DNA from: Ustilaginoidea virens
Lineage: Eukaryota; Ascomycota; Sordariomycetes; Hypocreales; Clavicipitaceae
DNA: 64,000 bases
Assembly: GCF_000687475.1 (NCBI RefSeq)
Contig: NC_057318.1
Location: 3,100,001-3,164,000, forward strand
Direction: 5' to 3'
Positions 1-64,000 of this stretch are shown one piece after another. Under the pieces are notes generated by a model. The model saw nothing but the letters and a program-made list of their open reading frames with translations, searched no databases and was not told the DNA's origin. Position 1 is the stretch's first letter. Every line of letters starts with the position of its first letter. The translations under genes and the position numbers were made by a program.

Positions 1-79
1 ACAATTGACACCTATATCCCTTTAGCACTGCGCGCACTTAAGCTTGCCCCTTAGTATAATACAGGCGTAGCCTGAATCC
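1..79 (-). mobile_element. tRNA-related SINE-like element, partial copy b
   Basis: This is the 5' part (read on the minus strand) of the short repeat also seen at 229-434 and 13218-13426. It has the same order of blocks: a hairpin motif at the right end, then a stretch rich in GCGC and AAGCTTAAG, then AATTGT at the window edge. The rest, including the pol III box A region, would lie left of position 1. It differs from the other copies mostly by C/T and G/A changes. Confidence 0.6.
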
Positions 80-180
80 TTAATATAGCTTCCCTCTCCG
101 CAGCCGGCCGTATAATACTATGCACCCCCTAGAGGCTAGTCCCATCCTCTATAAGCCTAGATGAAGAGCCTGCTGCACGC

Positions 181-241
181 GCCACATACGGGATTCGAAC
201 CTGTGACCTTAGGTAACTTGGTATAAATGTAACGATGTGGC
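181..241 (-). pseudogene. tRNA-like remnant (tRNA pseudogene)
   Basis: On the minus strand the 61-nt segment starts GCCACAT and ends ATGTGGC, a perfect 7-bp acceptor-type stem. Before the 3' arm lies GGTTCGAATCC, a perfect match to the pol III B box and T loop. The T stem pairs except for one A/C mismatch that a G-to-A RIP change would explain. The D arm and a convincing anticodon arm are missing and the length is below the usual 72 nt or more, so I do not assign an amino acid. It overlaps the 3' end of the adjacent SINE-like copy and may be part of that element's ancestry. Confidence 0.5.
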
Positions 242-434
242 CTAATTAGGCCCTAAACGGGTGTTTGCGCGTATCGCCAGGTAAAAACCTACTCTTCTGC
301 CTGACCGTTAGACCAGACAAAAGAGTACGTATTATACTAAGTTACCATACTTGGTACAATTGATACCTATATCCCTTTGGCACTGCGCGCACTTAAGCTT
401 ACCCCTTAGTATGATACGGGCGTAGCCCGAATCC
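229..434 (-). mobile_element. tRNA-related SINE-like element, copy a
   Basis: This is a roughly 206-bp repeat on the minus strand. It begins with a GGATTCGGGC hairpin motif (CGGGC-loop-GCCCG at 417-429). Mid-element is TGGTCTAACGG (plus 305-315), which fits the pol III box A consensus TRGYNNANNGG, set in a tRNA-D-arm-like context. The 3' part reads into the tRNA-like remnant at 181-241, whose B box lies about 114 nt downstream of box A, wider than in an ordinary tRNA gene. The copy at 13218-13426 shows that the unit moves: it sits in a gypsy element with a short target duplication. No poly-A tail is seen. SINE is my best reading. Confidence 0.6.
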
Positions 435-634
435 TTGACAACCTCCTTATAACATATAATAAATCCCTTTTGAATTCAAAGGGATACTACCGATTAAAGA
501 TAGTATATAGGTTTTCCTCCTAACACTTAGGCTTCCTATATAGATTAGATATAGAGGTATTAATACTAGGCTAAATAGGGACCCATCCCCCCATAGATAG
601 CTTAGCTAGAGTAATACATATATATATATATAAT
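435..634 (+). mobile_element. 5'-truncated LINE tail T1
   Basis: This matches the last ~200 bp of the LINE at 36833-43669, including the stretch around the tail motif CTTAGCTAGA and a terminal (TA)n microsatellite at about 617-634. Only 3' UTR sequence is present, as expected of a dead-on-arrival LINE copy. It directly abuts a second tail of the same family (635 onward). No target duplication could be assigned. Confidence 0.7.
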
Positions 635-779
635 ACCGCTGCCTACCCGATACTAATATTACCGTTACTACCCCTACCTAATAATACTGCCTATACTAGA
701 TCTAATGCATACCCACCCTAGAGCCAGACTAATAACTACTAATATAAGCTACCGCGCCTATCGAGGCGCTCCTATTATC
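635..779 (+). mobile_element. 5'-truncated LINE tail T2, left half
   Basis: This is 3' UTR of the same LINE family, colinear with about 43285-43430 of the LINE in G6 (shared blocks include CCCACCCTAGAG and CGCCTATCGAGGC). It is broken at 779 by the gypsy element G1 and resumes at 14733. The last five bases, TTATC (775-779), are the left copy of the G1 target duplication. Confidence 0.75.
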
Positions 780-1021
780 TGTAAAGGACTGGCCCTAGGG
801 CTACTGCAAATAGGCGTCGAATGAATATATTAAATAGACTAAGGAGGAAAGAGAGAAGACCCGAATAGGGACCTCTGAGTAGTCTATTTATACTTATATA
901 TAGTATAGGCCGAGTCTTTAGCAAGCCCTTATAACCCTATGCCGATACTCCTTAGGCTAGTCGCGGGCGTAGCCCGAGTCCTAGCCATATTATAGCGCAG
1001 GCGTAGCCCGAGCCTATAATA
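780..1021 (-). repeat. G1 3' LTR
   Basis: This 242-bp LTR on the minus strand pairs with 14486-14727. It starts TGTAAAGG and ends TATAATA on the plus strand, which is TG...CA after RIP changes. It contains two copies of a GGGC-loop-GCCC hairpin near its transcript 5' end. The polypurine tract follows at 1022-1040, which fixes it as the 3' LTR. Confidence 0.9.
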
Positions 1022-1040
1022 TACCCCCTTCCTCCGCCTC
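1022..1040 (-). other. G1 polypurine tract
   Basis: On the minus strand this reads as an unbroken run of A and G with few exceptions, ending in AAGGGGGTA directly before the 3' LTR. Such tracts prime plus-strand DNA synthesis in LTR retrotransposons. Equivalent tracts stand before the 3' LTRs of G2, G4 and G6. Confidence 0.75.
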
Positions 1041-1285
1041 GGAGTCGGAAAATCGTCTTCTATTATCAATTAGTCCTCCGCTAGGGACTAATTGCATCGC
1101 TAATTACTATGCCATAATATCCTCAAATCTATATATAGGCTAATTAGCGGGTATAAGAAGGATTCATCTATAAGTATAGCGGATATAGCTATACAATTGA
1201 TAAGAATCGTATAGTCATTAATTAGGAATAGTATAGTAGAGGCGTATAGAAGTTTATAGTCGCACTACTAGCTAGAGGGTAACTA

Positions 1286-1834
1286 ATGCAGCTAGGAATA
1301 TTATAAAAAAAAATTTCGCTAGCTATCGGCTAGGAATCCCCCTATAGTCTTTATTATTTCTTATTAGGGGCTTCTTTTCCTCTTCCTTTCTTCCTATTAA
1401 GGCTATTAACTAGCATTAAAGGTCCCCTATTATTATAAGTTTTATCTCATATTAAGCCCGTATTGCTTACTAATCGGTTGAAGCATTATTTTTATCCCGA
1501 TTTTATTAGTATTTTTACTAAAATCTATCTCTATTATAGCCGGCTGCTAACTCCTTTTGTAGTAAGACTCGGTCTATCCTATTATAAAGCCTATTAGTAG
1601 GTCTTAAAATCCCTACCTATATCGCGAGCGTTTTATGCTGACCCTATTTAGAACCTAAATATATCCTTATCTACTACTAGTAATACCCCTACCGGGGGAG
1701 GAATAAGTCTTACTTATCTCTAGAAGCCATATTATACTGCAGGTAATTATCTTCTAATGGGGAACTCCTTAAATAAGAAGTATTAATATATAAAAGACAA
1801 AAAGTTTCTATACAATAGATATACTAAATATATA
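1286..1834 (+). pseudogene. G1 antisense ORF (aORF), N-terminal part
   Basis: A reading frame opposite to G1 gag-pol opens at ATG 1286 and stays in frame, apart from TAG/TAA codons explainable as former Gln or Trp, to the LINE insertion at 1835. It resumes at 8236. The part before about 1630 is rich in Leu, Tyr and Phe. It then contains a block around ADPI-NLNISLSTT (from 1634) that is repeated in G2. I do not recognise the family. The start codon is a guess, because a poly-A run at about 1305 differs in length from G2. The frame is probably the first third of a protein of about 500 residues. Confidence 0.6.
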
Positions 1835-2599
1835 ATCTTTTTTTTCGTGATTTCGCCCGCACCTAGGTAGCGGCACGGAACCGCCTTTAAAATTAATTCT
1901 GATATTTCTAATCGCTTTTTCTTATCCGTTTACCCCCCTTACCTATAGCGTATTGCATCTAGAGAGTAGGCGCGGCAGGCACAAATAAAGTAATAGATAT
2001 CGATAGAGGGAATAAGGGCAATATAGCATATAGCCGCTACAACCCTAATACTATAATCGCGAATAGTATATAGTATAACCAAACCGAAACCGAACCTGCC
2101 TAGGGGCGGAAGCAATTAATAGCTGATATTATCGTAGATTTCATAAAAGAGCTATAGGACTATATTCCCTTAATAGTACTAGGAAGAGTGCGAGAGGCTA
2201 TAAACTTTATAGTAGAGACTACCCGGCGAAAAGCCGACCTAAGCAATATTTATATCCCTATTAGAACCTTTATACAAATAATCGAGACCGCAGTTAATAA
2301 GGCTATACAGAATCTTCTAAAAACTGCTATAGCCCCTATTATATAGGTATCTATCGCGGTATAAGGATTTGCAGCCGCTATATTACCCTAATGCAGCCTA
2401 GCTCCCCTTATAATGCCCCCCTATATCTATCGCGAAATCCTTATTAAAGGAAATACTATTAGCGAAATCCTCTAGAACTATACCCTAATCGAAATCGTTA
2501 ATATAATTAATAGGGCTACCGCCAAAGGAGTAGTAGTTATAGTCTATAGGCTCTATAGCGGCGATATAATTATTACCTTTAAAGAAGAAAAAGTAAAGT

Positions 2600-3420
2600 A
2601 TACTATAGATATCATCTAGGTATGCCCTACTTTTAGCTAAAAGGCAGAACCTAACTAATACTTATTTAGTATTATTATTAAAAGCTTCCCGACCTATTAT
2701 ACTATAAATACTGCGATAAAAGATATCTAGTCGAATCTTATTAAAGCTAATAAAGAGGGCTTTACTAGGGTCTCCCTTTACTGCCTTAGGGGGACCGCAA
2801 TATAAATACCTCTAATTATAAAGGTAGACTTTATTAACCTTATAAATAAACTCTATAAAGCCGGCATTATATACTAAGTAGAGATATTTAAAGCCGAACC
2901 CTATAACGATACTATATACCCTCGCTAGTATTATAATTGCTTTAAATTCGGCTATATTACTGCGTATTGCGTAACGGCAGCCTACTATAGCTAATACGAC
3001 TCTAAATGCTATCTAGATAGCGATTAAAGCTGCCTAGCTATTATATAGAATTAATGCAAATCCTACCTTAACTATTATAGATCCTACCCAATATAGTCCT
3101 ACCTCTATAAGGTAGCGAATAAATAATAAGGAAAAAGCTAGAAATTCCTATAATAATAGACTAAGGCTTTTTGCCTTATATATAGCATTAAATGCTAATA
3201 CTATTCTAATCGCAGATTAGGGCTGCTGCTATATAGCTAGTAGATCTCCCCTATATAAGCCCTCCCCCTAGAAATAAGGCCGCTTAGTTAGAAGTATTAA
3301 TAGGACCTCCCGTATTAGAGCCGATAATAGTATTACTATTTTCCTCCGAGCCGCCCCTATATAAGACCTTAGTATAACCGCGCCTACCTTAGATGCCTAA
3401 CCTATAGCCACCTCTAATAT
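2600..3420 (+). pseudogene. LINE 1 ORF1 (gag-like, zinc knuckle), C-terminal region
   Basis: This is a degraded nucleic-acid-binding protein of the LINE. The clearest sign is the zinc knuckle at 2929-2970, where two Cys and the His codons have become Tyr-type codons. Upstream sequence (from about 2000) is coding-like but full of TAG/TAA. In Tad-like LINEs this protein coats the RNA during target-primed reverse transcription. The boundaries are approximate. Confidence 0.6.
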
Positions 3421-3429
3421 ACTGCCGCT

Positions 3430-6400
3430 ACTAACCCCCTTATGACTATCTATATAATAATAGTCCTCTATTAGAATATATAGAAGAAAATTACCCTTAT
3501 AAGACTAGCACTTTATTATTAGTATAAGCCTAATATTATAGCGATCTAAAAACCTACTGCGCCTAGATAGGCCCCCCTAAATCCTAGCCCTAGAAGATAT
3601 ATATTAATAGCCTATAGCAGGAGAATAGTAATATATATCTATAAGCGGTATAGGCCTGGCATATAGTTTAGCAATAAAGGAACCGATTAGTATAAGATTT
3701 CCCTACTATATACTAATGTCTACTCTATCTACTCCTTAGGCTATAAGCTAAACTAGATAACCCCTTTTATTGTATTTACTAAGCTCCTACCCTACCCCTA
3801 TAGTGCCTTTATTAGGGATTTTAATATATATTACCCTCTTTAGGATAGCTTAGACTAAACCTCGCCTAGCATTAATAATCTCTTTAAATTTATAATATAG
3901 TAGTAGCTTAAGCTAATTACCCTTTATAGTAAAATAATAAAGAGGGCTCTTAAAAAGAGAAGTAGTATTATCAATTATATATAAGTTATATTAGATATTA
4001 AAATCGAATATTTTAGAAATACTAACCTTATTAGGTCCGATTATATCCCTTAGCTTATATATATTAATATTGGTAATTATTATATAAAAGCCCCCCCTTT
4101 AAAGAATAGCTAGAAGTCCTTTAATTAATACCTTACTTAAGCTGAAGCAAAAAATAGGCTTACTATTTATTATGCTAATACCCCGCTTTACTCCCCCGCT
4201 AAAATAGATATATATGCTAAATAGCTTACTAGTTAACTCTAGAGTATTACTAATATTATAATACTAAAAAGGGCACCTAAAGCTCCTAAGGCGGAGCTTT
4301 AGTAGAATTCCCGTATTAAGATAGCCTAAATAGTAGTAAAAAAGGCCTACCGAAAATAACTAGTATATTATATCTTAGAGAACTTTAGCGCTACTTAAGA
4401 AATAGGAATAACCTAATCTTATATTATCTAGGAGGAATAGCGCTAATTATAGCAAAAAGCCTTTAATAAAGTAACTGCCTAAAATGCCAACCTATAGTCT
4501 TTAGAGAAATAGGCTCGCCTATATAATAGCCTCCCGCCTAAATTAAGAAAGATCCCCCTGCTAAAACGAAGTAGTTTAGGCTTAAAGGCAATAATATATA
4601 GAGACAAGGTATAAGTACTCGCCTAATAGTTCTTCCCTACCTCTTAGGCTTTTTATAATAATATCCCTAACCTAATATTCCTTTAGTTTACTACTACTAT
4701 ATTCCCCCCTATAGACTCCTTTATCTACAAAAAGGTATATACCATATTATGCAATATAGTAGGCTAGAAAGCATTAAGCCCTAATAGGCTCCTAATAAGA
4801 TTCTTTAAAGTATATAGCTCTCTACTCGTTTAAACCCTTATATACCTCCTTAATAAAATATACTATATTAGATATTACCCGGCCTAATTCTAAGAGGCTA
4901 AAGTAGTAGTACTATAGAAGCCTAAGAAAAGGCCTAAGGAATACTTAAAGGCAAAAGGATAGAGACTAATATCGCTATTTAACCTAATAGAGAAGGTTAT
5001 AAAAGCTATAATCGCGAGGCGGTTTATTATTACCCTTAAGGAGGGTAACCTCCTCTTAGACCTTTAAAGAAATAATAAAGTAAACCGGTTAACTAATATA
5101 GTACTAAGCACGCTAATTAAGATTATATATATAATCTAGCACTATAGTAGGATCGCCTCGCTCCTCTAATTAGATATATTAGCCGTATTTAATATAATTA
5201 ATTATACCCGCCTTATCTACCTACTTTTTAATAAAGGGCTCCCGCTATAGCTTATAGTATAGGTATATAGTTTTGCCAACTTGCAAATAGTATAAATCTA
5301 CTTTAAGGGATAGCTTATAGATAAACTATTAATTACCACTAGGGTACTATAAGGGTCCCCTTTCTTTTTTATCCTCTTCTTTATTTATATTATGCTACTC
5401 TATAAAAAGCTATAAAAAGTAGCCTTAACTATTATACTTAGCTTTACTAACGATATAAATATTATAGCCTATAGGAGAAATATAGGGGAAAGAAGGGCGC
5501 TATTTGAGAAAGTATAGCTTATCTATAATAGCTAGTCTAAATAAGCCGGACTTAATTTTAACCCTAGTAAAAGTAAGCTTATCTATTTTACCTATATATA
5601 TAAGGCAGATAAGACCGAGGTATAGCTTAAGACTATAATAATTTAGCTTAAATAATATATTAGATTCTTAGGAGTCGAAATCTACTATAAGCTAAAATAA
5701 AAGGAATACTATATTAAGATTATAAAAAAACTCAAGCGGTAGCAATTTATACTTATAATAATAGCAGCCTCAACTTAGGGCTATTAATACCGGGAAATAT
5801 ACTTAATCTATATATAGGTTATCTAGACTTCTATAGCCTTTAGCGCGGGGGTATAGTATACCCCTACTACCCCTAGAGGGGTAGCAAAAGGCATTATAAA
5901 ATCCCTAGCTATAAAATAATCAGCCTGCCTTCGTATAATTACTAAAGCCTTTAAGGTTATACCGCTAGATACCTTTAAGACTAAGGCAGTTATACCCCTA
6001 ATTAACCTTTATCTTAATTATATTTACTAGCGGTTCCTAGAAAGAATAGATAAAATAAGTATAACCGATAGGATTAACTATATATTAGCAGTAGTAATAG
6101 CGATATTCTAATATTAATAAAAGAAAGGCTACTAAAGACCCCTAGCCTATATACTATTCCCCGATCCTAACCTTAATTAGCTTCCGGCCGAAGAGCAATT
6201 AGTAAAAGACTAATATAACTTATAGTAAAGTAATTAGGTAATAGTAAAGGCGAGATACCCTTAGCATAAAACCTTAGCGGCTGAAAAGGCATTAGACTTC
6301 TAATCTATAGCAAAAATAATTTAACTATATAAAGGCCTATAAAAGTATAAATTAGTAATATTTACCTAACTCTCTATAGAAAAAATCGGCTTTAACTCTT

Positions 6401-6760
6401 TCCTCTACCTCTAATAAGTACCCTTAGTATTATTATCTCTCTACTACTATAGGGAAGGCCTAAAAGACCTTTATTATATTATCCTCTTCTGCCTAAAATG
6501 CTATAAATAAAAGCGTATACTCTTTAGATCTAGCCCTAGCCTTAGCCTACTTTACGACCAATATAGTATATCTATCGCCCTTAATAAACTATGCCTTATA
6601 TAAATAATCGCTTGCTAGATACTTAATATCGACCGATTTAATTAATTTTAATTTATCTAATCCTTTTAATATAGTATAGCTAGAGGAGCTACTAAATACC
6701 CTTATATAGCCCCTATATAATATTTATAGTAATCCTATAGTAGAAATAAGGAGCCTTAAG
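3430..6760 (+). pseudogene. LINE 1 ORF2 (endonuclease and reverse transcriptase)
   Basis: The frame order fits a Tad/R1-type ORF2. It starts with an N-terminal AP-like endonuclease, with a DFN-YYPL motif at about 3810-3840 corresponding to GDFN-HHPLW. The central reverse transcriptase (about 4930-5480) includes a GSPFF-LFFIYI block and FTNDINIIAY, the degraded FxDD catalytic motif. A C-terminal region lies around 6360-6500, before a non-coding tail. Many Trp and Gln codons have become stops, so it cannot be translated. The boundaries are estimates. Confidence 0.75.
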
Positions 6761-8221
6761 AATAAGTAAATCTTTTAGGCTCTATAGGCTAGAACTAATC
6801 TATAGTTATTATTTTAATATTAGGGGTATCCTCTTTCCTTTCTCCCTTTTTACTCCCCCTACTACACCCCCCCTTTATTTTTATTATTTTTAGTCTACTC
6901 CCCCTCTAAAGCCCTCTCCCCCCCCTTTTAGGCTAAAAAAACCCATAATAATATAATAATATCCTCTTAAGTATAGGCTTATTATTCTAAAGCGAAGACT
7001 TTCCTTTTTTCGAAGTTTAGTATCTCTTAAGTTGCCTTAAGAGCGCTAAGGCCCCCTATTGCTGCCGCTACTACTATTACTACTGCCTGATTATACCCCT
7101 AAGAGGCAGATGCTTATTTAGCCCTCTACTAAAGGGCCTTATAGTTATCTACCTAAAAGTAAAGATAATCAGCTAGTAATCTATACTGCATATAAATCGA
7201 AAATGTATTTTTATCCCCCTGATAATAATCTCCTATACATTTAGGAGTTTTTATATTAGGACTTAGTTCCTAAGGGTCCTTTCTAGGGGTATATATATTT
7301 TGCCCGCTAAAGTATAGGGATAGTAGGCTATATTAGTCCCTACTTATATTAGCCTTACTAGAGAGCAGGTATAACCTAGTCTATACCTTATTAGCTGCGG
7401 CATCTATACTTAGGATCCTCTAAGCATATTAGATATAGCCTATAAAGCTATATACGCAATTCGCCGGGCTATTATATAAAGGTTAGCTGCGGTTCCGCCG
7501 CATATAAGATCTATATTTACCCTTTTATTTAGTATTACTAACCGCTTAGGCATCTTTATTCTTACTATTATTATTCTTATTATTGCTATTATTACTACTG
7601 CTATTACTGCTGCTACTGCTGCCGTTCTGCTAATAGGGTTAGCACCGGCCCTATACCACAATAGAGGGGTTATTATATATTTTGAAATTAGCGCTATAGA
7701 GGAAAAAAAGAAAAGAAAAAAAGGCACTAAATTGGGGGGCATTGCTAATTTATATACTAATATAGTACTTAAGGCCGCCCGCTTCTACTTTTAGAATTAG
7801 CTTGCTTTCTCTTCCAACTAAAAAATTAATATATACCGAGAAGCGCCTAAGCCACTATAGACGCGCGCCCGGCGAGAATATACCTATCGCAAGCGCGCTA
7901 CTAGCCCTACCCCCCCGGCTTTACCCTCCCCTTACTTCTCATCCGATAAGACTACCGACCTAGACCTAATATTCTAGGACTTCTTACTCGCACTCTTCCT
8001 ATATAATACCGCTAGATATAGTCCTAAGCGGTTGCGCATCTTACTCTCTTATGCACTAGATACCTACTGCCCCCGCTACGGGGCGATAAAAAGTAGTAAT
8101 TAAGATTGCAGGAAGGGTTTTCCTTCCGGCTATTAGGTTTTTCCTTTCCGAATTATCTTTATAGAAGTACTAGATAGGTTATTTAGCTCTAAATAGCCTC
8201 TAGCGTAATTTAATAATAATA
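6760..8221 (+). other. LINE 1 3' untranslated region
   Basis: About 1.4 kb without a credible gene. It holds pyrimidine-rich and CTA/TTA-rich low-complexity stretches. Its end resembles the LINE 2 tail: a GGTTTTCCT-CCGGC block, then CTAGCGTAAT, then TAA repeats. The central low-complexity stretch (7540-7640) produces a spurious open frame on the minus strand (7440-7742). Confidence 0.6.
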
Positions 8222-8235
8222 ATACTAAATATATA

Positions 8236-9186
8236 TAAGCAACTAAAGAGCTATCTATTTATAAGCATTATAGAAGAGCAAAGGGGTATAAAAGCTATGC
8301 CGATTCCTATATATCCTATATATAGCTTGATTAATATCTCGCAGGGAACCCTTTACTACGATATATCTTATGCAATTAGATTAAGGCAATAAAGGATGGG
8401 AGGGCTATTATAAAGCCCGCCTATCTTAAGATAGATATATTCAAAGCATATACCGCTATCCTAACCCCTGAGTTTTAGGCTTTAAATAATTAATAGTATT
8501 ATGCTTTTGCTGCTAAGCAGGTAGCCCCCCGCGCCCCACGTTTAGCATTTAGGCCAAAAGATACCTCTAGTATAGTTTCTACTATATCTATGGCATTAAT
8601 GCCCTCCTAGCGCTAGGCTAGATCCGTTATAGATCTCGCCCCTATACTAAATATTATAAAGGAAATGCAAATAGAAGCCTAGGAATATTATACTAGGATA
8701 GAATAGTACTAGGTTAAAGCTTAATATCCCCGACTGCCCCTACCCCTATCTCGGCCTGCCTTCCCTATATATTACGTAAAGTGGGAACTATTATATAACT
8801 AAAGCGGCTAATATTACGCAGAGGCTCTACCGCCGCTAGCATAAGGTTATTTAATGTAACCCCTATAATAGCAGGCAGACCCTACTTTATAGCCCCCTAT
8901 ATTTACGCCATCTTTATTATAGCTACTGCTATAAATACTGTATTATCCGGCCCTATTTCGTTAAAAGGTCTTATTATCTCTTAATACGCCCCTACTATAT
9001 TTGCTTTATAATAGCCCGCAGACTCTATTATATTATAAACGTATAGGGAACTATTCCCGTCTAATATATAGCCTATATATATACCCTACCCCGTAAGGAC
9101 CCCTACTGCTACTAACCTATATGCCGCTATAAGAATAAGAGGAGGCTTAAGGAGATAAAGAGTAGCTCTAGGAAAGGGTATATTAA
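8236..9186 (+). pseudogene. G1 antisense ORF (aORF), C-terminal part
   Basis: Continues the frame of 1286-1834 after the LINE. From 8239 to 9186 it has exactly the same length (948 bp) as its counterpart in G2 (20005-20952), so no indels have accumulated. Interruptions are TAG/TAA plus a few stops near the end. Recognisable blocks also found in G5 include ELPIYK-YRRAKG, IIKPAYLKIDI, TAILTPEF-ALNN, DLAPILNIIKE and EYYTRIE-Y. The C-terminal third is rich in Pro, Leu, Gln and Tyr. No known domain was recognised. It lies between the chromodomain and the 3' LTR, convergent to pol. Confidence 0.75.
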
Positions 9187-12100
9187 AGGTAAGCCTATAT
9201 CGGCCCCGGTTTAGTTTATTATATTTTTTTTTTAAAGTGTTTTTATTATTTTATATTTTTACTTATAGTAGTACGCATTTAGCGTTATTTATTAGTCTAA
9301 TAGACCTTATTTTGGGACCTAGTTAGGCCCATTATAAGTCTTAATATCCCCCTATTTAGCCTTAAATATTTCTCGTATGGTAATATCCTTAAAGTTTTTT
9401 AGGGGTTCCTATATCGTTAAATTATACCCTTTCCACTTTATAAGTATATTGCGTTTTTATCTTTAGCCCTATATATTCTTCGCTATAAATATCTCCTTAA
9501 CCTTATACTCCTTATATAGGTTTGTAGAGTCTTAAGGGAGGATAAATAGGGGCCTAAATTATATATCGGTTATTATTTAATTAGGTAATAGATTAGAAGC
9601 AGCTTATTTAATTAGGTTAATATAGAAAACCAGATAAATACCCTATAGGATATTAAGCTAGATATTAAGCGGTAATAAGATAGTAATAATAGTATATTTA
9701 GTAGAGACCTAATCGAGCTTCTTATATAGGCGGTTCGTTTTAATATTCTAAAGGTTTAATTATACCTAATTACTAACCTAAAAGCGCTTAGCCGGGCGTT
9801 ATAAACGGTTAGTAGTATCTTACTATTGTTATTATATAAAGGCGATAATAGCCTAGGCTAATTCTTATCCCTTTTTAAGGTTATTAAGAAAAAGAGCTAT
9901 GTACCCTTTTAGGGTAGTTAAGCTTAAGGTTACCTCTAGAGGTAAAGCGATAATTGGAATATTAAACCTATTAAGCAGCTAGTTTGGGCTAAACCCAATA
10001 ATAGATAATATCTAGTTATTTAACGTAAGGTAATATACCGCGAAATAGTATACCTAATCGTACTAATTAAAGAAAACTATAATATAAAGGACTGCCTATA
10101 CTTCTTAATTCATTTGCTTTATACCGCTATTAGTTTAAGGGTAGTATACTATTAATAGAAGTTATTTAGTCCTAACTGATTTATATAGTGTAGACTAAAA
10201 TTAGCCTATTTAATCTGAACCTTAATTACTAATAATCTCCCTAGGGAAGCTATAAAAGCGCTACTAATACTATTAGAAGCGTTCTATATAGTCTTCTGCT
10301 TTTATTAAATATATAGCCTTAAGCTGGATATATTTCGATAAGTAGTCTATAATTACTATAAGGAATCGCGGGTTAAAGGCATTTTAGGCAGGAAGGTCGG
10401 TTATAAAGTCGATTAATATCTATAATTAGAAGTAATCTGCAATTAATAGTAATTGCAATAGGCCCTAGTATAATTAGCGGCTCTTATATACCCCGCAGTA
10501 TTAGCAATTTTAAATATATCTTGCTACCTTAAACGATATATTATCGAAATAATAATCCTATCGCAATAGTTAGAAAGTAGTATTTTTCCCTAGGTAGCCC
10601 GCAATAGGCGAGTTATAATAGCATTAGATTACTATAGTAGTTAAAGGCTTAAACGATAGGAGCTATACCTATATCCGGTAAAGGAGCATACTATATGCAT
10701 TTAGGGTATAATTAGTAATTTATTCTTATATTACCGCCTCTATTAGAAATTATTATTCCTTATTCGCAATTACTATCTATTTGGCCTAATATATACTATC
10801 TTTAGATATCGCTTAATCTTAAATAGCTTAAAGGTAAGAATTAGTAAAGATATATAGGCTATAAAATAGGGTAGTCTTTAAGGCTAAAATCGGTATTATC
10901 TTACCCCTTTTTTTTTTTTTAAATCAAATGCTAAAATAAATAGCGGTTTTAGGATCTAGCCGATTTATAGCTCTACCCTATCTACCTTTTATTTCTATCG
11001 AGAAAGTATATTAGGTTGTTAGGCTTATAACTTTAGCCTATACTAAAAATAGAAGTTAAAAAATACTAAAGTCTTAGCCTATTAGGCTTATCGCTTAGAT
11101 ATTTCTTATAGTTAGGCAAAGTACTTTAGGTTTTTATAATCGGTAAAGATAATAAAGGGGGAGGCTATTAAGTAGAGTTCTACTAACTATGCCTTAAGGC
11201 AAAAGATAATAGTAAAAAATTCTTTATTATATATAATATAATTCTATTCTATATCCGATAAGCGAGTGGAATAATATATAATAAGATAGAGTATACTATC
11301 CTCCCTAACTTATAATAGATAGCTACTAAAGGCTATATTGGAACTATCTATCTTAAAAACTATCTCTTTACTAGGGTCCTATTAGGTAAGAACTAAAGAT
11401 AATATAAAATACTATTTAAGCGCTTAAAATACTGCCTCTTCTTTATCTAACTATTAGAATAAGACCCCTTTCTTTATTAACTTAACTAAAAGATCGATAA
11501 GGCGGGAAAAGTCTAAGATAAAATCGCGGTACAAGTTAGTAAAACTAAGGAAATTATAAATGCCTTTTAATTTTATAGGCGCTTCCTAGTTCTAAATAGC
11601 CTTAATCTTTTTAGGGTCTAAATAAATTTCCTTTCCAGCCATTATAATATATCCTAAGTACTGGACCTCCTTTATTATAAAATCGCATTTATTAAGATCT
11701 AAATTTAAGCTGGCCTTTTATAATTATCGAAGGGCTTCCTTAATGCGCCTTATATAGTCCGCTTTTAGTCCCCTAGTATAGATTAAAATATTATTAAGGT
11801 AGACAGTTATAAAGTCTCCTAGTATATTCCCTAAGGCCCTATTAATATATCTTTAAAAGGTCGTAAGGGCCTTAATTAGGCTAAATAGCATAATAAGCCA
11901 TTTAAATAGTCTAAATCGTATGCGGAATATAGTTAAGTATTTATTGCCTTCTATAATATGTATCTTATAAAATGCTACATATATATTAACTTTAGTAAAC
12001 TATTTTGCCTAGAATAAAGATTATAAGGTCTTCTTAATTAAAAAGAGGGGGTATTAGTTTTAGACTATAACCTTATTAAGGGCCTAATAATCGATATAAA

Positions 12101-13207
12101 AACGCTACCTACTATTCCCCTTTTTAGCTAATAGGATTAATACTGCTACCGATAAAGAGCTTATATAAATCTATCTTTTATCTATTAGGTTAATTACTTA
12201 TCTCTAAACCTTAAGTAATTAATCTTATAGCATATTATATAATAGGCCCTAAAGTAAGTCTAGCTGGCTCTTATCTATAGTCTTTTTAAGTTAGATATAG
12301 TAGTCTAATTAACCCTGGTATAGAGGGAGACTAGAAGCCTTCTCTTTATTAAAGAGGTTAATAAATTCCTATAATTCTATTAAGAGCACCTATAGCTCTT
12401 ACGATTATAAGATAAAATCCTAATAAGGTAGTAGTATAATATAGAGGATATATATTATCTCCTATAAGCTTATCGCAATAAAGGAAGTCGACTAGTCCCT
12501 AAAATATTTTGCCTGCTTTAGTATACTATAGAAGATTAAGCTAAGGATATTTACTATAGTTAGACCCTATTGTTTTCTTATCGATTCCTTAATAATAAAA
12601 TTACCTACTAATCCGATCTTTAATTAGTACTATTTTGCCTATAGTATAATATTATAGTGCTCTATTTAAGGCATCCTCAGGATAATATCGTAGGTAAGAC
12701 CTAAGATAATATAAAGTATAATTATAAACGGCTATCTATCGATATTGATCGCTTTATAAATAATATAGATAATAGAGGAATATATTACTTTATATTCTCC
12801 TAAATAGCTCTAAATATTTACTATTATTCTAATTTCCCTATATTATAGTAGGCGGATAGGTTAGAGGCCTAACTATTATACTATTTTTTCGCTTATAGCG
12901 CTATAATGGTTATATCCTAAGTCAATTAAGGTATTAATAAAGGTATAAGATTTATATAAGATTAGTACTAAAAAGGGGTATTTATTTATTTATTCTATAA
13001 TCTCTTTTAATTCCTTTTATAATTAAGCTAGGGTTTATATATATATCTTAAGCCCTTTAATAAGACTAAATTTAAAGGCTATTCTTTTTCCTAATTTTTA
13101 TTACTACTTTTAACCTTTACGATTTATAAATTAAGTAAGGCCACTTTAGCTACATTAGGTCGGATTACCGGTAGTAAGTAATATATAAATATCTAATACT
13201 TAGAAGA
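9187..13207 (-). pseudogene. G1 pol polyprotein (protease, RT, RNase H, integrase, chromodomain)
   Basis: Reading the minus strand from right to left: a protease region near 12940; RT from about 12180 with LLAKKGNS, ALNKV, a YLNNILIYT version of YLDDILIYT and YLGYII; RNase H with YYSTRLSD near 11290; integrase with IDFIIDL-IVIIDYLSKYIQLKAIY and YYPKTNSGI-RINQE near 10400-10150; and a C-terminal chromodomain with NILIKWKGYN near 9440. This order (integrase after RT, chromodomain last) is that of Ty3/gypsy chromoviruses. The chromodomain would steer integration to chosen chromatin. All frames carry RIP-type stops. Confidence 0.88.
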
Positions 13208-13217
13208 GCTATGTTAA

Positions 13218-13426
13218 GGATTCGGGCTACACCCGTATCATACTAAGAGGCAAGCTTAAGTGCGCGCGCAGTGCCAAAGGGATATAGGTGTCAATTGTAC
13301 CAAGTATGGTAACTTGGTATAATACGTACTCTTTTGTCTGGCCTAATGGTCAGACAGAAGGTTAGGCCAATACCCAGACGATATACGCAGACACCCGCTT
13401 AGGGCCCAACTGGGTCACGTCTTTAC
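13218..13426 (+). mobile_element. tRNA-related SINE-like element, copy c
   Basis: This 209-bp insertion in the gag region of G1 is flanked by 11-bp near-identical repeats, AGCTATGTTAA (13207-13217) and AGCTATACTAA (13427-13437). They differ by G/A and T/C, as RIP would produce. The unoccupied site is visible in G3 near 22885. It begins GGATTCGGGC, carries box A TGGCCTAATGG at 13339-13349 and ends CTTTAC. It shares its whole length with copy a. It proves the repeat is a mobile unit using short target duplications, in line with LINE-assisted insertion. Confidence 0.75.
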
Positions 13427-13437
13427 AGCTATACTAA

Positions 13438-14300
13438 AGATAAAGACCTTTCTTTTTATAATCTTTATATTATTCTTTAGAGACTTATATCGCTTTAGAT
13501 ATATACTAATTACCCTTTAAGTCTAGCTTATTAACGCCCGATATTTATATATCGCCCTTAGAATCCTAAGTATAAATTAGTCGGGAATAGGCCGAGCCCG
13601 ATTAGTAATTAATAGTCAGGCTAATCTTAATATCAATAGCAATTTATTAGTAGCGGTCTACCGCTAAATAGTAATCGTAATAGGAGACCCTAAGGCTAAT
13701 AATCTTATTAGCTATATAAGCATTAAGTGCCGATTAAAGATATTCTAATTTAACCTCTTTAGGCTAACCGAGACTACTAATAAGTATAAGTTTTTCCTTA
13801 AATTGTATAAAGAAGGCGGCAAAAGGTTCCTTAAGGCCTTGACATAAGGAGTATTTAAACTTAATAATAGCGCGATCTTACTAATATAGGTCTTTAAAGA
13901 GATATTAAAGGTATTTAAAGAATTTTATTATATTATATTCGTAAGCCGTACTATTTTTAAAAAAGGCCGCGATCTATAATTAGACTATAGACGAAAGGTT
14001 TAAAAAATAAATATCTATTAGGTCTTCTTATCTCTAATAAAATCCCTATCGACTTTAAACTTATATTGCATAAAGGTCCGCCAGGCTATAAATATAGCCT
14101 CCTTACTATTAAAAGGGTCCCTTATTAGGATCGGCTTATACTTTAGCTAGGTATCCTAAGCAGTAAAAAGGGGAGCATTCTATTATATAATTAAGGCCGG
14201 TTAGGTAGCATTTTAAGAGCTATTTAACTAGTTTATAAGAAGGGCCTATATCGAGGCGGTAACGGCAGTAAGGTATTACGTATTAATATGTATCTACGCC
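13438..14300 (-). pseudogene. G1 gag region, upstream part
   Basis: Read on the minus strand this is colinear with the gag regions of G3 (about 22050-22900) and G5 (about 28350-29200), including a conserved block around SLRVSYYNYY and an acidic/aromatic tail. It would form the structural capsid protein of the element. It is interrupted by many TAG/TAA. A zinc knuckle is not clear. Confidence 0.7.
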
Positions 14301-14473
14301 TCTATCTATTGTAACCCTATTACAAGCTACTCTACTCGGGTATGTATATTACGTTAGGGGCGTTATAGTTTCGGGTTCTCTCTATTTAATTCTTTAGGTA
14401 TACTTATCTCAATATCTTATATAGCCTATATTATTGGCTCTATAATATAAGGTTATAACAGTAAGGCTGATAG

Positions 14474-14485
14474 AGTCTATTTAAA
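14474..14485 (-). promoter_or_regulatory. G1 primer-binding site, self-priming type
   Basis: On the minus strand TTTAAATAGACT begins right after the 5' LTR. It does not look like the 3' end of a tRNA complement. The LTR itself contains AGTCTATTTAA, its reverse complement. The same pair occurs in G3, G5 (one mismatch) and G6. This is the geometry of Tf1-like self-priming. Confidence 0.7.
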
Positions 14486-14727
14486 TATAAAAGACTAGCC
14501 CTATGGCTATTGCGAATAGGCATCGAATAAATATATTAAATAGACTAAGGAGGAAAGAGAGAGGACCTAAATAGGGGCCTCTAAGTAGTCTATTTATGCC
14601 TGTATATAGTATGGGCCGAGTCCTTAGCGAGCCCTTATGACCTTATGCCGATACTCTTTAGGCTAGTCGCGGGCGTAGCCCGAGTCCTAGCCATATTGTG
14701 GCGCGGGCGTAGCCCGAGCCTGTGATA
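14486..14727 (-). repeat. G1 5' LTR
   Basis: This 242-bp LTR is close to identical in length and layout to 780-1021. It is followed on the right by the target duplication TTATC (14728-14732). It retains a few more TG/CA dinucleotides at its right end than the 3' LTR. Confidence 0.9.
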
Positions 14728-14732
14728 TTATC

Positions 14733-14967
14733 TATACTTTCCTAGCCCTGCCGCCAGACCTAGTCTTGCGCGATAAGATAACTCCTCGTAATGTATAGTA
14801 AATCCCCTTTAAATCCGAAAGGATACTACTAAGTATAGATAGTATATAGGTTCTCCTCCCGGCACTCGGGTTTCCTATATAAATCAGATATAGAGGTATT
14901 AGCACTAGGCTAGATGGGGACCTATCCCCCCATAGATAGCTTAGCTAGAGTAATATATATATATATA
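14733..14967 (+). mobile_element. 5'-truncated LINE tail T2, right half
   Basis: Continues the LINE tail of 635-779 after the G1 insertion. It is colinear with 43433-43670 of LINE 2: the CCTAGCCCTGCCGC block, CTAGACCTAGTCT-like sequence, GGTTCTCCTCCCGGCAC and a (TA)n end at about 14951-14967. Confidence 0.8.
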
Positions 14968-15379
14968 GTACTCTTAGCTTATAGAAGGCTATATATAATA
15001 AGTAAGATTCGATAAAGAGTAGAGAGGCTATTATTAGAGACTTTAATAAAGAATTCGGAGGTAATTCCTAGCCTGGCTTACTTATCAGTAGAGGGCATTA
15101 TAAACTTTATATTAGTAGCAATACAGGTAAAGTACTCGATTAAATTTATCCAGGCAGTTAGGAGATGCGGTATCTATAAAGGGACGAAGTAAGTACTCTT
15201 TAGCTTTGGTAGTATACTTTAGTTATTATATAAATAGTTTAGTAGTCCATTAAGCCCCCTTACTATAGAAATAGCTCTTATAAAATACTATTTAGATAAA
15301 GAAGATAGTAAAATAGATATCGAGCCTTTATCTAATAGTATAAAAAGGTATAACTTTTATTAGTAGATATATATAAAGA
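14965..15379 (+). repeat. Direct repeat R1 (~415 bp)
   Basis: This matches 17032-17446 in the same orientation. Differences are mainly transitions, with one short indel around 15293/17366. It encodes the same stretch of the unrecognised protein. The right copy ends exactly at the G2 LTR, so the true repeat may be longer. Confidence 0.75.
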
Positions 15380-15900
15380 GTCGGAAAGGGATTACACCTA
15401 ATATAATAGTTATTAATAACTCCGACTATATTAGTATATAATAGGCAATAGGCCGATTATAGATTATATAATACTATATATATTAGTAGAGTTATTAAAG
15501 CGAAGTAGAAGAAGAAATCTTAAAAGTAATATATAACTAAAGTAAAGGCCTATATAGCGTTTATAAGTTATAGATCTTTAAGAACTACTAACTAAATCCC
15601 GAAAAGATAGCTTAAACTATAGATAATATACCTAAAGGGTATGCAATTAGGCTAAAGGACTAGGTATAAAGGGTAATAAGCAAAGCAAGCGTTAATAGAG
15701 TAAAATATTTTTAATTAAGCGAATATAATAAGCGAGGGAATAAAGTAACTATAGAACTTTATGAAAAAGTAATTATATAGCCCTAGGTATAGCACCACTT
15801 GGCTATAGATGAAAGCTACCCTAGATAGTCTATAAGGGACGAGCGGATTATAGGACCCTTATGTAAAGATATAGGTATAGCCTGGGGCTAAAGCTCTCTC
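14965..15900 (+). pseudogene. Unrecognised RIP-mutated coding region, copy 1 (lacks N-terminus)
   Basis: A single frame from about 14970 to 15900 is interrupted only by TAG/TAA-type stops. It contains blocks such as VIPSLAYLSVEGIINF, KFIQAVRRCGIYKG, IDIEPLSNSIKRYNFY, ITPNIIVINNSDYI and LAIDESYPR. Its first ~410 bp are repeated at 17032-17446. I recognise no transposon motif or known family. The 5' side is replaced by the LINE tail, so the start is missing. It may be a duplicated host gene inactivated by RIP, or part of an unknown element. Confidence 0.5.
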
Positions 15901-16389
15901 CCATAGTTGGTATAAGGGTCCCCCGGCCCCTGGCCCTAATTCTTTAAAAGACTGGGTGGAGAGCGCAGCAATAGGACTAATTATATATATAAGTAGTCGT
16001 ACCTAAAAGGAGTAGGGCGGATGAAAGGGTGCTAAACATTAATAAAAGAAGTAAGCGGATAAGAAGGGACTGACTATATGGGTTAGCTATATATATAACC
16101 ACTATAGATAATAGGTAGGGGATCTATACCACTTTTACAACTAAAAGGAGATTAACCGAGAGGTATAACAAGCTGGCTTTACCTACTTTAGAAACCTAGG
16201 AAGGTTTATTCTATTAAATATCGCTCGAGAGATAGGCTATAAGTATTGATATAAACTCGGTATACCCAGTTGTTCGTAGGGTTCCGCGCGTGGTATTATA
16301 TACCGGGTAATCACCAAGTAAAGGATTTGATTGCTTTACTAATAACTATCTAAGCAAGGTAGGAAAAGGAAGCAAAAGAGGAATTACAC
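15900..16389. other. No gene recognised; transition to RIP-poor DNA
   Basis: This stretch is partly coding-like on the plus strand at its left end. From about 16240 CA and TG become common again, in contrast to the rest of the window. I find no convincing gene or repeat partner inside the window. Confidence 0.4.
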
Positions 16390-16498
16390 GATATGGCCTT
16401 TTTATGCGTGCTTTGGTCACGTGCATCGGCGCGGTCGGGCTGGGCTGCCTGCGTACCCTACCGGGCATAGGGGTAAAGGGGCAAAAAGGGGCCATATC
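16390..16498. repeat. Small inverted-repeat unit (MITE-like candidate)
   Basis: GATATGGCC at 16390-16398 is mirrored by GGCCATATC at 16490-16498. The next bases inward (TTTTTATGC versus GCAAAAAGG) also roughly pair, giving imperfect ~20-bp arms around a 70-bp GC-rich core. No clear target duplication is seen and there is no second copy in the window. It could simply be a chance dyad. Confidence 0.3.
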
Positions 16499-16515
16499 TT
16501 ATACGCGGCATATCC

Positions 16516-16547
16516 GTCGCAATGTGCCCAATTGGGCACCTTGCGAC
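16516..16547. repeat. 32-bp palindrome
   Basis: GTCGCAA, then the perfect 16-bp palindrome GTGCCCAATTGGGCAC (16524-16539), then TTGCGAC. The two outer arms are exact reverse complements. One base on each side (T16523, C16540) is unpaired. It lies in DNA with little RIP, so it is not a by-product of AT enrichment. Confidence 0.85.
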
Positions 16548-16689
16548 AGCGATTCTGACAATAAGAATTAATGCATATATTAAGCTATCGGCTCGCAAGA
16601 TATAATTAAGCGGCAGTTTGGTATTTAGTACTCTTAGACCACTTATAGCCATTATAAAATGGCTTTTAAACCGAGGAGGTTAGATTCAA

Positions 16690-17446
16690 TAGTAAAGGAA
16701 AGGCCTAGCCTTAGGTCCATAGAATAAGTATTATAGATAATTTAGCGTTAGGAACGCGCAAGGCGCTTCTTAATATAAAGGCGTATTAATATAGGAGCAT
16801 TAATCTATTAATAAAGTTAGATGGTCTAATCTTAATAGAGTTAGGTAAGATAGAGGCTTTTATAGTAAGGTATTAGCATATCCTTATATTCCCTAATCTA
16901 ACCTTATACTATATTGGATGGGTTATAGAGAATATTAGTCTAACGCTTCTAATAGACGCCTAATATTACGGTTGCAGCGAGGATTATATATCTATCTCAA
17001 GGTATAGGCATAAGGTTATTTATTACTATATTATAGTGCTCTTAGCTTATAGAAGGCTATATAAAGTAAGTAAGATTCGATAAAGAGTAGAGAGGCTACT
17101 ATTAGAGGTTTTAATAAAGAACTTAGAGGTAATTCCCAGCCTAGCTCACTTATCAGTAGAGGGCATTATAAACTTTATATTAGTGGCGATATAGATAAAG
17201 CACTAGATTAAATTTATTTAAGCAGTTAGGAGACGCAATATCTATAAAAGGATAAAGCGGGCACTCTTTAGCTTTAGTAGTATACTCTAGGTATTATATA
17301 AATAGTTTAATAGTCTATCAGCCCCCTTACTATAGAGATAGCTTTTGCGAAATACTATTTAGATAAAAAAAATTATCTAATAGATATCGAGCCTTTATCT
17401 AATAGCATAAAAAGGTATAACTTTTATTAGTAGATATATATAAAGA
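16690..17446 (+). pseudogene. Unrecognised RIP-mutated coding region, copy 2 (N-terminal part)
   Basis: One frame runs from about 16700 to the G2 LTR at 17447 with few interruptions, all TAG/TAA. The new N-terminal part includes LGTRKALLNIKAY, LLIKLDGLILIELGKIEAF, FPNLTLYYIGWVIENIS and GCSEDYISISRYRHKV, then enters repeat R2 (17032-17446), where it matches copy 1. An ATG at 16652 (MAFKPRR...) is in another frame and would need a frameshift. The remaining part is presumably beyond G2. The function is unknown. Confidence 0.5.
17032..17446 (+). repeat. Direct repeat R2 (~415 bp)
   Basis: This is the second copy of R1 (14965-15379), 2067 bp downstream, in the same orientation and reading frame. 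It is interrupted at its right end by G2. Confidence 0.75.
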
Positions 17447-18440
17447 TGTAAAGGACTGGCCCTAGGGCTACTGCAAATAGGCATTAATTGAATATATTAA
17501 ATAGACTAAGGAGGTGTTGCAAAATGGTGACTCAGAATACTGTTGGAAAGTATACTAAGTACCGACAGTGGCGTACAAGGCGTTGCAGAATAAAACAAAG
17601 AGCTGGTTAAAGATTTAAAGCGCACGAGAGGTTGACAAGAGCAAAGATGTCAGGGAAATCTGATTCTAATTGTTGGTGACTATTCTAGCTAGAAAGAGGG
17701 AATTTTGGGCATATTTCTACCATCTTGAAAAAGTGGTTGAAAATAATGAAAACCCGCAAAAATAGCGAAAAACCCGACGAAAAGTCGGTCTGCCCAACCG
17801 TGCCCAGTCTGTGCCCAATATCCTACCCAGTGCCTACCCAACCAAGCCCAGTGGCTTGTAGCGGTGTGCCGGAAGCCCTATAACAGCCTGCCGTACGGGC
17901 CGGAAGCCCTATACCGGTCTGCCGTACGGGCCGGAATCCCTATATCGGTGTGCCGTAAAGGCTCGATACAGCGGGTGACTGTATGTAGAAGGCCGAAAGT
18001 GCTGATTTGCCCATTTGGTAATCCCGTAGAAATGCGCCGCCTGTTGTGGGCCCTGTGGCCCACTGTGACCGGCCGCTGTGGCCGGATGTGGGTCGCTGTG
18101 CCGGTGCTGTGACCGGCGCTGTGGCCCACTGTAATCGGCGTTGTGGGGCGCTGTGCCCCACCATAGCGCCTGGTATAGCCACCGCGATATCTCAACGTAG
18201 AAACGTCGTACGGTAGCGAGACCAGTACCAAAATACAGCTAAAAAGGCGCTGATTTCAATAGGAGGAAAGAGAGAGGACCCGAATAGGGGCCTCTAAGTA
18301 GTCTATTTATGCCTATACGTAGTACGGGCCGAGTCCTTAGCGAGCCCTTATAACCCTATGCCAATACTCCTTAGGCTAGTCGCGGGCGCAGCCCGAGTCC
18401 TGGCCATATTATAGCGCGGGCATAGCCCGAGCCTATAATA
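17447..18440 (-). repeat. G2 3' LTR (split by a copia solo LTR)
   Basis: Without the insert at 17515-18261 and its GGAGG duplication it is 242 bp, the same as both G1 LTRs. The polypurine tract follows at 18441 (TACCCCCCTCCTC on the plus strand). Confidence 0.88.
17515..18261 (-). repeat. Solo LTR of the copia family
   Basis: This 747-bp LTR on the minus strand matches the 715-bp LTRs at 45197, 52033 and 58869. The ends are TGTTGCAAAA...TTTCAATA on the plus strand. A perfect 5-bp target duplication GGAGG flanks it (17510-17514 and 18262-18266), and the empty site is seen in the G1 LTR. It is longer than the array LTRs because a ~32-bp repeat (17864-17960) has three units instead of two. It keeps many more CA/TG than its surroundings. 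Short open frames inside (17864-18231) are not genes. Confidence 0.92.
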
Positions 18441-18719
18441 TACCCCCCTCCTCTACCTTAGAGTCGGAAAATCGCCCTTTATTATTAATTAATCCTCCGC
18501 TAAGGACTAATTGCATTGCTAATTACTACACCGCGATATCCTTAAATCCGCATATAGGCCAATTGCCGGGTATAGGAAGGATTCGTCTATAAGCGTAGCG
18601 GATATAGCTATATAATTAATAGGAGTCGTATAGTTATTAATTAGGAATAGTATAGTAAAAGCGCATAAAAGTTCGTTGTCGCACTGCTAGCTAAAGGGTA
18701 ACTGATATAGCTAAGAACG

Positions 18720-20952
18720 TTATAAAAAGATTTTTACTAGCTATCGGCTAAAAATCCTCTTATAGTCTTTATTATTTCCCATTAGGGGCTCCTTTTCCTC
18801 TTCCTTTTTTCCTATTAAGGCTATTAATTAGTATTAAAGGTCCCCTATTGTCGTAAGTTTTATTCCGCATTAAGCCTATATTATTTGCTAATTGGTTAAA
18901 ATATTATTTTCGTCCCGATTGCATTAGTATCTTTACCGAAATCTATCTCTATTGCAGCTAGCTGCTAACTCCTTTCGTAGTAATGTTGCAATTCTCAAGG
19001 TCACTATAAAGCAAAGCCTTACTAGCTAGCTAGATGGCACGAGACTGTCTGCGACCTGTGAACTAATCTTAGTATAATACTAGATTTTTTACCAAGTCCT
19101 AAGACTATACAAGTGCTATAAAGCAAGGCAAGTGTAAAGGCAAGGCAAATATAAGATAACCAGAAAACGCAGGGAAGGTAAGAAGTTAAGAGGCATATAG
19201 TGCATTAATAGACTCAATTGTGCTGCCCTTCTACTATCTAGAAAGAAGGGGAAAAGCTATCCTATATATACACGAAGAGGGGTGGGCCCAGGCATCCAAG
19301 GTAGCCAGTAAGAAAGCTCACCGTAATACTCACTTGCCACGTATACAATACGTCAGTAGCCCCACTATATCGGGCCTTTTCAACCACCCTAACCACTGCA
19401 CTAGTAATTAGTTACCGCACTAGTGATTAGTTACCGCACTAATGACTAGCCACCACGCTAGTGACTACCCACCACACTAGTGGACTAGCCACCACACTAG
19501 TAGGCCCACCACGCTAATTTAGCAATGCCACACCTTTTTAACAAGGCCTACCTTAAGGCCTACCTTACTTGATATACAGTAAATAATCCACTGAAAATCC
19601 TTAAGGTAAAAGGCAAAGGCATAAGGTAAAACTACCATGAGTCCAAGAGGCGGTATAATGGTCAGAAGGTTAGTAGGCCAGTAGGGCATTAGGCTAGCAG
19701 CCTAGTAGGCTACTATAGGATTTTAACAAGTAAGACCTAGTCTATCCTATTGTGAAGCCTATTAGTAGGTTTTAAATCCCTATTTATATTATAAGCATCT
19801 TATGCTGACCCTATTTGGAACCTAAATATATCTTTATCTACTACTGGTGATATCCCTATTAGGGGAGGAGTAGGTCTTACTTATCCCTAGAAACTATACC
19901 GCGCTATAGGTGATTATCTTCTAAAGGGGGACTCTTTAAATAAGGAGTATTAATATATAAAAGATGAAAAGTTCCTATACGATAAATATACTAAATATAT
20001 ATAAGCGACCGGAGAGCTCCCAATTTATAAGCGTTATAAAAGAGCAAAGGGGTGTAAAAATTATACCGATTCCTATACATCTTATATATAGCTTAATTAA
20101 TATCTCGCGGGGAACCTTATGCTATAATATATCTTATATAATAAGATTAAAGCCATAAAGAAGGGGAGGGCTATTATAGAGCCCGCCTGTCTTAAGATAG
20201 ATATATAGAAAGCGTATACTGCTATCCTAACCCCTAAGTTTCGGGCTTTAAATAATTAATAGTATCGTACTTTTGCTACCGAATAGGTAGCCCCTTATGC
20301 CCTATATTTAGCATTTAGGCTAAAAGATGCCTCTGGTATAGTTTCTACTATATCTATAGCATTAAAACCCTCCTGGCATTAAGCTAAATCCATTATAGAT
20401 CTCGCCCTTATGCTAAATATTATAAGGGAAACGCAAGTAGAAGCCTAGGAATATTATATTAGGATAAAATAGTATTAGGTTAAAGCTTAATATCCCTAAC
20501 TGCCTTTACCCCTATCTCGGCCCGCCCTCCCTATATATTATATAGAAGGGGAACTATCGTATAACTAAAGCGGCTAATATTATATAGAGGCTCTACTGCT
20601 ACTAGTATAAAGTTATCTAATATAACCCCTGCAATAGTAGGCAGACCCCGCTTTATAGCCCTTTGCGCCCTCGCTATCTTTATTATAGCCGCTACTATAA
20701 ATACTATATCATCCGGCCCTATCTTATTAAGGAGTCTTATTATCTCTTAGTATGCCTTTACTATATTCGCCTTATAATAGCCTGCAGACTCTATGATATC
20801 GTAAATATATAAGGAACTATCCCCATCTCATATATAGCCTATATATATGCCCTACCCTATAAGGACCCTTATTACTACCGGCCTGTATACTATTATAAGA
20901 ATAAGAGGAGGCTTAAGGAGATAAAGAGTAGCCCTAAGAGGGGGCATATTAA
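18720..20952 (+). pseudogene. G2 antisense ORF (aORF), interrupted by a solo LTR
   Basis: This is the counterpart of the G1 aORF on the plus strand. After the solo LTR (18984-19728) the frame reads YADPIWNLNISLSTTGD from 19801, then GDYLLKGDS, FLYDKYTKYI, GELPIYKRYKRAKG, KIKAIKKGRAIIEP, TAILTPKFRALNN, LNIIRETQVEA-EYYIRIK, and a Pro/Leu/Tyr-rich end at 20952. Interruptions are RIP-type stops plus one TGA. A 1-nt shorter run near 19775 shifts the frame relative to G1. A 64-codon open frame (19964-20158) is a different frame of the same DNA. No known domain was recognised. Confidence 0.72.
18984..19728 (+). repeat. Solo LTR, family S, copy 1
   Basis: This 745-bp sequence starts TGTTGCAATTCTC and ends GATTTTAACA, with a perfect 5-bp duplication AGTAA (18979-18983 and 19729-19733). 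The empty site is present in G1 near 1567. It contains a TATA-like CTATATATACAC and a degenerate ~20-bp tandem repeat at 19391-19520 (CCACC-CTAGT-ACTAG units). TG...CA ends with a 5-bp duplication mean an LTR. No internal region of this family occurs in the window. It is lightly RIPped. Confidence 0.88.
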
Positions 20953-21583
20953 AGGTAAGTCTATATTGGCCCTAGTTTAGTTTATTATTTTTTTTAAAGT
21001 ATTTTTATTATTTTATATTTTGCTTATAGTAGTAGGCGTTCGGCATTTTTTATTAGTCTAATAAACCTTATTTTAGGATCTAGTTAGGCCTATTATAAGT
21101 CTTAATATCCCCCTATTTAGCCTTAAATATTTCTCTTATAATAGTATCCTTAAAGTTTTTTAGGGTTTTTATATTAGTAAATTGTACTCTTTCTACTTTA
21201 TAAGTATATTATATTTCTATCCTTAGCCTTATGCATTCTTCGCTATAAGTATCTCTTTAACTTTATACTCTTTATATAGGTTCGTAGAGTCTTAGGGGAA
21301 GATAAATAGGGGCCTAAATTATATATCGGTTATTACCTAATTAGGTAATAAATTAGAAGCAGCTTATTCAATTAGGTTAATATAGAAAACTAAATAAATA
21401 CTTTATAAGATATTAAGCTAGATATTAAGTAGTAATAGAATAGTAATAATAGTATATTTAGTAAAGACCTAATCGAGCTTCTTATTTAAGCAATTCGTTT
21501 TAATATTCTAGAGGTTTAATTATACCTAATTACTAACCTAGAAGCATTCAGCCGGGCATTATAAACAGTTAATAGTATTTTAC
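20953..21583 (-). pseudogene. G2 pol C-terminus (integrase end and chromodomain)
   Basis: Colinear with G1 9187-9827. The chromodomain is at about 21220-21060 on the minus strand. The frame is broken by RIP stops and cut by the G3 LTR at 21584. Confidence 0.8.
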
Positions 21584-21836
21584 TGTCACGGGCTCGGGCT
21601 ACGCCTGCGCTATAATATGGCTAGGACTCGGGCTGCGCCCATACCTAGCCTAAGTAGGGTCATATGAGTCAGCGGTATAGGGTCACGGGACTATACTAGG
21701 ATCTCGACCCGTGCTAACGCACGGTTAAATAGACTATCGAGAGGCCCCTATTCGGGTCCTCTCTCTTTCCTCTTTAGTCTATTTAATATTTTCATTCGAT
21801 GCCTATTTTCAATAGCCCTAAGGCTAGTCCTATATA
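21584..21836 (+). repeat. G3 5' LTR
   Basis: This 253-bp LTR starts TGTCACGGGCTC. Two GGGC-loop-GCCC hairpin motifs occupy the first 60 bp. AGTCTATTTAA occurs near 21776, and the primer site TTTAAATAGACT follows at 21837. The left flank is TTTAC; the right partner is out of the window. Confidence 0.9.
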
Positions 21837-21848
21837 TTTAAATAGACT
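21837..21848 (+). promoter_or_regulatory. G3 self-priming primer-binding site
   Basis: TTTAAATAGACT directly follows the LTR and is the reverse complement of AGTCTATTTAAA-like sequence within it (11 of 12 bases). The role is inferred from Tf1/sushi elements. Confidence 0.65.
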
Positions 21849-21999
21849 CTCTTAGCCTTACTATTATAACCTTACATTATGGAGCTAATAATATAGGCTA
21901 TATAAGATATCGAGATGAGTATACCTAGAGAAACGGGCCTAGATAACCCGAAATTATAATACCCCCGATGTAATATACATACCTAAGTAGAGCAGCTTG

Positions 22000-22960
22000 C
22001 AATAGGGTTACAATAAATAGAGGCGTAGATATAGACTAATGCATAATACCTTGCGGCTGTTGCTGCCTTACTATAAACCCTTCTTGCGAACTAGTTAAAT
22101 AACTCCTAAAATGCTACCTAACCGGCTCTAGTTGTATAATAGAACGACCCCCTCCTTACTATTTAGGATACCTGGCTAAAATATAAGCCGATCCTGATAG
22201 GGGACCTCTTTAATAGTAAAAAGGCTATATTTATAGCCTAGTAGACCTTTATGTAATATAAGCTTAAGGTTAATAGGGACTTTATTGGAAATGAGAAGAC
22301 CTAATAGATATTTATCTTCTAAAACCTATTATTTATAGTCTAATTATAGGTCGCGGCCTTTTTTGAGAATAGTATAACTTGCGATTATAATATAATAAAG
22401 TTCTTTAAATACTTTTAATATCTTTTTAAAGACCTATACTAGTAGGATCGCATTATTATTAAGCTTAAGTACTCTTTATACTAGGGCCTAAAGGAACCTT
22501 TTGCCGCCTTTTTTATGCAATTTAAGGAAAAACTTATGCTTATTAGCGGTCTCGGTTGGCCTAAAGAAGTTAAATTAGAATATTTCCAATTAGCGCTTAA
22601 TACTTATATAGCTAATAAGATTATTAGTCTTAGGGTGTCCTATTATAATTACTACTCGGCAATAGATTACTACTAATAAATTGCTATCGATATATAGACC
22701 AGTCTAACTATTAACTACTACCTAGGCTCGGCCTATTTCTAACTAACCTATGCCTAAGATTCTAAAGGCGATATATAAATATCAGGCGTTAATAAGCTAG
22801 ACTCGAAGAGTAATCTGCTTAAAGCAATATAGGTCTTTATAGAATAATATAAAAAACGTAGGAAGAAAGGTCTTTATCTTTAATATAGCTTTTCTAAGTA
22901 TTAGAGGAGGGCATATTACCTATTGCTAATAATCCGGCCAAATATAGTCTAAATAGCCTC
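22000..22960 (+). pseudogene. G3 gag region
   Basis: A degraded capsid-type region with frame blocks such as LKVNRDFIGNEKT, LKYSLY-GLKEPFAAFF, EYFQLALNTYIANKIISLR and SKYQRRAYYLL. It is colinear with the gag of G1, G5 and G6. Stops are TAG/TAA. Confidence 0.7.
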
Positions 22961-23039
22961 ACTAGACTTATAAGTCGTAAAGGTCGAAAGTAGTAATAAT
23001 AATTAAGGGAAAAAATAGCCTTTAAGTTTAATCTCGCTA

Positions 23040-26000
23040 AAAGGCTTAAGATACGCATATAGACCCTAGCCTAATTATAAAAGGAATTAAATAAAATTAT
23101 AGAACGAATCGATAGATACCCCTTTTTAGTACTAATCTTATATAAATTTTATACCTTTATTAATATCTTAATCGACTTAGGATATAACTATTATAGTGCT
23201 ATAAGCGAAAGAATAGTATAATAGTTAAGCCTTTAATCTATCCGCCTACTATAATATAGGGAAATCAGAATAACAGTAGATATTTAGAGCCATTTAGGAA
23301 AATATAAAGTAATATATTCCTCTATTATCTATATTATCTATATAGCAATCGATATCGATAGATAGCCATCTATAGTTATACTTTATATTATCTTAGGCTT
23401 TACCTATAATATTATCCTTAGGATGCCTTAGATATAGCACTATAATATTATACTATAGGTAAAGCGGTATTAATTAAAGATTAGATCGGTAGGCAGCCTT
23501 ATTATTAAGACATCGATAAGAAAATAATAGGGTCTAATAGTAGTTAATATCCTTAGTTTAGTCTTCTATAGTATATTAAAGTAGGCGAAACGCTTTAGAG
23601 ACTAATCGACTTCTTTTATCGCAATAATCTTATAAGAGATAATATATATCCTCCGTATTATACTACTATTTTATTAAAACTCTGTTTTATAATCGCAAAA
23701 GCTATAGGTACTCTTAATAGAATTATAGGAATTTACCGACCTTTTTAATAAGGAGAAGGCTTTTAGTCTCCTTTTATACTAGGGTATATTAGACTATTAT
23801 ATCTGGCTTAAAAAAACTATAGATAGGAGCTAACTAGACTTACCTTAGGGCCTATTATATAATATACTATAAGACTAGTTACTTAAGGTTTGGAGATAAA
23901 TAACTAACCTAGTAGATAAAGGATAAATTTATATATGCTCCTTATTGGTAGTAATACTAATCTTACTAGCTAAAAAGGGGAATAGTGGGTAGCGTTTTTA
24001 CAATAACTATTAGGCCCTTAATAAGGTTACGGTCTAAGACTAATATCCCCTCTTTTTAATTAAAAAGACCTTACGATCCCTATTTTAAGCGAAATAGTTT
24101 ACTAAGGTTAATATATACATAATATTCTATAAGATATATATTGCAGAGGGCGATAAATACTTAACTGTATTCTATATACGATTCGGACTATTTAAATGGC
24201 TTATTATGCTATTTAGCCTAATTAGGGCCCCTACGACCTTTTAAAGATATATTAATAGGGCCTTAGGGAATACATTAGGAGACTTTATAACTACCTACCT
24301 TAATAATATTTTGATCTATACTAGGGGATTAAAGGCGGATTATATAGGGCGCATTAAAGAAGTCTTTCGATAATTATAAAAGGCCGGCTTAAATTTAGAT
24401 TTTAATAAATACGACTTTATAATAAAAGAGGTCCGGTACTTAAGATATATTATAATAATTAGAAAGGAAATCTATCTAGACCCTAAAAAAATTAAGGCTA
24501 TTTAGAATTAGGAAACACTTATAAAATTAAAAGGCGTTTATAGTTTCCTTAGTTTTACTAATTTCTACTATAACTTTATCTTAAATTTCTTCCGCCTTAT
24601 CGACCCTTTAGTTAGATTAATAAAAAAAGGGGTCCCTTTTTAATAGTTAGATAAAGAAAAGGCAGTATTCTAGGCGCTTAAGTAGTATTTTATATTATCT
24701 TTGTTTCTCGCTTAATAAGACTCTAATAAAGAGATAATCCTTAAGGTAAATAGTTTTAGTATAGCCTTTAGTAGCTATCTATTATAGGTTAGGGAGGATG
24801 GTATATTCTACCTAATTGTGAAGGACTGACCCTAGGGCGGCTTCAAATAGGCGTCGATGATATGTATTAAATAGACTAAAGAGGAAGGAGAAGGATACAA
24901 ATAGGAACCTTCTATCTAGTCTATTTATATCCCAATCGTGACACGTATCGGAGTCCTAGTATAGTCCCGTGACTCCGTCTGTCGCCCTTCTTAGGCTAGA
25001 CGCGGGCGCAGCCCGAGTCCTAGCCACATTGTGGCGCGGGCGTAGCCCGAGCCCGTGACACTAATTGTATATTATTCCGCTTGCTTATTAGATATAGAAT
25101 GGAATTATATTATATATAATAAGGAACTTTTTATTATTATTTCTTACCTTAAGGTATAGTTAGCAGAATTCCGCTTAATAGCCTCCCCCTTTATTATCCT
25201 TACCGACTATAAAAGCCTAAAGAATTTTGCCTAATTATGCGAAATATCTAAGCGATAAGCCCGATAGGCTAAGACTCTAGTGCTTTTTAACTTCTATCTT
25301 TAGTATAAGCTAGGGTTATAAGCCTAATACCCTAATGCACGTTCTTAATAGGAATAAAAGGCAGATAGGGCAGAGCTATAAATCAGCTAAATCCTAAAAC
25401 TATTATCTATTTTAGTATTTAATATAGATAGGATAGAAGGCATTAAGACCCTAATTTTAGATTTAAAGGTCACCCTACCTTGCGGCCTATATATCTTTAT
25501 TAATATTTACCTTTAGGCTTTTTAGGACTGAATAATATCTAAAGATAGTATATATTAAGTACATTAGATAATAATAGCAAATAGAAAGCGATAATTCCCT
25601 ATAGCAGCAGCAATATAAGAATAAATTGCAGATTATACTTTAAATGCATACGGTATACTATTCTACCGGGGGTAGGTATAGCTCCTATTGTTCGAGCCTT
25701 TAATTATAATAGTAATCTAATGGTACTATAACTTGCCTATAGTGGGTCACCTAAGGAAGAATACTACCTTTTAATTGCTATAATAGGATTATTATTTCGA
25801 TAATATATTATCTAAAATAGTAAGGTTTATTCAGAACTATTAATACTATAGAGCGTATAAGAGCCGCTAGTAATAATGGGATTTACTATAGCTTTTACCG
25901 ATCCTAAACCGTTTTTAATCGTAAATATTAGTAGACTTTATAATAGACCTCCCTACCTACAACTCTTCCGACCTATACTTCCTTATAGTAATTACTGACC

Positions 26001-26050
26001 GCTTATTAAAGTATATTTAGCTAAAGGCGATATACTCTATAATAGCTAAA
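23040..26050 (+). pseudogene. G3 pol, protease to integrase, interrupted
   Basis: The protease region is near 23150-23200 (FINILIDLGYNYYSA-like). RT runs from about 23940, with LLAKKGNSG, ALNKVTV, FGLFKWLIM, YLNNILIYT and YL-YIIIIRKEIYLDPKK. RNase H is about 24640-25260, split by the solo LTR. Integrase includes an HHCC-like stretch and a catalytic part with NRLLKYI-LKAIYSI, ending at the G4 insertion. RIP-type stops are present throughout. Confidence 0.85.
24817..25060 (-). repeat. Solo LTR of the gypsy family within G3
   Basis: This 244-bp LTR, TGTGAAGG...CCCGTGACA, lies in the opposite orientation to G3. A perfect 5-bp duplication CTAAT flanks it (24812-24816 and 25061-25065). The same position in G5 (near 31117) is intact, confirming a clean insertion. 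At 244 bp it matches the G6-type LTR rather than the 253-bp G3/G5 type. It keeps more CA/TG than its host, so it is younger. Confidence 0.95.
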
Positions 26051-26304
26051 TGTGATGGACTGGCCTTAGGGCGGCTGCGAATAGGCGTTAATCGGTTGTA
26101 TTAATAAAACTAAGGAGGAAGGGAGAAGAGCCCGAATCGGGTCCCTTCCGCAGTCTATATATATCCGTGTATAGCGCGGGCTAAAGCCCTAATGTTGCCC
26201 TATGGGCCCGCGCGTCTACCTTATGTTATCCGTCCCGGACTAGGTATAGGCGTAGCCTGAGCCTCAGTCAATTTATAATATAGGCATAGCCCGAGTCTGT
26301 AATA
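26051..26304 (-). repeat. G4 3' LTR
   Basis: This 254-bp LTR, TGTGATGG...TCTGTAATA on the plus strand, is diverged from the G1/G3/G6 LTRs in its middle but has the same ends and hairpin layout. It is followed by the polypurine tract on the right. Confidence 0.85.
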
Positions 26305-26941
26305 TACCCCCCTTCTTTAGGAAAAATTTCATTTATTTCTATATCGGGGTTGCTATAGGGTTCGGCCGGGCCTATTATATATCCGAATATCCCCCTATTT
26401 AACCTTAAATGCCTCCCGCGCCATAATGTCCTTAAAGTTCTTTAGCGGTTCCTAAATCGGCGAATTATATCCCTTCTATTTCATTAGTATATTATGTTTA
26501 CCGCTATAACCCTAGGCGTTTTTGGCAGTTAGTATCTTTTCGATCTTAAATTCTTCGTGCGAGGTATTAAAGTCCTTTAGTAGGACTAGTAGGGGGCTAG
26601 GCCTAGTATCTATAAGTATTTAGCTCGGCAGCGGGTCGGAAGCGGTATATTTAATAAGATTAATATAAAAAACCGGGTAAATACTATTAGGGATATCGAG
26701 TCAGATATTAAGTAGGGATAGAATAGCTATAATAGTATACTTAGTAGATACCTAGTTGAGCTTCTTATAACGCCGGTTAGTCTTAATATTCTATAGGCTT
26801 AGCTAAATTTAATCCCCGATTTAGTAGTACTCCGCTAGGCATTAGGAATAGTTCGTCGCATCTTATTACCGCTATTGGACAAAGGTAATAGCGGCTTAGG
26901 CGAGTTTGCTACCCTCTTGCATTATAGCTAAAAAGCGTGCC

Positions 26942-27688
26942 TGTTAAAATCCTATAGTAGCCTACTAGGCTGCTGGCCTAATGCCCTACTGGCCTACTAA
27001 CCTTCTGGCCCTTATACCGCCTCTTGGACTTATGGTAGTTTTACCTTAGGCCTTTGCCTTTTACCTTAACGATTTTCAGTGGATTATTTACTGTATATCA
27101 AGTAAGGTAGGCCTTAAGGTAGGCCTTGTTAAAAAGGTGTGGCATTGCTAAATTAGCGTGGTGGGCCTATTAGTGTGGTGGCGGCCTACTAGTGTGGTGG
27201 CTAGTCCACTAGTGTGGTGCGTAGTCACTAGCGTGGTGGCTAGTTACTAGTACGGTGACTAGTTACTAGTGCGGTGGTTAGGGTGGTTGAAAAGGCCCGA
27301 TATAGTGGGGCTGCTGACGTATTATATACGTGGCAAGTGAGTATTACGGGGAGCCTTCTTACTGGCTACCTTGGATGCCTGGGCCCACCCCTCTTTATGT
27401 ATATATAGGATAGCTTTCCCCCTTCTTTCTAGATAGTAGAAAGGCAGCACAATCGAACCTGTTAATGCATTACATGCCTCTTAACTTCTTACCTTCCCTG
27501 CGTTTTCTGGTTATCTTATATTTGCCTTGCCTTTACACTTGCCTTGCTTTATAGCACTTGTATAGTCTTAGGACTTGGTGAAAAATCTAGTATTTATACT
27601 AAGATTAGTTCACAGGTCGCAGACAGTCTTGTGCCATCTAGCCAGCTAGTAAGGCTCTGCTTTTATAGTGACCTTGAGAATTGCAATA
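26942..27688 (-). repeat. Solo LTR, family S, copy 2
   Basis: A 747-bp copy in minus orientation, TGTTAAAATC...TTGCAATA. It has a perfect 5-bp duplication GTGCC (26937-26941 and 27689-27693). It contains the same tandem repeat of ~20-bp units (about 27150-27280). It is lightly RIPped; the terminal TA in place of CA is one such change. An open frame at 27544-27777 crosses its border and is spurious. Confidence 0.9.
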
Positions 27689-27887
27689 GTGCCGCTCGCC
27701 CTTTAGGGGTTATTAAACTCGGCGTAATATTAAGGGGAGGTGCTATAATAGGAGAATTGAAACTATTTAGGAGATAATTTAGACTATATCTAGTGACTAA
27801 GGAAGTATAATTATTTAGAGTATATTAGTAAATTGCGAGATATTGGGGCTAATTATACTAATCGAATGCTACCTTAATATATAAGAT

Positions 27888-28140
27888 TGTCACGGGCACG
27901 GGCTACGCCCGCGGCATAATGTGGCTAGGACTCGGGCTGCGCCCGTGCCTAGCCTAAGTAGGGTCATATAAATCAGCGGCACGGGGTCACGGGACTACGC
28001 CAGGACCTCGACCCATACTAACGCACGGTTAAATAGACCATCGAGAGGCCTTTATTCGGGTTCTCTCTCTTTCCTCCTTAGTCTATTTAATATATTTATT
28101 CGACGCCTATTTGTAGTAGCCCTAGGGCTAGTTCTTTACA
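27888..28140 (+). repeat. G5 5' LTR
   Basis: This 253-bp LTR keeps well-preserved hairpin motifs CGGGCTACGCCCG (27899-27911) and CGGGCTGCGCCCG (27933-27945). It ends TTTACA and the primer site TTTATATAGACTCTCTC follows with one mismatch to the sister elements. The left flank is AAGAT. Confidence 0.9.
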
Positions 28141-28299
28141 TTTATATAGACTCTCTCAGCCTTACTATTATAACCTTATATTATAGAGCTAATAATGCAG
28201 GCTATATAAGATATTGAGATAAGTATACCTAGAGAACCGAGTAGAGAGAACCTAAAGCCATAACGCCCCCGATATAATATATATACCTAAGTAAAGCAA

Positions 28300-31200
28300 C
28301 TTATAATAGAGTTATAATAGATAAAGGCGTAGATGCATACTAACGCATAATATCTTACTGCCGTTACCGCCTTACTGTAGGCCCTTCTCGCGAGCTAGTT
28401 AAATAGCTCTTAAAATGCTACTTAACTGGCCCTAATTGTATAATATAACGCCTCCCTCCCTACTGCTTAGGATACCTAGCTAAAGCGTAAGCTAATCCTA
28501 ATAGGAGACCCTTTTAATAGCAAAAAAGGCTATATTTATAGCCCAGCGGACCTTTATGCAATATAAGCTCGACGTCGATAGGGACTTTATTAGAGATAAA
28601 AAGACCTAATAGATATTAATCTTCTAGAACCTATCGTCTATAATCTAATTATAGGTTACAGCCTTCTTTAAGAATAGTACGGCTTACGATTATAATATAA
28701 TAAAGTTTTTTGAATACCTTTAATATCTTTTTAAAGACCTATACTAGTAGGATTGCATTATTACTAAGCTTAAGTACTCTTTATGTTAAGGCCTAAAGAA
28801 GCTTTTTGCCGCCTTCTTTATATAGTTTAAAGAAAAACTTATATTTACTAGCGGCCTTAGTTAGCCTAAAGAGGTTAAACTAGAATATCTTCGATTAGCG
28901 CTTAATATTTATATAGCTAATAAGATTATTAGTCTTAGGGTCTCCTATTATAATTACTATTTAATAGTAGACTATTACTAATAAATTACCATCGATATCA
29001 AGATTAGCCTAACTATTAACTACTACTTAGGCTTGGCCTATTCCCGACCAACCTATGCCTAGGATTCTAAAAGCGATATATAAATATCGGGCGTTAATAA
29101 GCTAGACTTAAAAAATAATCTACTTAAAGCGATATAGGTCTCTATAGAATAATATAAAGAATATAAGAAGAAAGGTCTTTATCTCTAATATAACTCTTCT
29201 AAGTATTAGAGGAGGGTATACTACCTACTGCTAGTAATCCGGCCAGATATAGTCTAGGTAGCCTCGCTAGACTTATAAGTTATAGAGGTTGAAAGTAGTA
29301 ATAACGATAAAAGAAAAGAATAGCCTTTAAGCTTAGTTTCGCTAAAAGGCTTAAAATGTATATATAGACCCTAGCCTAATTATAAAAGGAATTAAATAAA
29401 ATCGCAAAACGAATAGATAAATACCCCTTTTTAGTACTAATCTTATATAAATCCTATACCTTTATTAATACCTTAATCGACTTAGGATATAACTACTATA
29501 GCGCTATAAGTGAAAAGATAGTATAACGATTAAGCTTCTAATTTATCCGCCTACTATAATATAGGGAAATTAGAATAGTAGTAGATATTTAGAGCTATTT
29601 AGGAGAATATAAGGTAATATATTCCTCTATTACATATATCGTCAATATAGCGATCGATATTAATAGATAGCTATCTATAATTATACTTTATATTATTTTA
29701 GTCCTTACCCGCAATATTATCCTTAGGATGCCTTAGATAGAGTATTATAATATTATATTATAGGCGAAGCGGTATTAATTAAAGATTGGATTAATAGGTA
29801 GCCTTATCGTTAAAGAATCGACGAGAAGATAATAGGGCCCGACTATAGTAAATATCTTTAGCTTAATCTTTTATAGTATATTAAAGCGGGCAAAATGCTT
29901 TAGAGACCGATTGACTTCTTTTATCGCGATAAGCTTATAAGAGATAATATGCATCTTCTGCGTTATACTACTATTTTATTAAAATTCTGCCTTATAATCG
30001 TAAGAGTTATAAATACTCCCGATAGAATTATAGGAATTTACCAACCTCTTTAATAAGGAGAAGGCTTTTAGTCTCCTTCTATACTAGGGTATATTAGACT
30101 ATTATATCCGGCTTAAAAAGACTATAAACGGGAGCCAGTTAGACTTACCTTAGAGCCTATTATATAATATGCTATAAGACTAGTTATTTAAGGTTTGGAG
30201 ATAAGTAATTAACCTAATAGATAAAGGATAGATCCATATAAGCTTTTTATTAGTAGTGGTACTAGTCCTATTAGCTAAAAAGGGGAATAGTAAATAGTAT
30301 TTTTGCGTTAATTACCAGGCCCTTAATAAGGTTATAATTTAAGATTAATACCCCCTCTCTTTAATTAAAGATACCTTACGATCTTTATCTTAAGCGAAAT
30401 AGTTTACTAAGGTTAATATATATATAGTATTCTATAAGATATATATTATAAAGGGCGATAAATATCTAATTATATTCTGTATACGATTCGGACTATTTAA
30501 ATAGCTTATTATACTATTTAGCCTGATTAAGGCCCTTACGACCTTTTAAAGATATATTAATAAGGCCTTAGGGAATATATTGGGAGACTTTATAATTACC
30601 TACCTTAATAATATTTTAATCTATACCGGGAGATTAAAGGCGGATTATATAAGGCGCATTAAGGAAGTCCTTTAATAATTGCAAAAGGCCGGCTTAAATT
30701 TACATCTTAATAAATGCGACTTTATAGTAAAAAAGGTCTAGTACCTAGGATATATCGTAATAGCTAGAAAGGAAATCTATTTAGACCCTAAAAAGATTAA
30801 GGCTATTTAAAATTAAAAAGTATTTATAAAATTAAAAGGCGTTTATAGTTTCCTTAGTTTCGCTAACTTTTATTACGATTTTATTTTAGATTTTTTATGC
30901 CTTATTGACCTTTTAGTTAGATTAATAAAGAAAAGGGTCCCTTTCTAATAGTTAGATGAAAAAAAGGCGGTATTTTAAGCGCTTAAGTAGTATTTTATAT
31001 TATCTTTAATTCTCGCGTAATAAGACCTTAATAAAAAGATAGTCTTTAAGGCAAATAGTTTTAATATAGCCCTCAGTAGATATCTATTATAAGTTAGGGA
31101 GGATAATATACTCTACCTAATTATATACTATTCCGCTTATTTATCGGATGCAGAATAGAATTATACTATATACGATAAGGAATTCTTTATTATTATCTTT

Positions 31201-31407
31201 TGCCTTAAGGCGTAGTTAGTAGAATTCTATTTAATAGCCTCCCCTTTTACTATTTTTACCGATTATAAGAACCTAAAATATTTCGCCTAACTATATGAAA
31301 TATTTAAGTAATAAGCCTAATAGGCTAAAACTCTAGCACTCTTTAACTTCTATTTTCGGTATAGGCTAAGGTTATAAGCCTAATGCCTTAATATGCTTTC
31401 TTAATAG
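28300..31407 (+). pseudogene. G5 gag and pol up to RNase H
   Basis: Colinear with G3 throughout. RT blocks include FGLFK-LIMLFSLI, YLNNILIYTG and KKIKAI. RNase H has YYSAYLSDAE-NYTIYDKEF near 31120-31190. RIP-type stops occur throughout, so no protein could be made. Confidence 0.85.
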
Positions 31408-31651
31408 TATTACGGGCACGGGCTACGCCCGCGCCACAATATGGCTAGGACTTAGGCTGCGCCCGCGTCTAGCCTAAGAAGGGCAATAGACAGAGTCACG
31501 GGACTATACTAAGACTCTAATACGTATTATAATCGGGATATAAATAGACTAGATAGAAGGTTCCTATTTAGATCCTTTTCCCTCCTCTTTAGTCTATTTA
31601 ATATATATTATTAACGCCTATTCGCAGCCGCCCTAGGGCCAATCCTTTATA
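31408..31651 (+). repeat. G6 5' LTR
   Basis: This 244-bp LTR begins TATTACGGGC (TGTCACGGGC before RIP) and ends CCTTTATA. A TATA-type box ATATAAATAG lies at 31538-31547, and AGTCTATTTAA, the presumed self-primer, at 31591-31601. An AAATAGACT inside the TATA region can also pair with it, forming a dyad across 31541-31600. Confidence 0.92.
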
Positions 31652-31663
31652 TTTAAATAGACT
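31652..31663 (+). promoter_or_regulatory. G6 self-priming primer-binding site
   Basis: TTTAAATAGACT starts at the first base after the LTR and pairs with AGTCTATTTAA at 31591-31601 of the same LTR (11 bp). The proposed role is initiation of minus-strand cDNA by the transcript's own 5' end, as in Tf1. Confidence 0.68.
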
Positions 31664-31899
31664 CTCTCAGCCTTACAATTATAACTCTATATTATAGAAC
31701 CAATAATGCAAGTATTATACGATATCGAAATAAGCACGCCTAATAAGATAGGGGCAGACGGCATAAGGCAGTAGTGCCCCCGATATAATATACACACCTA
31801 AATACAGCAACTTTCCGAAGGAATGTAATAGATTTAATCGTAGATGAATTCTTTTTAGGCTTATCTCGTAGAGTAGGCGAGTAAACCCTAACTGGAATA

Positions 31900-34800
31900 C
31901 TAACTAATCCCGGCAATATAATAGGGCAAACCTATCCCCCCTATTACTCTTAATGCGGCTTATACCTAATTTAAGTGTAAGCCGATCTTAATAAGGGACC
32001 CTTTTAACGGCAAAAAGATAATATTTACCGCCTAGCAAACCTTTATGCAATATAAGCTTAAGGTCGATAAGGACTTTATTAGGGACGAAAAGATGCAGTA
32101 GATATTTATCTTCTAAAACTTATCTTCTATAGTCTAATTATAAGTTATAGCCTTTTTTGAAAATAGTAAGGCCTGTAATTATAATATAGCAAAATTCTTT
32201 AAATACCTTTAATATCTCTTTAAGGATCTGTATCGATAGGACTATATAATTACTAAACTTAAGCATTCTTTATGCTAAGGCCCTAAAGAACCTTTTACTG
32301 CCTTTTTTATTCGATTTAAAGAAAAACTAGCGCTTATAGGAGGAATTAGTTAGCCTAAGGAAGTGAAACTTAAATACCTCTATTCCATATTAAATGCTAA
32401 GATAGCTAATAAAATCATCGGACTTAGGGTCTCCTATAATAACTACTATATAGTAGTCGACTGCTATTATTAAATCGCTATTAACCTTAAGACTAGCCTA
32501 ATAATTAAGCGCTACTTTAGTCCTCTTCGCAATTAATAGAATAATAATTAAGATGCAAAAGGTAATATATAGATAATAGGTATTAACTAGCTTGCTTTAA
32601 AGAATAAGTAATATATAGCCGAATAGGTTTTATAGGAGGTCCTTAACGAGCGATAGGAGAAGGACCTATACCTTTATTATAATGCTTCCACCCACTATAT
32701 ATAAAAATACTATTTATAAAAGGCCCGCAGATTAGGAATAGTTAAGGTAGCTATAGTAAACTCTTAGGCCGCTAAGGATAATAATAGCAATAACTCTTAG
32801 GGAAAAGACTAGCCTTTAAGCCTAATCTCGCGAGAGGGCTTAAAGTATATACTTAAAACCCTAATCGATTATAAAAAAGACTTTATATAAAGGAGATAAA
32901 AGAGATTATAAAATATATAAATAGGCACCCCTTTTTAGTACCGATATTATATAAATCTTATACTTTTATTAATACCTTAATCGACTCGGATTATAATTGC
33001 TATAGTGCTATAAGCGAAAAAAAATGCAATAGTTAGGTCTCTAACCTATCCGCCTACTATAATATAGGAAAATCGGAATAGTAATAGAGATTTAGAGCTA
33101 TTTAAGGGAATATAAAGAAGCGACTTCTTCTATTATATATATTATTTATATGGATATTAATATTAATAGCTAGCCTTCTATAGTTATACTTTATATAATC
33201 TTAGGCCTTACCTATAATATTATCTTAGGTCTCTTTTAGATAGAATACTATAATATTATATTATAAGCGAAATAATATTAGATATAGATCGGAGCGATAG
33301 GCAATTTTATCGTCTAAGAATTAATAGTATAATACTCTAGCCCTGCTGCAGTTAATATTCTTAGTTTAGTCTTCTATAGTATACTTTAGTAAGCAAAGCA
33401 TTCTAAAGACTAATCGACCTCTTTTATTGCTATAAGCCTATAAAAGATAATATATATCTTTTGTATTATGTTTCTACTATATTAGGACCCTATACTATCT
33501 CTATAGAAGCCATAGGTTCTACCTCTAGAGTTATAAGAATTTAGCGACCTATTTAATAAGGAAAAAGCCTCTAGCCTTCCTCTATACCGGGGTATATTAG
33601 ACTACTATATTTAGCTTAAAAAGGCCCCAGATAAAAGCATACTAGACCTACCTTAGAGCCTATTATATAATATACTACGGGATTAGCTACTCGAGGTTCG
33701 GAGATAGGTAACCGACCTTATAGATAAGGGATAGATTTAGGCGAGCTCCTTATTAATAATAGCTTTAGTCCTTTTAGCTAGAAAAGGGAATAAAAGGTGG
33801 CATTTTTATATAAATTACCGAGCCCTAAATAAGGTTATAGCCTAAGACTAATACCCCCTCCCGCTAATTAAAAAGACCCTATAATCTTTATCCTAAGTAA
33901 AGTAGTTTACTAAAGTCGATATACGTATAGTATTCTATAAAATCTATATTGCAGAAGGCGATAAATACCTTACTATATTCCGCACGCGATTTAGCCTCTT
34001 TAAGTAGCTTATTATACCTTTTAGTCTTATTAGAGCCCTTATAATATTCTAATGATATATTAATAGGGCCTTAGGAAATATATTTAGGGATTTTACGATT
34101 ATATACCTTAATAATATCCTTATTTATACCTTAGGATTAAGAGAGGACTATATAGGATGCATTAAGGACGTACTTTAATAACTTTAAGATGCTAGTTTTA
34201 ACCTAGACTTAGAGAAGTATAATTTTGCTATAATAGAAGTCTAGTATCTAGGTTATATTATAATAGTAGGAAAAGAGATCCGCTTAGACCCTAAAAAGAT
34301 TAAGGCTATCTAGAACTAGGAAGCCCTTACGAAACTAAAGGGGGTCTAAAGCTTTTTTAGCTTTATAAATTTTTACTATAATTTTATCCCTAATTTTTCT
34401 TAATTCGCCGAACCCCTAATTAAATTAATAAAAAAAGGGGTTCCTTTCTAATAGTTAGATAAAAAAGAGGTAGTATTTTAAGCGCTTAAGTATTACTTTA
34501 TTTTATACCTAGTTTTCGCCTAATAAGATCCTAATAAGGAGATAATTCTTAAAGTAGATAGCTTTAGTATTACTTTTAGTAGCTACCTCTCTTAAATTAA
34601 AAAAGATAAAGTCTTTTACCCTATTATATACTATTCTATATGCCTTATAGATACTAAATGGAATTATATAATTTACGATAAAGAGCTTCTTACTATTATT
34701 TTTTGTCTAAAGGTATAGTCGGCTAAATTCTAATCGGTAGCCTTCCTATTTATTATTCTTATAGACTATAAGAATCTAAAGTATTTTATTTAACCCTATA

Positions 34801-35944
34801 AGATATTAGAACGGTAGGCTAAATAGGCCGAAATACTAGCGCTCTTTAATTTCTATCTCTAGTATAAGCCAAAGTTATAGGCTTAATGCCCTAACGCTCT
34901 ATCTCGATAGGAATAAAAAGCTAATAGTATAATACTAAAGATTGGCTAGATCTTAAAACCGCTATTAATTTTAGTATTCTACCTAGATTTAACTACCGAA
35001 TTAGTTCCTATAGTTATACCTTTAGGGTTAAGCTTACCTAATAGCTTATATATTTTCGCTAACTCCTACCTTTAGGCACTCTAGGATTAAGCTATTACTA
35101 AGGATGAAATATATCGGGCATGCTAGGTAGTAATAGCAATAGGCGAGAGATACTTCCTAATTACGGCTTTAATAAGGGAACAGATTGCAGATTATACCCT
35201 AAATGCATATAGCACGCTTCTCTACCGGGGGCGGATATAGCTCCCTTCTTTTAAACCCCTAACTATTACAGTTATATAGCGCTACTATAAATTACCTACT
35301 GCAGGCTATCTAGGGAAGAATATTATATTCTAATTATTATATCGCGATTATTACTTTAATAATATATCTTTAGTAGTAGCGAGATATATCTAGAATTGCT
35401 AATACTATAGGGTATATAAGAGCCGATAATTGCGCTAAGGCCTACTATAGCTATTGCCTATCCTAGACCGATTTTAGTCGTAGATTTCTATCGACTTTAT
35501 AATAGATCTTCCTATATATAATATATCCGACCTATAATTCCTTATGGTTATTACTAATTGCCTATCGAAGTATATCTAGCTTAAGGCGATATACTTTATA
35601 AAAGCGGAAGATTATATAAAATAGTTCTAATAGTGCTAATAGCATTTCTATAGGTTCCCTAAAGAAATTATTAGCAATTGAAGGTCCAACTAAATAGGAT
35701 AATTTTAGACTATATTTTGTAATTTAGTTGGGACTAAATAACTCCTCTTAATTATATATTACCTTTAGACCGATAGCGGTATAGAATAGATAAACTAAAA
35801 GGTCTAGGCTATTTTATATATTATAGTCTTTTTTAACTAATATAACTAGCCAAAATACCTTGCGGTATATTAACTAGCGTTAAATAACTGGATATTATTA
35901 TTAATTAGTTTTAGTCTTAATTAGCTCCTTAATGGATTTAATAT
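31900..35944 (+). pseudogene. G6 gag-pol (gag, protease, RT, RNase H, integrase)
   Basis: Gag is about 31960-32760. Protease is near 32950-33000 (TLIDSDYNCYSA). RT spans 33760-34300 with LLARKGNK, ALNKVI, YLNNILIYT and YLGYIIIV. RNase H is at about 34440-34840, with YYSICLIDT-NYIIYDKELL. Integrase is at about 35040-35880, with ISIDFIIDLPI, LSKYI-LKAIYFI and YYL-TDSGIE-INQ. The family S solo LTR interrupts at 35945. This is the most complete pol on the plus strand in the window, but many Trp and Gln codons are stops. Confidence 0.88.
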
Positions 35945-36677
35945 TATTGCAATTCTCAAGGTCACTATAAAAGCAGAGCCTTACTAGCTAGCTAGATGGC
36001 ACAAGACTGTCTGCGACCTGTGAACTAATCTTAGTATAAATACTAGATTTTTCACCAAGTCCTAAGACTATACAAGTGCTATAAAGCAAGGCAAGTGTAA
36101 AGGCAAGGCAAATATAAGATAACCAGAAAACGCAGGGAAGGTAAGAAGTTAAGAGGCATATAGTGCATTAACAGACTCGATTGTGCTGCCCTTCTGCTAT
36201 TTAGAAAGAAGGGGGAAAGCTATCCTATATATACACGAAGAAGGGGTGGGCCTAGGCATCCAGGGTAGTCAGTAAGAAAGCTCCCCGTAATGCTCACTAT
36301 GCCACGTATATGATACGTCAGCAACCCCGCTATATCGGGCCTTTTCAACTACCCTAACCACCGCACTAGTAACTAGTCACCGCACTAGTAACTAGCCACC
36401 ACGCTAGTAACTACCTACCACACTAGTAGATTAGCCACCACGCTAGTAGACCCACCACGCTAATTTAGCAATGCCACACCTTTTTAACAAGGCCTACCTT
36501 AAGGCCTACCTTACTTGATATACAGTAAATAATCCACTAAAAATCCTTAAGGTAAAAGGCAAGGGCCTGGGTTGGTAAGACCACCGTAAGTCTAAGAGAC
36601 GGTATAAGGGCCAGAAGGTTAGTAGACCAGTAGGGCATTAGGCCAGCAGCCTAGTAGGCTACTATAAGATTTTAACA
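35945..36677 (+). repeat. Solo LTR, family S, copy 3
   Basis: A 733-bp copy with ends TATTGCAATTC (TG changed to TA) and TTTTAACA, and a perfect duplication AATAT (35940-35944 and 36678-36682). The site is empty in G5 near 62030. It carries the degenerate tandem repeat at about 36355-36470. Confidence 0.9.
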
Positions 36678-36832
36678 AATATTCTAATAGTTATATTGCC
36701 TCCGGATATAATACTAAGTTTAATAACCCTAAAAGGGCAGGCCGCCCTTTTTTTAGTTAACCTTTATAAGGGATAAAAAGTAGCTTAAGCTACTATCGCC
36801 TTTATATAATAGTAATAATAGGATGCAATTAA
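36678..36832 (+). pseudogene. G6 pol fragment between solo LTR and LINE 2
   Basis: Colinear with G5 62030-62185. It carries the end of the integrase region, rich in Ala/Leu/Lys. The right end contains the left copy of the LINE 2 target duplication. Confidence 0.7.
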
Positions 36833-36999
36833 TAATATAGTAATATCCTCAAAAAAGGAGTTTTCGCGATTTCGCCCGCACCTCGGTACCGGCGCGAATA
36901 CACCCCTAAAATAGTCAAAAAGTTGCTAGATCAATCCCTTACCTCGTCTTACCCTATCCGCTAATAGCGCATTAGCATTAGGAGGAAGGCGCGGTTGAG

Positions 37000-38500
37000 G
37001 CGGCGGAAATTATAGACTTAGACGGAGGAAATAGGGGTGGACTCAAGTCGAGCCACTATAACCACCGTATTACTATTGCTAATAATAATTATAGACGAAT
37101 CAGCGGTAATACCGCATAAACTAATATAGGAACCCGAGAAGAAACCGAATTGCTTAAATAGTATTACCAAAAGATTGCAGACTATATCCCGGTAGCTATA
37201 CTAGGAAATATATAGAATGCTATTACTAGCCTAGTCGATAGTATTAAACGTATCAACCGAACTAATCCTGCCTTAAACCTAAACTTAAATCTTATTATAA
37301 CTAATAATCTGGAAAAAGCAGTAGAAAGCGCTATAAATAAAGCTTTTGCCTTAAAGACCCCTTTTAGAACGACCTAGGCTAATATCGCTACTAAAGGCAT
37401 ACTAACGATTATACTATTTAAACTAACTACCTTACTTATACCGCCGAGAATCTACTATAAAATAATAATTAAAGGAGATAGTATTACTAAGAACCTATAA
37501 TAGAGAACCCCTATTAAGATTATAAAAGCGGTAAATACTACTACTAAAGGTATTAATGCTATTACCGCTCGCCGACTCTATAGTAGAGATATAGTTATTA
37601 CCTTCGCAGAAGCTATATCCTATTTTACTATAAAAACCATCTAAATCCCCCTCGCATTCGGCATAAGAGCCGCACTAAATATCTATACCTTTAGTATTAT
37701 TATTAAAGGATTCCCTATCTGATTCTCTAAAAATATCCCTATTAAAGATATTAAACTAAACCTAGCCTAAGCTAATAGCCTAGGTATTAGCAGAATTACT
37801 ATAAAAAAACCCCGTAAAAAAGTAACGAGAGCCCCCCTAATTATTAGAGTAACTAATATAAAAGCAGTAAACCGACTCTATAAGACTAAAGTTATTTACT
37901 AAGTAGAAATCTTTAAGGCTAAACTATATAATGAAACTATTTACCTAAGATAATACTATTAATACTTTAAATTCGGATATATTGCGAATTACTATATAGA
38001 GACCTTTCGATATAGATAGTATAGCGCGGAGAGATACCCTAATAGAGATAAAGACTACCCTAGCATTATTAGCAATAAAAGAGAGCACTACCTTAACTGC
38101 TAAAGACCCTATTTAGCTTAGTCTCGACTTTACCCTATAGTGAATAGGCAATAGGATATTATAAGATAGGCTTATAGTACTAAACCAATATAGTTTGCAA
38201 ATACTAGCACCTTATCGATACCTCCCCCCCTTATCCTAAAAGATAGGGGCTATAGATACTTTATTAGTAACTCCCTAAGGGAGGACTCTTTAAGAAAACA
38301 AATCGGCAGACTATATAAAGAAAGCTCTATCGCTCCTAAGAGGACTAATAATAGTAGTAATATCGCTATATTCTTTTAATCTAATTTATCTAAGCCTACC
38401 ACTATTAATATACTAAGAGCCCTAACCCCCTAGCCCTAATACTAATAATAGAGGTACTATACTAGAATATATAAAAGAAATTACTACTAGCGCACCTCGC
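37000..38500 (+). pseudogene. LINE 2 ORF1 (gag-like, zinc knuckle)
   Basis: A long frame with RIP-type stops, a charged N-terminal half, an aromatic/Gly zinc knuckle around 37950-37995, a second Cys-containing stretch and a Ser/Pro/Asn-rich C-terminus. It is the RNA-binding protein of the LINE. The boundaries are estimated. Confidence 0.65.
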
Positions 38501-41500
38501 CTTTAATTATAAATCTAAACCAGATATTATCGCCCTCTAGGAATTTGCAGCCCTAAATAGACTCCCCCTATACTTTAGCCTTAGTAGATATTAAGTAGCC
38601 GCCTACGGTAGATATATAGCGATCTATATTTATAAAAGATATACTCCCGGCTCTTAAGTAATAGACTTAGGCTTAGACTAGTGCTATATTATACTCTAAA
38701 ATACTAATATCTATTCTATTTACTCTCTAATCCCTTCCCCAAATTAGTCTACCCCCTTCTAGGAATTTACCTAAATTATCCCTCGCCCCTATAGTATCTT
38801 TACTAGTGACTTTAATATCTACTACCCTATATAGGACTACTTTTATAGAACCTCCCTAGGCTATAATACCCTCTTTAAACTCGCATTAAAATAGAAGCTA
38901 ACCCTTATAATACTATAGGGAGAAATAACTAGATAAGCCCTAGGCAAATGTAATAGTACTATCGACTATATATAAAGTATAGGAGACCTTAATATAGAGT
39001 TTATAGGGGCAGCAGATATTACTAGATCTAACTATATCCCTTAGGTAATCTAGGTAGAAATAAGATTAAATAAGTTTTATAAACTACTGCCGATATATTA
39101 ATAGAAGAAACTTAATAAAACCCTTGCTTGAGCTAAAGCTAAAGTTAGGATAGCTATCCTATATGCCTTATACCTACTCTAATCCCCTATAAAAATTGAT
39201 GCTTTTACCTAATAGCTTACGACCTAACTATAGGCTATTGCTAATATTGCTACGCCTAAGAGAGGAACTAAACCGCTAGGAAGGGCCCTATAGTAGACTT
39301 AGGAAGTATAGTCGGCCATAATAGTAGCCTGTAAGGCTATAAGAAATTAAAGAAAAAACCGTATTAGCTTTAACTAGTTAATAGTATAAAGAGTAGAGAT
39401 AAACTAAACTAAAGTTATCTAATAAGAAAGGCGCTAGATATAGAGAAAAGCCGTTAATAAGGCTATAACGAAAAACGCAGACCTATAATCCCTAGAGAAA
39501 TAGGCCTGGATATATAGCAGACTCCCCTTAGAATTAAGAGAAATCCCTATACTTCTTTAAGGCAAAAGAGCCTAAATATAAGAAGCAAAAATATATTCCT
39601 CTAAAGTAGAAGTATTAGCAGAAAGATTCTTCCTAATATTAATAGCTACCCTTAATAATATCTTAGACCTATAATTCCCCTGCCTTACTAATGCAATATT
39701 CGCCCCTAACGATAAATTCTCTAAAATAGATATCTATAATACCCTCTAATATATAGCTAGTTAGAAAGCATTAGGCCCTAATAGTATACCGGTGGGATTC
39801 CTTAAAGCCTATAGAGAACCGGTTCTTAAAGCCTTAATAATACTCCTTAACGCTATATGCAGAACTAGTTACTACCTAATATAGTTCTAGGAAGCTAAAG
39901 TTATAATATTGAGAAAACCCGGCAAAATACCTAAGGAATACTAAAAAGTAGGAGTCTAGCGCTTAATATCCCTCTTAAACCTCTTCGGTAAAGTCTTTAA
40001 AGCTATAGTAGCAAAGAGACTAATAATAATTACGGAAGAATAGAAATTACTATTAGATATATAAATAGGCAATAGAGCAAATAGATTAATAGATAAAGCA
40101 CTATATACCCTAGTAGAAGTAGTTAAGGCTACTTAGTAGTATAAAGGAATAGTATTGCTACTATAATTAGATATCTCTATAGTATTCGATACTATTAATT
40201 ATACTAGACTTATATACCTCCTCCTTTAAAATAGCACCCCCCGATAGATAGTAGCCTAAGTCTAAGGCTTTACCGTATCGTATTTAGCTAAAATCTTTTT
40301 TAAAGGCTAACCTACCTAAAGATTCCTAATTACGGTAGGAGTACCTTAAAGCTCCCTAATCTCCCTAGTCTTTTTCCTCTTCTATATTATACCCCTATAC
40401 TGCAGACTTAAAGCAATAGATAACTTGCTAACCCTAGGATTTATAAACGATACTAATATAATCGCATATAGTAAAATAACGTAGGATATAGTCGCAACCC
40501 TTTCGAAAGTATAGAAGATCTGCGAAAAATAGTTAGTAGAGGCCAGACTAAAATTCAACCTAGTAAAGAGTAAGCTAATATACTTTACTAAATAATACCG
40601 ACTGGATACTATAATAATATAACTTAGCAATACGACTATCTAGCCTATATAATACACCCGATTCCTTAAAGTAGAGATTAACTGCAAATTTAGTTAGACT
40701 AACTATAGGGCTTAAATAGTAAAGAAGCTAAAAAGGCAGAAGCTCGCCCTTATCGCTTTAGCAGCCTCTATATAAGGATATTAGTTCCATAAAGCCCGAC
40801 TATTATATATATAGGTTATTAAAACTATAATCGCCTTTAGCGCCGGAATCTAGTATACTCCTACTAAGCTAGGAGAAGTAGTAAGAGGTATTATATATAA
40901 TCTAGCCGTTAAATAGTCGAAATGCCTTTATATAATTATAAAAGCCTACCGAGTAATACCTAATGTAATTATAGAAACTAAAGCAGTAGTCCCCCTACTT
41001 AACTTCTACTTTAATCTAGCCTAATAATAATTCCTTACTAGAACCTAAGAAAGTAGTATAGCCGACCTTATCTCTAATGTATATACTATTATCTAGATTT
41101 AGCTATAATAAAGACCTACCTATAGATAAAGGCGACCGACCGAGAATAAAATACTAAATTATATAGCCTTTAAAGATTTAATTCTACTTTAGGATAATAA
41201 ACTATCCCCTGCTTACTCTTTAGCTTTTAAATAGATAAAGAAATAGTAATTAAAGTAATAACTCGCCTAAGTATAATACCCGCTAAAGAACCGCCCTATT
41301 ACTAAATATACCCCTAACTTCACTTTTATAAAGAAAATACTAGATCTCTATAAAAACCTCTATAAATATAAGTCCTTTCTCCTTACCTAATTTAAAATAG
41401 AAAAAATAGGCCTTAATAAGTTCCTATATAAAATGAAGGTCCTATCTATCTGCCACCTATATTACCGATATAATCCTAATATAGAAAATATCGAATATAT

Positions 41501-41760
41501 AATCCTAGAGTATAATAACTATTTTAGAAACCCTCCTTTTTGCATCTAAGACTACCCTATACTAGATAAGTATAGTATTACCTAAGCATTCGAAAATAAA
41601 GATTTAGCTAAATAGGTTATTAAATAGGTCTTTAATACCTGCCGGCTCGAATAGTTTACCCTAGCTATTATACTTACCGCTTATACAAACTTTAGCTCTA
41701 ATAGCAACCTAATATAATTATACCCTAACCCTAGACTATATATATATATATAGATAATTA
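38500..41760 (+). pseudogene. LINE 2 ORF2 (endonuclease and reverse transcriptase)
   Basis: An AP-endonuclease with DFN at about 38810, RT at about 39900-40500 and a C-terminal domain with an ICHLYYRYNPNIENIEYIIL block near 41455 that matches the degraded Cys/His finger at the end of Tad and R1 type proteins. The RT catalytic pair reads Asn-Asp rather than Asp-Asp, a single G-to-A change. A minus-strand open frame at 40382-40630 is a shadow. Confidence 0.78.
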
Positions 41761-43669
41761 TAGATAAAGATACGATTAACTATATAAATAGGGGAAGAAC
41801 GTCCTTTTTATATAAGCTATTTATATAGTCGATAGATTTAGACCCCTAATCTTCTTAATATCCCTAATCCCTCAGACCCTTACTTATTCTGCACTATCCT
41901 TTTTATTACTATAGCTATTATTAAGGGCTATTTTTATTTTCCCCTTTCCTTTCCTTTTCCCCCCTAGGGAAGGGGATACTATAGATCTTAAATGCGTTTT
42001 TCGTTTAACCTTAGCGGCTAGACCTAGCGTTCCTTTTATAGGCGATTTTATTATTTTTAACCCTTCCCTTTTCTTCTTAAAGGGGGAGGGGGTAGGGGTA
42101 TTAATATAAGGATAAAGAAAGGATAGTAATAGAACTACTAATTTAACTTATTTAGGCTATACCGATTAAATAATAGATAAGGGAAGCTTTAATAGCGGTA
42201 TAGATAGCGCTTTAGAGGTAGATACTACTAGCTAAGACTCCGCTTAGGACTTTATAAATTTTAAAAATGCAACCGCTTACTATAACTTACTAGAAGATAG
42301 TATTATAGGAGTCTTAGACTATATTAGCGAGACCCCCTTACTGTAAGGTAGTTCCTCTATAATAGTAGGCCCGGGAGTAGGCTCATTATCAATATCTAAT
42401 ATAATAATAGAACTAGTAGGGCTTTTATCGCCGGCAGTAGTAGTAAGAGGCTAAGGTCCCTCGACCGATAAGAGAGGCTAAGGCTTGCTGCTATAGGCGC
42501 GCTCTAAAGCTAAAACCCCTCTCTTAATAAGCCTAAAGAAATCGGCTGGCAGTGAGATTAGGACTATAGGCACTATTATTCGTATTATAATAGTAGAATC
42601 GTCTTAACCCTTTTAAGATACTAAGGTAATTAATATAATAGACCGATATATAGCCTATTAGGCCTTATAGTAATTATCTTCGTCTACCTACTAAAGTCAA
42701 CTATAAAGTTAAAGGATACCGGTAAACTAATATATTTATTTCTTGCTCGTAAGTATAGGCCTTCTATAATATAAGCATACTCTCTACCGGTTTGCGGTTT
42801 ATAGTATTACGCACTAGGATATAATAAAGCTTCCGCTTTAAAGCATAAGCGAAATAGGCACCTTTAAGCCTTACCTACTATTAGAAAAAGATAGATAACG
42901 ATTAAAGAGAACCTCTTACCTTATTGGTTATAATAATAAGCGGCTATATTGGCACTACAGCGTACGCAGGGATAATACGGCTATTTTCGAGCCAGGCTAA
43001 GACCTAACTCTAGAATAGTAGGCATATCGAAGAATAAAGGATGTATAAAAACTACTATAGCGCAATCGAGGCGGAAAAGTAAAGGAAAATTCTTAGTAAT
43101 TTTCAATAAGGAATAAAAAGGGAAGAGGAAAGGAATTAAAAAGGTAGGGTAGGTAAGGGAGACTTTATACTGCTACATACCTACACTAGATCACTCGACC
43201 GTCCGCTAGCTGCCCTAACCTATATTAGACGAAGTTAATAATAATAAAATGCGCGACTTATCGCGATACCGCCGCCCACCTAATACTGACGTTACCGCCG
43301 CCTCCTATACCTAACAATATTGATTATATTGGTTCTGATTTATACCCACCCTAGAGCCTGACTAATGCCTAATGACTAATAACTAATGACTACTAATGCA
43401 AATCACTGCGCCTATCGAGGCATGCCCACCATCCACACTTTCCCAGCCCTGCCGCTAGACCTAGTCTCGCGCGATAGGATACCTCTTCGCAACACATAGT
43501 AAACCCCCTTTGATTCCGAAGGGATACTATCGACCACGGACAGTATATAGGTTTTCCTCCCGGCACTCGGGTTTCCTATATAGATTAGGCATAGAGGTAC
43601 TAGCACTAGGCTAGATGGGGGCTTATCCCCCCCTAGATAGCTTAGCTAGTATAATATATATATATATAT
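41760..43669 (+). other. LINE 2 3' untranslated region
   Basis: About 1.9 kb with no gene that I can support. It includes homopurine/homopyrimidine runs, a less-RIPped stretch near 42900-43450, and the ~230-bp tail that recurs as truncated copies at 435-634 and 635-779/14733-14967. The open frame at 43412-43606 (minus) is spurious. Confidence 0.65.
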
Positions 43670-43684
43670 AATAGGATGCAATTA

Positions 43685-44200
43685 ACTATTTATACCGCCC
43701 GATAGAATGTTTTTAAGTTAGGGATTAGGTATAGCTTACCTTACATAATATTAAGATAAACTGGCCTTATAAGAAGCTCGATTAGGTCTCGGTAAAGTAT
43801 ATAATTATAGCTATACTATCTCTATTTAATATTCGACTTAATATCCTATAGGATATTTACTTAGTTTTCTATATTAATTTAGTCGAATAAGCGGCCTCCG
43901 ATCTACTTTTAAGTTAAAAGCTAACTAATATATAATTTAGTCTTTTATTCGTACTACCCTAAGACTCTAATCGGCTATATAAGGAATATAAAGTAGAAGA
44001 AATTTTAGCTATAAGAAATACTTAAAATTAGGGGTAGAACTATAATATACTTATTAAATAGAAAGGATACGATTTACCTATATAGGAACCTTTAGAGAAC
44101 TTCTTAGAGATAGCAGCATAAGAGGCATTTAAGGCTAAATAAAGGGATATTTAAATGTATAATAGATTTATACGGCTTTGGGATTAGATTTTAGACCTAT
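43685..44200 (+). pseudogene. G6 pol C-terminus with chromodomain
   Basis: Colinear with G5 62185-62690. It ends in a chromodomain with LLK-KGYDLPI-EPLENF (about 44035-44110), followed by EAFKAK. It would direct integration to modified histone tails. RIP replaced the aromatic-cage Trp codons with TAG. Confidence 0.85.
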
Positions 44201-45191
44201 AACCTTAATATCGTCTAATAATATAAAAAAAAAAACTAATCCTTTTCTTTTCTAATAAAGTAATCTAATAAGTTTTAGCATTTATTTTTTATTTTTTAGT
44301 AATTCTAGCCCTATTCTTATATTCTTAATTCTTACTACTCCTACTACTTTTACCCTTATTAGCATTCCCCTGCCCTCTTATAGAATTCAGTAGGAGGATA
44401 TATAGGGGAAGGGGGGGACTATAAGATAATAGGGCAAAAAAGGTAGCAGTAGTATTAGTAGTATAGTTAGTGGATACTAACTCGGTATAATATAGCTTAA
44501 ATACCTATAATAGGGCGTAATAGGTCCGGGGGGATATACTTATAATATTAGGCCGGCAGTAATAGAACCGGCCTTAGCTAGCGGTATAGTTATTAGTATA
44601 GGGGCCTAGGGCGAGGCTATACTAGTATATAGGGAGGATGCTAATTAAGAGGAAGTAGGCAGGATATAAGGCGTGGGTATAGTAGGGGTGACCTAATGCG
44701 TGAAGTTGGTTATCACTTCCGCTATAATCTATATATCTTATTATTACTCTGCGAGTAATTATATAATAGGCGCTATAAAGTTGCCGCTAGCCTATCGGGA
44801 CCTAATAGTTAAGGCAGAGGGAATAATAATCGTTATAGGTATAGTAGGAATTAACCCGCCGATATTAATAGCTAGGGTATACGCAAAAAGAGCCGTTATA
44901 GTATACTCTTGCGCTATAGCCTATAGTTTATCCTATTGACGATATAGTATATTAAATTTAAGGCGAAGACAAGCCTTTCGGCCTAGGATATCTCCTATCT
45001 TCGGATAGGCGGCCTCTTTAATACTTTATTTCTTTTATACTATACAGACGATACGCTTTTTTACCCGCTATAGTTAGGGATTTATCGATATTATACGCTC
45101 GCACCAAATATACGTCTTATATTTCTAATGGTATTAAATATAAGCCTAGGAGCAACCCGATTGTATATTAATAATATATTCTCCGGTATCT
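44201..45191 (-). pseudogene. G6 distal region, candidate C-terminal part of the antisense ORF
   Basis: This lies between the chromodomain and the copia array. On the minus strand a frame with mostly RIP-type stops continues from 59589, with Tyr/Pro/Gln-rich composition like the C-terminus of the G1/G2/G5 aORF. Alignment to those is weak and I cannot fix its end. A plus-strand open frame at 44700-44939 is probably a shadow. Low confidence. Confidence 0.35.
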
Positions 45192-45196
45192 ATAGT

Positions 45197-45911
45197 TGTT
45201 GAAATCATCGCCTTTTTAGCTGTATTTTGGTACTAGTCTCGCCACCATACGACGTCTCTGCGTTGAGATATCGCGGTGGCTATACCAGGCGCTATAGTGG
45301 GGCATAGCGCCCCACAACGCCGATTACAGTAGGCCACAGCGCCGGTCACGGCACCGGCACAGCGCCCCACAGCCGGCCACAGCGGCCGGTCACAGTGGGC
45401 CACAGGGCCCACAACAGGCGGCGCATTTCTACGGGATTACCAAATGGGCAAAATAGCACCTTCGGCCTTCTACATATAGTCACCCGCTACACCGCGCCTT
45501 TACGGCACACCGGTATAGGGCTTCCGGCCCGTACGGCAGGCTATTATAGGGCATCCGGCACACCGCTATAAGCCACTGGGCTTGGTTGGGTAGGCATTGG
45601 GTAGGATATTGGGCACAGACTGGGCACGGTTAGGCAGACCGACTTTTCGTCGGGTTTTTTGCTATTTTTGCGGTTTTTCATTATTTTCAACCACTTTTTC
45701 AAGATGATAGAAATATGCCTAAAATTCCCTCTTTCTAGCTAGAATAATCACCAATAATTAGAATCAGATTTCCCTAATATCTTTACTCTGGTCAACCTCT
45801 CGTGCACTTTAAATCTTTAACCAGCTCTTTATTTTATTTTGCAATGCCTTGTACGCTACTATCGGTATCCAGTACATTTCCAATAGTATTCTAAATCACC
45901 ATTTTGCAACA
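45197..45911 (+). repeat. Copia array LTR 1
   Basis: A 715-bp LTR, TGTTGAAATC...TTTGCAACA. It is GC-rich in the centre with inverted GGCC/CCGG motifs and a two-unit ~32-bp repeat near 45505-45560. The tRNA-Met half primer site follows at 45912. Confidence 0.93.
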
Positions 45912-45925
45912 GGTTATAAGCCCGG
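45912..45925 (+). promoter_or_regulatory. Copia primer-binding site, unit 1 (initiator tRNA-Met anticodon arm)
   Basis: GGTTATAAGCCCGG directly follows the LTR. It equals GGTTATGAGCCC, the complement of the initiator tRNA-Met anticodon arm, apart from one TG-to-TA (RIP type) change. Drosophila copia and yeast Ty5 prime from this internal half-tRNA site. The same sequence follows LTR 2 at 52748. Confidence 0.65.
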
Positions 45926-46195
45926 TATCTTAAGGCTTCCAGCTTAAGACTTTTTTACGCTAACTTAGGATTTTAACGCATTTGGTAGCTAACCTTCTAG
46001 AAATCTAACTAATAAGGGACTAATCATCCTAGATTTAGGAACCTAGCTACTATACCAAGCTGCAATACATCCTTATAATAGGATTTTCTAAGGTTATTCC
46101 TTAATGCAGCTTTCTTCTAGATTTTTTTATCTAGATTTTTAGTCTTAATTTTCTTCGCATTTTTAAGACTTTCCGGCACCTTTTCTCTTCCTATA

Positions 46196-49100
46196 ATGGC
46201 TAGTCAGAACGTTCCTACCGCCGATAACCCAAGCTATACGGCAGAGGTAGAAGAATCTAATAATAACTAGGAAATTGCCTAGCTTAGGGAAGACTAATAG
46301 GAAATAAGAAAAGAATTTAATTATAAATTTAATCGAATTAATTCTAAAATCGATTTTTTAGCTGATAAGGTGGGCGCCTTAGTAGATAGACTAATTAAGC
46401 CTACTATTAGCCTATTATCCTAGGATATAATAGATGTGGATACCTTCTAAACCCCTATAGGTAAAGGAAATAACCCACTATCACTACCTAAAGCCTAGTA
46501 ACTCCTGCCGGTTCCATCTAGTATTAGCAGCCAAATTAGCGCTATAGCTATTAAGGAACTAGCTAAAATAGCTAATAGATTCTAAGAATCCTAAAAGCTA
46601 AAGGGGGCATCTAACTTTAACTAATAGAAATAGGCCCTTATAATTCAACTTAGGGCACTTAATATCGCCAAATTCATCGAAAATCCTTCTATTGCTAGTA
46701 GTTTTAACGATTTAGAGCAAGCACTTTTACTATTACTTATTAAGAATAGTTGCACAAAAGGATTAGCTACTGCTATTAACTAGTGCACTAACCTAGAGTC
46801 AGCCTTTATGTTACTCACCAAATAGTATTCTCACTTATCAGACGTATAGTAGACCTACCTATACCCTGCCTTCTATTAACTAAATTTTATAGGCTATAAG
46901 GGTACCTTAGAATCTTTTAATACCTCTTTTAATAGCTACCTATCTAGGCTGCAAATTTTAGGCTCTTATATATAACCTTTCGACCAAATTAGCTAGTATT
47001 TATATGCTGTAAAAGGGGTCTTTTTTCAGTAGGCAGAATAATACTATATAATAATAAGAATCGCCTATACTTGGGGAAATATATTAAATATTAACCTGTA
47101 ATTTTATATGGTTGATTTACTGGAAGAATAATATATTAAAGGGTTATTAGTAGTAAGGGCTACTACCCACCTCGCAAAGGTTAAGGGTGCCGCTACTAAT
47201 AATAGTAGTAAGCCAGCTAGTAATAATACTAGTAAGGGTGGTAAAAATACTACTACTAATGCTAATAAAAAGAAATAGGGGTCTTCTTCTACCTAATAAT
47301 AAGGGTCTTCTTTAGCTATATAGGGCAAGCCGGAAAATAAGAAGAAGAAAGAAAAGAAAGATTTAGCTAATAAAATAGATACCCTATAAAAGACCGATAA
47401 AAAGGAAAAGACTATTGATTCCTTTATATTAGGAAATTATAATACTCTAAGTCTTATACCTAGTGAGACAGCCTATTCTTCCTTCTAGGACTATAAATAT
47501 ATATAATTTTTAGCTACTAGCTATAGTATATAATCCGGTAGGAAAATGCTAATAGATTCTTTACTCTATGATATTAGTTCTACGGTATATATTATTAACG
47601 ATAAAAAGCACTTCACCTACTTCTAATACTATACCGGAAATAGACTAGTTATTAGCATAGGTGGTGGCCCAATTAAGCCCAATAGGTGGGGCATAGCGCG
47701 TTTTACCGTGCTATAGGCTACCAACCCACCTCAATAGGGCACCTTAGAGCTAACTAACGCCTTCTTTATACCAGCTTTTAATATTAATATCTTTAGCGGT
47801 ATTAAATACTATCTGAATCGTGGCAGTATTTAGGGCTAAAGCCTAGTTAATAGCAATAATAAGTATATTAGGCTTCTTAATTTTAAGAAGTATAGCTTCT
47901 TTTTATAATAAAAAGGGGTAGATTCGCTATTTTTACACTATACTAGCTAACCGGCTTTATATAGTATTTCGGTTGAATTACCTGCTTTAGCCAACCTAGA
48001 AGAATATAAGGAATATCCCCTACTAGAGGATTTACCTACTCTATTAGCTGACTCGGACCTTCTACTTCTACTAGCTAATTCGCAAGCTAACCTACCAGCT
48101 AACTTACTAGCTGACCCACCAGCTAGTCCTGGTTTTTCGGTAGTACCAATAGAGGCTGCTATTCCTAATACAGCCTAACCACTATAGAGGGCCCCGGTCG
48201 CCCTTAACCCAGCCCCAGTCACAATACCAGCTGCTAATACAGAATATCAAAAGCTACTATTATTAGCCGGACTTTAGTATATCCGGCTTAGGCATATCGG
48301 AATCCAACTTTTAAAGAAAACCTATGCATCAACCATAGGGTTACCTGATCTTAGTAAGGTAAAAGATTCTAATTTTAACTATATCGCCTATAAAAGGGCA
48401 AAGTTAGTTCGGCGTTTTACATTAGGGGCTATACTAAACCCTATACATTATTTAGATATTATAGAGGGTGATATCTTCCAAATTAACCCTCTACTATACA
48501 ATAAACGCCCCATTTGCCTTATTTTAATTAACCGGAAATTATGCTTCCGTTAGGTATATTTACTACCTAATAAGGAGGGACCTATAGTATTCCTAGTATT
48601 ATAGGGGTTCTTCTAAGGTCTTAGGAATCGCTACGGCAAATCAGCTGTTGAATTCCACTATAATAGTGGCAAGGAAATTAATGACGTTATTATAGCCTAG
48701 CTAGCTCTTAAGGGTATAGATTTTTTAACCTCTTCCCCTTATATTTATAAGCAAAATGGGTTAGTAGAATGCTTTATATAGGCTATTATTAACCGACTTA
48801 GAGCTACTATGCTTTAGTCTTGGTTACCTTCTTACCTTTAGTCTGTAGTGATTCTTAGTATTACTACCTTAGTAAATCTAATAGTAGTCTTAAACTATTC
48901 TTTGTTACCTTTTAAGGAATTAAAGAAGGACTTTCCGGAAATTATGTATTACTACCTACCCGACCTTACTAGCTTTAAGGCTATTGGTGCGGCTATAGAG
49001 GTGCTAATCCCTTTAGAAAAACGGGTTATTAGCTATAAGCTGGCCCCCCGGACCGAGTTAGGTAGGTTACTAGCTATGCTAGGTAATGGCACCTACCTCG

Positions 49101-51949
49101 TCTATATCCTATATCGCTGGGTCGTTACTAAGACCTCTTTTATTACTTTCACCTGCTAAAATAAAGGTATAGGCCCTATTTTAAGTGGCCTAGAGGGCAA
49201 ATTCGACTTCTTATTATCTTCTATTTTAGAGGGGGTAAATGCCGACTAAATTACCTTAAAAGAGCCTATCTAGAAGTCGCCTTGCCTAAATATGCCTATT
49301 TCGTCTAAGACTGATGGTATAGGCCTAGTCGAAGGCATAGGCCTACTATAGGCCACGGATCCAATACAGCCCACGGGCCTACTACAACCAATAGGCCTAA
49401 TATAGTATACGGATCCACCATAATCAGCAGGCCTACTATAACCAATAGGCCTGCTATAACTAGTGGGCCTACCAATTGGCCCGCCATAGCACTCTATAAC
49501 ATTTCCCAGCAATTCGCCGTCTTTTAATTCTAAATCGCTTTAGCCTAACTTAGCTTTTCAGCTTAAGTAAGACGGTCCGCTTTTACCGGCTAAGGAAAAT
49601 ATAGCCTTTTCCTATATAAAAAGGCTGTAAATGCTAGGAAATATAGAAAGCTCTTGTTATTAGGAATCTTAACTACCGAGATTTTCCGAATCTATCATAA
49701 AAGTGGGTATACCCCGCATATATGAAAATTCTAACTCGCCCTATATAGAAAATTTTTAATGGTCCGAATCTTAAAGCCCTATATATACTGATTTTCTGTG
49801 ACTTTCCGATACAATAGATTCTACCTTTTCGCCCGGCTTTTTAGTAAATGCAGTATTTCGCTATAGTAAAACGCTGCTTATACTAGAATATCTGAAATTC
49901 GAGAGTCTAAATATCGCCTTAAATGAGAGACTGTAGGAGAAAATGTTTCGAGTATTAGAAAAGGTGCCTATTTAGCTATACTAGGTTAGGGCTATTAGGG
50001 GTAGAATTCGAGGAAGAATATAGCTATAGATATAAGACGTGCAAGGTATCCTAGGTTATAGATACTATAGGTCACTTTTGGACCTATAGACTGACCAATA
50101 GTCTAACCAATAGTCTGACCTATAGATTGACTAATAGGGTGCTTTCCCACCTACCTAGCCGAAAAACGACTAGATTTTTAGATACTTAGGCAGCCCCCTA
50201 AAGGCTTCCATATAGGATTTCCACCCTTCCTATGCCTTTTACTAATAAATGCACGATATCTATTGTAAGGTTAAGGCTGCAAAACGGGCCCTAAAAGGTA
50301 TGCCTAATAGCTGGAAGGAAGTCTTATATAGCCTATATAAGGATAGCTAGGTAAAAGCCTTATTTTCGGAATTCGAGTAGTTAATCGATTTAAATATCTT
50401 CTAATTTATTCCTAAGATTAGTATTCCTATTAGTAGGAAAATATTGCGTAACCGGCCTATTTTTCGTATTAAGAAAGATGCGAATAATAACCCGGTTAAA
50501 TATAAGGCACGATTAGTTGTTAAAGGCTTTATATAGGTATCTAGGCAAGACTTTACGGAGACCTATGCCTCTACTTCGATCCTACTAATATAGAGGATTA
50601 TCCTTACTCTTGCTGCTGTAAATAATTAGGAAATAGAGTAGATCGACTTTATTTGTGCCTTTTTAAATAGTGAACTACTGGAGACGATTTATATGGAGAT
50701 TCCAGCTGGTTTTCTAGAATTTGCAGAAAGCCTACTCTTACCTAACCCAGCCTTATAGTCTAACTAGTAGTATTATCGACTTCTAGCCTTATTTACTAAG
50801 GTTGGATATGACCCCTCTATATTATAGGTCATACTGTTAAAGAAAGCCTTATATGGGCTAAAATAAGGCTATCGCGAATGGCAGTTACGGTTAAAAGACC
50901 TTTTAGTGCAAGAGGGTTTTAAGCCGTTACTTTCTAATGCTGCCGTCTTCTATAATAAAGGAACGCATACCTTTATTGTGACCTATATGGATAACTGCTT
51001 GATTATCGGTCCGGACCTTAGCTATATTGACTAGCTTAAGGCTAAGTTCTATAAGGTATATACTATAGAAGACCGAGGACCTACCTCTTTCTTTTTAGGA
51101 GTGTAGATTATTAAGGATAGAGAAAAGGGCCTGTTATAACTATACTAATCGCAATTTATTGCAGAAGTCCTTAAGAAATTTAACCTTAAGGATGTATAAC
51201 CGCATCTAATCCTACTATAGCCCGGTATACTTACTGAGTCTAAGGCTAGTAATATGCCGCTAGATGCTAATAATCAACACTTATTCTAGCAGTTAGTAGG
51301 AATAGCGATATAGTTAATAATAATGTTAAGACCTGACCTTGCCTTTTTAACGTAATACCTATCACGATATATGCAATAGGCTTCCACTATATAGCTTAAT
51401 ACTGCTAAGGGCACTTTCCGCTATTTGGCTGGTATGGCAAATATAGCTATTTATTACCGAGCCGCTAAAGCTACCGTAGTATTAGCTGCTTTTTTTGATA
51501 GTAATTTTACTAGGTACCGGCTGACTTTGAAGTCTACTAGTGGTTATCTTACTACCTTAAATGGTGGGCCTATTAGCTGGAGGTTAAAACGGTCTTCGAC
51601 TATGGTTTTATTAACGCTTAAAGCCGAGTCTAATGCAATACTTAAGGCGATTCGCGAAGTGGAGTGGATATTTAATTTATTTAAAGAAATCTAGGTCGAT
51701 ATTTAATGCCCGATACCACTATACTGCGATAACTAAGGGTCTATTTCTAACGCAAATAACCTAAATCAGTATGCCTGCACTAAGCATACCTTGCTTAAAT
51801 TCCAGTATATACGTGAGAAGGCCTACGGTGGCCTGGTAAAAATATCTTATTTACCCACGACAGATATGCCTGCGGATGGACTTACCAAACTACTCCTAAG
51901 TCCGAAATTCCCTATATTTCGGCAGCTATTAGGGTTGCAATCCCTATAG
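46196..51949 (+). pseudogene. Copia gag-pol, unit 1
   Basis: A single frame of about 1918 codons starts at ATG 46196 (MASQNVPTADN). Gag is to about 47300, with a Lys-rich linker. Protease is near 47545. A pre-integrase His/Cys region is near 48295. Integrase ends in SSPYIYKQNGLVECF near 48738. RT spans about 50280-51250 with ARLVVKGF and YMDNCLIIG (from YVDDLLI). RNase H is about 51430-51940, with STSGYLT, KAESNAI and the C-terminal DMPADGLTK. Gag and pol share one frame, as in copia. Three open pieces survive between stops (48848-49159, 51425-51694 and others). Stops are TAG/TAA. Confidence 0.9.
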
Positions 51950-52032
51950 CTTAACTTTTTTTTCTTGTTTTTTATGGGACTTCTTTCTTTTATTCTAACG
52001 CTAGGATTAGCCATATTGCTAATCAAAGGGGA

Positions 52033-52747
52033 TGTTAAAATTAGCGCCTTTTTAGCTATATTTTGGTACTAGTCTCGCCACTATACAACGTCTTTACGTT
52101 GAGATATCGCGGTGGCTATACCAGGCGCTATGGTGGGGTATAGCGCCCCATAACGCCGATTACAGTAGGCCATAGCGCCGGTCACGGCACCGGCACAGCG
52201 CCCCACAGCCGGCCATAGCGGCCGGTCACAGTGGGCCACAGGGCCCATAACAGGCGGCGCATTTCTACGGGATTACTAAATAGGCAAAATAGCACCTTCG
52301 GCCTTCTACATACAGTCACCCGCTATACCGCGCTTTTACGGCACACCGGTATAGGGCTTCCGGCCCATACGGCAGGCTATTATAGGGCATCCGGCATACC
52401 GCTATAAGCCACTAGGCTTGGTTGGGTAGGCATTAGGTAGGATATTAGGCACAGACTGGGCACAGTTAGGCAGACCGACTTTTCGTCGGGTTTTTCGCTA
52501 TTTTTACGGTTTTTCATTATTTTCAACCACTTTTTCAAGATGATAGAAATATGCCTAAAATTCCCTCTTTCTAGCTAGAATAATCACCAACAATTAGAAT
52601 CAGATTTCCCTAATATCTTTACTCTGGTCAACCTCTCGTACACTTTAAATCTTTAACCAGCTCTTTATTTTATTTTGCAACGCCTTATACGCTACTATCG
52701 GTATCCAGTATATTTCTAATAGTATTCTAAATCACCATTTTGCAACA
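52033..52747 (+). repeat. Copia array LTR 2 (shared middle LTR)
   Basis: This serves as the 3' LTR of unit 1 and the 5' LTR of unit 2. The polypurine AAAGGGGA precedes it and the primer site follows at 52748. Its 5' end TGTTAAAATTAGCG matches LTR 3, not LTR 1 (TGTTGAAATCATCG). Confidence 0.93.
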
Positions 52748-53031
52748 GGTTATAAGCCCGGTATCTTAAGGCTTCCAGCTTAAGACTTTTTTACGCTAAC
52801 TTAGGATTTTAACGCATTTGGCAGCTAACCTTCTAGAAATCTAACTAATAAGGGACTAATCATCCTAGATTTAGGAACCTAGCTACTATACCAAGCTGCA
52901 ACACATCCTTACAATAGGATTTTCTAAGGTGATTCCTTAATGCAGCTTTCTTCTAGATTTTTTTATCTAGATTTTTAGTCTTAATTTTCTTCGCATTTTT
53001 AAGACTTTCTGGCACCTTTTCTCTTCCTATA

Positions 53032-56000
53032 ATAGCCAGTCAGAACATTCCTACCGCCGATAACCTAAGCTATACAGCAGAGGTAGAAGAATCTAATAAT
53101 AATTAGGAAATTGCCTAGCTTAGGGAAGACCAATAGGAAATAAGAAAAGAATTTAATTATAAATTTAATCGAATTAATTCTAAAATCGATTTTTTAGCTG
53201 ATAAGGTAGGCGCTTTAGTAGATAGACTAATTAAGCCTACTATTAGCCTACCATCCTAGGATATAATAGATGTAGATACCTTCTAAACCCCTATAGGTAA
53301 AGGAAATAACCCACTATCACTACCTAAAGCCTAGTAACTCCTGCCGGTTCCATCTAGTATTAGCAGCCAAATTAGCGCTATAGCTATTAAGGAACTAGCT
53401 AAAATAGCCAATAGATTCTAAGAATCCTAAAAGCTAAAGGGGGCATCTAACTTTAACTAATAGAAATAGGCCCTTATGATTCAACTTAGGGCACTTAATA
53501 TCGCCAAATTCATCGAAAATCCTTCTATTACTAGTAGTTTTAACGATTTAGAGCAAGCACTTTTACTATTACTTATTAAGAATAGTTGCACAAAAGGATT
53601 AGCTACCGCTATTAACTAGTGCACTAACCTAGAGTCAACCTTTATATTACTCACCAAATAGTATTCTCACTTATCAGACGTATAGTAGACCTACCTATAC
53701 CCTGCCTTCTATTAATTAAATTTTATAGGCTATAAGGGTACTTTAGAATCTTTTAATACCTCTTTTAATAGCTACCTATCTAGGCTACAAATTTTAGGCT
53801 CTTATATATAACCTTTCGACCAAATTAGCTAGTATTTACATACTATAAAAGGGGTCTTTTTTCAGTAGGCAGAATAATACCACACAATAATAAGAATCGC
53901 CTATACTTAGGGAAATACATTAAATATTAACCTGTAATTTTATATGGTTGATTTACTGGAAGAATAATATATTAAAGGGTCATTAGTAGCAAGGGCTACC
54001 ACCTACCTCGCAAAGGTTAAAGGTGCCGGTACTAACAATAGTAGCAAGCCAGCTAGTAATAACACTAGTAAGGGTGGTAAAAATACTACTACTAATGCCA
54101 ATAAAAAGAAATAGGGGTCTTCTTCTACCTAATAATAAGGGTCTTCTTTAGCTATATAGGGCAAGCCGGAAAATAAGAAGAAGAAAGAAAAGAAAGATTC
54201 AGCTAATAAAGTAGATACCCTATAAAAGACCGATAAAAAAGAAAAGACTATTAATTCCTTTATATTAGGAAATTATAATACTCTAAGTCTTATACCTAGT
54301 GAGACAGCCTATTCTTCCTTCTAAGACTATAAATATATATAATTTTTAGCTACTAGCTATAGTATATAATCCGGTAGGAAAATGCTAATAGATTCTTTAC
54401 TCTATGATATTAGTTCTACGGTATATATTATTAATGATAAAAAGCACTTCACCTACTTCTAATACTATACCGGAAATAGACCAGTTATTAGCATAGGTGG
54501 TGGCCCAATCAAGCCCAATAGGTGGGGCATAGCGCGTTTTACCGTGCTATAGGCTACCAACCCACCTCAATAGGGCACCTTAGAGCTAACTAACGCCTTC
54601 TTTATACCAGCTTTTAATATTAATATCTTTAGCGGTATTAAATACTATCTGAATCGTAGCAGTATTCAGGGCTAAAGCCTAATTAATAGCAATAATAAGT
54701 GTATTAGGCTTCTTAATTTTAAGAAGTATAGCTTCTTTTTATAATAAAAAGGGGTAGATTCGCTATTTTTACACTATACCAGCTAACCGGCTTTATATAG
54801 TATTTCGGTCGAATTACCTGCCTTAGCCAACCTAGAAGAATATAAGGAATATCCCCTACTAGAGGATTTACCTACCCTACTAGCTGACTCGGACCTTCTA
54901 CTTCTACTAGCTAATTCGCAAGCTAACCTACCAGCTAACTTACTAGCTGACCTACCAGCTAGTCCTAGTTTTTCGGTAGTACCAATAGAGGCTACTATTC
55001 CCAATACAGCCTAACCACTATAGAGGGCCCCGGTCGCCCTTAACCCAGCCCCAGTCACAATACCAGCTGCTAATACAGAATATCAAAAGCTACTATTATT
55101 AGCCGGACTTTAGTATATCCGGCTTAGGCATATCGGAATCCAACTTTTAAAGAAAACCTATGCATCAACCATAGGGTTACCTGATCTTAGTAAGGTAAAA
55201 GATTCTGATTTTAACTATATCGCCTATAAAAGGGCAAAGTCAGTTCGGCGTTTTACATCAGGGGCTATACTAGACCCTATACATTATTTAGATATTATAG
55301 AGGGTAATATCTTCCAAATTAACCCTCTACTATACAATAAACGCCCTATTTGCCTTATTTTAGTTAACCGGAAATTACGCTTCCGTTAGGTATATTTACT
55401 ACCTAATAAGGAGGGACCTATAGTATTCCTAGTATTATAGGGGTTCTTCTAAAGTCTTAGGAATCGCTACGGCAAATCAGCTATTGAATTCCACTATAAT
55501 AGTGGCAAGGAAATTAATGACGTTATTATAGCCTAGCTAGCTCTTAAGGGTATAGATTTTTTAACCTCTTCCCCTTATATTTATAAGCAAAATGGGTTAG
55601 CAGAATGCTTTATATAGGCTATTATTAACCGACTTAGAGCTACTATGCTTTAGTCTTAGTTACCTTCTTACCTTTAGTCTGTAGTGATTCTTAGTATTAC
55701 TACCTTAGTAAATCTAATAGTAGTCTTAAACTATTCTTCGTTACCTTTTAAGGAATTAAAGAAGGACTTTCCGGAAATTATGTATTACTACCTACCCGAC
55801 CTTACTAGCTTTAAGGCTATTGGTGCGGCTATAGAGGTGCTAATCCCTTTAGAAAAACGGGTTATTAGCTATAAGCTGGCCCCCCGGACCGAGTTAGGTA
55901 GGTTACTAGCTATGCTAGGTAATGGCACCTACCTCGTCTATATCCTATATCGCCGGGTCGTTACTAAGACCTTTTTTATTATTTTTATCTGCTAAAATAA

Positions 56001-58785
56001 AGGTATAGGCCCTATTTTAAGTGGCCTAGAGGGCAAATTCGACTTCTTATCGTCTTCTATTTTAGAGGGGGTAAATGCCGACTAAATTACCTTAAAAGAG
56101 CCTATCTAGAAGTCGCCTTGCCTAAATATGCCTATTTCGTCTAAGACCGATAGTATAGGCCTAGTCGAAGGCATAGGCCTACTATAGGCTACGGATCCAA
56201 TACAGCCTACGGGCCCACCACAACCAATAGGCCTAATATAGCATACGGATCCACTATAATCAGCAGGCCTACTATAACCAATAGGCCTGCTACAACTAGT
56301 GGGCCTACCAATTGGCCCGCCATAGCACTCTATAACATTTCCTAGCAATTCGCCGTCTTTTAATTCTAAATCGCTTTAGCCTAACTTAGCTTTTCAGCTT
56401 AAGTAAGACGGTCCGCTTTTACTGGCTAAGGAAAATATAGCCTTTTCCTATATAAAAAGGCTGCAAATGCTAGGAAATATAGAAAGCTTTTGTTATTAGG
56501 AATCTTAACTACCGAGATTTTCCGAATCTATCATAAAAGTGGGTATACCCCGCATATATGAAAATTCTAACTCGCCCTATATAGAAAATTTTTAATGGTC
56601 CGAATCTTAAAGCCCTATATATACTGATTTTCTGCGACTTTCCGATACAATAGATTCTACCTTTTCGCCCGGCTTTTTAGTAAATGCAGTATTTCGCTAT
56701 AGTAAAACGCTGCTTATACTAGAATATCTGAAATTCGAGAGTCTAAATATCGCCTTAAATGAGAGACTGTAGGAGAAAATGTTTCGAGTATTAGAAAAGG
56801 TGCCTATTTAGCTATACTAGGTTAGGGCTACTAGGGGTAGAATTCGAGGAAGAATATAGCTATAGATATAAGACGTGCAAGGTATCCTAGGTTATAGATA
56901 CTATAGGTCACTTTTGGACCTATAGACTGACTAATAGTCTAACCAATAGTCTGACCTATAGACTGACTAATAGGGTGCTTTCCTACCTACCTAGCCGAAA
57001 AACGATTAGATTTTTAGATACCTAGGCAGCCCCCTAAAGGCTTCTATATAGGATTTCCACCCTTCCTATGCCTTTTACTAATAAATGCACGATATCTATT
57101 GTAAGGTTAAGGCTGCAAAACGGGCCCTAAAAGGTATGCCTAATAGCTGGAAGGAAGTCTTATATAGCCTATATAAGGATAGCTAGGTAAAAGCCTTATT
57201 TTCGGAATTCGAGTAGTTAATCGATTTAAATATCTTCTAATTTATTCCTAAGACTAGTATTCCTATTAGTAGGAAAATATTGCGTAACCAGCCTATTTTT
57301 CGTATTAAGAAAGATGCGAATAATAACCCGGTTAAATATAAGGCACGATTAGTTGTCAAAGGCTTTATATAGGTATTTAGGCAAGACTTTACGGAGACCT
57401 ATGCCTCTACTTCGATCCCACTAATATAGAGGATTATCCTTACTTTTGCTGCTGTAAATAATTAGGAAATAGAGTAGATCGACTTTATTTGTGCCTTTTT
57501 AAATAGTGAATTACTGGAGACGATTTATATGGAGATTCCAGCTGGTTTTCTAGAATTTGCAGAAAGCCTACTCTTACCTAACCTAGCCTTATAGTCTAAT
57601 TAGTAGTATTATCGACTTCTAGCCTTATTTACTAAGGTTGGATATGACCCCTTTATATTATAGGTCATACTATTAAAGAAAGCCTTATATAGGCTAAAAT
57701 AAGGCCATCGCGAATGGCAGTTACGGTTAAAAGACCTTCTAGTGTAAGAGGGTTTTAAGCCGTTACTTTCTAATACTGCCGTCTTCTATAATAAAGGAAC
57801 GCATACCTTTATTGTGACCTATATGGATAACTGCTTGATTGTCGGTCCGGACCTTAGCTATATTAACCAGCTTAAGGCTAAGTTCTATAAAGTATATACT
57901 ATAGAAGACCGAGGACCTACCTCCTTCTTTCTAGGAGTGCAGATTATTAGGGATAGAGAAAAGGGCCTATTATAACTACACTAATCGCAATTTATTGCGG
58001 AAGTCCTTGAGAAATTCAACCTTAAGGATGTACAACCGCATCTAATCCTACTATAGCCCGGTATACTTACTGAGTCTAAGGCTGGTAATATGCCGCTAAA
58101 TGCTAATAATCAACACTTATTCTAGCAGCTAGTAGGAATAGCGATATAGTTAATAATAATATTAAGACCTGACCTTGCCTTTCTAACGTAATACCTATCA
58201 CGATATATGCAATAGGCTTCCACTATATAGCTTAATGCTGCTAAGGGCACTTTCCGCTATTTGGCTGGTACGGCAAATACAGCCATTTATTACCGAGCCG
58301 CTAAAGCTACCGTAGTATTAGCTGCTTTTTTTGATAGCAATTTTGCTAAGTACCGGCTGACTTTAAAGTCTACTAGTGGTTATCTTACTACCTTAAATGG
58401 TAGGCCTATTAGCTAGAGGTCAAAACGGTCTTCGACTGTAGTTTTATTAACGCTTAAAGCCGAGTCTAATGCAATACTTAAGGCGATTCGCGAAGTGGAG
58501 TGGATATCTAATTTATTTAAAGAAATCCAGGTCGATATTTAATGCCCGATACCACTATACTGCGATAACTAAGGGTCTATTTCTAACGCAAATAATCTAA
58601 ATTAGCATGCCTACACTAAGCATACCTTGCTTAAATTCCAGTATATACGTGAGAAGGCCTACGGTGGCCTGGTAAAAATATCTTATTTACCCACGACAGA
58701 TATGCCTGCGGATAGACTTACCAAACCACTCCCAAGTCCGAAATTCCCTATATTTCGGCAGCTATTAGGGTTGCAATCCCTATAG
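53032..58785 (+). pseudogene. Copia gag-pol, unit 2
   Basis: This has the same frame, length and domain order as unit 1, offset by 6836 bp, with the same stops at most positions and a few private transitions. Longest open piece: 55684-55995, in the integrase C-terminal region. RT motif YMDNCLIVG lies near 57820. It keeps the terminal DMPADRLTK with one further change. It is not translatable. Confidence 0.9.
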
Positions 58786-58868
58786 CTTAACTTTTTTTTC
58801 TTGTTTTTTATGGGACTTCTTTCTTTTATTCTAACGCTAGGATTAGCCATATTGCTAATCAAAGGGGG

Positions 58869-59583
58869 TGTTAAAATTAGCGCCTTTTTAGCTATATTTT
58901 GGTACTAGTCTGGCCACTATACGACGTCTTTGCGTTAAGATATCGCGGTGGCTATACCAGGCGCTATAGTGGGGCATAGCGCCCCACAACGCCGATTACA
59001 GTGGGCCACAGCGCCGGTCACGGCACCAGCATAGCGCCCCACAGCCGGCCACAGCGGCCGGTCACAGTGGGCCACAGGGCCCACAACAGGCGGCGCATTT
59101 CTACGGGATTACCAAATGGGCAAAACAGCACCTTCGGCCTTCTACATACAGTCACCCGCTATACCGCGCCTTTACGGCACACCGGTATAGGGCTTCCGGC
59201 CCGTACGGCAGGCTATTATAGGGCATCTGGCACACCGCTATAAGCCACTGGGCTTGGTTGGGTAGGCATTGGGTAGGATATTGGGCATAGACTGGGCACG
59301 GTTGGGCAGACCGACTTGTTGTCGGGTTTTTCGCTATTTTTGCGGTTTTTCATTATTTTCAACCACTTTTTCAAGATGGTAGAAATATGCCTAAAATTCC
59401 CTCTTTCTAGCTAGAATAATTACCAACAATTAGAATCAGATTTCCCTGATATCTTTGCTCTGGTCAACCTCTCGTGCGCTTTAAATCTTTAACCAGCTCT
59501 TTGTTTTATTTTGTAACGCCTTATACGCCACTGTCGGTATCCAGTACATTTCCAACAGTGTTCTGAATCACCATTTTGCAACA
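58869..59583 (+). repeat. Copia array LTR 3
   Basis: A 715-bp LTR preceded by the polypurine AAAGGGGG. It keeps more CA/TG than LTRs 1 and 2, for example near its 3' end, so it was less hit by RIP. The target duplication ATAGT follows at 59584. An open frame at 59001-59243 is LTR sequence, not a gene. Confidence 0.93.
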
Positions 59584-59588
59584 ATAGT

Positions 59589-60480
59589 ATACTATATATA
59601 GGCGATATAGGCATACTCTACCTTTTCGATATTATTAGCACTTAATCCTTTAGAATCCCCTTAGATAAGGAACTCTCCTATAATATACTTCTTTTATAAC
59701 TATTAATATAACGATTTAATAGTAGGCAAGGGTTGCGTTTTCCTAGTATATAAAGGTATCTAGGGCGTAATAGCAGATAAGGAGGGAGCTAATAGTACTC
59801 TAGATATGGTCTTAGGGGTAATAACTATTAAAGAAGAAGCTTTTATTAGTATTACCCCTATCGATAATAGAACTTTTATACGAGAAAAGGCAGGAGAATA
59901 TAAAGGCGACGATAGGGCTTTTATATTAGGCAATAAGGGCTCTGCCAGACTCTTATTATTATTAGAAATAATAATAAGCTTAAAGCTAAAGGGGGAAATA
60001 TACAATTATCCTAAAGAAGGTATAGACTATAGTAGCTAAAATAGTATTTCTAGCTAGGAACCTCCTCTGCGCCTAGTATCTTTAGAGCCTCCGGTAGATA
60101 TTTAAGATAGACCTAATAGGGTTATAGGAGAGTCTTAGGCAATAGGTATATTCCTATCTATTAATCCTCCGGACGATATAGCGACGAATCTAATATAATA
60201 GCAAATAGGGGGGGACCTAAATACCTATTAGTACCGGACTATTTACTATATAGACCTAATACAAACAATCTAAGAACTTTCAATAGCGCAACTCTATTAG
60301 TAGGAATGATTCTTACGATAGCAGTAATACCGTAGACTTACTATTAGGAATAATAGCCTTAGTAATAGTAGGCATAGGGATAAAGAGAGGGAGAAAAAAG
60401 TATAAGAGAGAAATAGATAAAAGAAGAAGCCTTAATGCAGATAGATTTCTAACCTACGGCTAGCGATAAAATTTTTCTAC
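59589..60480 (-). pseudogene. G6 antisense ORF candidate, N-terminal part
   Basis: The N-terminal side aligns at the DNA level with G1/G2 around the CGCTAGC-ATCGG block (near 60455). A minus-strand frame with only RIP-type stops covers about 60340-59589, including an 81-codon open piece (60005-59760) and a GEFLI-GDSKG block comparable to GDYLLKGDS in G2. At least one frameshift separates the start from this frame. The plus strand is open in the same place (59806-60039) because RIP stops are few. I judge antisense more likely because of the match to the other copies. Confidence 0.42.
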
Positions 60481-60730
60481 TTTACAATAGTTATAATACG
60501 GCTTTTTCTAGCTAATAGTACTACGACCGGCTTTAATAGGATTCTATTATATCTGCCTAAAGTATACCGATTCTAGCCCCTACTATATTTACATCGGTTA
60601 TATATTAGTATATCTACGCGCCCGATTATTATCCTATATATCTAATTAAGGTTATTTTCAAAGGCTATAAGAGGTTTTAATTGGGGGGCAATATACGTAG
60701 GGGATGATATCGGATGGTTTATTCTTCTGC

Positions 60731-60753
60731 CTCCGAGGAGGAGGAGGGGGGTA
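60731..60753 (+). other. G6 polypurine tract
   Basis: GAGGAGGAGGAGGGGGG (60735-60751) sits directly before the 3' LTR. It is the best-preserved plus-strand primer site in the window. Confidence 0.85.
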
Positions 60754-60997
60754 TATTACAGGCTTGGGCTATGCCCGCGCTATAATATGGCTAGGACTTG
60801 GGCTATACCTACATCTAGCCTAAGAAAGGCAATAGACGGAGTCACGGGATTATATTAGGACTCCAATATGTATTATAATTAGGATATAAATAGACTAAAT
60901 AAAAGGTTTTTATTTAGATCCTTTTCCCTCCTCTTTAGTCTATTTAATATATATTATTGACGCCTATTTGCAGCCGCCCTAGGGCCAGTCCTTCACA
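60754..60997 (+). repeat. G6 3' LTR
   Basis: A 244-bp LTR equal in length to the 5' LTR. It begins TATTACAGGC and ends CCTTCACA. AGTCTATTTAA lies at 60937-60947. G5 sequence resumes at once with ATAGGAATAAA, matching G3 at about 25348. Confidence 0.92.
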
Positions 60998-62759
60998 ATA
61001 GGAATAAAAGGCAGATAAGGTAGAGCTATAAATTAGTTAGATCCTAAAACCGTTATCTATTTTAGTACTTAATATAGATAGGATAGAAGGTATTAGGACC
61101 CTAATCTTAGATTTAGAGGTTACCCTACCTTACGGCCTATATATCTTCGCTAATATTTACCTTTAGGCCCTTTAGGACTAAACAATATCTAAAAATAGTA
61201 TATACTAAGCACGATAGATAGCAGTAGCAAATAGAAAGCAATAATTCCCTATAGCGATAGCGATATAGGAATAAATTGCAGATTATACCCTAAATGCATA
61301 TAGTATGCTATTCTACTGGGGGCGGGTATAGCTCCTATCGTTCGAGCCTTTAATTATAATAGTCATCTAATAATACTATAACTCGCCTATAGCGGGTTAC
61401 CTAGGGAAGAATACTACCTTCTAATTATTGCGATAGGATTATCATTTTAATAATATATCATCTAAGGTAGTAAGGTTTGTTTAGAACTATTAATACCGTA
61501 AGGCGTATAAAAGCCGCTAGCTATAATAGGGTCTGCTATAGCTTTTACTAATCTCGGACCGTTTCTAGTCGCAAATATTAGTAGATTTTATAATAGACCT
61601 CCCTGCTTATAACCTTTCCGATTTATGCTTCTTTATAGTAATTACTAACCGCCTATCGAAGTATATTTAGCTAAAGGCAATATACTCTATAATAGCCGAG
61701 GAGTATATAGAGCGATTCTAATAATACTAATAGTACTTCTATAGATTCTCTAATGAGATTATTAGTAATAGAGGCTTAGATTAAGTAGGATAATTTTAGA
61801 TAATACTTTATAAGGCAGTTGGGATTAAATAACTCCTCTCGACTATATATTACCCTTAAACTAATAGTGGTATAAAACGAATAAACTAAGAGGTCTAGGC
61901 TATCCTCTATATCATAGTCTCCTTTAACTAGTATAATTAGCCTAAGCACCTTACTATATACTAACTTGCCTTAAATAACTAGATATTATTAGTAATAAGG
62001 TTTAGCCCGAACCGGCTCTTTAATGGGTTCAATATATTAACTATTATATTAGCCCTAGAGGTAATATTAAGCTTAAAAATACTAAAAGGGTAGGCGGCTT
62101 TCTTTTTAGCTAACCTTTAGAAAAAAGGGGAGTTAGCTTAATCTACTATCGCTTTTGTATAATAACGATAATAAGATGCAATAAACTATTTATACCGCTT
62201 AGTAGAGCGTTTCTAGGTTAGAGACTGTATATAGTTTAGCCTAAGGAATATTAAGATAAACTATTTTTATAAAAAGCTTAATTAAGTCTCTATTAAATAT
62301 ATTATTATTGCTATCCTATCCCTACCTATTATCCAGCTTAATATCCCTAAAGGTATCTACTTAGTTTTTTATATTGACTTTATTAAATAGGCCGCTTTTA
62401 ATCTACTTCTAATATAGACCGTTACTAATATTAGGCCAAGGCCTTTATTTATTCTTCTATAAGATTTTAATTAGCTATACGAAGAATATAAGGTTAAGGC
62501 AATACTAGTAGCGAAAAACGCTTAGGGTTAAAGCAGGAAATATAATATACTAATTAAATAGAAAGGGTACGATTTACCTATATAGAAACCCTTAGAAAAC
62601 TTTAAAGATTTAGCGGTATAAGAGGCATTTAAAGCTAAATAGGGTGATATTTATATATATAATAGGCCCTTTAGGCTATTAAAATAAAGTCTACCGGACC
62701 TATAAATAACGCCTAAATGCCTACTTATAAAAAAAACCCTTAAAATATTAAAAAAAAAA
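60998..62759 (+). pseudogene. G5 pol resumed: integrase and chromodomain
   Basis: Continues G5 after the G6 insertion. Integrase, with an HHCC-type stretch and a catalytic region (NRLSKYI-LKAIYSII near 61650), runs to about 62020. A region colinear with G6 43685-44160 follows and ends in a chromodomain (KGYDLPI-KPLENFKDLAV near 62565-62620). The uninterrupted empty sites for family S copy 3 and LINE 2 lie here. Confidence 0.87.
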
Positions 62760-64000
62760 TATACTTAGTTTATCCGCCCCTCTCTTAGGCTAGTACTATC
62801 CTCCCCTCTCTCCTATATTATAACCACTATATTTATCGTTATATAGGCCCTCTTCGGCACTATTAGGTTTAGCGTACCCTTACGGCGGCTATAGCTATAG
62901 GGGCGGTGGTAGTAGGGGCGGCTATATATAACCCCTATAGTGGTATCTATAGGAGATCGGGCATATATACGGCGAGTAGGCTTAGCGCAAATAGTTGCCT
63001 ATACGACCCCGATATACTAGTATTCTAGGGGATATACTATATGGGGAATATAGGGGGGGCTATAATAGGGCCTATTAAAGATACTATAGGGTTTGCGGTG
63101 GCGACAATAGGGTATATAGCAGTGCCGGCTAGGGCTGCTATAGTACTAGGGCATTCTGCGGCAGATAGTATAGCTAGGCTTTTAGGGGAACCTATATATC
63201 CTATTTATAGGTAGGCGGTTTTCTGGCATAATAGGTTAGTAAGGGGCAGGCAGGAGGGGGGGCTAAATAGGGCTAGGTAAGAGCCGCTAGGTACTACTTT
63301 ATCTAGGCATAATACTCTTAGGCCTCTCGTTATATATCCTGTATTACGCTTAATATAGGGGCTAGATTAATAACCGACCCGGCTTAGCAGTAGGAGGGAG
63401 TTATAGCCTAAGAGATATCGGTTAATATTTTACTAGCAGTACTATAGGGACTAAAAGTAAGATATAGGATGCAAGGAGTTATTTAATTAGCGGCTATAGT
63501 ATACCGCTACTAATTATTAAAGGCCTAAAAAGAGGGCGAAAGGATAGTAGCTTAAACTTTAATCATTTCAATCGTAAGATATATAGGTTTAATAATAGAG
63601 GTGCCCTCCTTATAAGCCTTAATCTGCGCTTAGTAGATCTACTAGAGTTTAGGATTGCCGGTAAGCTTAAAGTTAAGCTATATGCATAAGCTATATGCAT
63701 TTTAGTAGTAAGAGCAGCCTCTACTCCTACCTTTTCGTATATAGATAGGGAGAATACTAATCGCCTGCATTTTTCAGTTATATCGCTTATATAAAAACTC
63801 TTTATTGTAGGTATATTTATACTCTTTATCGGAGGAACTACCCTCTAATAAATAATCGCCTATAGTATGCTATAGCTTATATCTATGCTCTAAAGGGCTA
63901 AAATGCTTGGCAAATAGGGCGGTTAAACCACTTATAGGTCGCGGGATTTTTATAATATTAGGTTCTATAGGGGTCGTTATGCCGCCTACGGCTTAGCCGC
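62760..64000 (-). pseudogene. G5 antisense ORF (aORF), runs off the window
   Basis: On the minus strand one frame from 64000 to about 62760 has almost only RIP-type stops (one TGA). Blocks match the G1/G2 aORF in the same order: IGDYLLEGSSSDKEYKY, FLYKRYN, ILPIYIRKGRSRG, IKAYKEGTSIIKPIYL, TILSPSF-AFNN, INLAPILSVI-DI-REA-EYY, and a Pro/Gln/Tyr-rich end with RIGNYL. The DNA has diverged a good deal from G1 and the protein much less. The G5 3' LTR should lie roughly 1 kb beyond the window, judged from spacing in G6. Confidence 0.75.

What the first reader, a model, noticed from the sequence alone, without database searches (positions are those of the whole stretch)
8236..9186. A long antisense ORF conserved across gypsy subfamilies, 3' of the chromodomain
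Between the pol chromodomain and the 3' LTR, G1, G2 and G5 carry a frame of roughly 400-500 codons on the strand opposite to gag-pol. G1 and G2 have exactly 948 bp in the C-terminal part. G5 is diverged at the DNA level yet keeps the same protein blocks in order: GDYLL-G, FLY-RY, LPIY-R-RAKG/RSRG, IKA-K-G-IIKP, TIL-P-F-A-NN, APIL, EYY-I, RIGNY. Stops are only those RIP makes, apart from a few. The pattern implies selection on an antisense-coded protein before inactivation. Antisense extra ORFs are known in some plant gypsy lineages; I do not know of one described for fungal chromoviruses.
Basis: partly seen in the sequence, partly recalled or inferred. Interest (0 to 1): 0.85.

Follow-up and report, generated by a model that had tools for sequence, protein, structure and literature searches.

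The report
Swappable antisense gene in fungal retrotransposons
Several families of dead fungal jumping genes carry a real extra gene, written backwards near one end, and near-identical jumping genes were found with very different versions of it; such backward genes were already known in one fungal element, so the kind is not new, but the swapping is unexpected.

Summary
In G1, G2 and G5 a frame antisense to gag-pol, between pol and the 3' LTR, encodes a homologous protein; a remote fourth family (D) has it too. Transversions, which RIP does not make, show purifying selection (Kn/Ks 0.38-0.44 in four inter-family pairs; integrase control 0.16). In G1 the gene is split by a 6.4-kb LINE-like insertion, so 8236-9186 is only its C-terminal part. 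No relative was found in Pfam, NCBIfam, PDB, IMG/VR or a 5.8-billion-protein set that does hold fungal gypsy RTs. The kind is not new: an antisense gene, brtn, is reported in Boty of Botrytis. New here: the gene behaves as an exchangeable cassette. Two complete elements share LTR and gag-pol region (8 transversions in 5,269 bp) but differ by 387 transversions in the 1.8-kb aORF cassette; the edges fall at a poly(A) run after pol and at the polypurine tract. A further copy joins a B cassette to a C-type pol. Best reading: an accessory, probably regulatory protein, reshuffled by template switching. Coding and exchange are shown by sequence; mechanism and function are inferred.

The parts
8224..9234 (+). 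C-terminal part of the G1 antisense ORF (the finding), antisense to gag-pol
   Evidence: tblastn 8215-9231; profile 522 bits over 8182-9234
1721..1834 (+). N-terminal piece of the same G1 antisense ORF, cut off by the insertion
   Evidence: tblastn 1724-1834, 62% aa; profile 44.6 bits
1835..8221 (+). LINE-like element inserted in the G1 antisense ORF: (TAA)n end, 14-bp duplication 1821-1834 / 8222-8235
   Evidence: RT-like reading by eye only, no profile run
9380..9510 (-). approximate end of G1 pol with chromodomain-like motif WKGY
   Evidence: by eye; homologous stretch of L074; no profile hit
9211..13221 (-). G1 pol region
   Evidence: 84% DNA match to L073 1773-5782; RT and RNase H by Pfam in the homologous stretch of L074
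14488..14728 (-). G1 5' LTR
   Evidence: match to the LTRs of L073 and L074
780..1022 (-). G1 3' LTR, ends approximate
   Evidence: match to the LTRs of L073 and L074 and to 14488-14728
19882..21000 (+). G2 antisense ORF (family A), not interrupted over the stretch read
   Evidence: profile 574 bits
62793..63998 (-). G5 antisense ORF (family C)
   Evidence: profile 428 bits over 62793-63887
60992..62754 (+). G5 pol, 3' part
   Evidence: 73% DNA to G1 pol; transversion Kn/Ks 0.16 in 61079-62670
44350..45190 (-). Family D: remote homologue of the antisense ORF, downstream of another gypsy pol (plus strand) ending near 44.16 kb; ends approximate
   Evidence: hhalign probability 95%, E 4e-8, 142 columns; other five frames E 0.15-0.72; profile 8.7 bits at 44810-45190

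Best explanation
The stretch is an accessory gene of Ty3/gypsy elements, written antisense to gag-pol between pol and the 3' LTR. Shown by sequence: it was protein-coding and under purifying selection before RIP; homologous versions sit at the same place and strand in four element families (A, B, C, D); together with its upstream stretch it forms a cassette of about 1.8 kb that has been exchanged between element backbones. Inferred: exchange by template switching of reverse transcriptase between co-packaged RNAs, at a poly(A) run after pol and at the polypurine tract; transcription from a promoter inside the cassette, between the ORF start and the 3' LTR; and an accessory, probably nuclear regulatory protein (more basic than acidic residues, proline-rich last 40%, no strongly hydrophobic stretch) that tunes expression or transposition of the element or acts on a host factor, rather than a part that must fit this element's own Gag-Pol, because near-identical backbones carry very different versions.
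For: Coding: transversion-only Kn/Ks 0.38-0.44 between families, upper bootstrap limits 0.52-0.55, integrase control 0.16-0.17; over sampled pairs A-B 0.505, A-C 0.481, B-C 0.391, A-A 0.512, B-B 0.354. Frame: best of six in 6 of 6 comparisons, e.g. A-B 187 against 128 bits, B-C 334 against 266. Fourth family: hhalign E 4e-8 in the antisense frame only. Position: complete elements with LTRs of about 240 bp, TSD GTAAT in L074 (read by eye). Cassette: L074 (A) against L073 (B), 8 transversions in element positions 1-5269, 387 in 5270-7084, 1 in 7085-7342; edges at the poly(A) run and the polypurine tract. Averaged over 36 A copies the step against L073 is 15-27% on the aORF side, 3.8% in the bin that holds the edge, and 0-1.3% on the pol side. 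Of four further B-cassette copies, three have A/B-type pol (transversions 0.001-0.009 to L073, 0.072-0.080 to C) and one (L063/L081, about 1.0 kb of pol) is nearest to C (0.021; 0.080 to L073, 0.087 to L074), while its aORF is B (0.007-0.008 to L062 and L061, 0.093-0.100 to C). Composition.
Against: In one search the aORF frame is not the lowest within B (0.354; wobble-sharing sense frame 0.325) nor within C (1.64 on about four changes per pair; two sense-strand frames 0.60 and 0.66); that sense frame equals it in one of four pairs. Some majority-stop columns show no precursor codon in any copy (A 5 of 35, B 11 of 39, C 10 of 33), so truncation in part of the copies is not excluded. Start codon, introns, promoter and transcript are not established. 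Selection is weaker than on integrase (0.4 against 0.16). No known domain, and no usable structure model (pLDDT 31), so the function rests on analogy. Only two complete elements were compared and only four further B copies typed for pol; the L063 pol match ends after about 1.0 kb. Family D rests on a profile match of 142 columns; its own variable R/Y columns by codon position (8, 3, 12) fit coding but are few.
Confidence: 0.8

Rival explanations
1. Non-coding antisense region: the open frame is a by-product of base composition, RIP and codon shadowing, and any antisense transcript acts as RNA (for example feeding RNA silencing).
For: The aORF frame has no fewer stops per copy than other frames; the review PMC7264820 raises a dsRNA role for antisense transcripts of such elements (passage).
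Against: Kn/Ks well below 1 from transversions only; best of six frames in 6 of 6 comparisons; profile match of family D in this frame alone.
Confidence: 0.04
2. A sense-strand gene (env-like or a pol extension) in the same DNA is the real coding frame and the antisense frame is its shadow.
For: The wobble-sharing sense frame has transversion Kn/Ks 0.37-0.61 in four pairs, once as low as the aORF, and is lower than the aORF within B and within C.
Against: Lower alignment scores in 6 of 6 comparisons; in family A 13 codon columns of that frame are stops in all copies, against 4 for the aORF, and 19 majority-stop columns have no precursor, against 5; pol casts the same kind of shadow.
Confidence: 0.03
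3. Coding gene, but the cassette difference reflects very fast evolution of the antisense gene in one lineage, not exchange.
For: The aORF is less constrained than integrase.
Against: The step is abrupt at both edges, 8 and 1 against 387 transversions; A copies differ by only 0.4-1.5% in the same stretch; L063 joins a B aORF to a C-type pol.
Confidence: 0.03
4. The antisense protein takes a structural or envelope-like part in particle formation or transfer between cells rather than regulating.
For: Sharing of third ORFs, env-like and others, between different retroelements is reported in bdelloid rotifers (PMC5408684, passages).
Against: Antisense orientation; highest 19-residue hydropathy 1.28 among six copies read with RIP damage and X at stops.
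Confidence: 0.1

Closest known systems
brtn, antisense gene of Boty-like gypsy elements in Botrytis cinerea (Zhao et al. 2011, Virology 417:248; paper not held, title seen in reference lists; described in passages of PMC7264820)
   Same: Fungal gypsy element; additional gene antisense to gag-pol between pol and 3' LTR.
   Different: Protein homology could not be tested (no BRTN sequence available here); cassette exchange is not mentioned in the passages I saw.
Plant aORF-3R genes: Grande gene23, RIRE2, PvRetro13, Retand with TRP28 (PMC7264820: section 7 and passages; PMC11963269: passages)
   Same: Position, orientation, presence in many copies, undetermined function, suggested nuclear or regulatory role.
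   Different: No TRP28 (PF04195) or other Pfam hit above cut-off here; fungal; exchange between backbones seen here.
ORF3 of bdelloid rotifer LTR elements (PMC5408684, passages)
   Same: Third-ORF types shared between different retroelement backbones.
   Different: There DEDDy, GDSL, env and other types; no relation of sequence tested; their orientation was not in the passages I saw.
HBZ and other antisense genes of HTLV (mentioned in PMC11963269 passages)
   Same: Antisense accessory gene with regulatory action.
   Different: No sequence relation tested; used only as an analogy.

Membership tests
Ty3/gypsy element with chromodomain | RT followed by RNase H | tested here: met
   PF00078, PF17919, PF17917 above cut-off in L074
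Ty3/gypsy element with chromodomain | Integrase after RNase H | tested here: inconclusive
   Integrase_H2C2 E 0.089 and rve E 0.19, both below cut-off; position fits
Ty3/gypsy element with chromodomain | Chromodomain at the end of pol | tested here: inconclusive
   WKGY / KGYDLP motif seen by eye; no profile hit
Ty3/gypsy element with chromodomain | Gag before pol | tested here: inconclusive
   The piece after the 5' LTR of L074 has no Pfam hit; position fits
Ty3/gypsy element with chromodomain | LTRs with TG..CA and target-site duplication | tested here: met
   L073 LTRs 94%, L074 LTRs 91%; TSD GTAAT in L074, AGTAT/AATAT with one mismatch in L073 (read by eye)
aORF-3R (antisense additional ORF between pol and 3' LTR) | Antisense, between pol and 3' LTR, inside the LTRs | tested here: met
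   Stretch read at A element positions 5285-6409, B 5336-6532; 3' LTR from about 7101
aORF-3R (antisense additional ORF between pol and 3' LTR) | Conserved as a protein | tested here: met
BRTN of Boty | Sequence homology to BRTN | not testable with these tools
   Paper not held; no BRTN sequence available
TRP28 / Retand antisense protein | PF04195 domain | tested here: not met
   Pfam scan of 8 members at E up to 1: only a DAG1 chance match, E 0.46, in 1 of 8
Env-like protein | Sense orientation | tested here: not met
   Antisense to pol
Env-like protein | Transmembrane stretch | tested here: not met
   Highest 19-residue Kyte-Doolittle mean 1.28 among six RIP-damaged copies, X counted as Gln

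The most novel reading that the evidence does not exclude
The antisense gene with its upstream stretch is a self-contained, interchangeable module, bounded by a poly(A) run and the polypurine tract and traded between gypsy lineages by template switching, as expected if it is the diversifying part of an arms race (escape from a host restriction or from copy-number control) rather than a part co-adapted with Gag-Pol. The protein family itself is undescribed.
Probability: 0.35. Interest if true: 0.8.

Novelty: new variant of a known kind. Interest (0 to 1): 0.6.

Why it matters
Antisense additional genes of LTR retrotransposons recur in plants and are reported in one fungal element, and their function is an open question. 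Here two nearly identical backbones carry very different antisense cassettes, which separates the gene's history from that of gag-pol and gives a natural comparison for what the gene does. It also shows that transversion-only substitution tests recover selection on proteins from heavily RIPped relics without rebuilding them.

Tried and rejected
The first protein query (7777-9210) wrongly included about 150 codons of the inserted LINE-like element, noticed when L074 showed the junction; the protein-set search was repeated without it. In one search, 7 of 89 scored places end at query residue 199 or earlier, that is wholly or mainly in the LINE part, leaving 82.

Stop-codon counting as proof of coding: it favours the aORF in families B and C but does not separate the frames in A, so I do not rest on it. 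TGA rarity: rejected, expected from RIP.

Structure prediction from three window copies: pLDDT 31, unusable, no fold search run. PDB profile search: one match, E 0.94. IMG/VR: 50 pattern matches, none a relative. NCBIfam: none. Protein set: none at E 0.001 among 4,139 candidates, none at 0.01 among 7,990 scored; the control with the RT piece gave 429 among 7,996 scored, so fungal gypsy proteins are in that set, though antisense ORFs may often go unannotated.

Prior art was sought. I saw no cassette exchange of antisense ORFs in those listings and passages; that is not proof of absence, since most subscription papers are not held.

Full report
Setting. The window is C3:3100001-3164000 of a 37.16-Mb, 8-contig genome, AT-rich and RIPped.

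What is there. G1 gag-pol reads on the minus strand; the reported frame is on the plus strand. L074 (A) and L073 (B) are complete copies of about 7.34 kb with LTRs of about 240 bp. In them the antisense stretch read lies at element positions 5285-6409 (A) and 5336-6532 (B), after pol and before the 3' LTR at about 7101. RT and RNase H are found by Pfam; integrase only below cut-off, the chromodomain only by eye, gag not at all. In G1 a LINE-like insertion (1835-8221, 14-bp duplication) splits the antisense ORF.

Families. Searches of the same genome gave 82 places related to G1 (89 scored, 7 of them wholly or mainly LINE; 433 candidates), 105 matches with the G5 query and 104 with a B query; these lists overlap and are lower bounds. 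I aligned 50 A copies, 8 B and 6 C. A copies are 41-47% identical to G5. A profile of these 64 copies found a weak fourth match in the window at 44810-45190 minus (8.7 bits), placed downstream of another gypsy pol. Seven copies of that family (the window's and six of the other 39 places listed) gave a profile that matches the aORF profile with probability 95%, E 4e-8, over 142 columns at 27% identity; its other five frames gave E 0.15-0.72.

Selection. RIP makes C-to-T and G-to-A transitions (established knowledge), so I counted transversions alone. In frame-neutral DNA alignments Kn/Ks in the aORF frame was 0.377 (B_L061-C_L072), 0.387 (B_L061-G5), 0.442 (A_L020-B_L061) and 0.410 (G2-G5), upper bootstrap limits 0.52-0.55; the other two frames on the aORF strand gave 1.04-2.16. 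Integrase of the same elements gave 0.166 and 0.156, and its wobble-sharing opposite frame 0.34-0.35. The corresponding shadow of the aORF gave 0.366, 0.450, 0.614 and 0.567. Over sampled pairs (60 of 400 A-B, 60 of 300 A-C, all 48 B-C, 60 of 1,225 A-A, all 28 B-B, all 15 C-C) the aORF frame is the lowest of six in A-B, A-C, B-C and A-A. It is not within B (0.354; shadow 0.325) nor within C (1.64 on about four changes per pair; two sense frames 0.60 and 0.66). Two of the 50 A rows (L009, L019) carry LINE sequence in their first codons; they were kept. Six-frame comparison with stops as X puts the aORF frame first in 6 of 6 pairs, one of them within A.

Stops. The stop pattern favours the aORF in B and C but does not separate the frames in A. 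The shadow frame on the sense strand is disfavoured in family A, where 13 columns are stops in all copies against 4 for the aORF.

Exchange. L074 and L073 differ by 8 transversions in positions 1-5269, by 387 in 5270-7084 and by 1 in 7085-7342 (profile). The left edge falls in a poly(A) run after pol, the right edge at the polypurine tract. Averaged over 36 of 50 A copies (14 dropped because their match to G1 is truncated on the pol side or holds the LINE junction) transversions to L073 are 15-27% on the aORF side and 0-1.3% on the pol side, with 3.8% in the bin between. Of four further B-cassette copies, L062, L064 and L067 have A/B-type pol (transversions to L073 0.001, 0.009, 0.008; to C 0.072-0.080 over the main pieces), while L063 has pol nearest to C over about 1.0 kb (0.021 to C, 0.080 to L073, 0.087 to L074); the L063 aORF is B throughout (0.008 to L061; 0.093-0.100 to C). 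So B cassettes sit on two backbones and the A/B backbone carries two cassettes.

What it may do. Six raw copies have more basic than acidic residues, a proline-rich last 40% (P 0.13-0.23) and no strongly hydrophobic 19-residue stretch. No database relative was found. By analogy with the plant genes discussed in PMC7264820 (section 7, and passages) and PMC11963269 (passages), a nuclear regulatory accessory role is the most likely; that is inference. That near-identical gag-pol backbones carry such different versions suggests that it need not fit Gag or Pol closely.

Known work. [quoted passage not shown] 2011, which is not held. PMC8365987, PMC2864245 and PMC5408684 were seen in passages only. 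The finding is therefore a new variant of a known kind.

Noticed in passing
1835-8221: LINE-like element with (TAA)n end and 14-bp duplication inside the G1 antisense ORF; related stretch at 39399-41015 (64%).
   Followed up: partly
L019: L019 matches window 6672-10713 without a break (82%), so it holds the same LINE-aORF junction as G1: a shared insertion copied along, a duplication, or a preferred site.
   Followed up: no
44200-45190: Fourth gypsy family with a remote antisense homologue; 40 places scored of 82 candidates.
   Followed up: partly
45197-45496, 52033-52332, 58869-59168: Three copies 94-95% alike at an exact spacing of 6836 bases.
   Followed up: no
13222-13426: About 200 bases extra in G1 relative to L074, matching parts of window 1-440.
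   Followed up: no
L064, first 300 bases: By eye, LINE-end sequence abuts the B-type antisense ORF at another point than in G1.
   Followed up: no
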